From positions 25,192,981-25,256,980 of the forward strand of contig OX579640.1 of NCBI GenBank assembly GCA_951230915.1: a DNA stretch of 64,000 nt, in the 5' to 3' direction. Under the pieces are notes generated by a model that searched no databases, was not told the origin of the DNA, and saw only the letters and a list, made by a program, of their open reading frames with translations. This DNA is from Antitrichia curtipendula (taxonomy: Eukaryota; Streptophyta; Bryopsida; Hypnales; Leucodontaceae). Of the stretch, positions 1-64,000 are shown in pieces. Each line of letters starts with the position of its first letter. Position 1 is the stretch's first letter. Position numbers and translations under genes: made by a program.

Positions 1-1002
1 GGAGTTGCAACATGGGCGACGACATCTCTTAGCGCTTCCGGAAACAGCAAGGGTGATTCCACAAGATGATCAAATCTTGAGGGGTGGATACGCAACAATT
101 CGGAGGGTCCGAATTGAAGGATGTCGTGAGATACCCATATTTTGGGAGTTCGCAGCAAAGGTATCTCATCAACAACGCTTACGACCTCCGCTCACAAGGT
201 TGGAACACCAAAACGAGTCAATGGCAGTGAGAATGATGGAGTTATCCGGTTTTCTACTGTTCATGCAACGCAAAACGAAGGGTACTCGTATTGGTGGAAT
301 GGCGGAACATTGAAGCAAATGTTAAAATTGGATAAGGAATATCCCGATAACATTGGCATTCGGTTGGCTTATTCTCAACCGACCCCGGAAGAGGTGACGA
401 AAGCTTTTTTTCTTGGTCGTTGGAGGAAGAAGCGCACAGAGCTTGCATGGGCATTGGTGCACCTCATGAATGCAGTGCACAGCGCTGGACATTTGCACAA
501 TGATCTTTTACTGGACAACATTATGTTTCACTTTCCCAATGATGAGTCACGTGTTTACATTGGAGTTTGCGATTGGGGCATGACTACTTTACGTAATGAA
601 CCAATGAAGTCCTTGTACACGTTCACCTCTCAGAGTGAGCGGACTGAGACCTTGAAAAAGAGGTGGTGGGTGGACCCTTCTATTGCATACTTGCATAGAA
701 GAGATGCGGATGTGTCAATGATACCGGATTTATCACGTAAATCGGAGGAATATGCGGTTGGTCGAATAGCTCAAGCCATCAACAATGGTTGCATGTCGAC
801 GGACTACGTGAGCTTACATCGGAAAAATGAAGGACATACAAGATTTAGCCATGAGGATTTGGCAAGGATTTTTCACCTTTACTTGGAGCGCCTTTGTGAT
901 TTGGTGATTGATTCTCGCGGTAGCTTGTCCGAAATCATCCATCGATTTACCAATAATTACAACTGGCCTATTCCGGATGAACACTTGCGCCACTCATATT
1001 AG
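1..1002 (+). pseudogene. Divergent protein-kinase-like gene, 3' part, frameshifted
   Basis: Two overlapping frames together read as one eukaryotic protein-kinase-like domain. The frame open from the window start has a glycine-rich loop (LRGGYATIRRV, about nt 77-109) and a candidate ATP-binding lysine in FAAK (nt 158-160). The frame ending at the TAG near 1002 has the catalytic loop HNDLLLDNIM (from nt 496; HRD became HND, the later Asn is kept), the metal-binding motif as DWG instead of DFG (nt 571-579), and a C-lobe with SEEYAVGRIAQAI. The protein-like sense passes from one frame to the other at about nt 230-245 (MAVRMME into GVIRFSTVH), so an indel has broken the gene, unless a very short intron was missed. 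The start lies upstream of the window. It could be an active kinase family member, but HND and DWG suggest a divergent or pseudokinase family. No neighbouring gene suggests a pathway. Confidence 0.65.
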
Positions 1003-1321
1003 TGTCTATGGTGTTAGTGGATGACATAGAAGTGATAGAAGTATTAGGTAAATATAGAGGCGAGTACATAAATTTGCATGATTGTGTGCAAGGATTTTCT
1101 AGTATATATATGCACCATCAATGTATGCCAATATATATGCACCCTTATAATTCATATAAAGTTTTGAAATGTTTGTGTGTTTTGAAACTTCCAGTGTTCA
1201 ATGTCTACCATCTATTTATGCATTCATCATATGTTTTGCTTGAAATCCTTGGATGAAAAGTGCAATGCAACAATTATTGTTGATGGATGTTAGCTTGGTC
1301 TAGTTGGGTTCAAAATTGTAT

Positions 1322-1560
1322 AATCAATGTTGAACACATATAACCCCTAAAAGACCAAAGTGTTTTTTTTGGCAACATAGCGATTTTGGGCAGCTCACTA
1401 CAAATGAAATTAATATTTTTTTTCTTTGAAATTTTCATACAACACGTGCCCGAGGAGTAGCTTTAAGGCCCAATAATTTTCATACATTTAGACTACATGG
1501 TTAAAAAGTTATTGCATGATATGTCATTTTCAGTCCTTGGCAGGCAGCACGGGCAGCAAA
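1322..1560 (+). repeat. Dispersed repeat, copy 1
   Basis: This segment aligns by eye, over about 200 bp with scattered differences, to the reverse complement of 17770-17962. Shared landmarks in the same order are 'agaccaaa', 'gcagctcactacaaatgaa' (diverged in the other copy), 'aggagtagctttaa' and 'atggttaaaaagttat'. Two copies in inverse orientation 16 kb apart point to an old transposable element fragment of unknown class. No ORF or terminal repeat was seen. Confidence 0.55.
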
Positions 1561-2621
1561 AAAAACTTCTTCAAAAATCACTTTTTAAGAAAATAAAAAT
1601 TTGAAATTGGTTCTTTAGATTTATATGTACATGGGAAGCTTTGAATCATTCCATTTAGATCTATGAGTCAAAAGTTATGAGGATTCTTAGTTTAAGGGTA
1701 GTTATGGAATTTCAACTCTAAAATAAACTTTGAAGACTTGAAGTATTTTATTTAACTCAATTTTCAATATTTTTGAAAAAAAATAAAAACATTGGGTGTA
1801 GATTGTTTATTACAACTGTTGGATTGGCATTTTTCAATTCCATAAATTAATTCTTCACAATTTAGTGTTTTGAATCGTTCTCTACCTCTTCCTACTTACT
1901 ATTTTTTTCCCATATGTTGTACAATTCCAAATGATCTGAAAATTTTCAAGCATGTAGCCAACTTGCCTTCAAGAATAAATCCAAAGAGTAACCACCATTT
2001 TGGACATTTTTTCATATAAATGTGACCTTGTGAAGGGCAGCTGCCGTTTTTTCGCAGGGACAAAAAAAGGATTTTTGTCAATTCAAATACTATTATCTTG
2101 CAATCCACATGGTGGAAAATTCTGAAATTTTTTCCACATCTTCTTAAACAAGTTTACTACAAGATCCTATGGTTTCATGTGTCCAAGAATGTTTTATTTC
2201 TAAAATTTGACACTAGTATTAGAAATGGCAGTTTTGGAGCATTTTTGGTGAAAACATAGTCAAGAACATTTAGGGGATAATGATAATAGAATTTCATCGT
2301 ACGCAAATATTTTTTATACTGAAAAGCAATACAGTTGATACTTGAACGATACCGCTATGATGATACCAAGTACTAACGTCCAAATACATTTTAGTACAAT
2401 ATATTTACATCAAAATATTTTAGTATGTAAATGCTATTCGCCGAGATGCCGATATGTTTGTACTATGATTGCCACACTCCATAATCCAATAACAAAAGAT
2501 TCCAAGGCCCACTCGATTGTGAGACAACGACTAAAATAGCTCTACCTACTTTACTCGGAATCTGAATGGATGTCATCTCTACATTTTGGTGGTGTGGAAC
2601 CGGATCCATAAGTGCCAAGAT

Positions 2622-2821
2622 NNNNNNNNNNNNNNNNNNNNNNNNNNNNNNNNNNNNNNNNNNNNNNNNNNNNNNNNNNNNNNNNNNNNNNNNNNNNNNN
2701 NNNNNNNNNNNNNNNNNNNNNNNNNNNNNNNNNNNNNNNNNNNNNNNNNNNNNNNNNNNNNNNNNNNNNNNNNNNNNNNNNNNNNNNNNNNNNNNNNNNN
2801 NNNNNNNNNNNNNNNNNNNNN
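2622..2821. other. Assembly gap of 200 N
   Basis: Exactly 200 undetermined bases. The round number suggests a placeholder rather than a measured gap size, so distances across it are not reliable. Confidence 0.99.
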
Positions 2822-4562
2822 AAAAATATAGAGGAAATCTATATTCTATTGGATATATGCGTGCATAATCTATGTATGCTAGTTCTACAATAGCAATCAA
2901 ATTGAAAGACAATTTTGGAGTTCACTGAAATAAAGAGAATCCAGACACAATAATATTAAGTGCAACACAAATTAAACATATAAGGTAGAACATATAATAG
3001 GAGAAACTAAGAGGAAAAAATCCTCTTAGTTTGCATTAGTAGACTTATTACCATTGATATACAATTATGCTGGAGTTGTCATATGTATATACAATTTAGT
3101 GATAGAATCCCTAATCTTTCTTGCTTTTTAGTTTTCTTGTAAAAATTAGGTAATTTTCTTCTATCATGGAAGATACTTTGACCTAAATTATCCCGTAGGG
3201 TTATTGTCTACTCAACAAAAAGTGGAGGTCTTACACATTGCTCAAGATTTGGTATGGATGTAATTAATATTTTATTTATATGTTGTAATTGCAATTCAAA
3301 TCAAAAATAATAATTTGTAGCTTTACATCTTACTTTTTGGTCATTGATTTCTTTGCATCATTGTCAAAATTTTCAAATGTACCTTCTTGTTATTTTTGCA
3401 AATTTTTCTTTTACTCCTTTAGCACTATAAGGTACTCCATGTCATTTTTTTTCTTTCGTTTTAACATTTGTATAGACAGTATTTGGCTTGGTGAACAATT
3501 AATATCATTGCCCATATTGTTTTACTATATATACAAAAATATTTTACAAACACATCCTCTTTTGCTAAAATTTCACCCAAAATGAAGAGGTGCTCCAATC
3601 TATAAATATAAAAAATACTTAAAGAAATGAAAAAATTAACTTAGCAAAAGCTAGAAATTGTACAATCTATTATTTAATTAATGGGCATGTAAAACAACAA
3701 TTTGACATGCGTTTATGTATCTTTAACTACGTAGATCATTACAATAACATTCCACAAAATAGTTTATTAAAAATATAACTTCAACATTTATATTTAAGTT
3801 GATTCACAAAAGTTAAAGAAATTTATTTCCAATCTTTGTGTAGTCAATTTTCTAAGTTTTCCAAATAGAAAAAATATATTTCACTTCATACTAATTGAAG
3901 TTAAATTGAATTAGACATTTTTTATGCTAAAAAGTGGTTAAAGAAACAATATTTTAGAAAACCTATATTCACATACAAAATAGGTAGATATGCTATGGTT
4001 GAATCAATATATAAAATAATCTCATTCATTGACTTTAAACTGAATAAGAAGGGGCCTTGTATTGATAAAGCTACATTGACAATGAAGAATTTTGAGTAGA
4101 TTACAACTTAAAAAAGATGCCACCAAGTTGCAATGTGCTAAAGCTTCTTGTATTATACTTGCTTAATGCATCATCTATGACATAGAAACACTAGTTTTCA
4201 TCTTGAGTTTTAACTTTGAAGGTAGGATGTAAGTCAAATAAATTGTAGCTCAATGTAACTTTCTTAAGTGGATTAATAAATGTATTAGACTTGGGAGAAA
4301 AATAATCAATTTTCACTTAATAGAATTGTATCTTTCATGCTCCACTATTAAACATCCTTTTTGTGTTAATTGTTTTTCATCCTTCAATTATAATTATAAT
4401 TTTGTTGATGTAAATTTTATAATATAATATCATGTAGTCATATATAAGTCACCTATTCAATGAAGATATGAAGTAATATTTTTATTTTCAAAATACAATA
4501 AAAAAAATTTCTAATAATATTTTTTAGAAAATCTAAATTTTGATTGTTGTAGAGAAAAAAAA

Positions 4563-4564
<2 letters not shown>

Positions 4565-4622
<58 letters not shown>
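4565..4622. repeat. TA dinucleotide microsatellite
   Basis: A nearly uninterrupted (TA)n run of about 58 bp, one T insertion near its 3' end. It sits about 50 bp before the first recovered exon of the 14-exon gene, probably within an intron or the 5' region. Confidence 0.9.
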
Positions 4623-4623
<1 letters not shown>

Positions 4624-4675
4624 GTACATAAAACAATTATATGTGCATTTTTTTTTAAATTATTATGTTATTGAG

Positions 4676-7600
4676 ATTGAAAAGTGTTGGAAGTGTGAAC
4701 AACTTAATGCATTATTTTCAGCACATGTAACCATGTTGCATGAAAGGGCATTGAAAGAATCAAAGATTAAATGCAACAATGATATTTTGAAGCCAACCTA
4801 TCAAATACAAAGCGAAGATACACCCAAAAAATCTACTAACAGTCAAGGCGCTCCTACCTATCAGGTGTGCTATAGTAAGTAAAAAATAATCTATTAATTT
4901 ATATTATATTTATTCTTATTTTAGGCTAGCTTGTTCATAAAAATTGTCAAAATTAAAAATCTACATCATGCAGTTGTCTTTTAATGAAGTATGATGAATA
5001 TATGAAGGGGGTGTTCAAGACCAATTCTACATCCAACAATGGTTGTCAAGGAAATAAAGGTGATGTACTAAGTAGCTAATCTTCATTACATTACAATCAC
5101 AAAATTAAAAGAAAAGTCCCTCACACCATGGATTTATGAGTGCACCTATGCTATTAATGTATATGTTTTAAATTTTCAATCTCAAAAAATTGAAACACTA
5201 GAATTAAGTTAATCTTAAAGTTTATGCAATGAGGGACTATAAGTTGGAGTTTGAGAAAAAAACTTATGACAAAACTCCTTAAAGCATCCAAATTGGGGTG
5301 TGATGGAGTTTAGTGTGTGCTATATTTCTTTTGTATTATTTTTAGTTAAGCCTTCCTTTGACATCCTTTGTACAAAGTGGAGTTCACTTTACAATTAACT
5401 CTATTGTCTATCACTTTTTTTTGACAGAAAACAAAATTGATGATAATCGAAGAGTTTTATTAGCAATCACCGTGGAGATTGAAGATGGATGTATTGAACA
5501 TATTGAGATGAAAGAAGGTGATTCTGCTGAAGTAGTAGCTGTAAAATTCTGTCAAGATCACAATCTTCCTAATCAATTTGTGGCTCCACTTACAGAACAT
5601 ATTGTTAGCAATATTATTAGTATTAGGTATTTGTTCTTACAAAGAATTCAAAAAATATATACATGGCTAATTGCATAATATTTTATCCAAATTTCTTTTG
5701 TCATAATGTACCAGTATACACCAAAGGTTAAAACTTAAAAAATTTTGCCTTGTTTTGTAAAAATTGAACTTGTATTAGACTATAATTTTTTGCACAAGCT
5801 ATCAACATCTAAAGTATGAACATTCATCCAAAAAAAAACTCAATTTTCTACATTTCAAGATGAATTTTCAAAGTTTTGAGCTCCAATGCACATTGACGCA
5901 TTGTGAAAAATAGAAATTGTGTATCATAGGGTGCAAACACCCATACATACGTAATTAAAATTATATATAATAAAAATTTACAAACAATTTTTTAAAATTA
6001 TTCAAGATTTAAAAATTTAGTTTTAAAATTTAGAAGATATAATTTTCTTTAAAATAATTATATTTTCAATACAACAAATGAAGAATCATCATTTAAAATT
6101 AATTAATTAATGGAATTTTATTAAAAATGATAAATTTTTTAGTTAATTGATGTTGATGTAGTAAGAAAGACAAAGACATTGTATTTTGTTCTAAAGATGA
6201 ATGCGCTTTGTATGAGGATAATTGGGCATGTAAAGAAGCAACCAATTCTCAAGGACGTCATGATACTAAGCATGAACAACAATCTTCTTGGTCATTTGGT
6301 AGCAAAAATCAAACTACAAAAAAACGATTGGCAATATCCGAAAAAGAAAATAATTACTTTCACAAAGGTCAAAAGTCTCCTTTGATAGAAAAATTAAAGC
6401 CTAATGTATTCCAAAAAATAAATTCAAAGTGTCTTATTTCTCCTACTATTACAAGTTTAGCTAAAAGTGGATATTGGGATGTACAAGAGAAGCCAAAGCC
6501 ATACATTCCAAGGCCCAATCCAGAGCAAGCAGTAAGATTTATAAGTATCCTTTGAATTTGGATGTTAAATCCAATTTATTAAACAATTTTTATAAAATAC
6601 CATCCTTTTTTGACAAGGTATTGAATTATATTAGAAATTGATAACATCATAAATTAAAATATTGTTTTTTTAAATAGAAGGCTGTATACATGCGCCTATA
6701 TACTGAGTTCATAAAACAAAAAGACAAACAAGAAGAAGAAAAGAAACGTAGCTTTGAAAGATATCAAGAAAAGATTGAAAATAATAGAATGAACATTCCA
6801 AAGGTTAGAAATTGGGTAAACAATACATACATTGGAAATCATAAAGAGGGGTTGATATTATGCCATTCTTTAAAAAATGTGGTTTATAATTGTTAGTTTC
6901 CTAGAGTTGTTTTTATTCTAATGTTTATAAATGTTTTGTAATTGCTATCACATTTAAAAATATTTTAATATATGAAGATTGTCTTTTCAAAAAATAGCAT
7001 TCTCCTATATTGTAATATTATTAATGTTGTGGTTGTAAAAATAAATAACAAAATAAATTATGTTGATCTTAACTATTATACAAGTAGATCAAAGGAATTT
7101 ATTCATAAATTTGTTGGATCTACTATTAGAAATCTTGGAGAATAATGTTAATGCGAGGAAGGACTGCAAAACAATATAGAAATTATGGAGAGCTCTTGTA
7201 TATAGAAGGATTGACTAAGAAAAAAAATCAAGAAAAGCTCGTTGAAAAAAAGAAGAAAGATGATGAAGTTAAAGAATTGTCTGAATTAACTGGTATACCA
7301 GAAATCAGGTTAGTTTATTAAAGGCGTAAGTTTTTCATTCTTATTTGTAGAAAAATTACTAAATTTTTTATTTTAATGTCAAATTTTTATTTTGATGTAT
7401 ATTATTATATATGTATAGTGTTTTTTGTTTTTTATTTTTTGTTTTTTGTTTTACATGTCTTTTTGTATAGTACTATTGGTATTATTTTGCATTCAATATG
7501 TTTCTTTCTAAGAAATAATTGCCCTTAATATTAGAAGTTTTATTGGTTATAAAATCTTGTAGTATTAATTTGTAGGGTATAAATATGTTTTTTTCTTGAA

Positions 7601-10600
7601 AAATTATTCAAAATAAATGTATACATATTTATTGAAATATTATAGTTGATTCTATATATCATACAATGCCAAAGAAAATAAACATTTTGATTAAATATAG
7701 ATAACTTTCAAAACAAAAAGCTTCCACTATGTCATAAAATATTACCATTAATTTGGTCCTTCTATCAATTTTTATTCAGTATTGCATATGAACTTTTTCA
7801 ATTGATTTTTTGGGGGACAAAGGGCATAACAATAAGATGTAGTAGTGTAAAGTTTAATCACATTGAGTAAAGATATTTATTTCTAATTTGAGTTTTTTCT
7901 CCTATTGTTCCCACCTTGAATTCCCAAAAGGGATCAAGATGCTACAAATACCATTTGGTATGCAAAATTATTTTGACCCCTCTTTGAGGCTTAAAGATCC
8001 AAATGTCACTTTAGAAAAAAAAAAATTCAATATGATTAGATTGCACATTTAGAATCATGTCTTGTTATCATTTTGAAAAGGACATGAAATTGATATTAAA
8101 AAATACAACTTCATTCTAAAATAAAATAGACAATATCTCATGACTATTGAATAAGTTTAGATTTTGCAAGTCTTGTTTGCAATAGTGAATATTCTTGTGA
8201 TTATTAGTTCAAATAGTGTTTCATTTTTTGTTATTGAATCTAAAGATACAAAAGATGAATTCAAAAATTTAAAAATTTAAAAACATATGTTTTATGGTCT
8301 ATTTTGAAATATACATATATTACAATACATATAAATATTGTAAGAATTTTATCTTTTTCAAATTTTTACTTATTGTAGATTACATTCCAAAATAATTCCA
8401 ATACTTGTTGCTTGTAGCAAGCGAGCTAAGAATTTAAGAAGGGAGCATGGCAAGGTTTGGAAAAGACTCAATCAATTAGAAGACAAGCCAAGGCAAGACC
8501 AATTGCAGGAACTCCGGAATGAGGTACTTGTACATTATTTATCTAGATTAAAATATTTTAATAATATATATTATAAATTTTGAACATATTAAAAAAGAAC
8601 CTCACATGTTTTAGATTATATGCTAGATGTGGGAGGCTCAATTTATGGAATGCACTTTCAAACCTCAAATCAACCATCAAAGAGATGATTCCTATGATGA
8701 AAAAAATGGCTCTTGTGATCGATTTGAACAACTTTTTCTTGATGCCGAGAATAGAAGGCGGCGACAAGCAGAATATATACAATGGTACCCTGAAGGGTTA
8801 GTATATAAAAATAAATTATAAAATTTATTATAATGTACAGTTTGAATGCTTTTGTTAAATAAGAGTTGTGTTGTTTAGAATAATAATTCAAATATTGAAC
8901 CATTAATATTAATTTTTATAAAAAAAATATTGTATAGAGTGACATTTCGACCAGCCATCAATAGAGTGCGTGTGGATGGAATGGATACTGATGGAGAATA
9001 TTGTAGTATACAAGAAGGAACCGTCTTTGATAGACTTTTGCAATATGCTTCAAAAATAACAAAAAAAAGACAAATGCAAGAGCACCTAATTCATAGACTA
9101 GTTGATCCAACAACAGGAAGGAGGTTTTTTAAACCCCTCATAGGACGAAAACCTCAAATAGATGTAAGCTTTAATTAATTTTAAGATCTATATTCATTTC
9201 ATCTATTTTCACAATCTTGTTTGATGACAAGCTCATTATAGTGGAAAATAATTATTAATAATTTGAAATTGCTTTATTTTTGCAGAGGAACCCCGTCCAT
9301 TTGCCAATTGGAGAATACCTCTATAAATTAAAATTTGCTTTTGATAGCAGAAAAGAAAGTCTTGCTATGCGTGATATCCAAATAAAAAGAGAACAAGCTA
9401 GTTGCCACTATGTTGGACCTACTTCTCAAAAACTACTAGGACGTCTTGAAGAACGAGGTTTCAAAAAAATATTTGAGTGCTTAGATGAAGACAAGGTTTT
9501 CCATCACTTGGACCATTGAATACCATTTTTATTAAGAATATTTCTTAATAATAATAGAAAATTATTTTATTACTTAAAAATATCCATATTTTTATAGGAT
9601 AAATTTTAATATTTTTTGAAATTCAAGTAACTCTTTTTATACTATTGGTGAATTAATAATTTTGGCAGGATGGCAAGGTTGTTTTTGCAACTGCAAATTA
9701 TGATAAGTTGAGTGTTGATGTTATTCAAGACATTATGGAGGTGGTTAAAGACCAAACTTTAGCTAAGAAGTCTCTCACTTGCTCCCAATTTATAGAATTG
9801 ATGCTAGGTGCTGAGGTATTACATATCCTTGTTAGTTAAAAAATCCTATGATTATTTTATCAAATTTTATAAGATTTTACATGATTATTAATATTACTTT
9901 TTGAATTTTAATTGATTATGAAGATTGTTGAGTTTAAGCGTTGTAGAAAAAATGTCATAGAGCGACTATAAATTTGGTGCTCAAACACAAGCCTCATGTT
10001 GATCATACCAATGTTAATCAACAATTCAAAATGGATCGTTTATCTCGCAATCTTGCTTGTAGGAGGAGAAAATTCAAGTAATTTTTCATTTGACAAAAAT
10101 GAATTAATTGTCATTTCTATTTTTTAAATATGATAGGTAGGTCTTGTATCTACTAATTTTTTTAAACAATATTTAATTTATAGTTTGTAACTTACATATA
10201 AAACTAACTAATTATTCTCATGATAATGCTATATGTAGCACAAGTCAACAATGGTACAAAATAATATGTATAGACAAAGAAAGGAGGCAACAAAGGGTGG
10301 AAGAACTTAGGAAAGAAAAACGAGACCAAGAAATGGCTGAATGTACATTTAGACCTGAATTGATGACAAAGGTTAGCAAAAAGGTAATTTTTGTGGTAAT
10401 ATTTTTATTTAATAAAGCTACAAAGCCAATTAAGGAGAATCTTTATAAAATGCATACAAGTGATTTTAAAAATTATGTTTTATTGTTGTTCATGCATTGT
10501 TTGGGTGGAATTGATGTCATTTTTTTAGGGAAGTCGGTTAAAAGGTGGAGGTATAGGCTTTACTGAGACAATGTCTTCAATATTAGAAAAGGTACAACAA

Positions 10601-11085
10601 GAAGTCCACGGATTTTATTTCCAAGATGAACGTGGACCTGGTAATTAAATCATAGTATATAATGTGTTGTATAAAATTGAAATTGTTTATTCATATCCAA
10701 AAATCATAGATGATTTGAACATTCTATTATACTTTAGACTTAAGATATATTGAAAACATATTGTATATGATTTACTTTGTAATGATAAATACAAATATAA
10801 TTGTGATTACTGGTAATGATTGACCAAGAAAATAATATGCAAATTTTCTTGTATATAGAATGGGTTGGATTGCCGGTAGAAGAACCAATCCAGAAAACAA
10901 TATTACAAGTACCAAGTAGAGAAACAATTGCAGTGCAAGTATCAACATCTGAGAGATTGGGCCCAAAAGGTCTATTGGGGTCGTTGAAGGTCATGGTTGC
11001 AGAATCCTTGGGTAGTCAAGGAACAAGAAGGGGTTTGCCTCAACATTATGCAGATCAATCTGATGAGGCATTATACCAAACATAA
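4676..11085 (+). CDS. 14-exon gene, charged coiled-coil protein with ECTFxP repeats (5' end missing)
   Basis: Exons read: 4676-4874, 5428-5626, 6162-6531, 6678-6803, 7130-7308, 8418-8523, 8627-8796, 8938-9163, 9286-9495, 9669-9815, 9947-10077, 10239-10371, 10529-10640, 10859-11085. Every junction has AG/GT borders, all phases join, and the 2535 nt form one frame of 844 codons plus TAA, with no internal stop. This is strong evidence for a real gene. Visible parts are a domain around ITVEIEDGCIEHIEMKEGDS (exon 2), a motif RNYGELLYIEGLTKKK (exon 5), and repeated short motifs MECTFKPQI, VTFRPAINR and AECTFRPEL each near basic, Glu-rich coiled-coil stretches. I associate the 'ECTFxPxI' pattern with uncharacterised proteins of flagellate protists, algae and spore plants, so a cilium or basal-body link is an inference only. 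The function is unknown. Exon 1 has no convincing ATG, so upstream exons are missing. Confidence 0.8.
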
Positions 11086-14000
11086 CCTTTTTTATTTTTT
11101 AATGATTTACTACTCACAACACATGTAGAGCTATGAAGCCAAACTTCTCTATTGACATCATTAAAGCTAAGTGTTTAATCAAACTCAAATGTATTAAAAA
11201 AAAATTTAATATTATTTTATAATATTTTACTTGCATTAGGCCTTTAAATATTTTTGTACATTTCATACTTCAATCTTTAAAGTCAACTAATTTTTTTCCA
11301 TCTATATTGATAAAACACTTAAGTTTCAAGAGGTCATTTTTTGGTGTAACTGCATATACTATCATGATTTAATAGTTTTCCTAATATAAAGGACAAATGT
11401 ACTTAATATAACTCTCCAATAATCAAAATATTTTATTTTTTCATAAATAATATTACTATTATTTTAGAACAATCATTATTTGTACTATTTATAACTATTA
11501 TTCTATCTAAAAATATGATTCATATTTTTAGCCTCTAAAGACCAATTAGTCTCCAAAAGACCATTTTATTATTGATACTAAACATGAGATAGCTTTTGGG
11601 GTTAGAAAATAGATAAATTTTAAAAAAAAATTCTTTTAATGTAAATTATTGTGATGTTGATGTAATTTAAAAAAAAATGTTACCATAAAAACAAAGATGA
11701 AGAGTGAATACAAAGGCAAGGATATTGCGCTTCCTATAGTATTTTGCTTGTGGACCCATAGAAATGAAATGAAATGAAAAAATGAATGTTAGAGACTAAA
11801 ATAAGTTTTCAGTTGGTTGTTAAGTACTCTTAATACCTTTACTTTTCATTCCATTGCTAGAGAAGCAAAATTAGCAACCTTGAGTCTCCTAATGGACTCA
11901 AAAAAGCCAAAAATTAGCCAATAACAAAAATTCAAATTTGAAAACTAAAATTGTATTTTAGTGAATCTCTAAATTCTATATTCAATATATTTGATTTTTA
12001 AAATATTATAAATATATTTCTAAATCTATTATTTTAAATGAATTCATAGTACAATTTTAAGTAAAGTTTTGAAAAGCATATTTCAAAGTACAATTGTGTT
12101 TTGTGTAGATATCCTTAAGCCTTTTATAGTTTAAAATTTTTTTAAATAATGCACAAGATAGATGCATCAATTGGATGCTTCATTTATACTTCAACTTGAT
12201 GATAAAGTTTGAGTATGTATAGTGACATATGGATATGTTTTTGTGTTTCAGGTTGTAAATAGATTTTGTTGAAGACTTCATGCATTGTTGAAGAAATAAT
12301 AAACATGGAACAAAAGTATACTAAATGGTGAGATAAATTTAAACTATTTACATGCAATTTTTTGTTGATGCTTAGAGTTGCATTGTCATTAAATTTTTTA
12401 CAAAATACAAATAAACTAGTGCATTCAAACACAACAAAAATTTAAATATATAAAATTAAAAAAATTATTTAGGTAATTTGACACTTATTTAATAATTAAA
12501 TTCACCACTTGAGCGATATAATTTTAGGAATATCATATACGTTGGTAAAGTTCAACATTTCCTACCAAATGATTAGAGCTGACAAATGTGATTTGGCAAA
12601 TTCCTAAAAATATAAAAATATATCCATTCAATTTTTTAAAATTATCAATTTATTCCTATAATCAAATTTTATAACTATTTTGTGCTAATCCTCACCACCA
12701 AAGTCTAAATTTTTTTGGAAATAACAAATCTTATAAGCATGTATTCTTAGGAAGAAGGATGCACTCCCTAAATAAATTTAATATCATGTGACATTAAAGT
12801 AAATGCTTTGGCATACTATAAATTAAAAATAATATTTAATACATTTTAGAAATATTTAATACAAAATGAACATATTATAAATATACTTTAATTATTTTTC
12901 AACACCCTATAATAGTCCGATAACATCATAAATCTTATATTATAGAAAATTGTAAGATTTTATTCTTGGATTGATCCATTTAGGTATGCATTATAAATAA
13001 AATATTAATGACAATACTTAATTAGGTTAAAATTAAAAAAGACACATGCTTGATTAGAAAACATCTATATGCATATTTAAAAGTTTGTATTTTAGAAATA
13101 TTAATTTTAATGAAGGTTCTTGTGAAAGCTTTAATTTTTTGCAAATATTAGAATTGATTGGTGAAGGCCATAATTTTTTGAGGTTAGTTGATATTTGTGC
13201 CTATTTTAATAGTTTATTTCCACAACTAAAGGAACCATCCAAAGTCAATTTTTTATATTTGAAATTAGTGAATGAGTAAGCATTAGTAGGTAGAGAGAAT
13301 GAAAGATGCATATCAAAATACAATACTGTACATTCCAGGTCAAATTTGACACCTTGGTGTTGAAATAATTTAATTTTGGGATTTGGATAATTTAGTAGTT
13401 TGATCCAATTTTCTTGGCTTTTGCACAGTTTTGGCATGTTGCTTTTCCTAATTTTTTGGCACTTTAATGAAATAACTTGAGTTCAAATTCACATTCACGT
13501 ATAATTTTTCTATATACAAATTTATACGTGAATGTGTTATTTTTTTCTATATTTTCTCATGAATGTTTTTTGAATAGTAATAATTTTCAACAATGAAATT
13601 TTTTATATTTTTAGAAATAGTTGTACAATTTTTCATATTTTAGACATGCTCCAAATTTTTCTGCATTATTTATAAAAAAATTCTACATGTAGGGTAGTGA
13701 TTCACTAGCATACAATGCACATGTTAATTCTATGAAGTATATGTCATGTTCATCTATTTTATTAATAAATAAATATTTTAATATTTATACATTTGTATTA
13801 TATATAAATATATAAATACAAATATTCATATTTGTATTCATGGGCATCAATATCAAACTAAATAGATTTCTAAAAGAAATGTAGATTCTACCATTCAAGG
13901 GCGGATTTCTACTTCTTAGTGGTGGATAACAAAAAAGGCGGTATGACAAAAATCTTTAATTCTAATGATAGTGTTGTTATTCAATTTGTATGGCATACCA

Positions 14001-14909
14001 AATTTTTAAAACATGTATTTGTGAACAAATTCATAGTGACTTTTGATAATTTCACAACCCATAGGAGTACTCTGGATTCTTGTCTAGATTTGAAGGAATA
14101 TATGAACAATGAGTTTAGAATTTAGCAAGTATAAATTGTTTTGAACTTTGACTAAATACATGTAGATGACATTTTTCTTTAACATCAATTATTCACGAAT
14201 TCAAAGCAAGTTGTTCATTGTGTCTAAGTCACATTCTATTTCATAACTGGTATGAATGTAATAAGTAATTGGTGTCATCTTCTATTTTGACTAGATACTA
14301 GTGTTATTCTACTTCAAGATATATAATATTCAATTTTTTTTTCCAATTTGACCTCCATTTAGCTACTTTGACCTCCAATACTTTGACTTCCATTTAGCAC
14401 AAATTAGTACGTATTTCATCCAACATCCCCACACATGCATACGTATTCTCTTCATAGCTTTTGATTAAGTTGTATATTTTAGAATTATATCATATTTACA
14501 AACTTTCACATAGATTGAACAAATTCATTGCATGGCATATCATTGTTGTTACAATATTTTTTTCAAAAGCACATACTTGAATATTCTTTTGCATTCACAT
14601 GTGTTCCTAATGACTTTTGTAGGATATTTTTATTACTAGTACTTACAACCTTAGACTACTTTATCCAATTATCTTTGTTAAGTGATCCTTAAATAGGAGT
14701 GGATTTTTGTTTAGCTTACTAACAAACAAAATCTTGAAAATCTAAAATTCTTTTCTATTTATACAAGTTAAAAACACTGACAATTTAAGCATAATGTTAT
14801 TATGCTATTGTTTATTTTTCCTCATTCTAAAAGTATTTAAAACTTTAGAAGTCTAGATTGTCTAGAATATCTAGAATCCTAAAATAATTTAGAAATTGTA
14901 GAGACATCT

Positions 14910-14956
<47 letters not shown>

Positions 14957-16309
14957 TCAAAAATACAAATGTGTTGCCAAATGAATGTATTAATTTACAT
15001 ATATAGGTGGATATAATGTGTTAAAAAATATTGTGGGAACATTTAAGTATTGGGTACAGAAGATGGTAGTGCAATATGGTACATAAAGAATAGTCAAAAT
15101 CAATTATATGAAATTAATGAAATCAATAATAAAGAAATAAAATAACAATGGTAATTTTGGTCCAAATTAAGTTGTCTTAGGCAACAAATCACATGCTAAG
15201 TTCAAGGCATTGTTTTCTACTAGTGATAACACCATTCACATTTGGTTCAATGTAACGATTCAATTGGAATATTCTCCCGTCTTGACAATCTCATCCCTAT
15301 ATTGACGTAGAAGAACTCAATCCCAAAAAATAGGCTCTTGATTCCCCATTCCCAATCTTTAGCATTTTTTGACGACTTAACAAGAGCAACAGTTGGACTT
15401 AGGTGGATCACTCTATGTCTTTCTACAAACCACGTGTGGCGAAGATTTTGGACCTCCTATTCAGTTCTTAAAATTTAATTTAAAGAACACAAAAAAAATT
15501 TAAATAGAATTTTCTACTTTAAGAGTTTATGTTTTGAATTATTTATAATTTTGTTTGTTGATAACAATTAGTTACAAATATTTTGAAGAAAAAAACTACA
15601 CTAAAGAATTGGAAATCATTTTGGACCCTTTATTTACTTTTAAAAAAATTATCTAAGAAATCATTTTTATTTTATTTTTATAACAATATCTATTGAAAGA
15701 TTATTTTTCTTGAATATTAATGCAATGGTCATCCAAATGTACTCTCTATAAATGTTTGAGTTGGGACACGTGCCATTTTAGTTCATTTGTCAACCTATTA
15801 TAGAAGTCATTTCAAATGTTATTTGAATTGAAATTTTTTGGCAATAGAAACCAATAGTCATCATTAATCAAAGTTCAAAACTATAGGTTGATATTATAAT
15901 TTATTAAAAAGTAACAAAGGTTGTCAAAAAATCACTTCGCTTCATGAGTTGTGATAAACTATTTAGGGTTTGTAGGTAGAATTCAAATTCTCAGTATTGA
16001 AAAGGCCATAATCATAATCCCTATCTATTTTACTTTGGGGTCATCCAATCCTTGGATTTAGATCCATGTTGCTAGAGGTGGAATGATGGTAGTCAATTGT
16101 TGTACTGCAAGGGAATGTTGTCATTTTCTGTCAATTTGGACATTGTCTATCAATTAGGACGTGTGAATTTGGACACTGTTTTCTTGTAGTGTTGGCATAA
16201 TTATAATATTGCTCTTGGTTGTAACCTCTTTACCAAACATCCACAATCAAAGAAATCCATTCCCTCAAAGTAGTTAGAACATCTTTCTCCTTCTTTCTCT
16301 CCGGATTGG
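11086..16309. other. Long AT-rich spacer without recognisable genes
   Basis: About 5 kb with no open frame that reads like protein and no exon chain with consistent splice phases on either strand. Many A/T runs and short AT-rich tracts occur. I see a TA microsatellite at 14913-14951 and nothing else I can name. Very old transposon remains are likely but cannot be assigned by eye. Confidence 0.6.
14913..14951. repeat. TA dinucleotide microsatellite
   Basis: Uninterrupted (TA)n of about 39 bp in gene-poor DNA. Confidence 0.9.
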
Positions 16310-16790
16310 TTGGATATTTGTTATAAGATACGTCCTCGAAAAGAAGTGGCCTTCATGTGGTTGGTGTGGCATAACGCAATAGTAGTTCATTCATGGGAAG
16401 CTAGGATTGCCCTAAGCATTGATACTAATTGCAATTGTTGCTCTACAAGTGGTGAAGAAACTCTTTCCCATAGATTCTTTTACTACCCATGAGCACAAGA
16501 GATTTGGGATTATGCCCAATCTATATTATTCCATATTCAAGATGGTTCTCTCACTGTTGATCTCCAAGCTCAGTTCAATTTTTCTTAGTGTATATTTGGG
16601 ACACAAATTCCTAGGAGATATCAAGACTTTAGAATATTTGGACCCTATTCCGTAGATTCTCACTTTGGTTGATGTAGATTTTTTGCAACAATAAAGTTTT
16701 CTTCAAACTAATTGGCTATTGGATCTCATTCACAACATTCTATAGAATGTGCTTCTCAACTTGAGATGTGCAACACAACTTAAAGCCCAA
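16310..16790 (+). pseudogene. LINE reverse-transcriptase zinc-binding (zf-RVT) relic
   Basis: The frame starting near 16310 reads PRKEVAFMWLVWHNAIV followed by NCNCCSTSGEETLSHRFFYY and, after a stop, AQEIWDYAQSILFH. This matches the layout of the zf-RVT domain at the C-terminus of plant non-LTR retrotransposon polyproteins: a 'K..FLW...H' start, a Cys-x2-Cys-like centre, 'EE(T)..H.F..C' and 'A..IW'. Downstream, with further stops, the sense continues into a stretch resembling the region after the knuckle. The expected Cys before 'A..IW' is a Tyr-Tyr-Pro here, and stops interrupt the frame, so this is a dead fragment. No reverse transcriptase core or endonuclease is visible nearby. Confidence 0.55.
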
Positions 16791-17769
16791 ATTTGGGCTC
16801 TACAACAGCCTCATTAAGTTGATAACATTTGGTCCAAATTTGACTACATTTGGATTCACTCTCCAATTCTTGCCTAGTGGAATGACTCTAAGATTATTTG
16901 GATGAAAAAGGGATCTTCCCTCTGCTTGTTTTAGTAGGCTAGTGGGTTTTTTTGGATTTGTTTTTCTTGCTCTTATTTATTCAATTCTAGCCAAATGGCT
17001 TGCCTATCTTTGTATTGTGGATTTTTTTAATGCAATAGTTCTGCCATATGTTTTTAAAAAAAAGATCTTAAGTAGTATTGATGAGAAATATAAATATCCT
17101 AAACTAGAAAAACAATTAAAACATACAGAAGATGCAAACTACCTCTTGTATAGTGTTTTTTGCCTAAAATGTAGTGATACCATTTAAATATGAGATTCTA
17201 CACTTGATATTGAGTTTCCTTTAGCTCTTTTTAAAGGATGTAAAACATTATAGTTCAAAAAAATTATTAAGCTAAGACGAGATAAATGAACAAGGCAAAA
17301 ATGATGAAATATCCAAATCCAAGTATAATATAGATGCAATCAAGTATCTTTAGCCTTCATAAACTCTTTAATATTGATCCAAATTTATACTATCTGCATA
17401 GAAAAAGGCTAAAATGATAATAAAAATGTAACATCTTCAATGAATTTAGACATGTACAATCAACTAATACATTCAAAGGTTCTTTAGTACATCCTTTGTT
17501 CAATAAAAGAACAAGTGGGGATTTAAAAAATTATTGGAAGATAATGTTGGGGTAACATTTTAAGCATTGATCACAATAAGATAACAATGTATGCAAATCA
17601 AGCGTTCTTTGCTCATATAATCGAGAAGCAAGTGCCTTCCAACAACTTATATTAATCCCTAAATTTCTTTCATGTTTTGAGGCGCAAAACTTCTTTAAAA
17701 TATTAGTCTTTCAAATGTTTGTTTCTTGAAAAAATGATTTTTTGAGCTTCTTGGGTTGAAGAAAAAATA

Positions 17770-17962
17770 CATATCATACGATAACTTTTTAACCATCTTT
17801 TTAACCATCTAGTCAAGAGTTATGAATTTTTTTGCGCTTTAAAGCTACTCCTTGACTACATATTGTGTAAAAATTTCAAATTTTTTCTTTTCATTCATAG
17901 TAAGCTACCAAAAATTGCTATAATGCCAAAGACCGCAATTTGGTCTATTAGGGATTAACTAC
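17770..17962 (-). repeat. Dispersed repeat, copy 2 (inverted relative to 1322-1560)
   Basis: The reverse complement of this stretch follows 1322-1560 in order, including 'aggagtagctttaa' and 'gatggttaaaaagttat'. This copy carries a local duplication of the 'ctttttaaccatct' segment. Unknown transposable element family. Confidence 0.55.
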
Positions 17963-18929
17963 CTTAATTTTGCTTGAATGAATGCTAAATATGAAGGCTA
18001 TTCTACATCTTCTTCAACTATGATTAGTCCTTCAAAAGTTTCAAGAGCACATATATAGAGGGAAAAAGAATATCCAAGTGATTGCAAAAATTGGTGGTCA
18101 ATTTTGACGTCTCATGTCTCATCGAGAATAACAAAGTTGATTTTGACTATAACTTTTGAAGCATGAACCTAATGAACTTGAAATTTTATTAGAGATGGTT
18201 GTCTTGATTGTAATCATTTCCCTTATATTTCAAAGTTAAATTTTTTTTAATTTAAAAAACAATTTTTAAAAATTTAGTACATGGTGAGTCCCTAAAAGAA
18301 ATGAATAGAGATGAAATTTCTTTGGTCTATTTTCACTATAGGTGGACATGTTCCTACCAAAGGATATCATTTTATGTCCTTCATGTTAGTATTAACAGGG
18401 CACTCATGTGCATGCACATTTGAATATTGAAGATGGTTTCAAAGCCACTCTTTTGATGAAATTTGATGGACATGAAGTCCTCACCAATAGCCAATTTGAG
18501 TTTTTTCAAACTATAGTTGATTTGTTATAAATTAAAAAGTGGACATACCTCTTTTTTTGTTGTGACATAGTATTGGTGGATATATCCGAGACTGCATAGT
18601 ACTTAAATTTGACACTTGTTGATAGTGCAATAGATCTATAATATGATCAATGAACGAATATCAACCTACAAGGTTTTCCTTCTAGCAGTCTTTAATTCAT
18701 AGTATTGAATGCCAAAATTCTAAATTTAGGCAAAATACTACCAAATCAACCACCAATTCTTGCACTCACCCATCTTGTCATTTTTTATAGGATTGCAATA
18801 AGAAGTTTAAAGAGAGAAGTACTTAACATTGAACTTGCATTTTAAGATTGTAGCTAGAATGAAGCACTAAGAAATTAAAATAATATTCCATGCATATTTT
18901 TTTCATGTGACAAACATCAATAAAATCAA

Positions 18930-18968
18930 GCTACAAACCTTATTACTCTAATAGGTTTGTAGCTTATG
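18930..18968. repeat. Short inverted repeat
   Basis: AAGCTACAAACCT and its complement AGGTTTGTAGCTT flank about 12 bases of loop. It could form a small hairpin. Nothing around it assigns a role. Confidence 0.5.
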
Positions 18969-20109
18969 ATAGAGTACAAGTGAGAAGTGAGCACTCATGC
19001 ATCAAATCCTATAATTTGATATCAATATCGCATATATGAGTTGCATAGCTACCATCACCACCTCCTACAACAAGCGGATGTTTATTTGTTTGTCATTACA
19101 TAATGTTTTTAGCATAAAGAGATGCTCTAGTAGTGTAAGAGGCATTTAGCTAGCCCCCAAATTGTATTGCATCTCTATAGGACCTTACAAACCAAAGACA
19201 TACAAAGGCATCAAAGTATGACAACTAGATGTAAGAAGATGCTACAGTCAACAACAAACGCAAAACCTCCTTATATGAAATTATCAAGTCCAAACCAATC
19301 ATCGTAGCTCAGAAGGTGCATTTAGTGCATTTAAAAAAATTCCCACGATATAATATAGGGAGGATTTTATTTGTTTGAGATAAAATTTATAAAGGACTTA
19401 CAAATAAATTAAGAAACAATCAAACTAGCAAATCCATTACAAGTAATGGTTAGGTAGCCTAAGAATCTAAGGCATTCAAAATTTGTTCATGTAATAAAAG
19501 AGTTGAAAAATTGGATCCTATAAATTGTATTTAGTAGACCACATTTTGTACAGCTAGATTTAGGATGGCTGGTTGAAAAATCGGACCAGTATTTACTAAT
19601 ATAAGGCCATATTCATTAAAATGAGACGAACTGGTCAATATGAGAACCTAAGTCAATTCTTTTCAAAGATAAGTTGTTGGAGGCAAAGATAAATATGGAC
19701 AACCTTACCAACAGTTAATCAAGAGATTGCTATTTTAAAATGGCCATGAAGATAAATTTTTGTTACATTTTGTCAAAGCTTAGAGCAATCACAAACTCAA
19801 ACAATGCAAAATAGAATTCCACATGGGTGGTCAAAGAGTATGTAACATTTATAACAACTGAAGTGGTCAATTTATGTTGAAGAACATGAATCTACTTGAG
19901 ATCCCATCTACATATGAACCAATTTATCTCGTTTATATATACCGTAATGCCTAGGAAACGAAATCATTCCCGTAATTCTAGTGATTGAATGTAATAGTCT
20001 AAAAATATGAAGGCCATGTGCACATGAAACATTTGCCTTTTCTAGAAAATGTATGTGAATGAATATTCTATTAATAGTAATGGATGTTATACCAAATTCA
20101 TTGCATTCC

Positions 20110-20801
20110 AGAAGGGAACTAATCCAATAGCCATCATTCTTGGTGGAAGAACAACTTTTGGCTGCCTCATTGGCTGCCTCTACTGCTTTCAACCTACTCA
20201 ACCCTCTAAGGATATCCTCGCGTCAAGAAGGTCTTGGATCTTCACTCGCAGAAAGGACACGGCCAAACATGTCCATCTGCATTAGTTCCTTCACTTCTCT
20301 CCGTCGCTTGCGTTCACTTCCGGCTATGCCATCATTAGAAAGAGATCTACAACTTCGACAAGGCGGCCTTGGAAATGGTCTATAGGTAGTACTTATGTAC
20401 GGATCGGCAGTTGTTGTTGATCGTGTATAATTTGACCCTCGAAAGTTTCAAAGAGTTGTTTGGTGGGATGTAGATACTCTAGAAGGTGAAGATCCGCCTC
20501 CCACGGATTTGAAAAAAATGGAGCCAATAATCTGTGCGATGCGCGGGGCTTGACCTGCATTGCATGCACCCGATAGGACCTTCCTCTTGCAACCTCCTCT
20601 TGTGGAATTTGTATTGTAATCATCACCTTGTAGAGGGTGATATGCAACCGCTGCAGGTGATTTTAGTCCATCCTCAAGGCGAGGATCCATCGCCTGGTAT
20701 TCTTCATCTACATATAGTTTCTTGTATGGGGTGTTTGAAGTCTGTAGCATTGGCAATTGTGAGCGCAATTGACTAGGAATGAAGTCACTCTTCTTCACAG
20801 G
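20110..20801 (-). pseudogene. C-terminal part of FCP1-like family gene, broken
   Basis: Directly after the TAA that ends the HAD phosphatase frame, the same frame continues on the minus strand from 20801 to about 20448 (PVKKSDFIPSQLRSQLPMLQ onward), so the TAA may be an internal stop. Further on, 20380-20120 reads as protein again (SNDGIAGSERKRRREVKELM, then LSASEDPRPS, a TGA, then REDILRGLSRLKAVEAANEA), basic and helical. I recognise no domain in it. The chain of interrupted frames in the right order behind the phosphatase domain suggests it belonged to the same protein. A natural C-terminus at the TAA with unrelated downstream sequence is the alternative. Confidence 0.4.
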
Positions 20802-21440
20802 TTAAGGCGAGCAAATCGGGATCCTCAATGATCCTTTGTCCCCACGCATCTCATGATTCCAACTCTCAAGGAATATTGCATTCCCGTTCTCATTGAAGAC
20901 GCATTTTTGCGGAGAGTCGTCAATGAGAAGAGTATTGTCCTTGTTAAAGGATGTTGGATCATCCGGGTCTAAGAACAATTGCTCTTCAAGCACTTTGAGA
21001 AGCAGGTACTTCCAAGGGCACCCAGTCTGTTTAAGGTATTTTCCCTTGGATACTTCTATCGTCTTGCACTGTTCTTGGCCTAGGATATCAAATGGAGCCT
21101 TGTTGTTTTGGAACAAGAAACCAGCGACAGGTTCCACAGTCTTCTTCAACATGGAGCTCCACACTACAATGCGATTTGAGATCCTAGAAAGTTCGTCTAA
21201 GAATTCCCTCAAGTTGGGACAATCAAAGACGGCCTTCGGCTCGATGATAGTAGGGATTTGGTCGGAGAATATATTCTTGTGCACTGTGTGATGCCGTTGT
21301 TTCAAAAATGACCTATGAAATAAGCACTCATACAGTACTCCGTTCAAATCAAATACAACGTTCAACCACTTCTGCCGTTGTTGAGGAACTAGCGTGGACA
21401 CATTCCGCGGCACTCTCTCTCTGCGCTTCCTTGCTACACC
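20802..21440 (-). pseudogene. FCP1/SCP-like HAD phosphatase domain exon
   Basis: The exon starts after a clear acceptor (TTTGATCAG) near 21441 and ends with TAA at 20802. It encodes about 212 residues with the FCP1/NIF-type HAD layout: motif I as VVFDLNGVLYE (the usual DxDxT/V is DxN, so the nucleophile Asp is kept and the second, acid-base Asp is Asn), motif II as RIVVWSSM, a lysine region SKGKYLKQ, and motif IV as LLIDDSPQK. Known SCP/FCP1 enzymes remove phosphate from proteins such as the RNA polymerase II tail. With Asn in place of the second Asp, catalysis is doubtful. Flanking coding segments on both sides carry in-frame stops, so the gene as a whole is probably dead although this exon is intact. 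It belongs with the coiled-coil segment at 21.9-22.7 kb. Confidence 0.65.
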
Positions 21441-21917
21441 CTGATCAAACAAAACAAAAAAGATATTTAGTTACCTATTGAAATGCAGAATCAGGTGATT
21501 CATAAAATGGCGAACAGTACTTAACCCCACTAAGCGACTGCAGAACCCCTCCGGTAAGAGGTAGTTTGAGTGGCAACACTCATATTTTGTTCGCGCTGAG
21601 CACAAACATGGTCAAAATGAATCCATTAGACACAAAATTCACCGAAGAATAGTGCCCCGTATATTTATTTCTTAAGTAATTAAGATACATCCGGTCTACC
21701 GGTTTTGATGAGTTACTATCCAATTTGGTTACAGTATTCACTATACTTCGCTCGAGTATCCACACTATTCTACAAGACGAAGTCACAGAGAGCAGTTTGT
21801 CGACGCCAAACAATTAGAGACTGTCCATTCCCTCTTGTCAATTAGAATGAATCGACATAAGAGATCCCTCATGAGAAATCCACAAGACAAACATCCATTA
21901 CATCTCAATGGACAGAC

Positions 21918-22700
21918 TCATGAATAATTGTAGGGATCTGAAGATGTTGGAGACTCTACTTGACCGAGATCCATGTTGGCCATTTCTTTGTCCATGTAAC
22001 CCCCGTAGTCCAAGCTCTCCTCTTCGTCAAGCGAATTCAACCACCATTTTGTGGTCTGGAGAGGCAACCGCAAGTGGTACCGGATCTGCAGCAATCTCAC
22101 CTTCTTCTTGCGTCTCCGACACTGACTCCCCTTGGAGTCCGATATCAACGAGCTGACTTAAGTTATCCTCGCATCGAAGAGAACCCAATTCAGCTACACA
22201 TATTGCTGGTCTGACTATAGAGGACAGGATCTCGTCATGTCCCTGTTCCTCCCATCAAGCATCCGGTAGTGCCGGCTCAGCAAGCGTGGATCTAGAACCG
22301 TCCTCATCCAAGGTAGGATGAGAGACAACATTATCTTCGACTTGAAGATCTTTCGGGGTACTGGCCAAGGTTGTTTGCTGAACACGGGCCCGAGGTGAAG
22401 CAACATTATCTTCGCCTTGAGGATAATGCTGGGTGTTGGCAGAAGTCGACTTCTGAACGGAGCCCTGTGGAGATCCGGAACTCATTTGTTGAAAGGATCG
22501 AGAGACTAACGGATCCTACGTCATTGTCTTGAGAGAGACATTCTCTTTCTGGAGTTTCTCTACTTCCGCCTTCAGCATTTCCTTCTCCAATTGCTCCGCT
22601 GCCCATCTGGCTTCTTCTTCTGCCCGCTTCAGGGCCTTCTTCTCCGCCCGCTCCTTCCAGAAGTCTTTGTTCTCTTGCTTTACGGGAAGCAGAAGTGTTT
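21918..22700 (-). pseudogene. N-terminal coiled-coil and acidic linker of the FCP1-like gene, with stops
   Basis: The minus strand from about 22690 reads a Lys/Glu/Ala-rich coiled coil (KDFWKERAEKKALKRAEEEA, then WAAEQLEKEMLKAEVEKLQ) and reaches an in-frame TAG near 22510. The same frame goes on through a Ser/Gln/Asp-rich low-complexity linker (ending about 22255) with another stop, and a second linker-like frame lies at 22150-21918. The order and strand fit an N-terminal extension of the HAD domain at 20.8-21.4 kb. The stops support pseudogene status. The true start was not found. Confidence 0.45.
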
Positions 22701-24914
22701 GACGTTAAACTGGATGGGCAACGGACTCCGCCGCAGGACCAGATTGCAGCTTCAATGCTGATTCCACTTCATGGTTGGCTGTGAGCTCTCAATTTGTCAC
22801 TTGGGACTCGTAGAATTATTTTTTTGAAAATTTACAATTTAAAGTTCAGAAAAATATACAAAAAGCCATAAAAAGAGCGTAGAACCAAAATAGGGTTGTA
22901 ACATACCCATTATAGTATTTGGTCTAGATTTGTGTTTAGACTTAGAATCCCACCAAATGTGGCCCAAAAATAGGTAGAAAGAACGAAATAGTTAGATTTG
23001 AAGGATTCAAGTTACATAGGTCCAAAAGGGCTAAATCCCACCATGAGTGTGGCAATTCATGGCTAAGTCGGTCCGAGGGATCCACAACGAGGCCACTAGG
23101 TCGGGTCCTAGAGTTAGGTTTAGAATTCCCCAAATCCCGATTGTTAGCATGTAGGAGCCATTGACACAAGACTGGGCCATTGGAGGAATCTACAGCCCAA
23201 GGATGGTGTCCTCAGATAAATCCTATGCCAGGAATCCAACGACGAAATCGATTTGCCAAGATTCCTCTATCTGCAAAAGATTTCCGCACCATCGATAATT
23301 CAAGGAGATGGCCAATTTCATCTCCACTGACCAATCGTGCCAGATACGGAAATGCACCTACACGTCTTTTACATGACTCCCTGAGAGGTCACGTGAAAAA
23401 TCCCGTCATCTTCCGGCTTGCAGAAGAACCTTTTGCGGGTGGTCAACCTTGGTAACCTCCAACAGGAATTTCATGGAAATTACCCAAGTTGCCAGAAAAT
23501 CTCACTAAAAATCAAATTAGCTTGTTTTATATTAATAATGCGCTCCGTGAAATTTCACGACATTCCAATAGAGGCAAGTACCCAAACCGACAAGATTCCT
23601 CAAGAATTAATCACGTGGCGGGGTCCCTGCCGTATTGACCGGCATCCCGGGACCATACGATGGCGAAACGAAGTCAACCAAGAGTCTTTTCTGACTCTCT
23701 CACACCTACCGGAGATCCTAGGCTATTTACATTTCTCAAAATAGGAGACCTCCAAGATCTAGGATTTTACCACGATTTGGTTTCTAAACTAAATTAGCCT
23801 ACGATGGGTTTCTGGCCTTGGTATGGAGGGAAGGGGGATCTTGGACTAAACATGGCGATCTGGATCCAATGGCACAATCCGTTTGACGATTAGAGTTAAT
23901 CTCCAAAGTTAGGAGGTTGGTCCAGCGTAGATAGGTAAAAGTAGTTTTTTAGGATTAGGATGAAAATCTTTGAAGATGAGGATGAAAATCCAAGTTGATA
24001 AGGTTACCTTAGAACTCTTGAGGGAAGGGTGGGGCCTTGGAAATCTATTTAAGGTCCCCATTTTTCTCTCAAGAACATCCCCAATTCTTGTTTTGGGTCC
24101 GTGGGTCCAAGTTATTTTGGATATTTTGGCGTTTGAAGCCAAAAACCTCTACGGTGTTTTTGGAGCACTTTTTGCTCCTTTTTTTTTTGTTGTTTTCCAA
24201 GCATTGAAGGTCTTTGGGGGTCCTACTAATCTTGCCTTGTTGAGTTGTTGCTCTTGCGTACCTTTGTTGTAAGTCAAGCGTGTATTCCACCCCTCATCTG
24301 TCCTTTCCGTATCTTTGGGAACTAGTTGGGTGATTTGGGAATATTGGTGGTTCTTGTACTAACCCTAGAGTAACCCCCCACCGTACCTTGGCGATGCCGC
24401 TTTGGGGGGCCTTTAGCATATAACCTTTGTATTTTCCACGTGGCCTTACCTTGTGTGTCCTCTTGTGTAACCATTCTGACAACCCTCTTCTCATATTCTC
24501 CTTGTTGAGTGGAACCCCCTTTGGGACGGCGAAGCTTTGAACTTATAGAGTCCTAAAGTGTGTGTTAAAACAGTTTTGGCGGCGGAGTTTTGAATCCCCG
24601 GGGCACCGCAAAGTCCTAAAGTTGGTGTTAGATCCAACTTAGTGGCAAAGCTTTGACCCTCTCTGGTGTTCCGTTCCAAAGTCTAGTTTCCAAGACCTTT
24701 GTGGAAACCTCCAGAGTTTAGCTTCCAAGATTTAGAGTCCTAGTTTGAGAGAGATAGTAGGTGACTTGGGAAGTTGAGCTTGTGTACAAAAATTGTAGGC
24801 CTAACCCCTCGTACGGCGAAGCTTTAACCCAATCCCTAATTTTCTAAAATCCGGTTTAAGTTTGTTTTTTGTGGGGGTTCCCCTAAGGGAATTTGAGGGA
24901 GATTTTTGGATGGG
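22701..24914. other. Intergenic, repeat-like, no gene
   Basis: No coding region is supported on either strand. The stretch 24295-24840 contains several loosely repeated phrases around 'gcgaagctttga' and 'agtcctaaagt' and a TATA-like 'tctatttaagg' at about 24046. These would fit promoter or LTR-like repeat DNA, but no partner LTR, primer-binding site or gag/pol was found. Confidence 0.4.
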
Positions 24915-25085
24915 CAGTCAGCTCGGCCAATAGTAAGCTTGGCTAGCAGTTTAGCTTGGCTAGCGTTAAGCTCAGCAGCAGTAAGCCCGGCCAGCCAGCA
25001 GTCAAAGCTCGACAGCAGAAGCTTGGCCAACAGTAAGCTCGGCAGCAGTTAAGCTCGGCCAGCAGTTAAGCTAGGCTGGCCCTGA
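24915..25085. repeat. Degenerate minisatellite, about 16-bp unit
   Basis: A run of diverged copies of a phrase close to 'agcagtaagctcggcc' with variants such as 'agcagtttagcttggct'. About ten copies are recognisable. No coding sense is evident. Confidence 0.7.
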
Positions 25086-26450
25086 TTTGTACTCTTACAA
25101 ATCACACACCTCCTGGCTAAAAAATCAAGCCACAAGGGACGATACTCCACGGGGTCCCACCTCACTTTTTCCCTCAGTTTTACTCAGTTAGGAGCTAGTT
25201 TAGGAGACACTGGAGTAGGGAAAAAAAGACATTTAGTTAGGAAACTTAGAGTAGAAGAACCTAGTTACAACGCTAGTGAGGAACCCAAAGAGAGAAGCCT
25301 AGCATAACCCAATTAGGAAGTCGGAGTCTCCAAGTCCACCTGCACACAAAGAAGTCTCACTCTCACCAACAAAACCATCCACTCCACACACAATGAAGGA
25401 AGATTAGAGAGAAAAAGAGTGAAATAGGAGAAAGGGGGGGAGAGATGATAAATAGTGACCTAGATTAGGCTAGGTGGGTTTAGAAAAGGAAATCTTGAGA
25501 ATTCATAGCGACCATTAGGAGAAGGATTAGGATGACACAAAGACAAGGTTGTGTAAGAGAGTAGGAGAGACATTAACACCTCCTTGGGGTTCGAATCTAT
25601 AGTGTAAGACGTCCATAAAAGAGTAGGTAGAATAGTACTAGTGTAAAAGAGAGGAAGGGAAAGAAAAAAGAAAGAGAAAGGGAGAGGAAAGGAAAGAAGA
25701 AGTTGGATCACATGAGTGTACTAATTGTCTAAAGAATAAGCGATGAGCTTGGGAGAGATTCCCACGACCAAAGGACCACCATGGAGTATGGAGATGTGCA
25801 CCCAGATGCGGACGAGCGTATTTCCGACACCGGTAGTGATGAGTTGAGTTCTTGAATCAATACTTGGTGTTTCCTCCTTATTAGCGTTGATTTCCTTAAT
25901 TAGCCCTTTCCACGCGAATAGTAAACCGGAATAAAGAATTAGAGTTAGTTTTAGGAGTAAAAATTTAGAGGTAGTTTTAGAAGTAAAAATTTAGAGTTAA
26001 TTTTAGGGGGGGGAATGCTGGTATGCGAGCGTGGAGCGTGGAGCGTAGAGCGGGGAGAGGGGATTGGTGAGTAGTGAGCAGGGATTCTATAATTTTGGTG
26101 AATAACTTTTGAAAAAGTAGATGACAGTAATCGAAGAAGTAGATGAAAAAGTGGATGGAAAAGTGGATGAAAAGGTGGATTAAAAAAATGGATGAAAAAA
26201 TGGATGAAAAAATGGATGAGAAAGTGAATGAAAAAGTGGTTTAAAAAAGTGGATGAAATAGTAGATGAAAATGGTGGATGACAAAATAGATGAAAACGGT
26301 AGATGAAAACAGTCGATGAAAATGGTGGATGAAAAAGTAGATGAAAACGGTAGACGAAAATGGTGGATGAAAAGGGGAATGGAAAACATGATTAATAACA
26401 TGATGAAAATAGTAGTTGAATAGAGCGAATTTAAAAAATCCCTCCAAAAA
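25086..26450. repeat. Repeat-rich non-coding stretch with gatgaaaa minisatellite
   Basis: No gene is visible. At 25930-26010 are tandem phrases of 'gtaaaaatttagagttagtttta' type. At 26020-26060 are 'gcgtggagcgtggagcgtaga' type repeats, and at 26100-26400 many diverged copies of a 12-bp 'gtggatgaaaaa' unit. The same three blocks occur in reverse-complement form and order at about 50430-51120, so this is one end of a dispersed element family, seen here as an inverted partner of the 51-kb copy. Confidence 0.6.
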
Positions 26451-26469
26451 TTGAGTTCATGAATTATAT

Positions 26470-27085
26470 GATATTACATACTCCATGAAGGCAGGGCAAC
26501 CCTCCTTCTCATAATGGGGCCGCTAGTACAGCCTGCCTTGCCAACTTAGTTGGACTGACACAGATAACTCCAGGCACCGCTTCAGCCATGCAGCATGATA
26601 CAAAGCATTCGGAAATAGCTTTTCTGTGTACCCAATGGCTTATCACTTTTTCGAGGTGAAGCGGCTTAATCCGAAGAGGATTAAGGTATTGGCGGTTATT
26701 CAGGGATTGGGGGAGCTGCAGTAGCTCTCCAGAAGGTTGGGATCAATCTCGACGTGAAGGTGAGCGTGGAGATTGAAGAGGGAGCCCGTCGTTGCTTCCA
26801 GACTTGGTGGTCCATAACGAATTAAGAAGGCTATCTTGATCTGTACTATCACAATGTGAGACAATTAACAACACATGTCTTTAGTAGTATCGTACAAAAG
26901 TATCATGGCTTTGATTTCATTGTTGGTGGGAGGCCATGCAACAACTTCACTAGGAACAACCGTCACACGCGCATATGACTTGACGGTGAGCATTCTACTA
27001 TATTTTGTGAGTTCCTATGGATTGTTGCGATTGTTTGTGAGCTCACCAGTAAGTAATCGGAGAATCAACGGTGACAGTACATGAA
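26470..27085 (+). pseudogene. DRM-type (permuted) cytosine-5 DNA methyltransferase relic, intronless
   Basis: Three consecutive frame pieces match the plant DRM order, in which motifs IX-X precede motif I. Nt about 26597-26698 reads YKAFGNSFSVYPMAYHFF then VKRLNPKRIKVLAVI (compare the 'LGNSF...VAYH....NVLSLF' region). After a frameshift near 26700 it reads YSGIGGAAVALQKVG, SVEIEEGARR and FQTWWSITN, then TAA where the family has Gln-type sequence. In the next frame, from about 26890, it reads YHGFDFIVGGRPCNNFTRNN, which holds the catalytic Pro-Cys motif (nt about 26933-26938), then LDGEHSTIFCEFLWIV after a TGA. DRM enzymes carry out RNA-directed de novo DNA methylation. This copy has at least one frameshift and three stops and lacks N-terminal UBA and C-terminal parts. 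It shows no introns over this region, which suggests a retrocopy or a mobile-element cargo gene. Confidence 0.75.
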
Positions 27086-27089
27086 CATG

Positions 27090-27894
27090 GATAGGCAAGA
27101 AGGTTGATGTAATTAAACAACTATAAAGTATTGCTATTACCAGCAATGACATTCTACAATATTTTTGATTTAGAGTTGGAAATTGGTGTTTAGAGGTGAG
27201 AGTGAAGAAAATGGTGCATCTTGATGTATGATCCTGCTTTGGATAGTTAGTGAGGCTCAGTACATCTGCTTGTTAAGATGCAGAATAAGAAGACCTCAGT
27301 GCTGTCGATTTCTCTACCCTCCCGCGCAAGGGCCATTACATTTCGCGATTGTCCAATCTCACATTGCGATCAATTGCCACTGCGGTGCATAAATTAGCTA
27401 TGGCGAGATCTTGTAAAAAAATGCCCAGCTACGATGTGACTACTAAAGATCCCTCCCGGTATGGAGAAGGGGCTTTGAAATGCAAATTCCAGGTATAGGA
27501 AGATGGAAGTGATTACTAAGCACTGTCGTCTCTTCTCTTGCCAAAATTATTCTTGCCAAGATAGTATAAAGAAGTAGTCGGGTAGACCCCTGTTGGGAGT
27601 GACATGTTTTAAAGACAATCTATCATCTTGCTGAACAATCCTCAAAAATTTGACTTCATTCTAGTATATATTCTGGCATTGGAGTACTTATTTGAACATG
27701 TCTCGTCCAATCATACGTAAACACATACATACATCATCGGCTATTTGAAAGCACAAGACAATTTATGAAGATATAAAATATACAATGTGTGGCGCCAAAA
27801 TAAGTAGATAATAGTAGAAAACATCATAGTAATATAATAAATCAAATCCAACAATAGAAGGCGTTAAAAAGGCTATCAAAAATAAAACGGATAG
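27090..27894. other. Intergenic, no gene seen
   Basis: No protein-like frame. The stretch includes the likely 3' untranslated region of the minus-strand gene ending at 27895. No polyadenylation signal could be fixed among many AT-rich candidates. Confidence 0.5.
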
Positions 27895-30800
27895 CTAAAA
27901 CGCTGACATAGAGCTACCCTCACTATCAGAAGATTGAACATCAGACTCAACTGCATGTTCATCTACAAACTGTAGAATGAGAGGATTCACGGATCGACCT
28001 CTCGAAGTAGGCTGTGGGTCATGTGCAACATAATCTCGGGATAAAGCTACTGCATACGGAGGGAGAACAAAGGGTTTAGGTGGGCTCTGGAAAAATAGTG
28101 GATTTGCAAAAAAAGGTACATCTCGGGAGGAACTCAATTCCTGGACTTGCCTGCACAAACCAATGAACAAAATATTAGAGTACTACACCTTATGAGAAAT
28201 CAGTATGTCTGAATTACTGAGCTCGGTCATCGACTTACTTACTAAATCGGAGTGTCTTCTGAACCTTCTGGATGATAACTTCCTTGTCCTCCTCAATTCC
28301 AAGGTCAGGCGGTGACCTTGGAATCTCCGCCGCAAGAACCACCGATTTCCGGAGTATTGGAGCTATAAGGGCCTCGAAGATGCTCACATCTTCCTCAAAA
28401 GCTAGAATATGGCGACACGTCGCACGGCATGCTTGGATGCTGGATCCTGTAGAACAAGAAATTAGACAATTAAAGTGGCATTGAGTATGTAAAGATCGAC
28501 TTTGAATATGTAATGAAATTAAAATAACAAACCTGTTGCCGCTGTGCAGTCAACTACAGCATCCCTTGGTGCAGTCATTGCCTCAATGAGCATCTGCATA
28601 AACTCACATCCCTTTTCGCGCGGGCCACGCCATGGCACGTCGCCGTTCATCGTGACATCTTCCTTGAAAACCAGATTGCGGAGGATGTCGTCCTTAGCGA
28701 GGTTAACACCCACCTTATCTTGGGACGGGACAAATTGAAAGGGAAAATCCCTTAGTGTCTTTGGCCCGGATTTCCGCGCAAGTAGCGAGACAGAAAACCT
28801 CTGAGTTTGCAATTCCAACGAAGTCAATGTCAAGGAATGTGAAGTGGAACTCATACAAATGAAGACAACTGAATGTAAAACTATAGAGAATTACCGTCTT
28901 TTTCGGATCTGCGACGGATGTCAAGTGAAGATGGTTTGTGCCAAAATATGTCTCCAATATACGGAAATTGTATTCCTGGCAGCATCCAAGAAGGTGGCTT
29001 CGATGTGCTGAAGACGACGCTGGGTAAATTACGAAGAGGGTACCATTATCGTGAAGGTACTGAGTCGCGAAGTCAAAGATAGGTACCAAGTAGTCAGATT
29101 TGAATTCGTTCCACTTTGGTACTGGAGCAGGTGCAGATGAGAGAGTAGGGACGTGGAGTCCCTCGAGCACATCCACTATCATAAGGTCAACAGCTGACTC
29201 GGATCCCATATTTCCGTCAAAGGCGCGGTCCTTGTCACTGGAATGCTGCAATATGCATAGAATTGAGAAGTTAGTTAGTACAATATATCTATTATGAAGT
29301 TAATGAAACCACATCTGCATTATATAGGGAGTTCTGTATGAAGTGAGTTTCATGTGAAACATTCTCAAATCTAAGTCTAATCCAGCAATTTGAAGAGAAG
29401 ACTTACCATGGCTAAGAAGGCCTCAATGTCCTCGAAGGACTTCGTTCCCATCTCAAGACCCTTGAGTGCCATGTTCAATATACACTCATCGATATCAGAC
29501 CCCAGAATCATAGTCTTAGTCGACGGCGTCATCCCCTGCGCCATGTGCTCCTGAGTGAGGAAGAATCCGGATGATGAAAGGTTGACGTCTGCTGCACTTG
29601 TAGCTGGTTCCGGAGCTTGGGTGATGTCCTTCTCTAGCCGATGCTTCTTCGTCCCCTTCCCTTCCCCTTTCTCAATTTGTTGCTTCTTCTTGTTCTCTTC
29701 GCCCTTCTTCTTGTTTAGCTCAGACTTCTTCTTGGCCTCCTCCAACTTGTCCACCTTTTTCTTGTTGGCGAGCTCTCGCTTTGCGATGGCCTTGGCCCTC
29801 GCCTCTGGTTCCAGTCCAGCAAATTCGTCAAATTCCGCATCGGTCACCGTGGCCCCCTTCAGCGTCTGAAAGAGGGCCTCTTCTTCTGGTGGTGTAACGC
29901 CGAAGTTACACTCAAGATACCACGGACAGGTCTGCAAGTGAGGACTTGTCCACTTCTGTAGTTGAGTGGTGGAGAACATGCAATCCGCTGACGACCGGTC
30001 GAGCCATGTAGTGAGAAACGGTGGTAAGTCCTCTTTCCTAATAGCCTTCTTGCCATACAACTTGAACTTGAAGTATCTATACACATCAGAAGTCGCTTTC
30101 GTCAGTTTGAATAATTATAAGAAACAAGAGAGTATTGAACATCAATATGTAACTGATAATAGATAACAAGAGGTCATAAAATCATGATGAGGAAAACGAA
30201 GTGGTCCAGAAGAGGACGACTACCATAATAATCCACAAACTGAGGCAATGTCTTACAAGCAACATAATCTAGAACATGGACACAATAGAAATTAGTTAAT
30301 ATATATTAAAATGATAGTACTACCTGTAAATCAATCTCTTCACCGTCAAGCTAGTTCCCCCGTACAACGCAAACTTGTCCGATTTCTTGAAGGCATCCTT
30401 TCCCTTGAAGACCCCTGTGTAGGCTTGGTCCCACAGCTTCATCCGCCACGTCTCCAAATACTCTACTATTGTCTCGGGCTCACTCGGGGCGGTCATGTCA
30501 ATTGGAATGCTGTCAGCGTGGGTGATGGTCTCAAACATCTCCGCAGCTGCCTCCTCTAGCTATAAAATACATAGTTCAGCCAGACCTTGTGTCAAATAGA
30601 GTAATCTACTTCAGAATGAATAACAATTAACTAAGTGAAAGGAGAACACATGCGGCCATTTCATATTCAATCAAGTAAGGATCCTACCCCAGCGTAATAG
30701 GCAGCCTTGGCCAGAAAAATACCCACCTTTTCCTCATTCACTGGACGTGGAGGAAAGCGACGAGCTTCTCTCGTATGAGAACTCGCGTTCATCCATCTAA

Positions 30801-32830
30801 GCCATTTGACCTTGTGTCTTGGTTCGACGGCTGTAGTCGCAATCAGCTGCAGCTTCTCCAGTGTCAACTTAGGAACAACATTGTGGCTCCAGTGTCTCTC
30901 AATCTGCAGGAGTCCGAAACTTAGAAATAATTCATGCGTAAAATCGATAAATGTCAAAATCAGTCACTATGTATTAAAACGCTACAAACCTCTTTGAGCC
31001 AGCCCGGGGTAAGCTCTGGATTTGCGACCGCGACAATCTTTGAAAGCTTCTTGTAATGTCGATCGGTTGACCCTTTAATAGCCGCTCTCATTGTGGCAGC
31101 GACATCCTCCCTGGTCACTTCCACTTCTTGATTTTCATCTCTGAGCTTTTGAATTGCGGCATCAGCCGCAGAGGAGATCTCTTGCTGAGAGGCAAAAGTC
31201 GTCACACCAATAATGAATATAAGGATTATAACAAGTACACTCGATATGATTACACCGTGCATTTATCAAACAATGGATTGCATAAAAAATGATATATTGC
31301 ATACCTTAAAGATGAACCTAGTGAATATATGCAGGGGCATGGTATACCAGCTTGTCTGCGTGTGCATCTTACAGGTCTTCACATCCTCCTCAGTCAACAA
31401 CTCCTGAAACTTATCAAGCTTCATAACCCCGTATTTCTGAACGCGATAGAGGGTATGCACAAGGTTTGTCTTGACGTGGGAGTTCTCTGTATGCCTGTCC
31501 ATCCAAGTAACAACGACTTGTGAATGACAAAGTAACCATGTCAAATGCTATGAACTATACCATGAAATCAATGCGATTACTCAAGTAAATAATAATATGA
31601 ACTTACATGTTAATGTCGTGCATTGCTTGCATTGCCACCCCAATGCATTGTCTTGTATCAAGGACAATGGAGTCCACACAAAAATGCCAAGAATGCTCTT
31701 GACTGTGCAGCCTCTCAATATGGTTCATCCAGGCTATGCGTCTGTGATTTCTGTCACAGACAAAGAACTTATAATCTACTAGATGCTTCAGAGATGGAAT
31801 GGACTGCAACTGAGTATTGAAGGTGTCGTTTACCGAGTTCCAAATGGGACCCCACACACGCTTCTCCTCATCATTGAAAATCTCCGTATTTCCGTTCTCG
31901 TCAGAGTATGACACATAGAACACTCGAGCTCCTTCATCATAACCCCAAGAGAACTGGTTGTCTAAAAGGGTCACGTCGCAAGTAAGCGTAGGACAAACCA
32001 TTGGCATAGGCACCATCCTGCATAATGGAATTTTCATGCGTGAGTGTCCATCCGACGTCACCTTTAAACTGTTGATGACGGCCACCGTGTCGAATGCCTG
32101 CACACGCCTAATGTCTTCCTCAAGAAAACCGGGTTCTACACCCGGAATGTAGTCCTCCGCAGGATCATCCTCTACGTCATCGTGAATGACCTCATGAGCA
32201 GCTGTGTCGACATAGAGGCGATGAACACCTTCCCGCTGATCCTGCACCTTCACGATTCAAATAGGCAAATAAGGGACAGCAAATGAAGTCATGATGAACG
32301 GATTCTCAAACATGTAGAATGAATGCAATGCAATCATAGATTCATAGTGGGAGCCCTGTAGGCTGCAACCGGGGAAGGCACTTTATAATGTAACCTAGCT
32401 AGTCATATTCAGCAACAGGCCTCTGAAGGAAGACAGAACATCCCGCAACAGAATATGAGGACGTCGTCGTCAATGATCGGTCCAGAGTCAGCATTGTGAG
32501 AGCAAATACAATAGTCGACGCTATGCTGCGGATCTGCAATTTTCATATCCCACGACCCTAGTGATGTATAGCTAGACTCCTGCGGTGACATTGGTTCCTC
32601 AGCATAGAGATGATTCAGTCCATCATCAAGTTCACGGATGAGGTCTGTGAGGTCTCCTACCATCTCCCCCCGCGCTTGACCTTGATGAATATCTTCATCC
32701 ACGACAAGAATCGGGTCGAGCACAGGAACAACGACTTCGGCACGAACGAGGCCATGGTCCGGAACATCTGGAACCTGATTGGCCATTGTCTCCACTTCGT
32801 GAGCTGAAGCTTCCACCCCGTTTGTACTCT
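27895..32830 (-). CDS. ParB-like domain fused to permuted DNA-methylase-like domain, 11 exons
   Basis: Exons in transcript order: about 32830-32409 (donor unsure), 32241-31607, 31494-31305, 31184-30990, 30903-30688, 30559-30324, 30076-29407, 29245-28895, 28800-28533, 28446-28239, 28150-27895. I saw no internal stop or frameshift; the product is about 1,200 residues. Exon 2 has a ParB/sulfiredoxin-like fold pattern: IPLCRMVPMPMVCP, VTLLDNQFSWGYDEGARVFY, and the box FVCDRNHRRIAWM, in which the usual DGNHR glycine is lost. Middle exons are helical. Exon 7 has a Lys/Glu coiled coil. Exons 8-10 match the N4/N6 (beta-class, permuted) DNA methylase order: DLMIVDVLEG where the catalytic DPPY stands, WNEFKSDYLVPIFDFATQYL, DNGTLFVIYP, then at the C-end VVDCTAATGSSIQACR and HILAFEED, equal to the SAM loop and acidic residue. 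ParB-methylase fusions are known in bacteria and phages. With DPPY replaced, methylation is doubtful. The start is uncertain; an ATG lies near 32784. Confidence 0.75.
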
Positions 32831-33020
32831 CAACCTACTCAGCCAATATTCTCGATTAGAAATACGTCTTGAATGCCTATAGACATTTGAAGTACATATC
32901 AAGAAATGGACACAACCGCAAACAAGCAAGGCACCCAGTCTTGGTCATCTGTGTTCAAACTCGTTGTCATCCGATTTAATATATATGTAGACATGGATGC
33001 ATAAGTCCTCACAGTGAATA
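32831..33020. other. Upstream region between ParB-methylase gene and satellite
   Basis: A short gap between the first recovered exon and the satellite. An AG acceptor-like site just before 32830 on the minus strand suggests a 5' untranslated exon further upstream, possibly within the array. No TATA box could be chosen with confidence. Confidence 0.35.
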
Positions 33021-36000
33021 CCCCCTCTCGGTACCAAAATGGTCCGGGACACCCGGTCACGTATGCTCGGGGGCCGTAAAGACTCTGAGACTGACTGAGA
33101 TTGGTGAGCCTTGGCTGAACGGGACAATATCGAAACACCACACCGGCAAGATCGCAGAGCCAAAAATAAAATACAAATCTAGGATCTCCCAATACCAGTC
33201 CCAAGGACTGGATTCAAAGCGAGTGGGGGAAACATGAAATGTCACGACAAGAGGTCAAAAACTGAGCTCACAGGGGCCCCTGTCCCACCCCTTCCCCGCA
33301 CCGAGAGGGCCCTCGACATCCAGTGAGGTATGCTCGGGGTACGCAAACACGCTAAGTATGACTGCGATCGGAGAGCCTTGGCTGAACGAGACAAACAACA
33401 GACCATCAACAACGCGGAGCCAAAAATAAAATACAAATCAAGAATCTCCTTGAACCAATCTCAAGGACTAGTTCCAAAGCGAGTAGGGAAAACACGAAAT
33501 GCCACGACAACAGGTCAAAAACAGAGCTCACCCGGGCCCCTGTCCCACCCCTTCCCCGCACCGAGAGGGCCCTCGACACCCAGTGAGGTATGCTCGGGGT
33601 ACGCAAACACGCTAAGTATGACTGCGATCGGAGAGCCTTGGCTGAACGCGATAAAGTCGAAAAAACAGACCATCAACAACGCGGAGCCACAAAAAAATAA
33701 AAATCTGCAATCTCCCAGAACTAGTCCCAAGGACTGAATCCGAAATGTCACGACAAGAGGTCAAAAATTGAGCTCACCGGGGCCCCTGTCCCACCCCTTC
33801 CCCGCACCAACAGGGCCCTCGACACCCAGTGAGGTATGCTCGGGGTACGCAAACACGCTGAGTATGACTTAGATCAGTGACCCTAACTGAACGGGCCAAT
33901 ATGGAAACAATAGACCATCAACAACGCGGAGCCAAAAAAAAATATAAATCTGGAATCTCCTAGAACTAGTCTCAAGGACAGGATCCAAAGCGAGTGGGGA
34001 AAACACGAAATGCCACGACAAAGGGACAAAAACTGATCTCACCGAGGCCCTATCCCACCCCTTCCCCGCACCGAGAGGGCCCTCGACACCAAGTGAGGTA
34101 TGCTCGGGGTACGCAAACACGCTCAGTATGACTGAGATCTGTGACCCAAGCTAAATGGGACAATATTCAAACAACAGACCATCAACAACGCGGAGCCAAA
34201 AATAAAATAAAAATCTGGAATCTCGCAGAACCAGTCCCAAGCACTGGATTCAAAGCGAGTAGGGAAACACGAGATGCCACAACAAGAGGTCAAAAACTGA
34301 GCTCACCGGGGCCCTGTTCCACCCCTTCCCTACACCGAGAGGGCCCTCGACCCCCAGTGAGGTATGCCCGGGGTACGCAAACACGTTGAATATGACTGAG
34401 ATCAGTGACCCAAGCTGAACGGCACAATATTCAAACAACAGACCATCAACAACGCGGAGCCAAAAATAAAATAAAAATCTGGAATCTCCCAGGACCAGTC
34501 CCAAGGACTGGATTCAAAGCGAGTGGGGAGAACACGAGATGCCACAACAAGAGGTCAAAAACTGAGCTCACCGGGGCCCTGTCCCACCCCTTCCCTGCAC
34601 CGAGAGGGCCCTCGACCCTCCGTGAGGTATGCTCGGGGTACGCAAACACGCTGAGTATGACTGAGATCAGTAACCCAAGCTGAACGTGACAATATGGAAA
34701 CAACAGACTATCAACAACGAAGCCAAAAAAAAAATAAAAGTCAAGTATCTCCTAGAACCATTCTCAACGACCTGATCCAAAGCGAGTGGGAAGAACACGA
34801 AATGCCACGACAAGAGGTCGAAAACTGAGCTCACCGAGGCCCTGTCCCACCCCTTCCCCGCACCGAGAGGGCCCTCGACCGCGAGTGAGGTATGCTCGGG
34901 GTACGCAAACACGCTGAGTATGACTGAGATCAGTGACCCAAGCTGAACGTGACAATATGGAAACAACAGACCATGAACAACTCGGAGCCAAAAATAAAAT
35001 ACAAATCAAGAATCTCTTAGAACCAATCTCAAGGACTGGATCCAAAGCGACTGGGGAAAATACGAAATGCCACGTCAAGAGGTCAAAAACTGAGCTCACC
35101 GGGGCCCCTGTCCCACCTCTTCCCCGCACCGAGAGGGCCCTTGACCCCCAGTGAGGTATGCTCGGGGTACGCAAACACGCTGAGTATGACTGAGATCAGT
35201 GACCCAAGCTGAACGGCACAATATTCAAACAACAGACCATCAACAACGCGGAGCCAAAAATAAAATACAAATCAAGAATCTCCCTGAACTAGTCCCAAGG
35301 ACTGGATTCAAAGCGAGTGGGGAAAACACGAGATGCCACAACAAGAGGTCAAAAACTGAGCTCATCGGGGCCTTGTCCCACCCCTTCCCCGCACCGAGAG
35401 GGCCCTCGACCCTCCGTGAGGTATGCTCGGGGTACGCAAACACGCTGAGTATGACTGAGATCAGTGACCCAAGCTGAACGGCACAATATTCAAACAACAG
35501 ACCATCAACAATGCGGAGCCAAAAATAAAATACAAATCTGGAATCTCCCAGAACCAGTCCCAAGGACTGGATTCAAAGCGAGTGGGGAGAACACGAGATG
35601 CCACAACAAGAGGTCAAAAACTGAGCTCACCGTGGCCCTGTCCCACCCCTTCCCTGCACCGAGAGGGCCCTCGACCCTCCGTGAGGTATGCTCGGGGTAC
35701 GCAAACACGCTGAGTATGACTGAGATTAGTGAGCCTTGGCTGAACGCGACAATATGGAAACAACAGACCACGAAGATCACGGAGCCAAAAATAAAATACA
35801 AATCTGGGATCTCCCAATACTTGTCCCAAGGATTGGATTTGAAATGTCACGACTAGAGGTCAAAAACTGAGCTCACCGGGGCCCCTGTCCAACCCCTTCC
35901 CCGCACCGAGAGGGCCCTCGACCCCCAATGAGGTATGCTCGGGGTACGCAAACACGCTGAGTATGACTGAGATCAGTGACCCAAGCTGAACGGCACAATA

Positions 36001-37282
36001 TTCAAACAACAGACCATCAACAACGCGGAGCCAAAAATAAAATACAAATCAAGAATCTCTCAGAACCAGTCCCAAGGACTGGATTCAAAGCAAGTGGGGA
36101 AAACACGAGATGCCACAACAAGAGGTCAAAAACTGAGCTCACCGGGGCCCTGTCCCACCCCTTCCCTGCACCGAGAGGGCCCTCGACCCTCCGTGAGGTA
36201 TGCCCGGGGTACGCAAACACGCTGAGTATGACTGAGATCAGTGACCCAAGCTGAACGGCACAATATTCATACAACAGACCATCAACAACGCGGAGCCAAA
36301 AATAAAATACAAATCAAGAATCTCTCAGAACCAGTCCCAAGGACTGGATTCAAAGCAAGTGGGGAAAACACGAGATGCCACAACAAGAGGTCAAAAACTG
36401 AGCTCACCGGGGCCCTGTCCCACCCCTTCCCTGCACCGAGAGGGCCCTCGACCCTCCGTGAGGTATGCCCGGGGTACGCAAACACGCTGAGTATGACTGA
36501 GATCAGTGACCCAAGCTGAACGGCACAGTATTCAAACAACAGACCATCAACAACTCGGAGCCAAAAATAAAATACAAATCAAGAATCTCTCAGAACCAGT
36601 CCCAAGGACTAGATTCAAAGCGAGTGGGGAGAACACGAAGTGCCACAACAAAAGGTCAAAAACTGAGCTCACCGTGGCCCTGTCCCCCCTCTTCCCCGCA
36701 CCGAGAGGGCCCTCGACCCCCAATGAGGTATGCTCGGGGTACGCAAACACGCTGAGTATGACTGAGATCAGTGACCCAAGCTGAACGGCACAATATTCAA
36801 ACAACAGACCATCAACAACGCGGAGCCAAAAATAAAATACAAATCAAGAATCTCCCTGAACTAGTCCCAAGGACTGGATTCAAAGCGAGTGGGGAAAACA
36901 CGAGATGCCACAACAAGAGGTCAAAAACTGAGCTCACCGGGGCCCTGTCCCACCCCTTCCCTGCACCGAGAGGGCCCTCGACTCTCCGTGAGGTATGCTC
37001 GGGGTACGCAAACACGCTGAGTATGACTGAGATTAGTGAGCCTTGGCTGAACGCGACAATATGGAAACAACAGACCACGAAGATCGCGGAGCCAATAATA
37101 AAATACAAATCTGGGATCTCCCAAAACTTGTCCCAAGGATTGGATTTGAAATGTCACGACTAGAGGTCAAAAACTGAGCTCACCGGGGCCCCTGTCCCAC
37201 CCCTTCCCCGCACCGAGAGGGCCCTCGACCCCCAATGAGGTATGCTCGGGGTACGCAAACACGCTGAGTATGACTGAGATCA

Positions 37283-39371
37283 GTGACCCAAGCTGAACGG
37301 CACTATATTCAAACAACAGACCATCAACAATTCGGAGCCAAAAATAAAATACAAATCAAGAATCTCTCAGAACCAGTCCCAAGGACTAGATTCAAAGCGA
37401 GTGGGGAAAACACGAAATGCCACAACAAAAGGTCAAAAACTGAGCTCACCGGGGCCCTGTCCTATCCCTCTCCCGCACCGAGAGGGCCCTCGACCCTCCG
37501 TGAGGTATACTCGGGGTACGCAAACGCGCTGAGTATGACTGAGATTAGTGAGCCTTGGCTGAACGCGACAATATGGAAACAACAGACCATGCAGATCGCG
37601 GAGCCAATTATAAAATACAAATAATAATCTGGGATCTCCCAATACTTGTCCCAAGGACTGGATTTGAAATGTCACGACTAGAGGTCAAAAACTGAGCTCA
37701 CCGGGGCCCCTGTCCAACCCCTTCCCCGCACCGAGAGGGCCCTCGACCCCCAATGAGGTATGCTCGAGGTACGCAAACACGCTGAGTATGACTAAGATCA
37801 GTGACCCAAGCTGAACGGCACAATATTCAAACAACAGGCCATCAACAACTCGGAGCCAAAAATAAAATACAAATCAAGAATCTCTCAGAACCAGTCCCAA
37901 GGACTAGATTCAAAGCGAGTGGGGAGAACACGACATGCCATGTCAAGAGGTCAAAAACTGAGCTCACCGGGGCCCTATCCCACCCCTTCCCCGCACCGAG
38001 AGGGCCCTCGACCCCCAGTGAGGTATACTCGGGGTACGCAAACACGCTGAGTATGACTGAGATCAGTGACCCAAGCTGAACGGCACAATATTCAAACAAC
38101 AGACCATCAACAACGCGGAGCCAAAAATAAAATAAAAGTCAAGAATCTCTTAGAACCAATCTGAAGGACTAGATCCAAAGCGTGTGGGGAAAACACGAGA
38201 TGCCACAACAAGAGGTCAAAAACTGAGCTCACCGGGGCCTTGTCCCACCCCTTCCCTGCACCGAGAGGGCCCTCAACCCTCCGTCAGATATGCTTGGGGT
38301 TCGCAAACACGCTGAGTATGACTGAGATCAGTGACCCAAGCTGAACGGCACAATATTCAAACAACAGACCATCAACAACGCGGAGCCACAAATAAAATAC
38401 AAATCAAGAATCTCCCTGAACTAGCCCCAAGGACTGGATTCAAAGCGAGTGGGGAAAACACGAGATGCCACAACAAGAGGTCAAAAACTGAGCTCACCGG
38501 GGCCTTGTCCCACCCCTTCCCCGCACCGAGAGGGCCCTCGATCCCCAGTGAGGTATGCCCGGGGTACGCAAACACGTTGAGTATGACTGAGATCAGTGAC
38601 CCAAGCTGAACGGCACAATATTCAAACAACAGACCATCAACAACGCGGTGCCAAAAATAAAATACAAATCAAGAATCTCCCTGAACTAGCCCCAAGGACT
38701 GGATTCAAAGCGAGTGGGGAAAACACGAGATGCCACAACAAGAGGTCAAAAACTGAGCTCACCGTGGCCCTGTCCCCCCTCTTCCCCGCACCGAGAGGGC
38801 CCTCGACCCCCAGTGAGGTATGCTCGGGGTACGCAAACACGCTGAGTATGACTGAGATCAGTGACCCAAGCTGAACGGCACAATATTCAAACAACAGACC
38901 ATCAACAACGCGGAGCCACAAATAAAATACAAATCAAGAATCTCCCTGAACTAGTCCCAAGGACTGGATTCAAAGCGAGTGGGGAAAACACGAGATGCCA
39001 CAACAAGAGGTCAAAAACTGAGCTCACCGGGGCCTTGTCCCACCCCTTCCCCGCACCGAAAGGGCCCTCGACCCTCCGTGAGGTATGCTCGGGGTACGCA
39101 AACACGCTGAGTATGACTGAGATCAGTGACCCAAGTTGAACGGCACAATATTCAAACAACGGACCACGAAGATCGCGGAGCCAAAAATAAAATACAAATC
39201 TGGGATCTCCCAATACTTGTCCCAAGGACTGGATTTGAAATGTCACGACTAGAGGTCAGAAACTGAGCTCACCGGGGCCCCTGTCCCACCCCTTCCCCGC
39301 ACCGAGAGGGCCCTCGATCCTCCGTGAGGTATGCTCGGGGTACGCAAACACGCTGAGTATGACTGAGATCA
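37283..39371. repeat. Higher-order repeat block A (2089 bp)
   Basis: Within the satellite, monomer starts from here are spaced 518, 530, 265, 265 and 511 bp. The block includes a short monomer with a 6-bp 'aataat' insertion (about 37620) and a monomer pair with 'gatatgcttggggttcgcaa' (about 38286). The same series recurs in block B with the same variants, so several monomers were copied as a unit. Confidence 0.85.
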
Positions 39372-41725
39372 GTGACCCAAGCTGAACGGCACAATATTCA
39401 AACAACAGACCATCAACAATTCGGAGCCAAAAATAAAATACAAATCAAGAATCTCTCAGAACCAGTCCCAAGGACTAGATTCAAAGCGAGTGGGGAAAAC
39501 ACGAGATGCCACAACAAGAGGTCAGAAACTGAGCTCACCGGGGCCTTGTCCCACCCCTTCCCTGCACCGAGAGGGCCCTCGACCCTCCGTGAGGTATGCT
39601 CGGGGTACGCAAACGCGCTGAGTATGACTGAGATTAGTGAGCCTTGGCTGAACGCGACAATATGGAAACAACAGACCATGCAGATCGCGGAGCCAATTAT
39701 AAAATACAAATAATAATCTGGGATCTCCCAATACTTGTCCCAAGGACTGGATTTGAAATGTCACGACTAGAGGTCAAAAACTGAGCTCACCGGGGCCCCT
39801 GTCCAACCCCTTCCCCGCACCGAGAGGGCCCTCGACCCCCAATGAGGTATGCTCGAGGTACGCAAACACGCTGAGTATGACTAAGATCAGTGACCCAAGC
39901 TGAACGGCACAATATTCAAACAACAGGCCATCAACAACTCGGAGCCAAAAATAAAATACAAATCAAGAATCTCTCAGAACCAGTCCCAAGGACTAGATTC
40001 AAAGCGAGTGGGGAGAACACGACATGCCACGTCAAGAGGTCAAAAACTGAGCTCACCGGGGCCCTATCCCACCCCTTCCCCGCACCGAGAGGGCCCTCGA
40101 CCCCCAGTGAGGTATACTCGGGGTACGCAAACACGCTGAGTATGACTGAGATCAGTGACCCAAGCTGAACGGCACAATATTCAAACAACAGACCATCAAC
40201 AACGCGGAGCCAAAAATAAAATAAAAGTCAAGAATCTCTTAGAACCAATCTGAAGGACTAGACCCAAAGCGTGTGGGGAAAATACAAAATGCGACGACAA
40301 GAGGTCAGAAACTGAGCTCACCGGGGCCTTGTCCCACCCCTTCCCCGCACCGAGAGGGCCCTCAACCCTCCGTCAGATATGCTTGGGGTTCGCAAACACG
40401 CTGAGTATGACTGAGATCAGTGACCCAAGCTGAACGGCACAATATTCAAACAACAGACCATCAACAACGCGGAGCCACAAATAAAATACAAATCAAGAAC
40501 CTCCCTGAACTAGTCCCAAGGACTGGATTCAAAGCGAGTGGGGAAAACACGAGATGCCACAACAAGAGGTCAAAAACTGAGCTCACCGGGGCCTTGTCCC
40601 ACCCCTTCCCTGCACCGAGAGGGCCCTCGACCCTCCGTGAGGTATGCTCAGGGTACGCAAACACGCTGAGTATGACTGAGATCAGTGACCCAAGCTGAAC
40701 GGCACAATATTCAAACAACAGACCATCAACAACGCGGAGCCACAAATAAAATACAAATCAAGAATCTCCCTGAACTAGCCCCAAGGACTGGATTCAAAGC
40801 GAGTGGGGAAAACACGAGATGCCACAACAAGAGGTCAAAAACTGAGCTCACCGGGGCCTTGTCCCACCCCTTCCCCGCACCGAGAGGGCCCTCGATCCCC
40901 AGTGAGGTATGCCCGGGGTACGCAAACACGCTGAGTATGACTGAGATCAGTGACCCAAGCTGAACGGCACAATATTCAAACAACAGACCATCAACAACGC
41001 GGTGCCACAAATAAAATACAAATCAAGAACCTCCCTGAACTAGTCCCAAGGACTGGATTCAAAGCGAGTGGGGAAAACACGAGATGCCACAACAAGAGGT
41101 CAAAAACTGAGCTCACCGTGGCCCTGTCCCCCCTCTTCCCCGCACCGAGAGGGCCCTCGACCCCCAGTGAGGTATGCTCGGGGTACGCAAACACGCTGAG
41201 TATGACTGAGATCAGTGACCCAAGCTGAACGGCACAATATTCAAACAACAGACCATCAACAACGCGGAGCCACAAATAAAATACAAATCAAGAATCTCCC
41301 TGAACTAGTCCCAAGGACTGGATTCAAAGCGAGTGGGGAAAACACGAGATGCCACAACAAGAGGTCAAAAACTGAGCTCACCGGGGCCTTGTCCCACCCC
41401 TTCCCCGCACCGAGAGGGCCCTCGACCCTCCGTGAGGTATGCTCGGGGTACGCAAACACGCTGAGTATGACTGAGATCAGTGACCCAAGTTGAACGGCAC
41501 AATATTCAAACAACAGACCACGAAGATCGCGGAGCCAAAAATAAAATACAAATCTGGGATCTCCCAATACTTGTCCCAAGGACTGGATTTGAAATGTCAC
41601 GACTAGAGGTCAAAAACTGAGCTCACCGGGGTCCCTGTCCCACCCCTTCCCCGCACCGAGAGGGCCCTCGACCCTCCGTGAGGTATGCTCGGGGTACGCA
41701 AACACGCTGAGTATGACTGAGATCA
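39372..41725. repeat. Higher-order repeat block B (2354 bp, one monomer more than A)
   Basis: Monomer starts are spaced 518, 530, 265, 265, 265 and 511 bp: block A plus one 265-bp monomer. The insertion-bearing short monomer (about 39709) and the 'gatatgcttggggttcgcaa' variant (about 40376) recur exactly 2089-2090 bp after those in block A. The translation of the monomer at 39890 equals that at 37801. Confidence 0.85.
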
Positions 41726-44165
41726 GTGACCCAAGCTGAACGGCACAATATTCAAACAACAGACCATCAACAATTCGGAGCCAAAAATAAAATACAAATC
41801 AAGAATCTCTCAGAACCAGTCCCAAGGACTAGATTCAAAGCGAGTGGGGAAAACACGAGATGCCACAACAAGAGGTCAAAAACTGAGCTCACCGGGGCCT
41901 TGTCCCACCCCTTCCCTGCACCGAGAGGGCCCTCGACCCTCCGTGAGGTATGCTCGGGGTACGCAAACACGCTGAGTATGACTGAGATCAGTGACCCAAG
42001 CTGAACGGCACAATATTCAAACAACAGACCATCAACAACGCGGAGCCACAAATAAAATACAAATCAAGAATCTCCCTGAACTAGCCCCAAGGACTGGATT
42101 CAAAGCGAGTGGGGAAAACACGAGATGCCACAACAAGAGGTCAAAAACTGAGCTCACCGGGGCCTTGTCCCACCCCTTCCCCGCACCGAGACGGCCCTCG
42201 ATCCCCAGTGAGGTATGCCCGGGGTACGCAAAGACGCTGAGTATGACTGAGATCAGTGACCCAAGCTGAACGACACAATATTCAAACAACAGACCATCAA
42301 CAACGCGGAGCCCCAAATAAAATAAAAGTCAAGAATCTCTTAGAACCAATCTCAAGGACTGGATCCAAAGCGAGTGGGGAAAATACGAAATGCGACGACA
42401 AGAGGTCAGAAACTGAGCTCACCGGGGCCTTGTTCCACCCCTTCCCCGCACCGAGAGGGCCCTCGACCCTCCGTGAGGTATGCTCGGGGTACGCAAACAC
42501 GCTGAGTATGACTGAGATCAGTGACCCAAGCTGAACGGCACAATATTCAAACAACAGACCATCAACAACGCGGTGCCAAAAATAAAATACAAATCAAGAA
42601 CCTCCCTGAACTAGTCCCAAGGACTGGATTCAAAGCAAGTGGGGAGAACACGAAATGCCACAACAAGAGGTCAAAAACTGAGCTCACCGGGGCCTTGTCC
42701 CACCCCTTCCCCGCACCGAGAGGGCCCTCGACCCTCCGTGAGGTATGCTCGGGGTACGCAAACACGCTGAGTATGACTGAGATCAGTGACCCAAGCTGAA
42801 CGGCACAATATTCAAACAACAGACCATCAACAATTCGGAGCCAAAAATAAAATACAAATCAAGAATCTCTCAGAACCAGTCCCAAGGACTAGATTCAAAG
42901 CAAGTGGGGAGAACACGAAATGCCACAACAAAAGGTCAATAACTGAGCTCACCAGGGCCCTGTCCCACCCCTTCCCTGCACCGAGAGGGCCCTCGACCCT
43001 CCGTGAGGTATGCCCGGGGTACGCAAAGACGCTGAGTATGACTGAGATCAGTGACCCAAGCTGAACGACACAATATTCAAACAACAGACCATCAACAACG
43101 CGGAGCCCCAAATAAAATAAAAGTCAAGAATCTCTTAGAACCAATCTCAAGGACTGGATCCAAAGCGAGTGGGGAAAATACGAAATGCGACGACAAGAGG
43201 TCAGAAACTGAGCTCACCGGGGCCTTGTTCCACCCCTTCCCCGCACCGAGAGGGCCCTCGACCCTCCGTGAGGTATGCTCGGGGTACGCAAACACGCTGA
43301 GTATGACTGAGATCAGTGACCCAAGCTGAACGGCACAATATTCAAACAACAGACCATCAACAACTCGGAGCCAAAAATAAAATACAAATCAAGAATCTCT
43401 CAGAACCAGTCCCAAGGACTGGATTCAAAGCGAGTGGGGAAAACACGAGATGCCACAACAAGAGGTCAAAAACTGAGCTCACCGGGGCCTTGTCCCACCC
43501 CTTCCCCGCACCGAGAGGGCCCTCGACCCTCCGTGAGGTATGCTCGGGGTACGCAAACACGCTGAGTATGACTGAGATCAGTGACCCAAGCTGAACGGCA
43601 CAATATTCAAACAACAGACCATCAACAATGCGGAGCCAAAAATAAAATACAAATCAGGAATCTCTCAGAACCAGTCCCAAGGACTGGATTCAAAGCGAGT
43701 GGGGAGAACACGAGATGCCACAACAAGAGGTCAGAAACTGAGTTCACCGTGGCCCTGTCCCCCCTCTTTCCCGCACCGAGAGGGCCCTCGACCTCCAGTG
43801 AGGTATGCTCGGGGTACGCAAACACGCTGAGTATGACTGAGATCAGTGACGCAAGCTGAACGGCACAATATTCCAACAACAGACCAGGAAGATCGCGGAA
43901 CCAAAAATAAAATACAAATCTGGGATCTTCCAATACTTGTCCCAAGGACTGGATTTGAAATGTCACGACTAGAGGTCAAAAACTGAGCTCACTGGGGCTC
44001 CTGTCCCACCCCTTCCCTGCACCGAGAGGGCCCTCGACACCCAGTGAGGTATGCTTGGGGTACGCAAATATGCTGAGTATGACTGAGATCGTTGAGCCTT
44101 GGCTGAACATGACAATATTGAAACAACAGACCATCAAGATCGCGGAGCCAAAAATAAAATACGGA

Positions 44166-44620
44166 CCCGTGCCCAATCTACGAGAGTACGAGAAGGGGAA
44201 ACTCAAAACTTTCGGAACCTGAAGGGAAAGCTGTGCTCACCGGGTCCTTGGTCTGCCACAGTTCCTGCACCGTGAGGGTCGTCGACACCGAGTTAAGTAT
44301 GCTCGAGATCCACAAGAAGTGGAGACTGACTTAGATTCGCTTTCCTAGGGCAAGATGTGAGTAAGCCGAAACAACAAATCTCAGCTACAGCGGAGACCAA
44401 AATAAAAAGCTAAACCCGGGGATGTTCTCGCGCTCGAGCTCGCACATCCGGGAGACTGACAATGGGGGGAAACCCTATTGAATAAGAGGCGACGAGTAAT
44501 TTCAGCTCACGAGTTCACTTGCCACCCCCCGTCACCGCACCGAGAGGGTCCTTGTCACCCCTCAGGGTATGCTTAGGGCCACCAACGGGTGAGACTAACT
44601 GAGCTGGTCTTGCTACAGAC
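44166..44620. repeat. Decayed edge of the satellite
   Basis: Two strongly diverged monomers. Still recognisable are 'tgctcaccgggtcc', 'ctgcaccgtgagggtcgtcg', 'agtatgctcgag', then 'caccgcaccgagagggtcc' and 'cagggtatgcttaggg'. Spacing remains near 265-280 bp. Homology fades at about 44620. Confidence 0.75.
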
Positions 44621-45611
44621 GCTGAATGCGGATAGCGCTCTGGCGATCTCAATCCGGAATGCACACTTCCAAACTCGTGCATTACCGAACTCTCTGCCAC
44701 TACCGCAAATAGGCTGGTTCTATAGATTGTCTTGTTGTGCCCTTATCCTGGCTTCCCTCTCGGTACCGAGAAGCGCCAAAGCCTCAAACGCGTATTTACA
44801 GTTTTGATGACAATATTACAACATACAGGAGGCTCGTAATATGAGAGCTTTGTGACCGACGCTAGGCAGGGTATAACGGCACTATACCTCAATTGTTGCT
44901 GCGACAGAGCCTCCATCGTTTTGATGGCAACGCGATCTCAGCGTGCGTCCTTGATGTTCCATGTTCACCTGACAATGAGAGAAAATCGTGAATACTTCAG
45001 CAAAGACGGCAGTGGCCCACGAGAGCATTAGTTATAACCGAGGAATTGTAGGGACAAAGCAAGAGCATCATCTGGAGTTGAATGTGGGTCAGAATCGTAC
45101 AAGAGACGGAGAACTAAGATGAAGTAGTTGAAGATATGCGCACCCTACACTCTCCCGTGTTTTTGGTGTTCGGATAACGGAAGGCACTAAGGGCTCGTCA
45201 GCTTCGCGTTAGTAGTTGACGGCATCAAAATAACGCCCGACAACATATGAATTAGGGTTCCTTGCAGTTTGATCCCGTTGCGTCCCCGTCAGTATACTTC
45301 TTTCTATTTGATACTTCGTGAAATACTGCATCGCACTTGCATCGTAATTAGGACACTGAAGTCAAGCATCGTAATCATATATCACATCATAAACCGTTTC
45401 AATGGAATTTACTTAATATAATATTTAGTATGATTCTTGGTGTGCCTATTCTTTTATTTAAATGTTACATGTATTATTATTGGATTTATAGAATCATGCT
45501 AATCTTGAGACTGGTTGCAACTTTATTAGGAAATTGACAACATTACCGGTACTCACATATCTTGTCATGAATTGGATTTAAGATATTTAAATTACACCAA
45601 TTATAGTTATG
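44621..45611. other. Intergenic, no gene seen
   Basis: About 1 kb without a protein-like frame. Composition shifts from GC-balanced next to the satellite to AT-rich near 45400. Nothing further could be named. Confidence 0.5.
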
Positions 45612-45926
45612 GGCAATTTCGTTAAAATGGCGGTATTCCGTTAGTTTGGCACTTTTAACTGTTCAGACCGTGCACATTGAAATGGTCTGAAATCTACATC
45701 TATTTTAGATTTATGACATCTATATCATTCCTAGATATCTGAAATCTATAAAAGTTATAGATTTTTCAAAATTTTCAGTCTAAAATCTATAACATTCATA
45801 GACTTCTGAAATCTACAACAGTCCTAGATCTTTGAAATCTATCTTTGTCCTAGATGTTGCTTCTATGGTTTAGAGTGGGCACTCTGAAAATGGCACATGG
45901 AATACCGCCATTTTAACGAAATTGCC
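45612..45926. mobile_element. Foldback MITE-like element, 28-bp perfect terminal inverted repeats
   Basis: Positions 45612-45639 are the exact reverse complement of 45899-45926 (starts ggcaatttcgttaaaatgg). The 315-bp element has no ORF. Inside are several diverged copies of 'gaaatctataa...cctagat'. Flanking bases look like an imperfect duplication: tatagttatg before and aatagttcta after, 7 of 10 equal. A 9-10 bp duplication would suit a MULE-derived MITE, and a MULE relic starts only about 200 bp downstream, but the superfamily is not proven. Confidence 0.7.
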
Positions 45927-46149
45927 AATAGTTCTAGTTCTAGCGTTGATTTCTTCCATTGTATCCTATATGCAAAATTGATGACTCTGGTACAACGTCT
46001 AATTTTATTACTCATGTTCAGCACCCGGAACCGTGTACACCCTATACTCACTGACACTGACATGCCAGCGCACGGGGTCTAGCCACAATTTTGTTCAGAG
46101 GACTCATTGGTTTGCCTTTGATGAATGCCAAATACTGTCATCTGCATTT

Positions 46150-49147
46150 CGCAATTAGCCTTCAAGATGGCTCTGCCATGGTAGATTCGTCTAGGCGAGT
46201 GGCGATTCAGCATATCATTAAACTTAGAAGGGTACAGCGAGTTATTTTGTCCTTGTCGGGAGTTTTACTATACTTCTTCCGACGTCTAGAATTAATCTCC
46301 TACTACACCGTCTGGCAAAGAGATTTTTGAGCCGGGGTCGGGAATTCTCATTCACACTGTTGGCCAACTTTTTGCATTAGAAGATGGCACCAACATCTGG
46401 CATCTTAAGCCAGGGAAGTACAGAGCGTATGGAGTTCAATCGCTACTGGTAGCAGAGGATGAAGTCGGTTGCACCCCTCGCTTGTCTTCGACGTCGTCTT
46501 TTCAAACGCCATCTTTGCTTGTGAAGGTAGAGTCCCATGTAGACAGTGTCACAATTTTGAATTCTGATTCTGATCGCAATTCAGAAGAGCATGTTTTGGG
46601 CTTACAGACTCCGTTTTCTGTGTCAACTTTACCTACTCTTCCTAGCCTTCCCCGTTGTTCGTCGTCAAACTCATGCGCAAATAGTGGATCTATTATTGAT
46701 TGTCTGCGTCAGTTACGGATTCAAAAGGGGTGCCGGAACGTGCTGTCCAAGATTGATTATGAGAGTATAAGTATTCAGAAAGTTATTACGTTGCCTCCAT
46801 GATTCAATGGAAATATCATATTTGAATTGCCGGCATTAGATACGGGATGCTCTATATCACAAGCCAAGCAGATGTCTGGAATGGATAAACGTTACGACGG
46901 GCACGTCTGGTCGAAGACAATGACAACTAATATCAATAATCGGATGGGCTTGACGTTTCGCACATTTATATGCTTTGGGCATCTTAGATGCAACAATGCA
47001 TGTTGCGAATTTCTCAATCGTGTTAATCGCATTGAAGTTGTGAATGAGTTAGAATGGGAGGGACTGTCTCCATCTGTCTTGAATGTTGGCGATTTGCATC
47101 CGCAAGGATCATCACTTGTCTGCAAAATCTGCAAACAACCTCCATCTTGTATTGCAAAAGGTCTTGTTAAGGCGTACTATGTCGTGGGAAACCTTGGGAT
47201 GACTCGGGCGTTCGTACACCTGGGAGTTCACGAACATCCCGTTAAGGATGGAGAACTGCGAGACATCCAAGAAAGAACTAGAGTCCTTATCAGTGAACAG
47301 ATGGAGAAAACGCCAATGGCAACAAATTCATCTATCGTGTTGGAGGCTACGAAAGAACTCCTTGGCGAATTGATCCTCAGCCAAGACAAAGTGAATCCGA
47401 AGCAGCTCAACTTTGATGACCTTGTCCCTGTGCTGGACAAATGCAAGTATTTCAGTTCCCCGAGTATCCGGAACGAGGTTACGTCGTTCAAGAGTCTCAG
47501 GAGATTGGATGTCATTGATAGCATTACAAAGTTAAGAGGTTCAAGCACTTGGGCTTTCATTCAACAGAGCAAGTTTCCCGGACAAGGAACAGAGGCGGAT
47601 AAAGTTTTTCTCTTCAAAATGTCAGAAGTCGGTCCGGGAAGTGGAGTAGATTTAGTAAAGATAATGCAAGAAGGTGGTGACCTTCAGGACTCATGGATGA
47701 TGTTCGATCACGTGAAAAGGGTGAAGGGGTGGACCACGATGGCATGCCATGTTTATGATGCCACGTACTGCCGTGTCATGACTATCGCAATTTGCGACAT
47801 GCAATCTGAAGATTCAACCGCCCAGATTCTATTTTGGAGGAATTTAAATGCCATCCTCGCAAGACATGGTGTGAAGGACACCCAGTTCAAGGGATTCATG
47901 GCGGACAGCGCTCAAGAAAATTGGAATGTTGTTAGGACAATTTATGGTTCAGGAGACAGTACCGTGGCAATGGAAAATCGTGAAAGAACATGCCTTTTTC
48001 ATTGGACGCAGTCCATGGAAAAGCATACAAAGGCTGACATCCGCGGTGACTTGCAAGATCAGCATCGCATGTTATGCAAGCAATACAAAAACGCCACATC
48101 CCCAGATGAATCTGAAACAAGGTACCTTGCCATCAGGGCTTGGTGGTTGTCATCCGGTGCCACATGCGAAGAAGGAAGACGTCGACTGGACTTGTGGTTG
48201 TCATTCTGGCATTTCCGCTATCACTAGTGGGGTAGCTTTTTGCAACTCGTATGCTCACTTATCCCATTTATGTCCTTTATAAAACGGGGATCATTTCATG
48301 GCCACTTAGAGAGTAATCTGCTTTTGCAAAGGCGTGCTTTGCTGATCAAGCAATTACAAAGAAGAAGTGCACTACTCGAATAGTTCAGAACAACAAACCT
48401 ACAGCAGCGCCAACTTATACAGGTATGATGGTCAATTATAGGAAAAATTGTAATGATCGAATGGATTTCTTTTTTTGCAATGACGACATCGAACGGTGCG
48501 TGAAGGGATATCGACGGAAGTGGGTGTTAACTGTACCACCTGTTCCAAGTATTTGGCCTGTTGAAATTGGAACAAAACTTTCATCAGCTGAGATTTTAGC
48601 ACTCGAAGCGGCGGGATTTCAGCTTCCAGAACGACAGGTCATTTCACCACGACGACTCTTTGGTGGAGATGCTACAATCGGATTGGTGCGAGATTACCCA
48701 ATTCCGTCTAGTCCAGATGAGTATTCCAAAACTCGGGCGGGTAAGCTCATTAGACGGAATCCAAAGGCCCCAACAACAAAGCATCAAAACAATTGTGCTT
48801 CGTCATTGACTCTTGAAGCATGCATTGAAAATGTAACCATGGTCCCTCATCCTGGATTCGGGTGCATTGTTTCAATAATTTCTGGTGTCGAGCCTTGTAC
48901 AGAACAGTACATGCTAACAATTTCATCATTTCCAGACTGTACCTATCCTTATTTCAAGGAGATGAAACTGAAATGTTTAGGAAAGCGGGGAACATGGGCT
49001 AACTGTAAACATTTGTATTTCCTTTTTACAATTGTTTGCAACTTACAGTGCAAATCAGATGGCTTCATTCATGTCGCAAGCTTTAGCTTTAATGAGGTAA
49101 AGGCAATTCTTCTCTGGGGGATACTCAGCTATGTTCGTTCTAGTTAG
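46150..49147 (+). pseudogene. GCM-like zinc finger/MULE transposase, copy A, internally deleted
   Basis: Collinear with copy B (60149-56292, minus). The N-terminus is decayed (ISLQDGSAMVDSS at about 46150). From about 46330 the frame runs to TAG at 48225-48227, with one TGA at 46800-46802 where copy B has Glu. Domains in order: a GCM/WRKY-like zinc finger at about 46880-47250 (FICFGHLRCNNACCEF, VCKICKQPPSC, HLGVHEHPVK, compare GVHDHP of GCM factors); MULE DDE core at about 47740-48020 (YDATYCRVMTIAICD, GFMADSAQENWN, then ERTCLFHW with the Cys-His pair); and after a deletion of about 200 codons (near 48240-48350) a C-terminal region with a SWIM-like finger (FPDC...WANCKHLYF, about 48930-49020) ending at 49147. 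MULE transposases cut and paste DNA by DDE chemistry. Two stops and the deletion make this copy inactive. Confidence 0.75.
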
Positions 49148-50040
49148 TTTATGTGCAGTAAGACAGCAGTACTCTTTGTATGTACTGCACTTTTTTATAA
49201 AATTGAATAGTGAGACTACAAGGGCCACTACTTCCGTACAGGATTTGTCATTGTCTTTCATTGCAAATGTGCTTATACTGTCATGAATGACTGCTTTACG
49301 TCTCAAAGTAGGTAATGAATTGACATCAGACGTATTTCTACTTTCATTTACTAGGATCTTATCCCTTTCTCAAACCTTGAAACCGATGTTTGCGGAACAA
49401 GTGTTGCTATACAAAACAAGAATGAATTTTGTAGAGAATTGGCCTCACAAATTCACAGGGTCTTCAATGACTTTAAAATCCCAATGGTATTAAATAGAGA
49501 TGAGGTCTATTATTATAAAGATGCCTAAATCCACCCTTCCGTCCACCACGGTTATAAGAGGCCCTATTACCATTGTCGTAGGCACCATATGATTGAAGTT
49601 TCCATTTATGCACCATAACTAACAATGACGCTAAATATATTATATTTTTAGTATAGCTAAACTTCTTCTAAGTCCTCACCCTAAACATCCCTTTCACATC
49701 ACTACATCAATTTATGCATGAATTATCTTCAAATGAATCACTTGTTTATCTAATTGTTTCCCCCCCATATTTTGCATAGATTTCTTATACTCCCATGTAT
49801 TTTGTCATCAAATTTAGTGCAATCTTAAACTGCAATGCCAATGAATGTTGCATCGAGTGTCATCCAAGTTTTTTTGCCGCATTTATCCATTTGTTTTATT
49901 TCTATCATTGAATTTGTTCCACCGTTTCCACCCCATTTACCAGCTTCTTACGTACATACTAACCCTAAACTTGCTTGCACCTATATGTTTGAACCTCTGT
50001 CACCTAGTTTTCCATCTATGATGACTTAGTCATGTTATCC
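49148..50040. other. Intergenic, no gene seen
   Basis: No protein-like frame and no clear terminal repeat for copy A of the MULE. The last 8 bases (50033-50040, tgttatcc) are the left target-site duplication of the adjacent hAT-like element. Confidence 0.5.
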
Positions 50041-50409
50041 CAGGGTTGTCTATCCGGACGTGACGTGGGGTTTTCACGTCCGGATGTCCGTCGGCGTCAG
50101 TCCGGATGCGTCCTGACGCGTCAGAATTGCGTCAGGATCAAAAAAATATATATATATATATTTTTTTTTTCAAGGACGGCCTGTCCGTCAACCTGGATGG
50201 ACTATCTGTCTACAGGGACGGACAGCTGTCAACAGGGACGGCCGGCAGTCCACAGGGACGGACCAGCTGTCCACAGGACGGACAGACTGTCCACAAAAAA
50301 AAAATAAAATAAAAAAATAAAAATAAAAATTCTGGATCCTGACGGACGCCAAGGTTGAATCTTGACGTCCGTCCGGACATCCTGACAGGACGTGACGGGG
50401 ACAACCCTG
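50041..50409. mobile_element. Non-autonomous hAT-like MITE with perfect 8-bp target duplication
   Basis: The 369-bp element begins CAGGGTTGTC (50041-50050) and ends with its exact reverse complement GACAACCCTG (50400-50409). Both sides are flanked by TGTTATCC (50033-50040 and 50410-50417), a perfect 8-bp duplication. An 8-bp duplication and CAGGG-type ends are hallmarks of the hAT superfamily. Longer subterminal inverted repeats are rich in 'ccggacgt' and 'cctgacg' phrases. The centre holds an A/T tract and 4-5 diverged tandem copies of 'acagggacggacagctgtcc'. There is no transposase, so it depended on one elsewhere. Confidence 0.88.
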
Positions 50410-50429
50410 TGTTATCCGGAGTCATCCAT

Positions 50430-51200
50430 TTTTCCGTCCATGTTCATTCTTCCTTTCATCCCATTTTCATCTACATTCTTTCATTTATTCTACCACCCTT
50501 CATAGAATGTGTCGTCACTTGTCATCCAAGCATTCGAACCTTAGTCTTCCAATTCGTCCTCCACATCCATGAAAATCTGCCACATACATTCAAATTTTTG
50601 GACAGTCCACAGTCGTCCATCCTTTTTATACTCATTCATCCATTTTTGTCATCCACAGTCATCCATCATTTTCATCCACAATCATCCAATTTTCATCCAC
50701 ATTCATCCAACTTTTCCAACCACAATCATCCAAAATATTCATCTCGGGACACCCCGATTTTTTCATCCACATTCATCTAATTTCTGACAATTTCTTCATC
50801 CCACTTTTCTAAATCTCTCATCCATTTTTCATTCCATTTTATGAAAATTTTCATGACTTCCATCAATTTTAAAAAAAAATCCCGTCCATTTTTCCCAATC
50901 CTTTCCAAAATCCCCGCTTCCCGCTCACCAATCCACGCTCCATGCTCTACGCTCCACGCTCCACGCTCGCATACTAGCTACCTTGGTTTTAGGGGTAAAA
51001 AGCTAGAGTTAAATTTAGGAGTAAAGATTTAGAGTTAGTTTAGGAGTAAAAATCTAGAGTTAAATTTAGAAGTAAAAATTTAGAGTTAGTTTTAGGGGTA
51101 AAAATTTAGAGTTACCTTTAGAGGTTAGAAATTAGAAGTAAAAAGCTAAGCCTAGGATTAGCCTATAGATTTGAAACTTCCAAGAGAAGTGTAAAAAAAC
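50430..51200 (+). repeat. tcatcca minisatellite and 5' LTR-like repeat of gag-only element
   Basis: Three blocks: many diverged copies of 'ttcatccacattcatcca' (50440-50830), a 'cgctccacgctccacgctcg' cluster (50935-50970), and tandem phrases like 'gtaaaaatttagagttagtt' (50990-51130) ending in 'gaaacttccaagagaagtgt' at about 51173-51192. The last two blocks recur in direct orientation at 54360-54640 (ending 'aaaacttccaagtaaagtgt'), so they may be long terminal repeats. The whole set recurs inverted at 25.9-26.4 kb. The exact element end was not found. Confidence 0.5.
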
Positions 51201-51782
51201 CCAAACGATAGTAGTAGATGTCGCAACCAGAATTTTTGGTTTTCATCTGTTTATCTAAAAAAGAGAACGGAAACTATCAATTAGTATCCAGATTCCATTT
51301 ACAAATTGAAGAGGACAAAAAATTAAGAGAGGCATTAAAGTAACGGAGCAATTGGATAGATTCCGGTCAATGTATTACCAGTTGGATACTCAGGACCCGG
51401 AATAGTATCGGAACCGTATCCAGAGTGGTCAAGGATCGGATTAGGGTTAGACCAAAATGGTGGGACCGGACTGGTAAAAGTCATCATGACCACTTTTAGG
51501 TCATGAGAACTATAAAAGGCCAGAACCACCTCAGTTGCGCCCCTTTTCCAAACTCCGTTTGGTGAGAGTTGTTTTGTCGCGCTCTTCATTTTCAGCGCTG
51601 TGAGTGTGTGAGTGTGTGTGTGTGAATGTGTGAGTGTTAGAGTGTGCTGCAGGGTAGGTTTCTGGTCGCGTACCATTCGCTATGTAGGTTTCCGGTTGAG
51701 ATTAGAGAAGGAAAGTGAAAACGGGACGTGCGGCTAGGAGTGAGTAAGGTAGAATCGAAAAGGGATCATCTACATCTAGTCT

Positions 51783-53429
51783 GTGTCCATGCCGCAGCTT
51801 AGGAAGAATAGACCAGGGGCATCCACATCAACAGCAATTCCGGTTAAATTCCGGAAAGTCGTCCCGGTTCTCCCCGCAACAGAGGAGGAGAAGGAGATGC
51901 TTAGGATGGATCTCACCCGGATGGGATGTCAGGGTCTTCTAGACAAACCCTGGGGGTTTAAAGACGAGCGGATGGTGAAAGAGATCCAGAGGAAGTAGAC
52001 GAATCAGTTCGACAACATCCTGAGATGTGTTCCGGCTGAGTGGACGGAAGAGGTCTAGAAGGAGGTGTACAAGTTTCGGTTAGGAGGTCACGGGATGGCA
52101 AACCGGAAGGACGAGTACATCCGGGGCAAGTTCCGAGGAGCCATCAATCTCAAGGATGGATACACGGTGGAGGACTGCGTGGACAACCGGCACCGGAAGC
52201 TGCTGCAGTTCTTGATTCTGATCCTGCATCCAGAGAAGCCGACAAAGGTGACGATAACCCTCGGCAACACTATTTTCGGTGCTCTAAGCGGAGACCGGAA
52301 GGCGGACTGGGCCCGGATTATGTTTGATCTAGTGGCCCAATTCACAACAAGGGTCGGAAGAAGTAGGCTGACATCGGTTTGTCCCTACTTCTTCCACCTT
52401 TACGAGCATCACCAACTCCTGTTGGACTCGAAAGAGAAAGAGTGGAAGGCTCAGGAAAATCTCCTGAAGTACGGAGAGTCGGAATCGGATGACGAGGAAG
52501 AAGAAACCGGATCTGAGACCGAGGAAGAAGAGGAAGAAGAAGAAGAAACGGAGAGGCTGCCCAAGCGGCATAAGACAACATCTCCGACTGGAAGAGGATC
52601 ACCAATTGGAGACAAGACCGGTAAGGAGAAGACACCGGAAGCAGAGAAGGCAGGCACCTCAAAGAAGAAACCTGCAGATCCGTTCGAGAAATTGGTCAAG
52701 ATCCTCTACGACATCCACGCAGATTGGGAGGCAAAAAGGAGGATCCTCTCGAGGATCGGAATGATGGTACACGCGGCACCGGACGGCGAGTTGCCGAGGA
52801 AGGTGGCGGATTGCATCATGAATCCGGCCGAGATCCGGAAACAGGAAGCCGAGATCCGTCGACTTCAGGAAAAAGTCGACATGCTAAAGGCAGAAGCTGC
52901 AACCTTCAAAGAAGACATGGCCGCCACCCGGATGATGGCGGACGAAACACAAAAGGTCACGGAAGCGGTGAAGGCAACTTTCGTTGAGACCGGAAGCGCG
53001 GCAGTCAAGGCCAGGCTCTTCGACGAGAAGGTCTTAGAGGATAAGAAACTATCCAATTCCCGGATAATTCGGATCTTGACAGACTTCTCCGAGCAGGTGG
53101 AGAAGACGTTGGTCCAAGCACAAGGGGCGGCAAACTGAATGGAGGAATGCGCGCAGAGGCTGACTGGATCAATGAGGATCCATCTGTTGGACATCTCCAT
53201 GCCGGAGTCATTTCCGGAAGTGTCGGAGCTGAGAGAGGGAAAGGATCAGACTCTGCAGTCAAAGAAGAGTCAGCCTTCCCAGACCGCGCCCATCAACTTG
53301 GATTCGTCACCCGGTTCCGATTTGCCCAATCCTATAGCCGGGGAGCGGAACAGGAATTTGGGAGATGTCTTTGAGCAATTGGAGGCGGAGCCCAAGAGTC
53401 CTTCGTTGGGGCGCGGAATTGCGATGTAA
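51783..53429 (+). pseudogene. Retroelement gag-like / 'putative plant transposon protein' ORF with three stops
   Basis: A single frame of 549 codons from ATG 51783 to TAA 53429, broken only by TAG 51996-51998, TAG 52056-52058 and TGA 53136-53138; sense continues in the same frame after each. Residues about 95-200 (LLQFLILILHPEKPTKVTIT, then ALSGDRKADWARIMFDLVAQ, then LTSVCPYFFHLYEHHQLLL) follow the pattern of the domain called 'putative plant transposon protein' in plant retroelements. An acidic Glu/Ser tract, a basic Ser/Pro/Lys stretch (nuclear-signal-like) and a coiled coil (IRKQEAEIRRLQEKVDMLKA) follow. There is no zinc knuckle, protease, reverse transcriptase or integrase downstream, so the element is non-autonomous. 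GC content is clearly higher than in the flanks. It could alternatively be a captured host gene. Confidence 0.6.
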
Positions 53430-54359
53430 AGTAACTTAGTTTTTTGTAGGATAGGACAGGAGCGGATTTGGAATTGTAATCCGATCCAGTAGTGTTAGGA
53501 CGGACCGGAAGTAAGGATCCGAAAAAAGGTTGACTTTTACGGGCACTTTTTGCCTTTTGTATTTTTGAAAGTTTACAAAGTGTATATAAATCAGTCCCTA
53601 TGCTGGGGACTGGGAGTCTTTCCTCTGCATTTTTTTGTGTTCTCTATGTGCTTTCTTGTTGTACGTTCTCCCAAGTTTGGCAGGGTTGTACGTGAGGGAG
53701 TTCGAAAGGCGCGAGCGGACGTGTTGGGAATTTCTCCCCTTGGTGTGTTTTCTTTTGATTAGTGTATGTGAGCGGATAGGATAGAGTTGGGAGTGAACTT
53801 CAGTGCTTCAGCGCATCTAGAGTTTGAGATTCCGGGTGAGAAAGCCATTGTTAGGCTAGGCGGATAGGGAGGGATTCCTTAGTTGTGCTAGAACTCCTGG
53901 GTAGGAAATCCGGTCGAGTGTCCGATCTCTCGTGAGGTCTCACCATCTTAGTGATAAACGGAAGAACTTTAGTTGATGTTGGAATGAACGGGTGTACTTG
54001 TAACCGCCTTAGCTTCGCACGGATTAGGATTGCATCAAGGTCGTTGTAGTATTGGGAGGATCGTACGGGGGGTCTTTGCGTGACCTGCAAACCGGATGAT
54101 TATTTGGATTGTTGTGAAGGACCAAACCGGATCCGTATTAGTCTAGGAGAGGAGAGATTAGGAAAGTGGGTCTTCAGCCACTATAAGTCACGGAAGGTGT
54201 GCTGGGCCTACCACTCTCAAAAGCAAGCGGCAAACCCTCTGATGGTTAAATAGCGGTAAAACCAAACCGGATAGGAGTCAGGATACTTGTAAGTCTAGAG
54301 TGGATTAGTCTAGACGGATACCAAGATCGGAAGTAGTCTAGACAGATACCAGGATCCTT
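53430..54359 (+). other. Post-gag non-coding part of the retroelement
   Basis: No pol genes or other ORF can be supported. The bases are similar in composition to the gag region, and phrases such as 'ccggat' are frequent, suggesting the element continues. At 54290-54360 'tagtctagacggataccagg'-like phrases repeat before the 3' LTR-like block. Confidence 0.45.
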
Positions 54360-54660
54360 AAAAGTCAAAAGTTAGAATTAAATTTAGAGGTTAATTTTTA
54401 GAGTCAATTGAAAAGCAAAAAGTTAGAATAAAAGTTAAATTTTAGAGTTAATTTAGGAGTAAAAAATCGAGAGTAAAAGTCAAAACATAGAGTTAAAATT
54501 GGAATTAAAAATTAGAGGTAGCACTCGGGAGTAAAAATCTAGAGTTACATTTAGAGTTTGGAAATTAGAGTAAAAGTTGAACTTTAGGGTTAGTCTGTAG
54601 AAGTAAAACTTCCAAGTAAAGTGTCAAAATACAAAAGATAGTCTTAGAGGTTCATGGAAG
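54360..54660 (+). repeat. 3' LTR-like repeat of gag-only element
   Basis: Tandem 'gtaaaaattagag' and 'agttaaatttagag' phrases followed by 'aaaacttccaagtaaagtgt' and 'acaaaagatag' repeat the order seen at 50990-51200 (where it reads 'gaaacttccaagagaagtgt' and 'ccaaacgatag'). Direct orientation and flanking of the gag-like ORF support an LTR pair about 3.4 kb apart, though divergence is high and the borders are not defined. Confidence 0.45.
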
Positions 54661-54815
54661 GAACATAAGGGTTTCCCTTTCACGTAGTTAGGGACGTTAG
54701 AAATGACGCCAACTATCTAGTCAACCCTAGACATAGGATAGATAGTTAGAGAGTTAGGATTTACTATCACCCCTGGTCATTGAAGTTAGCTTGTTAGTTA
54801 TCTATGCATTTCTAG

Positions 54816-55193
54816 TTAGTTTCGCTGCCATCTATGCCACTTAGGAGACATTAGCAAAAAAGATCCATTGCTTGGAAGGCACAGTGGACCACGCTCACAA
54901 CATCCCCATATATTCAAAAGGTGGATAAAGGCATAGAACCTGGTCGGTGTTTGCTTGATTACCAAGGGTGCTTGGATAATCCAGCACCCATATATATCAA
55001 ATATGAATGGCTCCTCTGCCGTCCATTTGGTGAATGGCTTGAGGAACGGGGCGATGGCTGAGTAGTAGTATTTCTTCACCTCTGCCATTTTGAGGAGTTC
55101 CTGCAGAGATTGATAGATCTCGTTAGCAATCTTATTTAGGATTATCTTCGGTCCAAAGATATTTGTAGCATCTACATCGCATCTGTTTACCAT
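54816..55193 (-). CDS. Hypothetical 125-residue ORF
   Basis: An ATG-started frame reading a balanced, protein-like composition (for example IFGPKIILNKIANEIYQSLQ, then KPFTKWTAEEPFIFDIYGCW). No domain is recognised. It stands next to the 3' LTR-like block and 1.1 kb from MULE copy B and may be an exon of a lost gene or part of a transposable element. No splice partners could be found. Confidence 0.3.
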   Translation of the reverse strand: MVNRCDVDATNIFGPKIILNKIANEIYQSLQELLKMAEVKKYYYSAIAPFLKPFTKWTAEEPFIFDIYGCWIIQAPLVIKQTPTRFYAFIHLLNIWGCCERGPLCLPSNGSFLLMSPKWHRWQRN

Positions 55194-55636
55194 TGCTGTG
55201 TGAATTAGATTAGGAGTCCAGAGCTTTTGTTGCCTGGGAGTATCTTTGTGGCGAGGATAATCCTCTTTGTGTTTGTCGGCTCGAGGACGATGCTATTTTG
55301 CGTGCGTAGAGCGGTGAGCGGTGAGCGTAGGGTCGTGAACGTAGAGCACAAAAAGTTTGATAATTTATTGAAATAGGCAATTAGAAATGAAAGTTAAAAT
55401 TTTTTTTTAGGGTTTAGAATTCTTAAATTAGTATTAATGATAGACCTATGACCGTCGAATATTTTGCAGAATTTTTTGACATAAAAAGTGTAGGGTGGCC
55501 AAATATGTAATTTAAGGTCAAGGAAAGATGCAAGTTTCGAGATGAAGGATCTATAACCGTGGAATCTAGGGATACAAATGATTAAAAGATATAATTTATG
55601 TGGTTGTGAATGTAAGCGCCATGGAAACAAGAAACG

Positions 55637-56060
55637 GTGGATATTGTGAGGGACGAAAGAGATTTCTTTGCAAGAGAGGTGTTCAAGAGAGTTCTAGAGA
55701 GGGAAAGAGGCAATAAGAGAGTTCAAGAGAGGGACAATTGGTACGGAGGATTTACAGAATTTGAGAGATGGGGGCCCAAGGTTAGATCAAAGAGGGTAAA
55801 GGCATCATATAGGAAAAGCAAACAAAATAAACGAGGATTATGTAGACATTTTCTTTGGAGGCAGAAAATTGGAAGTGGAGAAGTTAAGGGTTAATTGGAA
55901 GAACAATTAAGGAGTGGGTTTAGGGTGGGAGTAAGAGACGGATATTGAGGCCAGAAGAAGGATGTTGTTCAATTTAGGATAAATTCTGCAAACGATAAGG
56001 AATGTTGGTTTGAGGTTTTCAGATCTGTTGGAGGGAGACATACTTGGGTTTAGGTTTGGG
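55637..56060 (+). pseudogene. Degenerate ORF of unknown origin
   Basis: A frame rich in Arg, Lys and Glu (DERDFFAREVFKRVLERERG) stops at TAA 55892-55894 and then continues in the same frame across further stops with protein-like sense (KDVVQFRINSANDKECWFEV then FRSVGGRHTWV) to about 56040. Probably a dead transposon or gene fragment. No family is recognised. Confidence 0.35.
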
Positions 56061-56291
56061 GTAGAGAATAGGAAGGAGTCGGGAACTAAGGGTTGGGGTG
56101 AGTTAGTGGCGAATGAACAAAAATTGAGCCATGCAAACAAAAATTGGGCAGATGATTTAGGGCAACAACATGACCATGTACAAGCTTCGGTGGTGGCCCT
56201 TTTAGTCTCACCATCGTTTTTGTATTAGTGGAAAATAAGGTCTTAATAGTATGGACAATAATTACGCTCCATAATGCTTTAGGAGTAGAAT

Positions 56292-59200
56292 CTAAAGAAC
56301 TCTTTTAATCTCATTCCAGCTAAAACTAGGAGCGTGAATGAAGATATCAACCTCCGGATCTAAGCTACAGACTACGTTGAAGATGAAGTAGATGTGCTTA
56401 CAATACGTCCATGCATCGTGCTTGCCGAGTGACTTGTCAAACATATCCTTGAAAGATTGGCAGTCATAGTTTGGGAACTGGCCAATTGTCAACAAGTACT
56501 TAGAAACCTTAGATATGCTTCTAGACTCAAAAGTCACAATGCAGCCTAAAGCTGGAGGAGGTACCATCAGAATTGAGCAAATCTTTCCAACAACTGATAG
56601 AGCAGAGGTGCAGCTATTATGATTTTTGGTAGTCGGAGCAGAAGGATTTCTTCTAATATTCTTACCATACCTCTTTGTGGGGTGATCCGCAGGATTAGGG
56701 GGTGGAGGATAATCGTCCAGATTCACGGATATTCTATCATTGAAGAGCTGTCTTGGAGACAATTGGACGCACTCAGCAAGAGAGAATCCGGCGTTTTCTA
56801 GAGAGAGAATCTCTTTCCTGCTTAAGTTTGTGCCCATAATAACAGGCCAAACATCTGGGATAAGCGGTTTGGAAACCACCCATTTTCGACTAGTGCCCTC
56901 CACGCAGCGATGGATGTCATCATTGCAGAAGAAAAAACGCATTCTCTCCAATCTGGTCTTCTTATAATTATTCATAAGACCAGTATAAGTAGGGGCAGCT
57001 GTACTGCGATTGTCTGGTACAATCCTGGCCACGCACTTCTTCCTTGTCTTGACCTGCAGCGCAAAACAAGCTTTAGCAGATGTCTTTGGCAGCCTTGCAA
57101 TATGCCAGTGGTGTTCATCGCAAGCAATTTTCTGAACGAATTTGACGTGGTGCACCCTAGTGGAAGTTGTAGGTGTCTTGGAAGGAAGATCTTCCGATTC
57201 TTCTGGTACATGATCAGGTTCGGATGACGAATCTTTTGCAGTGAGGTCAACTATCTTTGGATCAATTTGACGAGCCCTGACACGTGGGCAAGATATGCTC
57301 ATCTTGTTTGGACGGTGCGAATCAAATTCTGAACTTGGTGGAAGATCTGCTTTCCGTTTTGTGAAAACAAACACTTCTTCACCCTCGAGGTGAGGTTGGC
57401 GTGTACAAAAGTTGTCAGCACCTGGCATGTGGGCGAAGGCGGCGTGAAGGACCTTAGCATTTCCAGAGCGTTGAGCGGTGCGATGTGCAATACGCAATCG
57501 GAGTTCTTCCTTACCAGGACCTGTCCTCGCTTTCTCACCTTTGAGGAACTGGTAGTAGGCTACAACCTGCATAAACGCCCGGACCAGGTTGTCCACGGCG
57601 GCAACATACAAGTCATTCCCCTTTTTGCCAAATTGCTGCAGCCACTTGTTGTGAACAGACTCCGTCAAATTACAAGATGGCATCTCAGCCAATTCAACTT
57701 CCGAAAGATCCTGTGAGGCAACATCTAAAGTTAGATGTTTGAATGAATAGTCAAAGAAGAAGGATTAAATTAGGGCTGAAATAGCAGCTTTAACAGGCAT
57801 CCACGGGGGAGAGAGCACCAATATTAGCTCTCTTCCATCATTGGCTTTAGATAGGGTTAGGGTGTTTAGGAGAGGTGCCGCTGATATCGGCTGTACATGA
57901 AAAGCAAGGCCAATATCGGCACCGTACTACTAGACAGGCAAAATCAATAATTTTGAACAACCAATAAGCGCTGCCAATATTGGCTGTGGTTTAGAAAATA
58001 GAACTTCTAATTGTTGTAATGTGATTATAGAACTTACCAGCTCCATGAACCTGCCCCATTGACGGTATCTGAAGTGCCAGAAAGCTAGCCATAGGTCCAA
58101 TCTTGGTAGCGCCTCTTCAGTGATTGCTCCAGAAGATAACCACCATGCCCGAATTGCTAAGTATTTGCTTTGTGCCTCTTCTAAGGAGGTGGAATTTTTG
58201 TATTGTTTGCAAAGTCGTCGATGTTGCTCCTGAAGGTCTGCCCTGATATCCGCCTTGGTGTGTTTTTCTAAGGATTGCGACCAGTGAAATAGGCAAGTTC
58301 GCTCCCGATTTATCATAGGCACAGATGGATCGCCACTCCCATAGATGATACGCACTGCATTCCAATTTGCTTGGGTGCTGTCGGCCATAAATCCTTTAAA
58401 ATTTGGATTGGAAATATCATGCCTGCTGGAAACCGCATTCAAATTTTTCCAGAATACTTGTTGTGCTGCTACATCCTCAGATTGCATATCACAAACAGCG
58501 ATAGTCATGATACGGCAGTAAGTAGAATCGTATATGTGGCAAGCCATAGTGGTCCAAGACTTGACGCGTTTGACATGGTCAAACATCATCCAAACATCCT
58601 CCAAGTCTCCACCTGGTTGCATGCGCTTAACCAAGTCTACTCCGCTCCCGGGTCCCACCTCCGCCATCTTTAAAATGAAGACTTTGTCAGACTCAGCACC
58701 TTGTCTAGGGAAACGGTTTTCTTGGACAAAGGCCTACGTATTGGAGCCCCGCAACCTAGTGATGCTGTCCATTACCCCAAAATGTCGCAGATATCGGAAT
58801 ATGGTAACCTCATTACGAATACTGGGTGATGACATCTGCTTGACCTTGTCCAAAATAGGAAGAAATTCGTCCACTGCCAAGATCTTCTGGGGATTATCTT
58901 CTGCGCATAAAAGCAATTCGCCGAGGTACTCCTTATTCGCCTCAAGGACAATAGCAAAATTAGTCGCCAACGGAGTCCGTTCTACCTGCTCACCAATAAG
59001 AGATCAGAGTTTTGCAGATGAATCTCTATAATTTCCCTTCTTCACTGGATGGCTATGGATTCTGAGATGCACACAAGCTCGGGTCATCAAATTAGAGCCA
59101 TGTACGTAGTAGATTCTACACGGGCAATTTCCAATGCATGTCGGCGAAACTTGACAAATTGAGCACACAACTGTAGAATGCAATGGAGGATCAGAGTGTG

Positions 59201-60149
59201 GAACAAAGGGGGACGAGGTGGTACCATTCCACTCAGTCTCATTCAACGGTGACAGTCGGTGTCGTCGGTCTAAATATTCGCATGAATTGTTTGTGCATCG
59301 GAGGTGCCCCAAACAAGCCGAAGTTCGGAAAGTAAGGTGAGAGTCAGACTGGATGTGCGTCGTCACTGTTCGGGTCCATGCATGTCCGTCATCTTTCTTA
59401 TCCATTCCATGCAACTGCCCAGCCTTGTTTGATGATGGGTACTTTTCCATAGGTGGAAGTTCAAATATGACATCCCCGTCAAATTCCGGAGGCAAAAAAT
59501 CTACCTTCTTTATCAGAATGGAAGTGTAATCTAATTTACTGAGTACTGACTTTGCACCTCGACAAGAGCTCAAATTGCGGAGGCACTGCACAATACTATC
59601 AACAGGGCAGAGTGGGGGTTTCACATGCACAGATTCTACACGATGTAAAATGGGGGCATTATGAACAACATGTGTAGGTTCTAATTTGGGGCGACAAATA
59701 GCAGGTTTGGGTAGAATACACTCACTATCCGAATCGTCACTAAGAATTAGAACAGAGATCTCCGGGGGCTTTAGTTTGACCTTCTGGAGCAAAGGGGTGA
59801 CATCAGTAGCTGTGGTAGAACAACCAGGAGTTAAAGTGTTGGAACCAGTAACCAGTGGAACGTCCTTCATTCCATACACTCGATAATTTCCAAGCATCAA
59901 CAACCAAACCTGACCATCAGCACGAGTAGTTGACAACTGAGCAACAGTATGTGATACCATGTTAGAGATTGGATCAACAACATCCATGTCCAGATGCAAA
60001 CTCCCCTCAAGAATATTGAACCGTGAAGCTAAACGGCTACTACTAACTACCGAGTAACCCTCTTCCCCCACAATGAAAGAAATCGGGATAGTGTGCCCCT
60101 CTCCCTTGATGAAAACACTGACTGAGCCGCCATCATGCAAGGTAGCCAT
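56292..60149 (-). pseudogene. GCM-like zinc finger/MULE transposase/SWIM gene, copy B, two stops
   Basis: Exons 60149-58038 and 57710-56292 with a GT..AG intron. The start ATG at 60149 begins MATLHDGGSVSVFIKGEG. Exon 1 carries TGA 59006-59004 and TAG 58736-58734 (Trp in copy A); without these the frame is continuous. Domains: an N-terminal region of unknown role; GCM/WRKY-like zinc finger (ACLGHLRCTNNSCEYL, VVCSICQVSPTC, HLRIHSHPVK); MULE core (YDSTYCRIMTIAVCD with the first Asp, GFMADSTQANWNAVR with the second Asp, ERTCLFHW with Cys/His); exon 2 begins MPSCNLTESVHNKWLQ, a MULE/FAR1-type landmark, and ends with a SWIM-like finger (FPNYDCQSF...WTYCKHIYF). Fusion of WRKY-GCM1 fingers with MULE transposases is established for eukaryotes. 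It is a nearly full-length relative of copy A in inverse orientation. Two stops suggest it is inactive. Confidence 0.75.
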
Positions 60150-61734
60150 CGAAACAGTTGAGAAGATAGATAAAGCGATTTCAAGGGTAAAGAGGAAGTG
60201 GGTAGGAGTGGAGAGGCACTTATAACTTTAGAAACTCATTGCTATTTGAGATGATGTAATTGATTGAAATATGGTACAACAGGTAATCAGTTAATAGGGT
60301 GGATTGAGATCTGGTACAGGAGTCGAGTTTAAAAGAGCAGAGCGGCCGTAATGGGTAATAAAATAGTAACCACTTTGACAGATTATAATTAGGTGCTAGT
60401 CTCTAGAATAGAGTGGAGGCCGATGAGTTAGCCGTTGTTTGTTCAAAATTATTCTTTTTATATTAGAACATGGATTGATGATTGACGTGTCTATCCAAGC
60501 GGCTAACGTACAAGATTCAAAGTGAATATCGGGAGACAGAGTATCCAAAAGTACAGAGATAAAATCGGTTTCAATTAAAACAATGGCGGCAATGCATATT
60601 TAAATTGAGGTTGTTAGTCTAAATGAAATCTTCAATTATTTGGTTAAACATTAATATAATGAGATCATGTCAGAACTGACGGAGGATTTGGATGGAATTA
60701 ATACTTAGCACCAAGGCGCTTACCTAATTGTGGAATGATGAAATTTAATATCCTAGAATAGAACATATATAGATGAAGGTAACGGGGCGCCTGTTTGTAG
60801 AGATTGGCTAGGAATCACATAGTAGAAGTATGCCAAAAGGAAAGAAAAAAGCTCTTTACTTTACGAATCCAAAGCAATTGAAGAGGTCGAGGCAGATGAG
60901 GAAGTTGAGATCCAACACAAGGAGATTAGACGCAGGAGAGACGGCCAAAGTATTGCAGTTCCCAGATATTGATTGTGTGGATAAACAAATGCAGGAGGAT
61001 AATTCTACAGCCTTCAAGGAATAGCTGAAAGCGCCATGGTTCGAGGGCATCCAAATTCTTCAAGCCCAAGGGCGTGAGAGAGCGGGAGTAACAATGGTAG
61101 ACGCGACAACGCTGACGATGGGGGGCCAAATGAAGACGTGACCCCTACAGCAGGTATTTGGATAGCTTGAGGAGGTATCATTAGAGTATTTTTTTGAGGT
61201 GCCGTTCATATTTGTGAGGTCGAGACTTGTGTCTTTACTACAATTCAGAAACTGCGTTTTGGTGGGTCTCCGCCAATCGTGGGCCCTAATCGTGAATAAT
61301 GAAATGCTTTCAAGGTGTTGAAGTGACATTGTGGGCAATTGTTTGTTTTTGTTTTCCTTTGAGGTGTTGATGTGAGATAGTGAGTATCGAGAGTGCATAT
61401 TGAGTGTGTTTGGGCGGTAGGTGGATTTATCTTGTCATATTCACATTTCAGAAATTTTGCACTTGTATGAGCTGCGTGAGATAGCTTGGGGCGTCGCGAT
61501 TTTGTTGAACCGCACGGTCGACCATTTGACTGAAATTTTTTTGTGTGCGCAGGAGGCGAGCCTTTGGACCGGAGCAGACACAAGGAAGGATCTGCGGAAA
61601 CAGCAAGAGCAATAGCAAGTACATTGTAACAGACCTTTTAGAGTAGTTGATGATTGATTGTGTTTTGCGTAGCGGAAATTAGGGTTTTGTTTCGGATTAA
61701 TTTCGGATAAAAACAAGATTTGGGTGGTTTTAGG
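60150..61734. other. Intergenic between MULE copy B and the second ParB-family gene
   Basis: No gene supported. Small frames at 60830-61024 (basic, starts MPKGKKKALYFTNPKQLKRS) and 61421-61615 cannot be tied to any family. The 3' part may contain the promoter and 5' untranslated region of the gene starting near 61992. No terminal inverted repeat of the MULE was recognised here. Confidence 0.45.
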
Positions 61735-61776
61735 CCTTCCAAAAGCAACACCGACGTCGGCGTTGCTTTTGGAAGG
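61735..61776. repeat. 42-bp near-perfect palindrome
   Basis: Begins CCTTCCAAAAGCAAC and ends with its reverse complement GTTGCTTTTGGAAGG around a centre CGACGTCG. Only one base pair of the palindrome fails. Its right half overlaps the left arm of the larger hairpin, and its left half repeats the arm end, so CTTCCAAAAGC-type sequence occurs three times. Confidence 0.85.
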
Positions 61777-61944
61777 CGACAATTGCTGGAGAAAGTGACC
61801 TTGAAGGCTGAAGCCGACATCGGCCATGGTTTTCGAGGGTTGCAGTCTGCTCGTCGTGGAGACTGCAACCCTCGAAAACCATGGCCGATGTCGGCTTCAG
61901 CCTTCGAGGTCACTTTCTCCAGCAATTGTCGCCTTCCAAAAGCA
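61764..61944. repeat. Long hairpin: 84-bp arms, 13-bp loop
   Basis: Positions 61764-61847 and 61861-61944 are reverse complements with one difference (a pair that would be G-U in one RNA orientation), around a 13-base loop 61848-61860. A transcript through it would fold into a nearly perfect 84-bp stem. It sits just upstream of the first exon of the second ParB-family gene, in its likely 5' region. The near identity implies a recent origin or conversion. It could be a foldback transposon, or a young hairpin-RNA/MIRNA-like locus. Confidence 0.9.
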
Positions 61945-61991
61945 GATTTTTTTGGGAATGTTTTAACCTAACTTTCAGCATCTGGTTTAGG

Positions 61992-64000
61992 TGATGCAAT
62001 GGAAGATACTATCCATCAAAGTGATGCAGCGACAAAGGAGCAAGAGTCTTCACAGCTGGAAATTGCTGCATCAGGTTTCTAAATTTCCCATTTTGGTGAC
62101 ATTCTTCATATTGTCTACTTGTCTTCCACTTGTTGACATTGACCGGAGTTGTTTTGTTGTTGGTGAACTTGACAAAGGTGTTGTTGGTGAACTTGACAAA
62201 GGTGTTGTTGGTGAACTTGACAAAGGTGTTGAAGGAGATCATGACAGCAGTGATGGCCGGCCCATGGATTTGGATTATGATAGTACAGCAGAGATGTCTG
62301 CGGAAGAACTGGGAAAAAAGATGGATGCCCAAATTGTGAAAGAGTCCGTGAATACAAATGTGGTGCTTGACCGGCTTCGTTTTAAGCCAAGGAACAAGTC
62401 CAAATTATCCATTCCACTTTGCAGGATGAAGCCTTTGGCTGCGGTGCGGCCCCATCTCCGAAACGACGTCATGGCTTTGGGATCGCACTTTATTAGCACA
62501 GGCTACATGGATGGCCATGGAGTCTTCTACGTTGCCTTGCAAGATGATGAAGGCCGCGTTCATGATGTGACAGTTGAAGATACAAGGCACTGGAGTCCAT
62601 TGTGGCAAGAAGCAAACGATGTTTTTGAGGAGGAGTTGAAGAAGGAGGACTGTTCGCAACAGTTCTCTGGAAAAATGTTCCATGTGTGGGACGGAAATCA
62701 CCGCCTTGCAGCATGGATGCCAATCATCAACAGAGATCACGGAAACGATCCACCCTGGCACTACGCGGTTGAGTCAATTGTCTTAGAAGTTGAGGGCCAA
62801 GTTGGACCACTTTTGACTGCACTTCATCAAGTTAAATGGTAAGCTTCAAATGTTATTTCTCTCTATGTCTTACAATATTAATGGTAGAGTCTTTAATTGA
62901 TGTTTGCTTCATTCAACTTCGTCTCATTATTATGGTATGTGTGACGCAAGCGGAATCAAAATTGCCACGTGAAGATGAACCTTGTGCACAAGCTCTACCG
63001 CCTCCAAAACATTGCTGCACAACCCTTGCAGTACTTTGAAAAATTGGTATCCAAGGAAGACATTATTGATGCTGAGAAGAAGCTCAAGTCAAAGCCATAC
63101 ACATGGTACACGCTCACTATTGATGGGCTAATTGGTGTCCTCTATCAGGTAAAATTTCTTAGTATTCTTGAATTGAAAGTGAAGTGAGGGCATCTGTTCA
63201 ATTTCTGTTGATGAACATGACGTTTTATATAACAAAAAGTAAGGCCAATATCGGCTTCGCTTTCTAGGGTGCACAAACTATAGGCTCTCTTAATAAAGAC
63301 TTTTTTTTGGGTTTTGCTGCTTCAACTTCTACGTTAACACAATATTCGTTATTTTGGGAGAATTCCATGATTTTGGGAGTATGCAGTTCAGCGCGGTTCG
63401 CGCTGATCTGCACCACAGATTGGAAAACTGAAATTTCCGAATGACCATAACTTACTCAAATCTTGTCCAAACTGGGCATATGAGGTGTTTTTTGACATCT
63501 AAGGAATCTGTAGATGTCAAAAAACACCTCATATGCTCAGTTTGGACAAAATTTGAGTAAGTTATGCCCATTCAAAAATTCCAGTTTCCCAATCTGTGAT
63601 TCAGATCAGCACGAACCGACCTAAATTGGGAGATAGGAAAACTCCCAAAATAACGAATATCGTGTTCGTTGTTGTTTCATGCCAAACGCTTATTTTTTCC
63701 AATTGTTAATTTTGTTTCCAGCAAGAGTTAGATGAAGCCGTTGCACATGCAACAAGGCGGTTCAAAGAGAGATACCCAGAGAAGTCAATTGAGTGGACTA
63801 CTGTGAAGCTGCACGAGGCAATTGGAAAGGCAGTGGATAAGGTAAAGAAGGAGACTCATTCTGAACTGAAGAAACAACTTCCGATTGCAGATCCCAAACT
63901 AATCCCCCAGTTTTTTGAAGAAGTTAAAAAACATTACGAATGTCGGGAAGATGATCCTGAGATGTCTCAGGAGAAGCTTTGGTATCTTGCGACATCCTCC
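61992..64000 (+). CDS. Second ParB-domain family gene, 5' part, cut by window end
   Basis: Likely exons: 61992-62071 (after CTGGTTTAG; reads AMEDTIHQSDAATKEQESSQ), about 62150-62838, 62951-63148 and 63721 to the window end. Exon 2 carries a VGELDKGV repeat, then the ParB-like domain: LSIPLCRMKPLAAVRPHL, FISTGYMDGHGVFYVALQDD and the intact box VWDGNHRLAAWM. Exon 3 (NLVHKLYRLQN, SWYT-like TWYTLTIDG) and exon 4 (QELDEAVAHATRRFKERYPE) match exons 3 and 4 of the minus-strand gene at 27.9-32.8 kb in order and position. The join between exons 2 and 3 does not keep phase with the sites I chose, so a border is wrong or there is an indel. Any methylase-like domain would lie beyond the window. Unlike the other copy, this one keeps the Asp-Gly-Asn-His-Arg box. 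Confidence 0.65.
62156..62227 (+). repeat. Coding 24-bp minisatellite, 3 copies
   Basis: Three identical tandem 24-bp units (62156-62179, 62180-62203, 62204-62227), each encoding VVGELDKG, in the acidic N-terminal linker of the second ParB-family gene. The unit length keeps frame. Confidence 0.9.
63336..63666. mobile_element. Foldback MITE-like element inside an intron
   Basis: About 331 bp. The ends 63336-63360 and 63642-63666 are reverse complements with one mismatch (aacac..atattcgttattttggga), and most of the interior is also self-complementary around a centre near 63500 (tgacatct/agatgtca, aaaaacacctcatatg, gttttggac-type blocks). CGTT on both outer sides may be a 4-bp target duplication. 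It lies in the intron between exons 3 and 4 of the second ParB-family gene and carries no ORF. The superfamily is unknown. Confidence 0.75.

Follow-up and report, generated by a model that had tools for sequence, protein, structure and literature searches.

The ParB-like/methylase-like gene in the 64-kb stretch of DNA analysed here (the window) can be read with good confidence as an accessory (cargo) gene carried by a large DNA transposon, which most likely belongs to the Mutator/IS256 type. That the carrier is a mobile DNA transposon is nearly certain, and its assignment to the Mutator/IS256 type is highly probable. The gene and a transposase gene form a pair that is dispersed through the genome. 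Whether the predicted protein acts on its own element is evenly balanced in our assessment.

The gene and its carrier

Exons 2 to 11 of the gene lie on the reverse strand (27895..32241) and comprise ten exons, separated by nine introns with GT..AG ends and matching phase, which together give an unbroken frame of 1,074 residues. The exons are located at 32241-31607, 31494-31305, 31184-30990, 30903-30688 and 30559-30324 (exons 2 to 6), and at 30076-29407, 29245-28895, 28800-28533, 28446-28239 and 28150-27895 (exons 7 to 11). Splice-aware alignment reproduced this model exactly and also divided each of five further copies (L031, L032, L033, L043 and L044) into ten exons, while the copy in a second element (element 2) has eight. 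Exon lengths are mostly equal between the copies, with L044 placing the border of exons 8 and 9 differently, and the protein identity of L043 and L044 to the window copy is 61% and 57%, respectively. An exon structure common to such divergent copies would not arise by chance. The original prediction had proposed about 11 exons; ten of them are joined at GT-AG sites, and an exon 1, which it extended to 32830, is plausible in the region 32242..32834 of the reverse strand, where an open frame (32834-32409) contains an ATG near 32786 and the donor site is tentative. All peptides quoted in that prediction were recovered at their predicted place and strand.

The transposase (ORF1; 46317..48248, forward strand) lies head to head with the ParB-like/methylase gene, from which a tandem array separates it. 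It contains two in-frame stops, and alignment did not recover its first 50 residues. The transposase gene probably continues with a C-terminal exon at 48317..49144 (forward strand), which resembles, by eye only, an element 2 ORF at 57764-56295. The predicted fold of the 474 amino acid long open part (46803-48224) has the ISCth4 transposase as its best structural match, with TM-scores of 0.22-0.28, and Foldseek returned no match for it at E ≤ 0.001. Pfam gave no transposase family at E ≤ 1 for six pieces, three from each of elements 1 and 2, and none of the 120 listed homologues carries a precomputed Pfam domain. Because no described transposase family matched, we use the label Mutator/IS256-like rather than the name of a Pfam family.

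The complete transposon (element 1) spans 24,977 bp (26009..50985), as delimited by its inverted repeats, by the left-hand point beyond which L031 and L032 are no longer homologous, and by its 9-bp flanks. The left terminal inverted repeat (26009..26086, forward strand), with the core GGTATGCGAGCGTGGAGCG, and the right one (50909..50985, reverse strand) share an inverted repeat of 70 nt with 86% matches (arms 26017-26086 and 50909-50978). The core, with at most three mismatches, also marks six sister loci on the left (L031, L032, L046, L048, L050 and L053) and four sister elements on the right (L045, L047, L049 and L051), and was not found at the expected right end of a fifth stretch, L052. 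In L031 and L032, which lie on other chromosomes, homology to the window ends near 26010 and the element starts are nearly identical. L033 is without the left end of the element; this copy on contig C9 loses it soon after the gene (at about 7635-7721 of L033), where a short piece of the element is followed by other sequence.

Both ends were found in five elements, the window element and four sisters, and their flanking 9-mers agree at 9/9, 9/9, 8/9, 8/9 and 6/9 positions. In the window, the left target-site duplication ATTTTAGGG (26000..26008) matches the right copy GTTTTAGGG (50986..50994) in eight of nine bases. Target-site duplications of the Mutator/IS256 type are 8-11 bp long, typically 9 bp. 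Plant MULEs are characterized by an IS256-like fold, a WRKY/GCM-like N-terminal region, inverted repeats and a 9-bp target duplication. The present elements share the inverted repeats and the 9-bp duplication with them, may also resemble them in the fold and the N-terminal region of the transposase, and differ from them in that their transposase has no Pfam family match and their second gene is ParB-like/methylase-like. A 26-bp minisatellite resembling TTTTAGGAGTAAAAATTTAGAGTTA is present in the same orientation on both flanks (25928-26007 and 50986-51136); element 1 landed inside it.

The four sister elements are 14.8-15.9 kb long, and the extra length of the window element is mostly due to a tandem array with a 265-bp unit repeated about 40 times (39.8 copies; 33741..44162), which separates the two divergent genes. 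The fetched part of the sister L031 contains 2.5 copies of the unit. Within the array, 88% of the positions match, and some steps measure 246 bp or about 512-518 bp.

Elsewhere in the window, a protein-kinase-like frame is present at 130-999 (forward strand; weak Pfam match, E 9.5e-4, below the cut-off) and an NLI-interacting-factor-like phosphatase frame at 20805-21470 (reverse strand; E 2.7e-12). The segment 2001-20000 is very AT-rich (24-32% GC in 2-kb steps), the adjoining sequence having mostly 40-52% GC, and no tRNA or Rfam match was found anywhere in the 64-kb window.

The methylase-like and ParB-like halves

The C-terminal half of the protein appears to be N6_N4_Mtase-like. The corresponding region (28373..29191 on the reverse strand, introns included) contains the motif IV site DVLEG and the SAM loop DCTAATGSS, and the motif order is as originally claimed, with the catalytic motif first and the SAM loop last, which is the order of beta-class methylases. 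With the PF01555 profile, the whole window protein scores 16.4 bits and the methylase region alone 20.1 bits (E 6.6e-4), both below the curated cut-off of 26.7. With this profile, which had been suggested at the outset, a homologue from the moss Ceratodon purpureus passes the cut-off with 30.4 bits. In a five-member alignment, all five members were reported at a lax limit of E 10, the best with 1.1e-6. The Ceratodon protein is the one relative found with a four-row profile among 7,993 candidates scored (E 5.8e-162, 29% identity, 89% coverage). Among solved structures, the family profile of the methylase region matches the adenine methylase DpnA over 59 positions, with E-values of 9.8e-5 and 1e-4 for its two chains; all four further chains in the list have E ≥ 0.19.

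The half thus resembles bacterial and phage beta-class N6/N4 methylases (PF01555, e.g., DpnA) in motif order and SAM-binding region, but differs from them at the site where they carry DPPY. In the 20 loci read, motif IV is DVPEG in 13 and a close variant in the remainder; DVLEG occurs in the window copy alone, and neither DPPY nor an accepted variant of the type (D/N/S)PP(Y/F/W) was found in any of them. The usual FxGxG is likewise absent from the SAM loop in all 20 loci where this loop was read. The catalytic site is non-canonical in 20/20 loci, and the alteration of its motif speaks for a chemistry that has changed or been lost. One reading of these data is that the C-terminal domain has no catalytic activity and retains DNA binding only, the gene encoding a DNA-binding co-factor of transposition. 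This reading, to which we assign somewhat less than an even chance, agrees with the missing canonical motifs and with the conservation of the altered motif IV, for which the Ceratodon homologue has DTPF, whereas the SAM-binding stretch that still matches DpnA by profile and the retained motif order speak against it. From the motifs, true base methylation by the subfamily of the window gene seems unlikely, and a co-factor that binds DNA is in our view at least as probable as an enzyme that writes base marks.

The N-terminal half is named ParB-like on the basis of its motifs and of a profile comparison in which YbdM-type ParB matched weakly. Its region (31657..32031, reverse strand) contains the boxes IPLCRM..V(R)P and D-x-NHR; the nucleotide-binding box of ParB is of the type G-x-(R/H)R. 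In the 12 loci read, IPLCRM is present in 10, VRP in 9 and NHR in all 12. It is possible, although rather unlikely, that this domain is unrelated to ParB and that the D-x-NHR box arose by chance. Such a chance resemblance would fit the failure of all profile libraries to detect ParB: PF02195, the profile named in the original prediction, had no match in the own genome, ten Pfam scans of family members with partly overlapping member sets found no ParB, NCBIfam gave no ParB match in the region, and a single-sequence profile comparison found none for the N-terminal region. Pfam instead gives its best scores in the region to unrelated families (DUF5113, E 0.0093, in one member; DUF7316, 0.11; DUF4998, 0.18), and the AlphaFold model of this half (pLDDT 37.5, from an alignment of 3 rows) failed and was unusable. 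Comparison by hhalign with a profile of E. coli YbdM and six phage ParB-like proteins gave a probability of only 6%, but the score of 23.4 exceeded 300/300 shuffled controls, albeit narrowly (maximum 22.8), and the DGNHR box aligns in register with IVDGFHR, as do the next strand and the helix after it. In addition, the boxes recur in the Ceratodon and element 2 copies, and the corresponding Ectocarpus domain, compared by description only, is termed ParB-like by its authors (PMC12477816). The originally proposed combination of a ParB-like and an N4/N6-methylase domain in a spliced plant-type gene is well supported for the methylase half and weakly for the ParB half.

Copies, constraint and decay

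The search of the own genome yielded 196 exon matches on ten contigs (C1 to C10), which were merged by hand from the listed rows into at least 41 gene loci, some holding only part of the gene. The transposase has 90 genomic matches. Within 40 kb, a listed transposase accompanies 24 of the at least 41 gene loci and is divergently oriented in 24/24 cases, while 17/41 are without one among the 90 transposase candidates scored. The window itself contains part of element 2, whose gene copy (62267..64000, forward strand; tblastn 28% identity, E 2.6e-34) runs past the window end. This gene model continues in L042 and has two stops and one frameshift. The element 2 transposase (58038..60116, reverse strand), also with two stops, is divergent from the gene. 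Over its extent from 58038 to 64000 and on into L042, element 2 shows the box DGNHRLAAW and the SAM loop DAFASISNS. Two hairpins resembling foldback insertions were noted, one with 90-nt arms of 97% identity (61764-61944) and one with 118-nt arms of 87% identity in an intron of the element 2 gene (63384-63628).

The absence of a visible break, as originally described, holds for exons 2 to 11 of the window copy only, and six of the seven spliced copies contain stops or frameshifts. In L043 the damage is confined to near the C-terminus, and L031 has two stops at an exon junction, as placed by the aligner, beside a frameshift. Compared with subfamily B (L043), silent sites are saturated at a dN of 0.29, which indicates that the lineage has been constrained. 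Among four close copies, three of which are broken, pairwise dN/dS is 0.34-0.66. In the window copy, 20 replacement changes and 9 silent ones are absent from its three closest copies. It differs from these three at conserved sites, with R to C in VRP and P to L in DVPEG; the former is also present in L015. Together, these sequence comparisons point to the pattern of a transposon gene, with constraint while moving and decay after landing.

The original prediction saw a gene kept in a plant nucleus under selection; what was found is a dispersed transposon gene. Domestication, with an old ParB-methylase fusion of bacterial or phage origin now serving the host beside transposon debris, is very improbable: the intact window frame, the homologue annotated in Ceratodon purpureus and the long-term constraint on the protein would suit it, but the matches spread over ten contigs, the divergent transposases, the five copies within elements that have inverted repeats and 9-bp flanks, and the prevalence of broken copies do not. 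For the window copy, it is already largely refuted. A counterpoint to the mobile-element reading is that the transposase of the window element is itself broken. The proposed descent from a bacterial or phage fusion proved untraceable, with no relative confirmed in two viral-contig scans and one prokaryotic scan.

Relation to known elements and possible role

The kind of gene described here is already known from algal transposons. According to a 2025 paper (PMC12477816), the giant DNA transposon Sola1-1_Ec32 of Ectocarpus (21.5 kb) encodes a 1,104 amino acid long protein with ParB-like and N4C/N6A methylase domains on the strand opposite to its Sola1 transposase; similar genes of green and red algae are mentioned, and such proteins are suggested to bind and modify their own element. 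Compared by description only, size and layout agree with the window element, with a ParB-like/methylase protein opposite the transposase. The differences are that Sola1-1_Ec32 has a Sola1 transposase and resides in a brown alga, whereas here the transposase is IS256/Mutator-like, the duplications are 9 bp long and the host is of land-plant type, as its GRAS genes and the Ceratodon homologue indicate. In the literature found, the Mutator/IS256-like carrier, the land-plant-type host, the element borders and the conserved non-canonical motif IV are new; a 2011 review may mention mosses.

Two further systems are comparable. The N4CMT of bdelloid rotifers (PMC8885841) is likewise a bacterial-type PF01555 domain in a eukaryotic nucleus, with introns, but it belongs to the host, has a chromodomain and is reported to be active, whereas the window gene is transposon cargo. 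DNMT-carrying retrotransposons (PMC5890265) also represent the capture of a methyltransferase by a transposable element; their enzymes differ in being C5-cytosine methyltransferases in retrotransposons of dinoflagellates and charophytes.

The bind-and-modify suggestion made for the algal proteins would fit the DNA-binding-type domain, the methylase-type domain and the array between the divergent genes. The ParB-like part would bring the protein to the DNA of its own element, either to the ends or to the array, and the methylase-type domain would mark or shield this DNA, so that the element is recognized as self or escapes silencing. Since the catalytic site is non-canonical, the domain may bind DNA and SAM without ordinary amino-methylation. 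A broader and doubtful proposal is that the ParB-like/methylase cassette is a portable module of unrelated DNA-transposon superfamilies in brown, red and green algae and land plants, placed divergently from the transposase, and that here its rewritten DVPEG site may serve a new way of binding or marking the element's own array.

The view that the window gene was domesticated by the plant is corrected by the present analysis. Such cargo next to a transposase other than the one in Ectocarpus would suggest that one module has been captured repeatedly or exchanged. Should the protein mark or shield the transposon that encodes it, plant mobile elements would carry a bacterial-type epigenetic writer; this could account for unusual base marks at some transposons and would offer a way to study how silencing is survived by giant elements.
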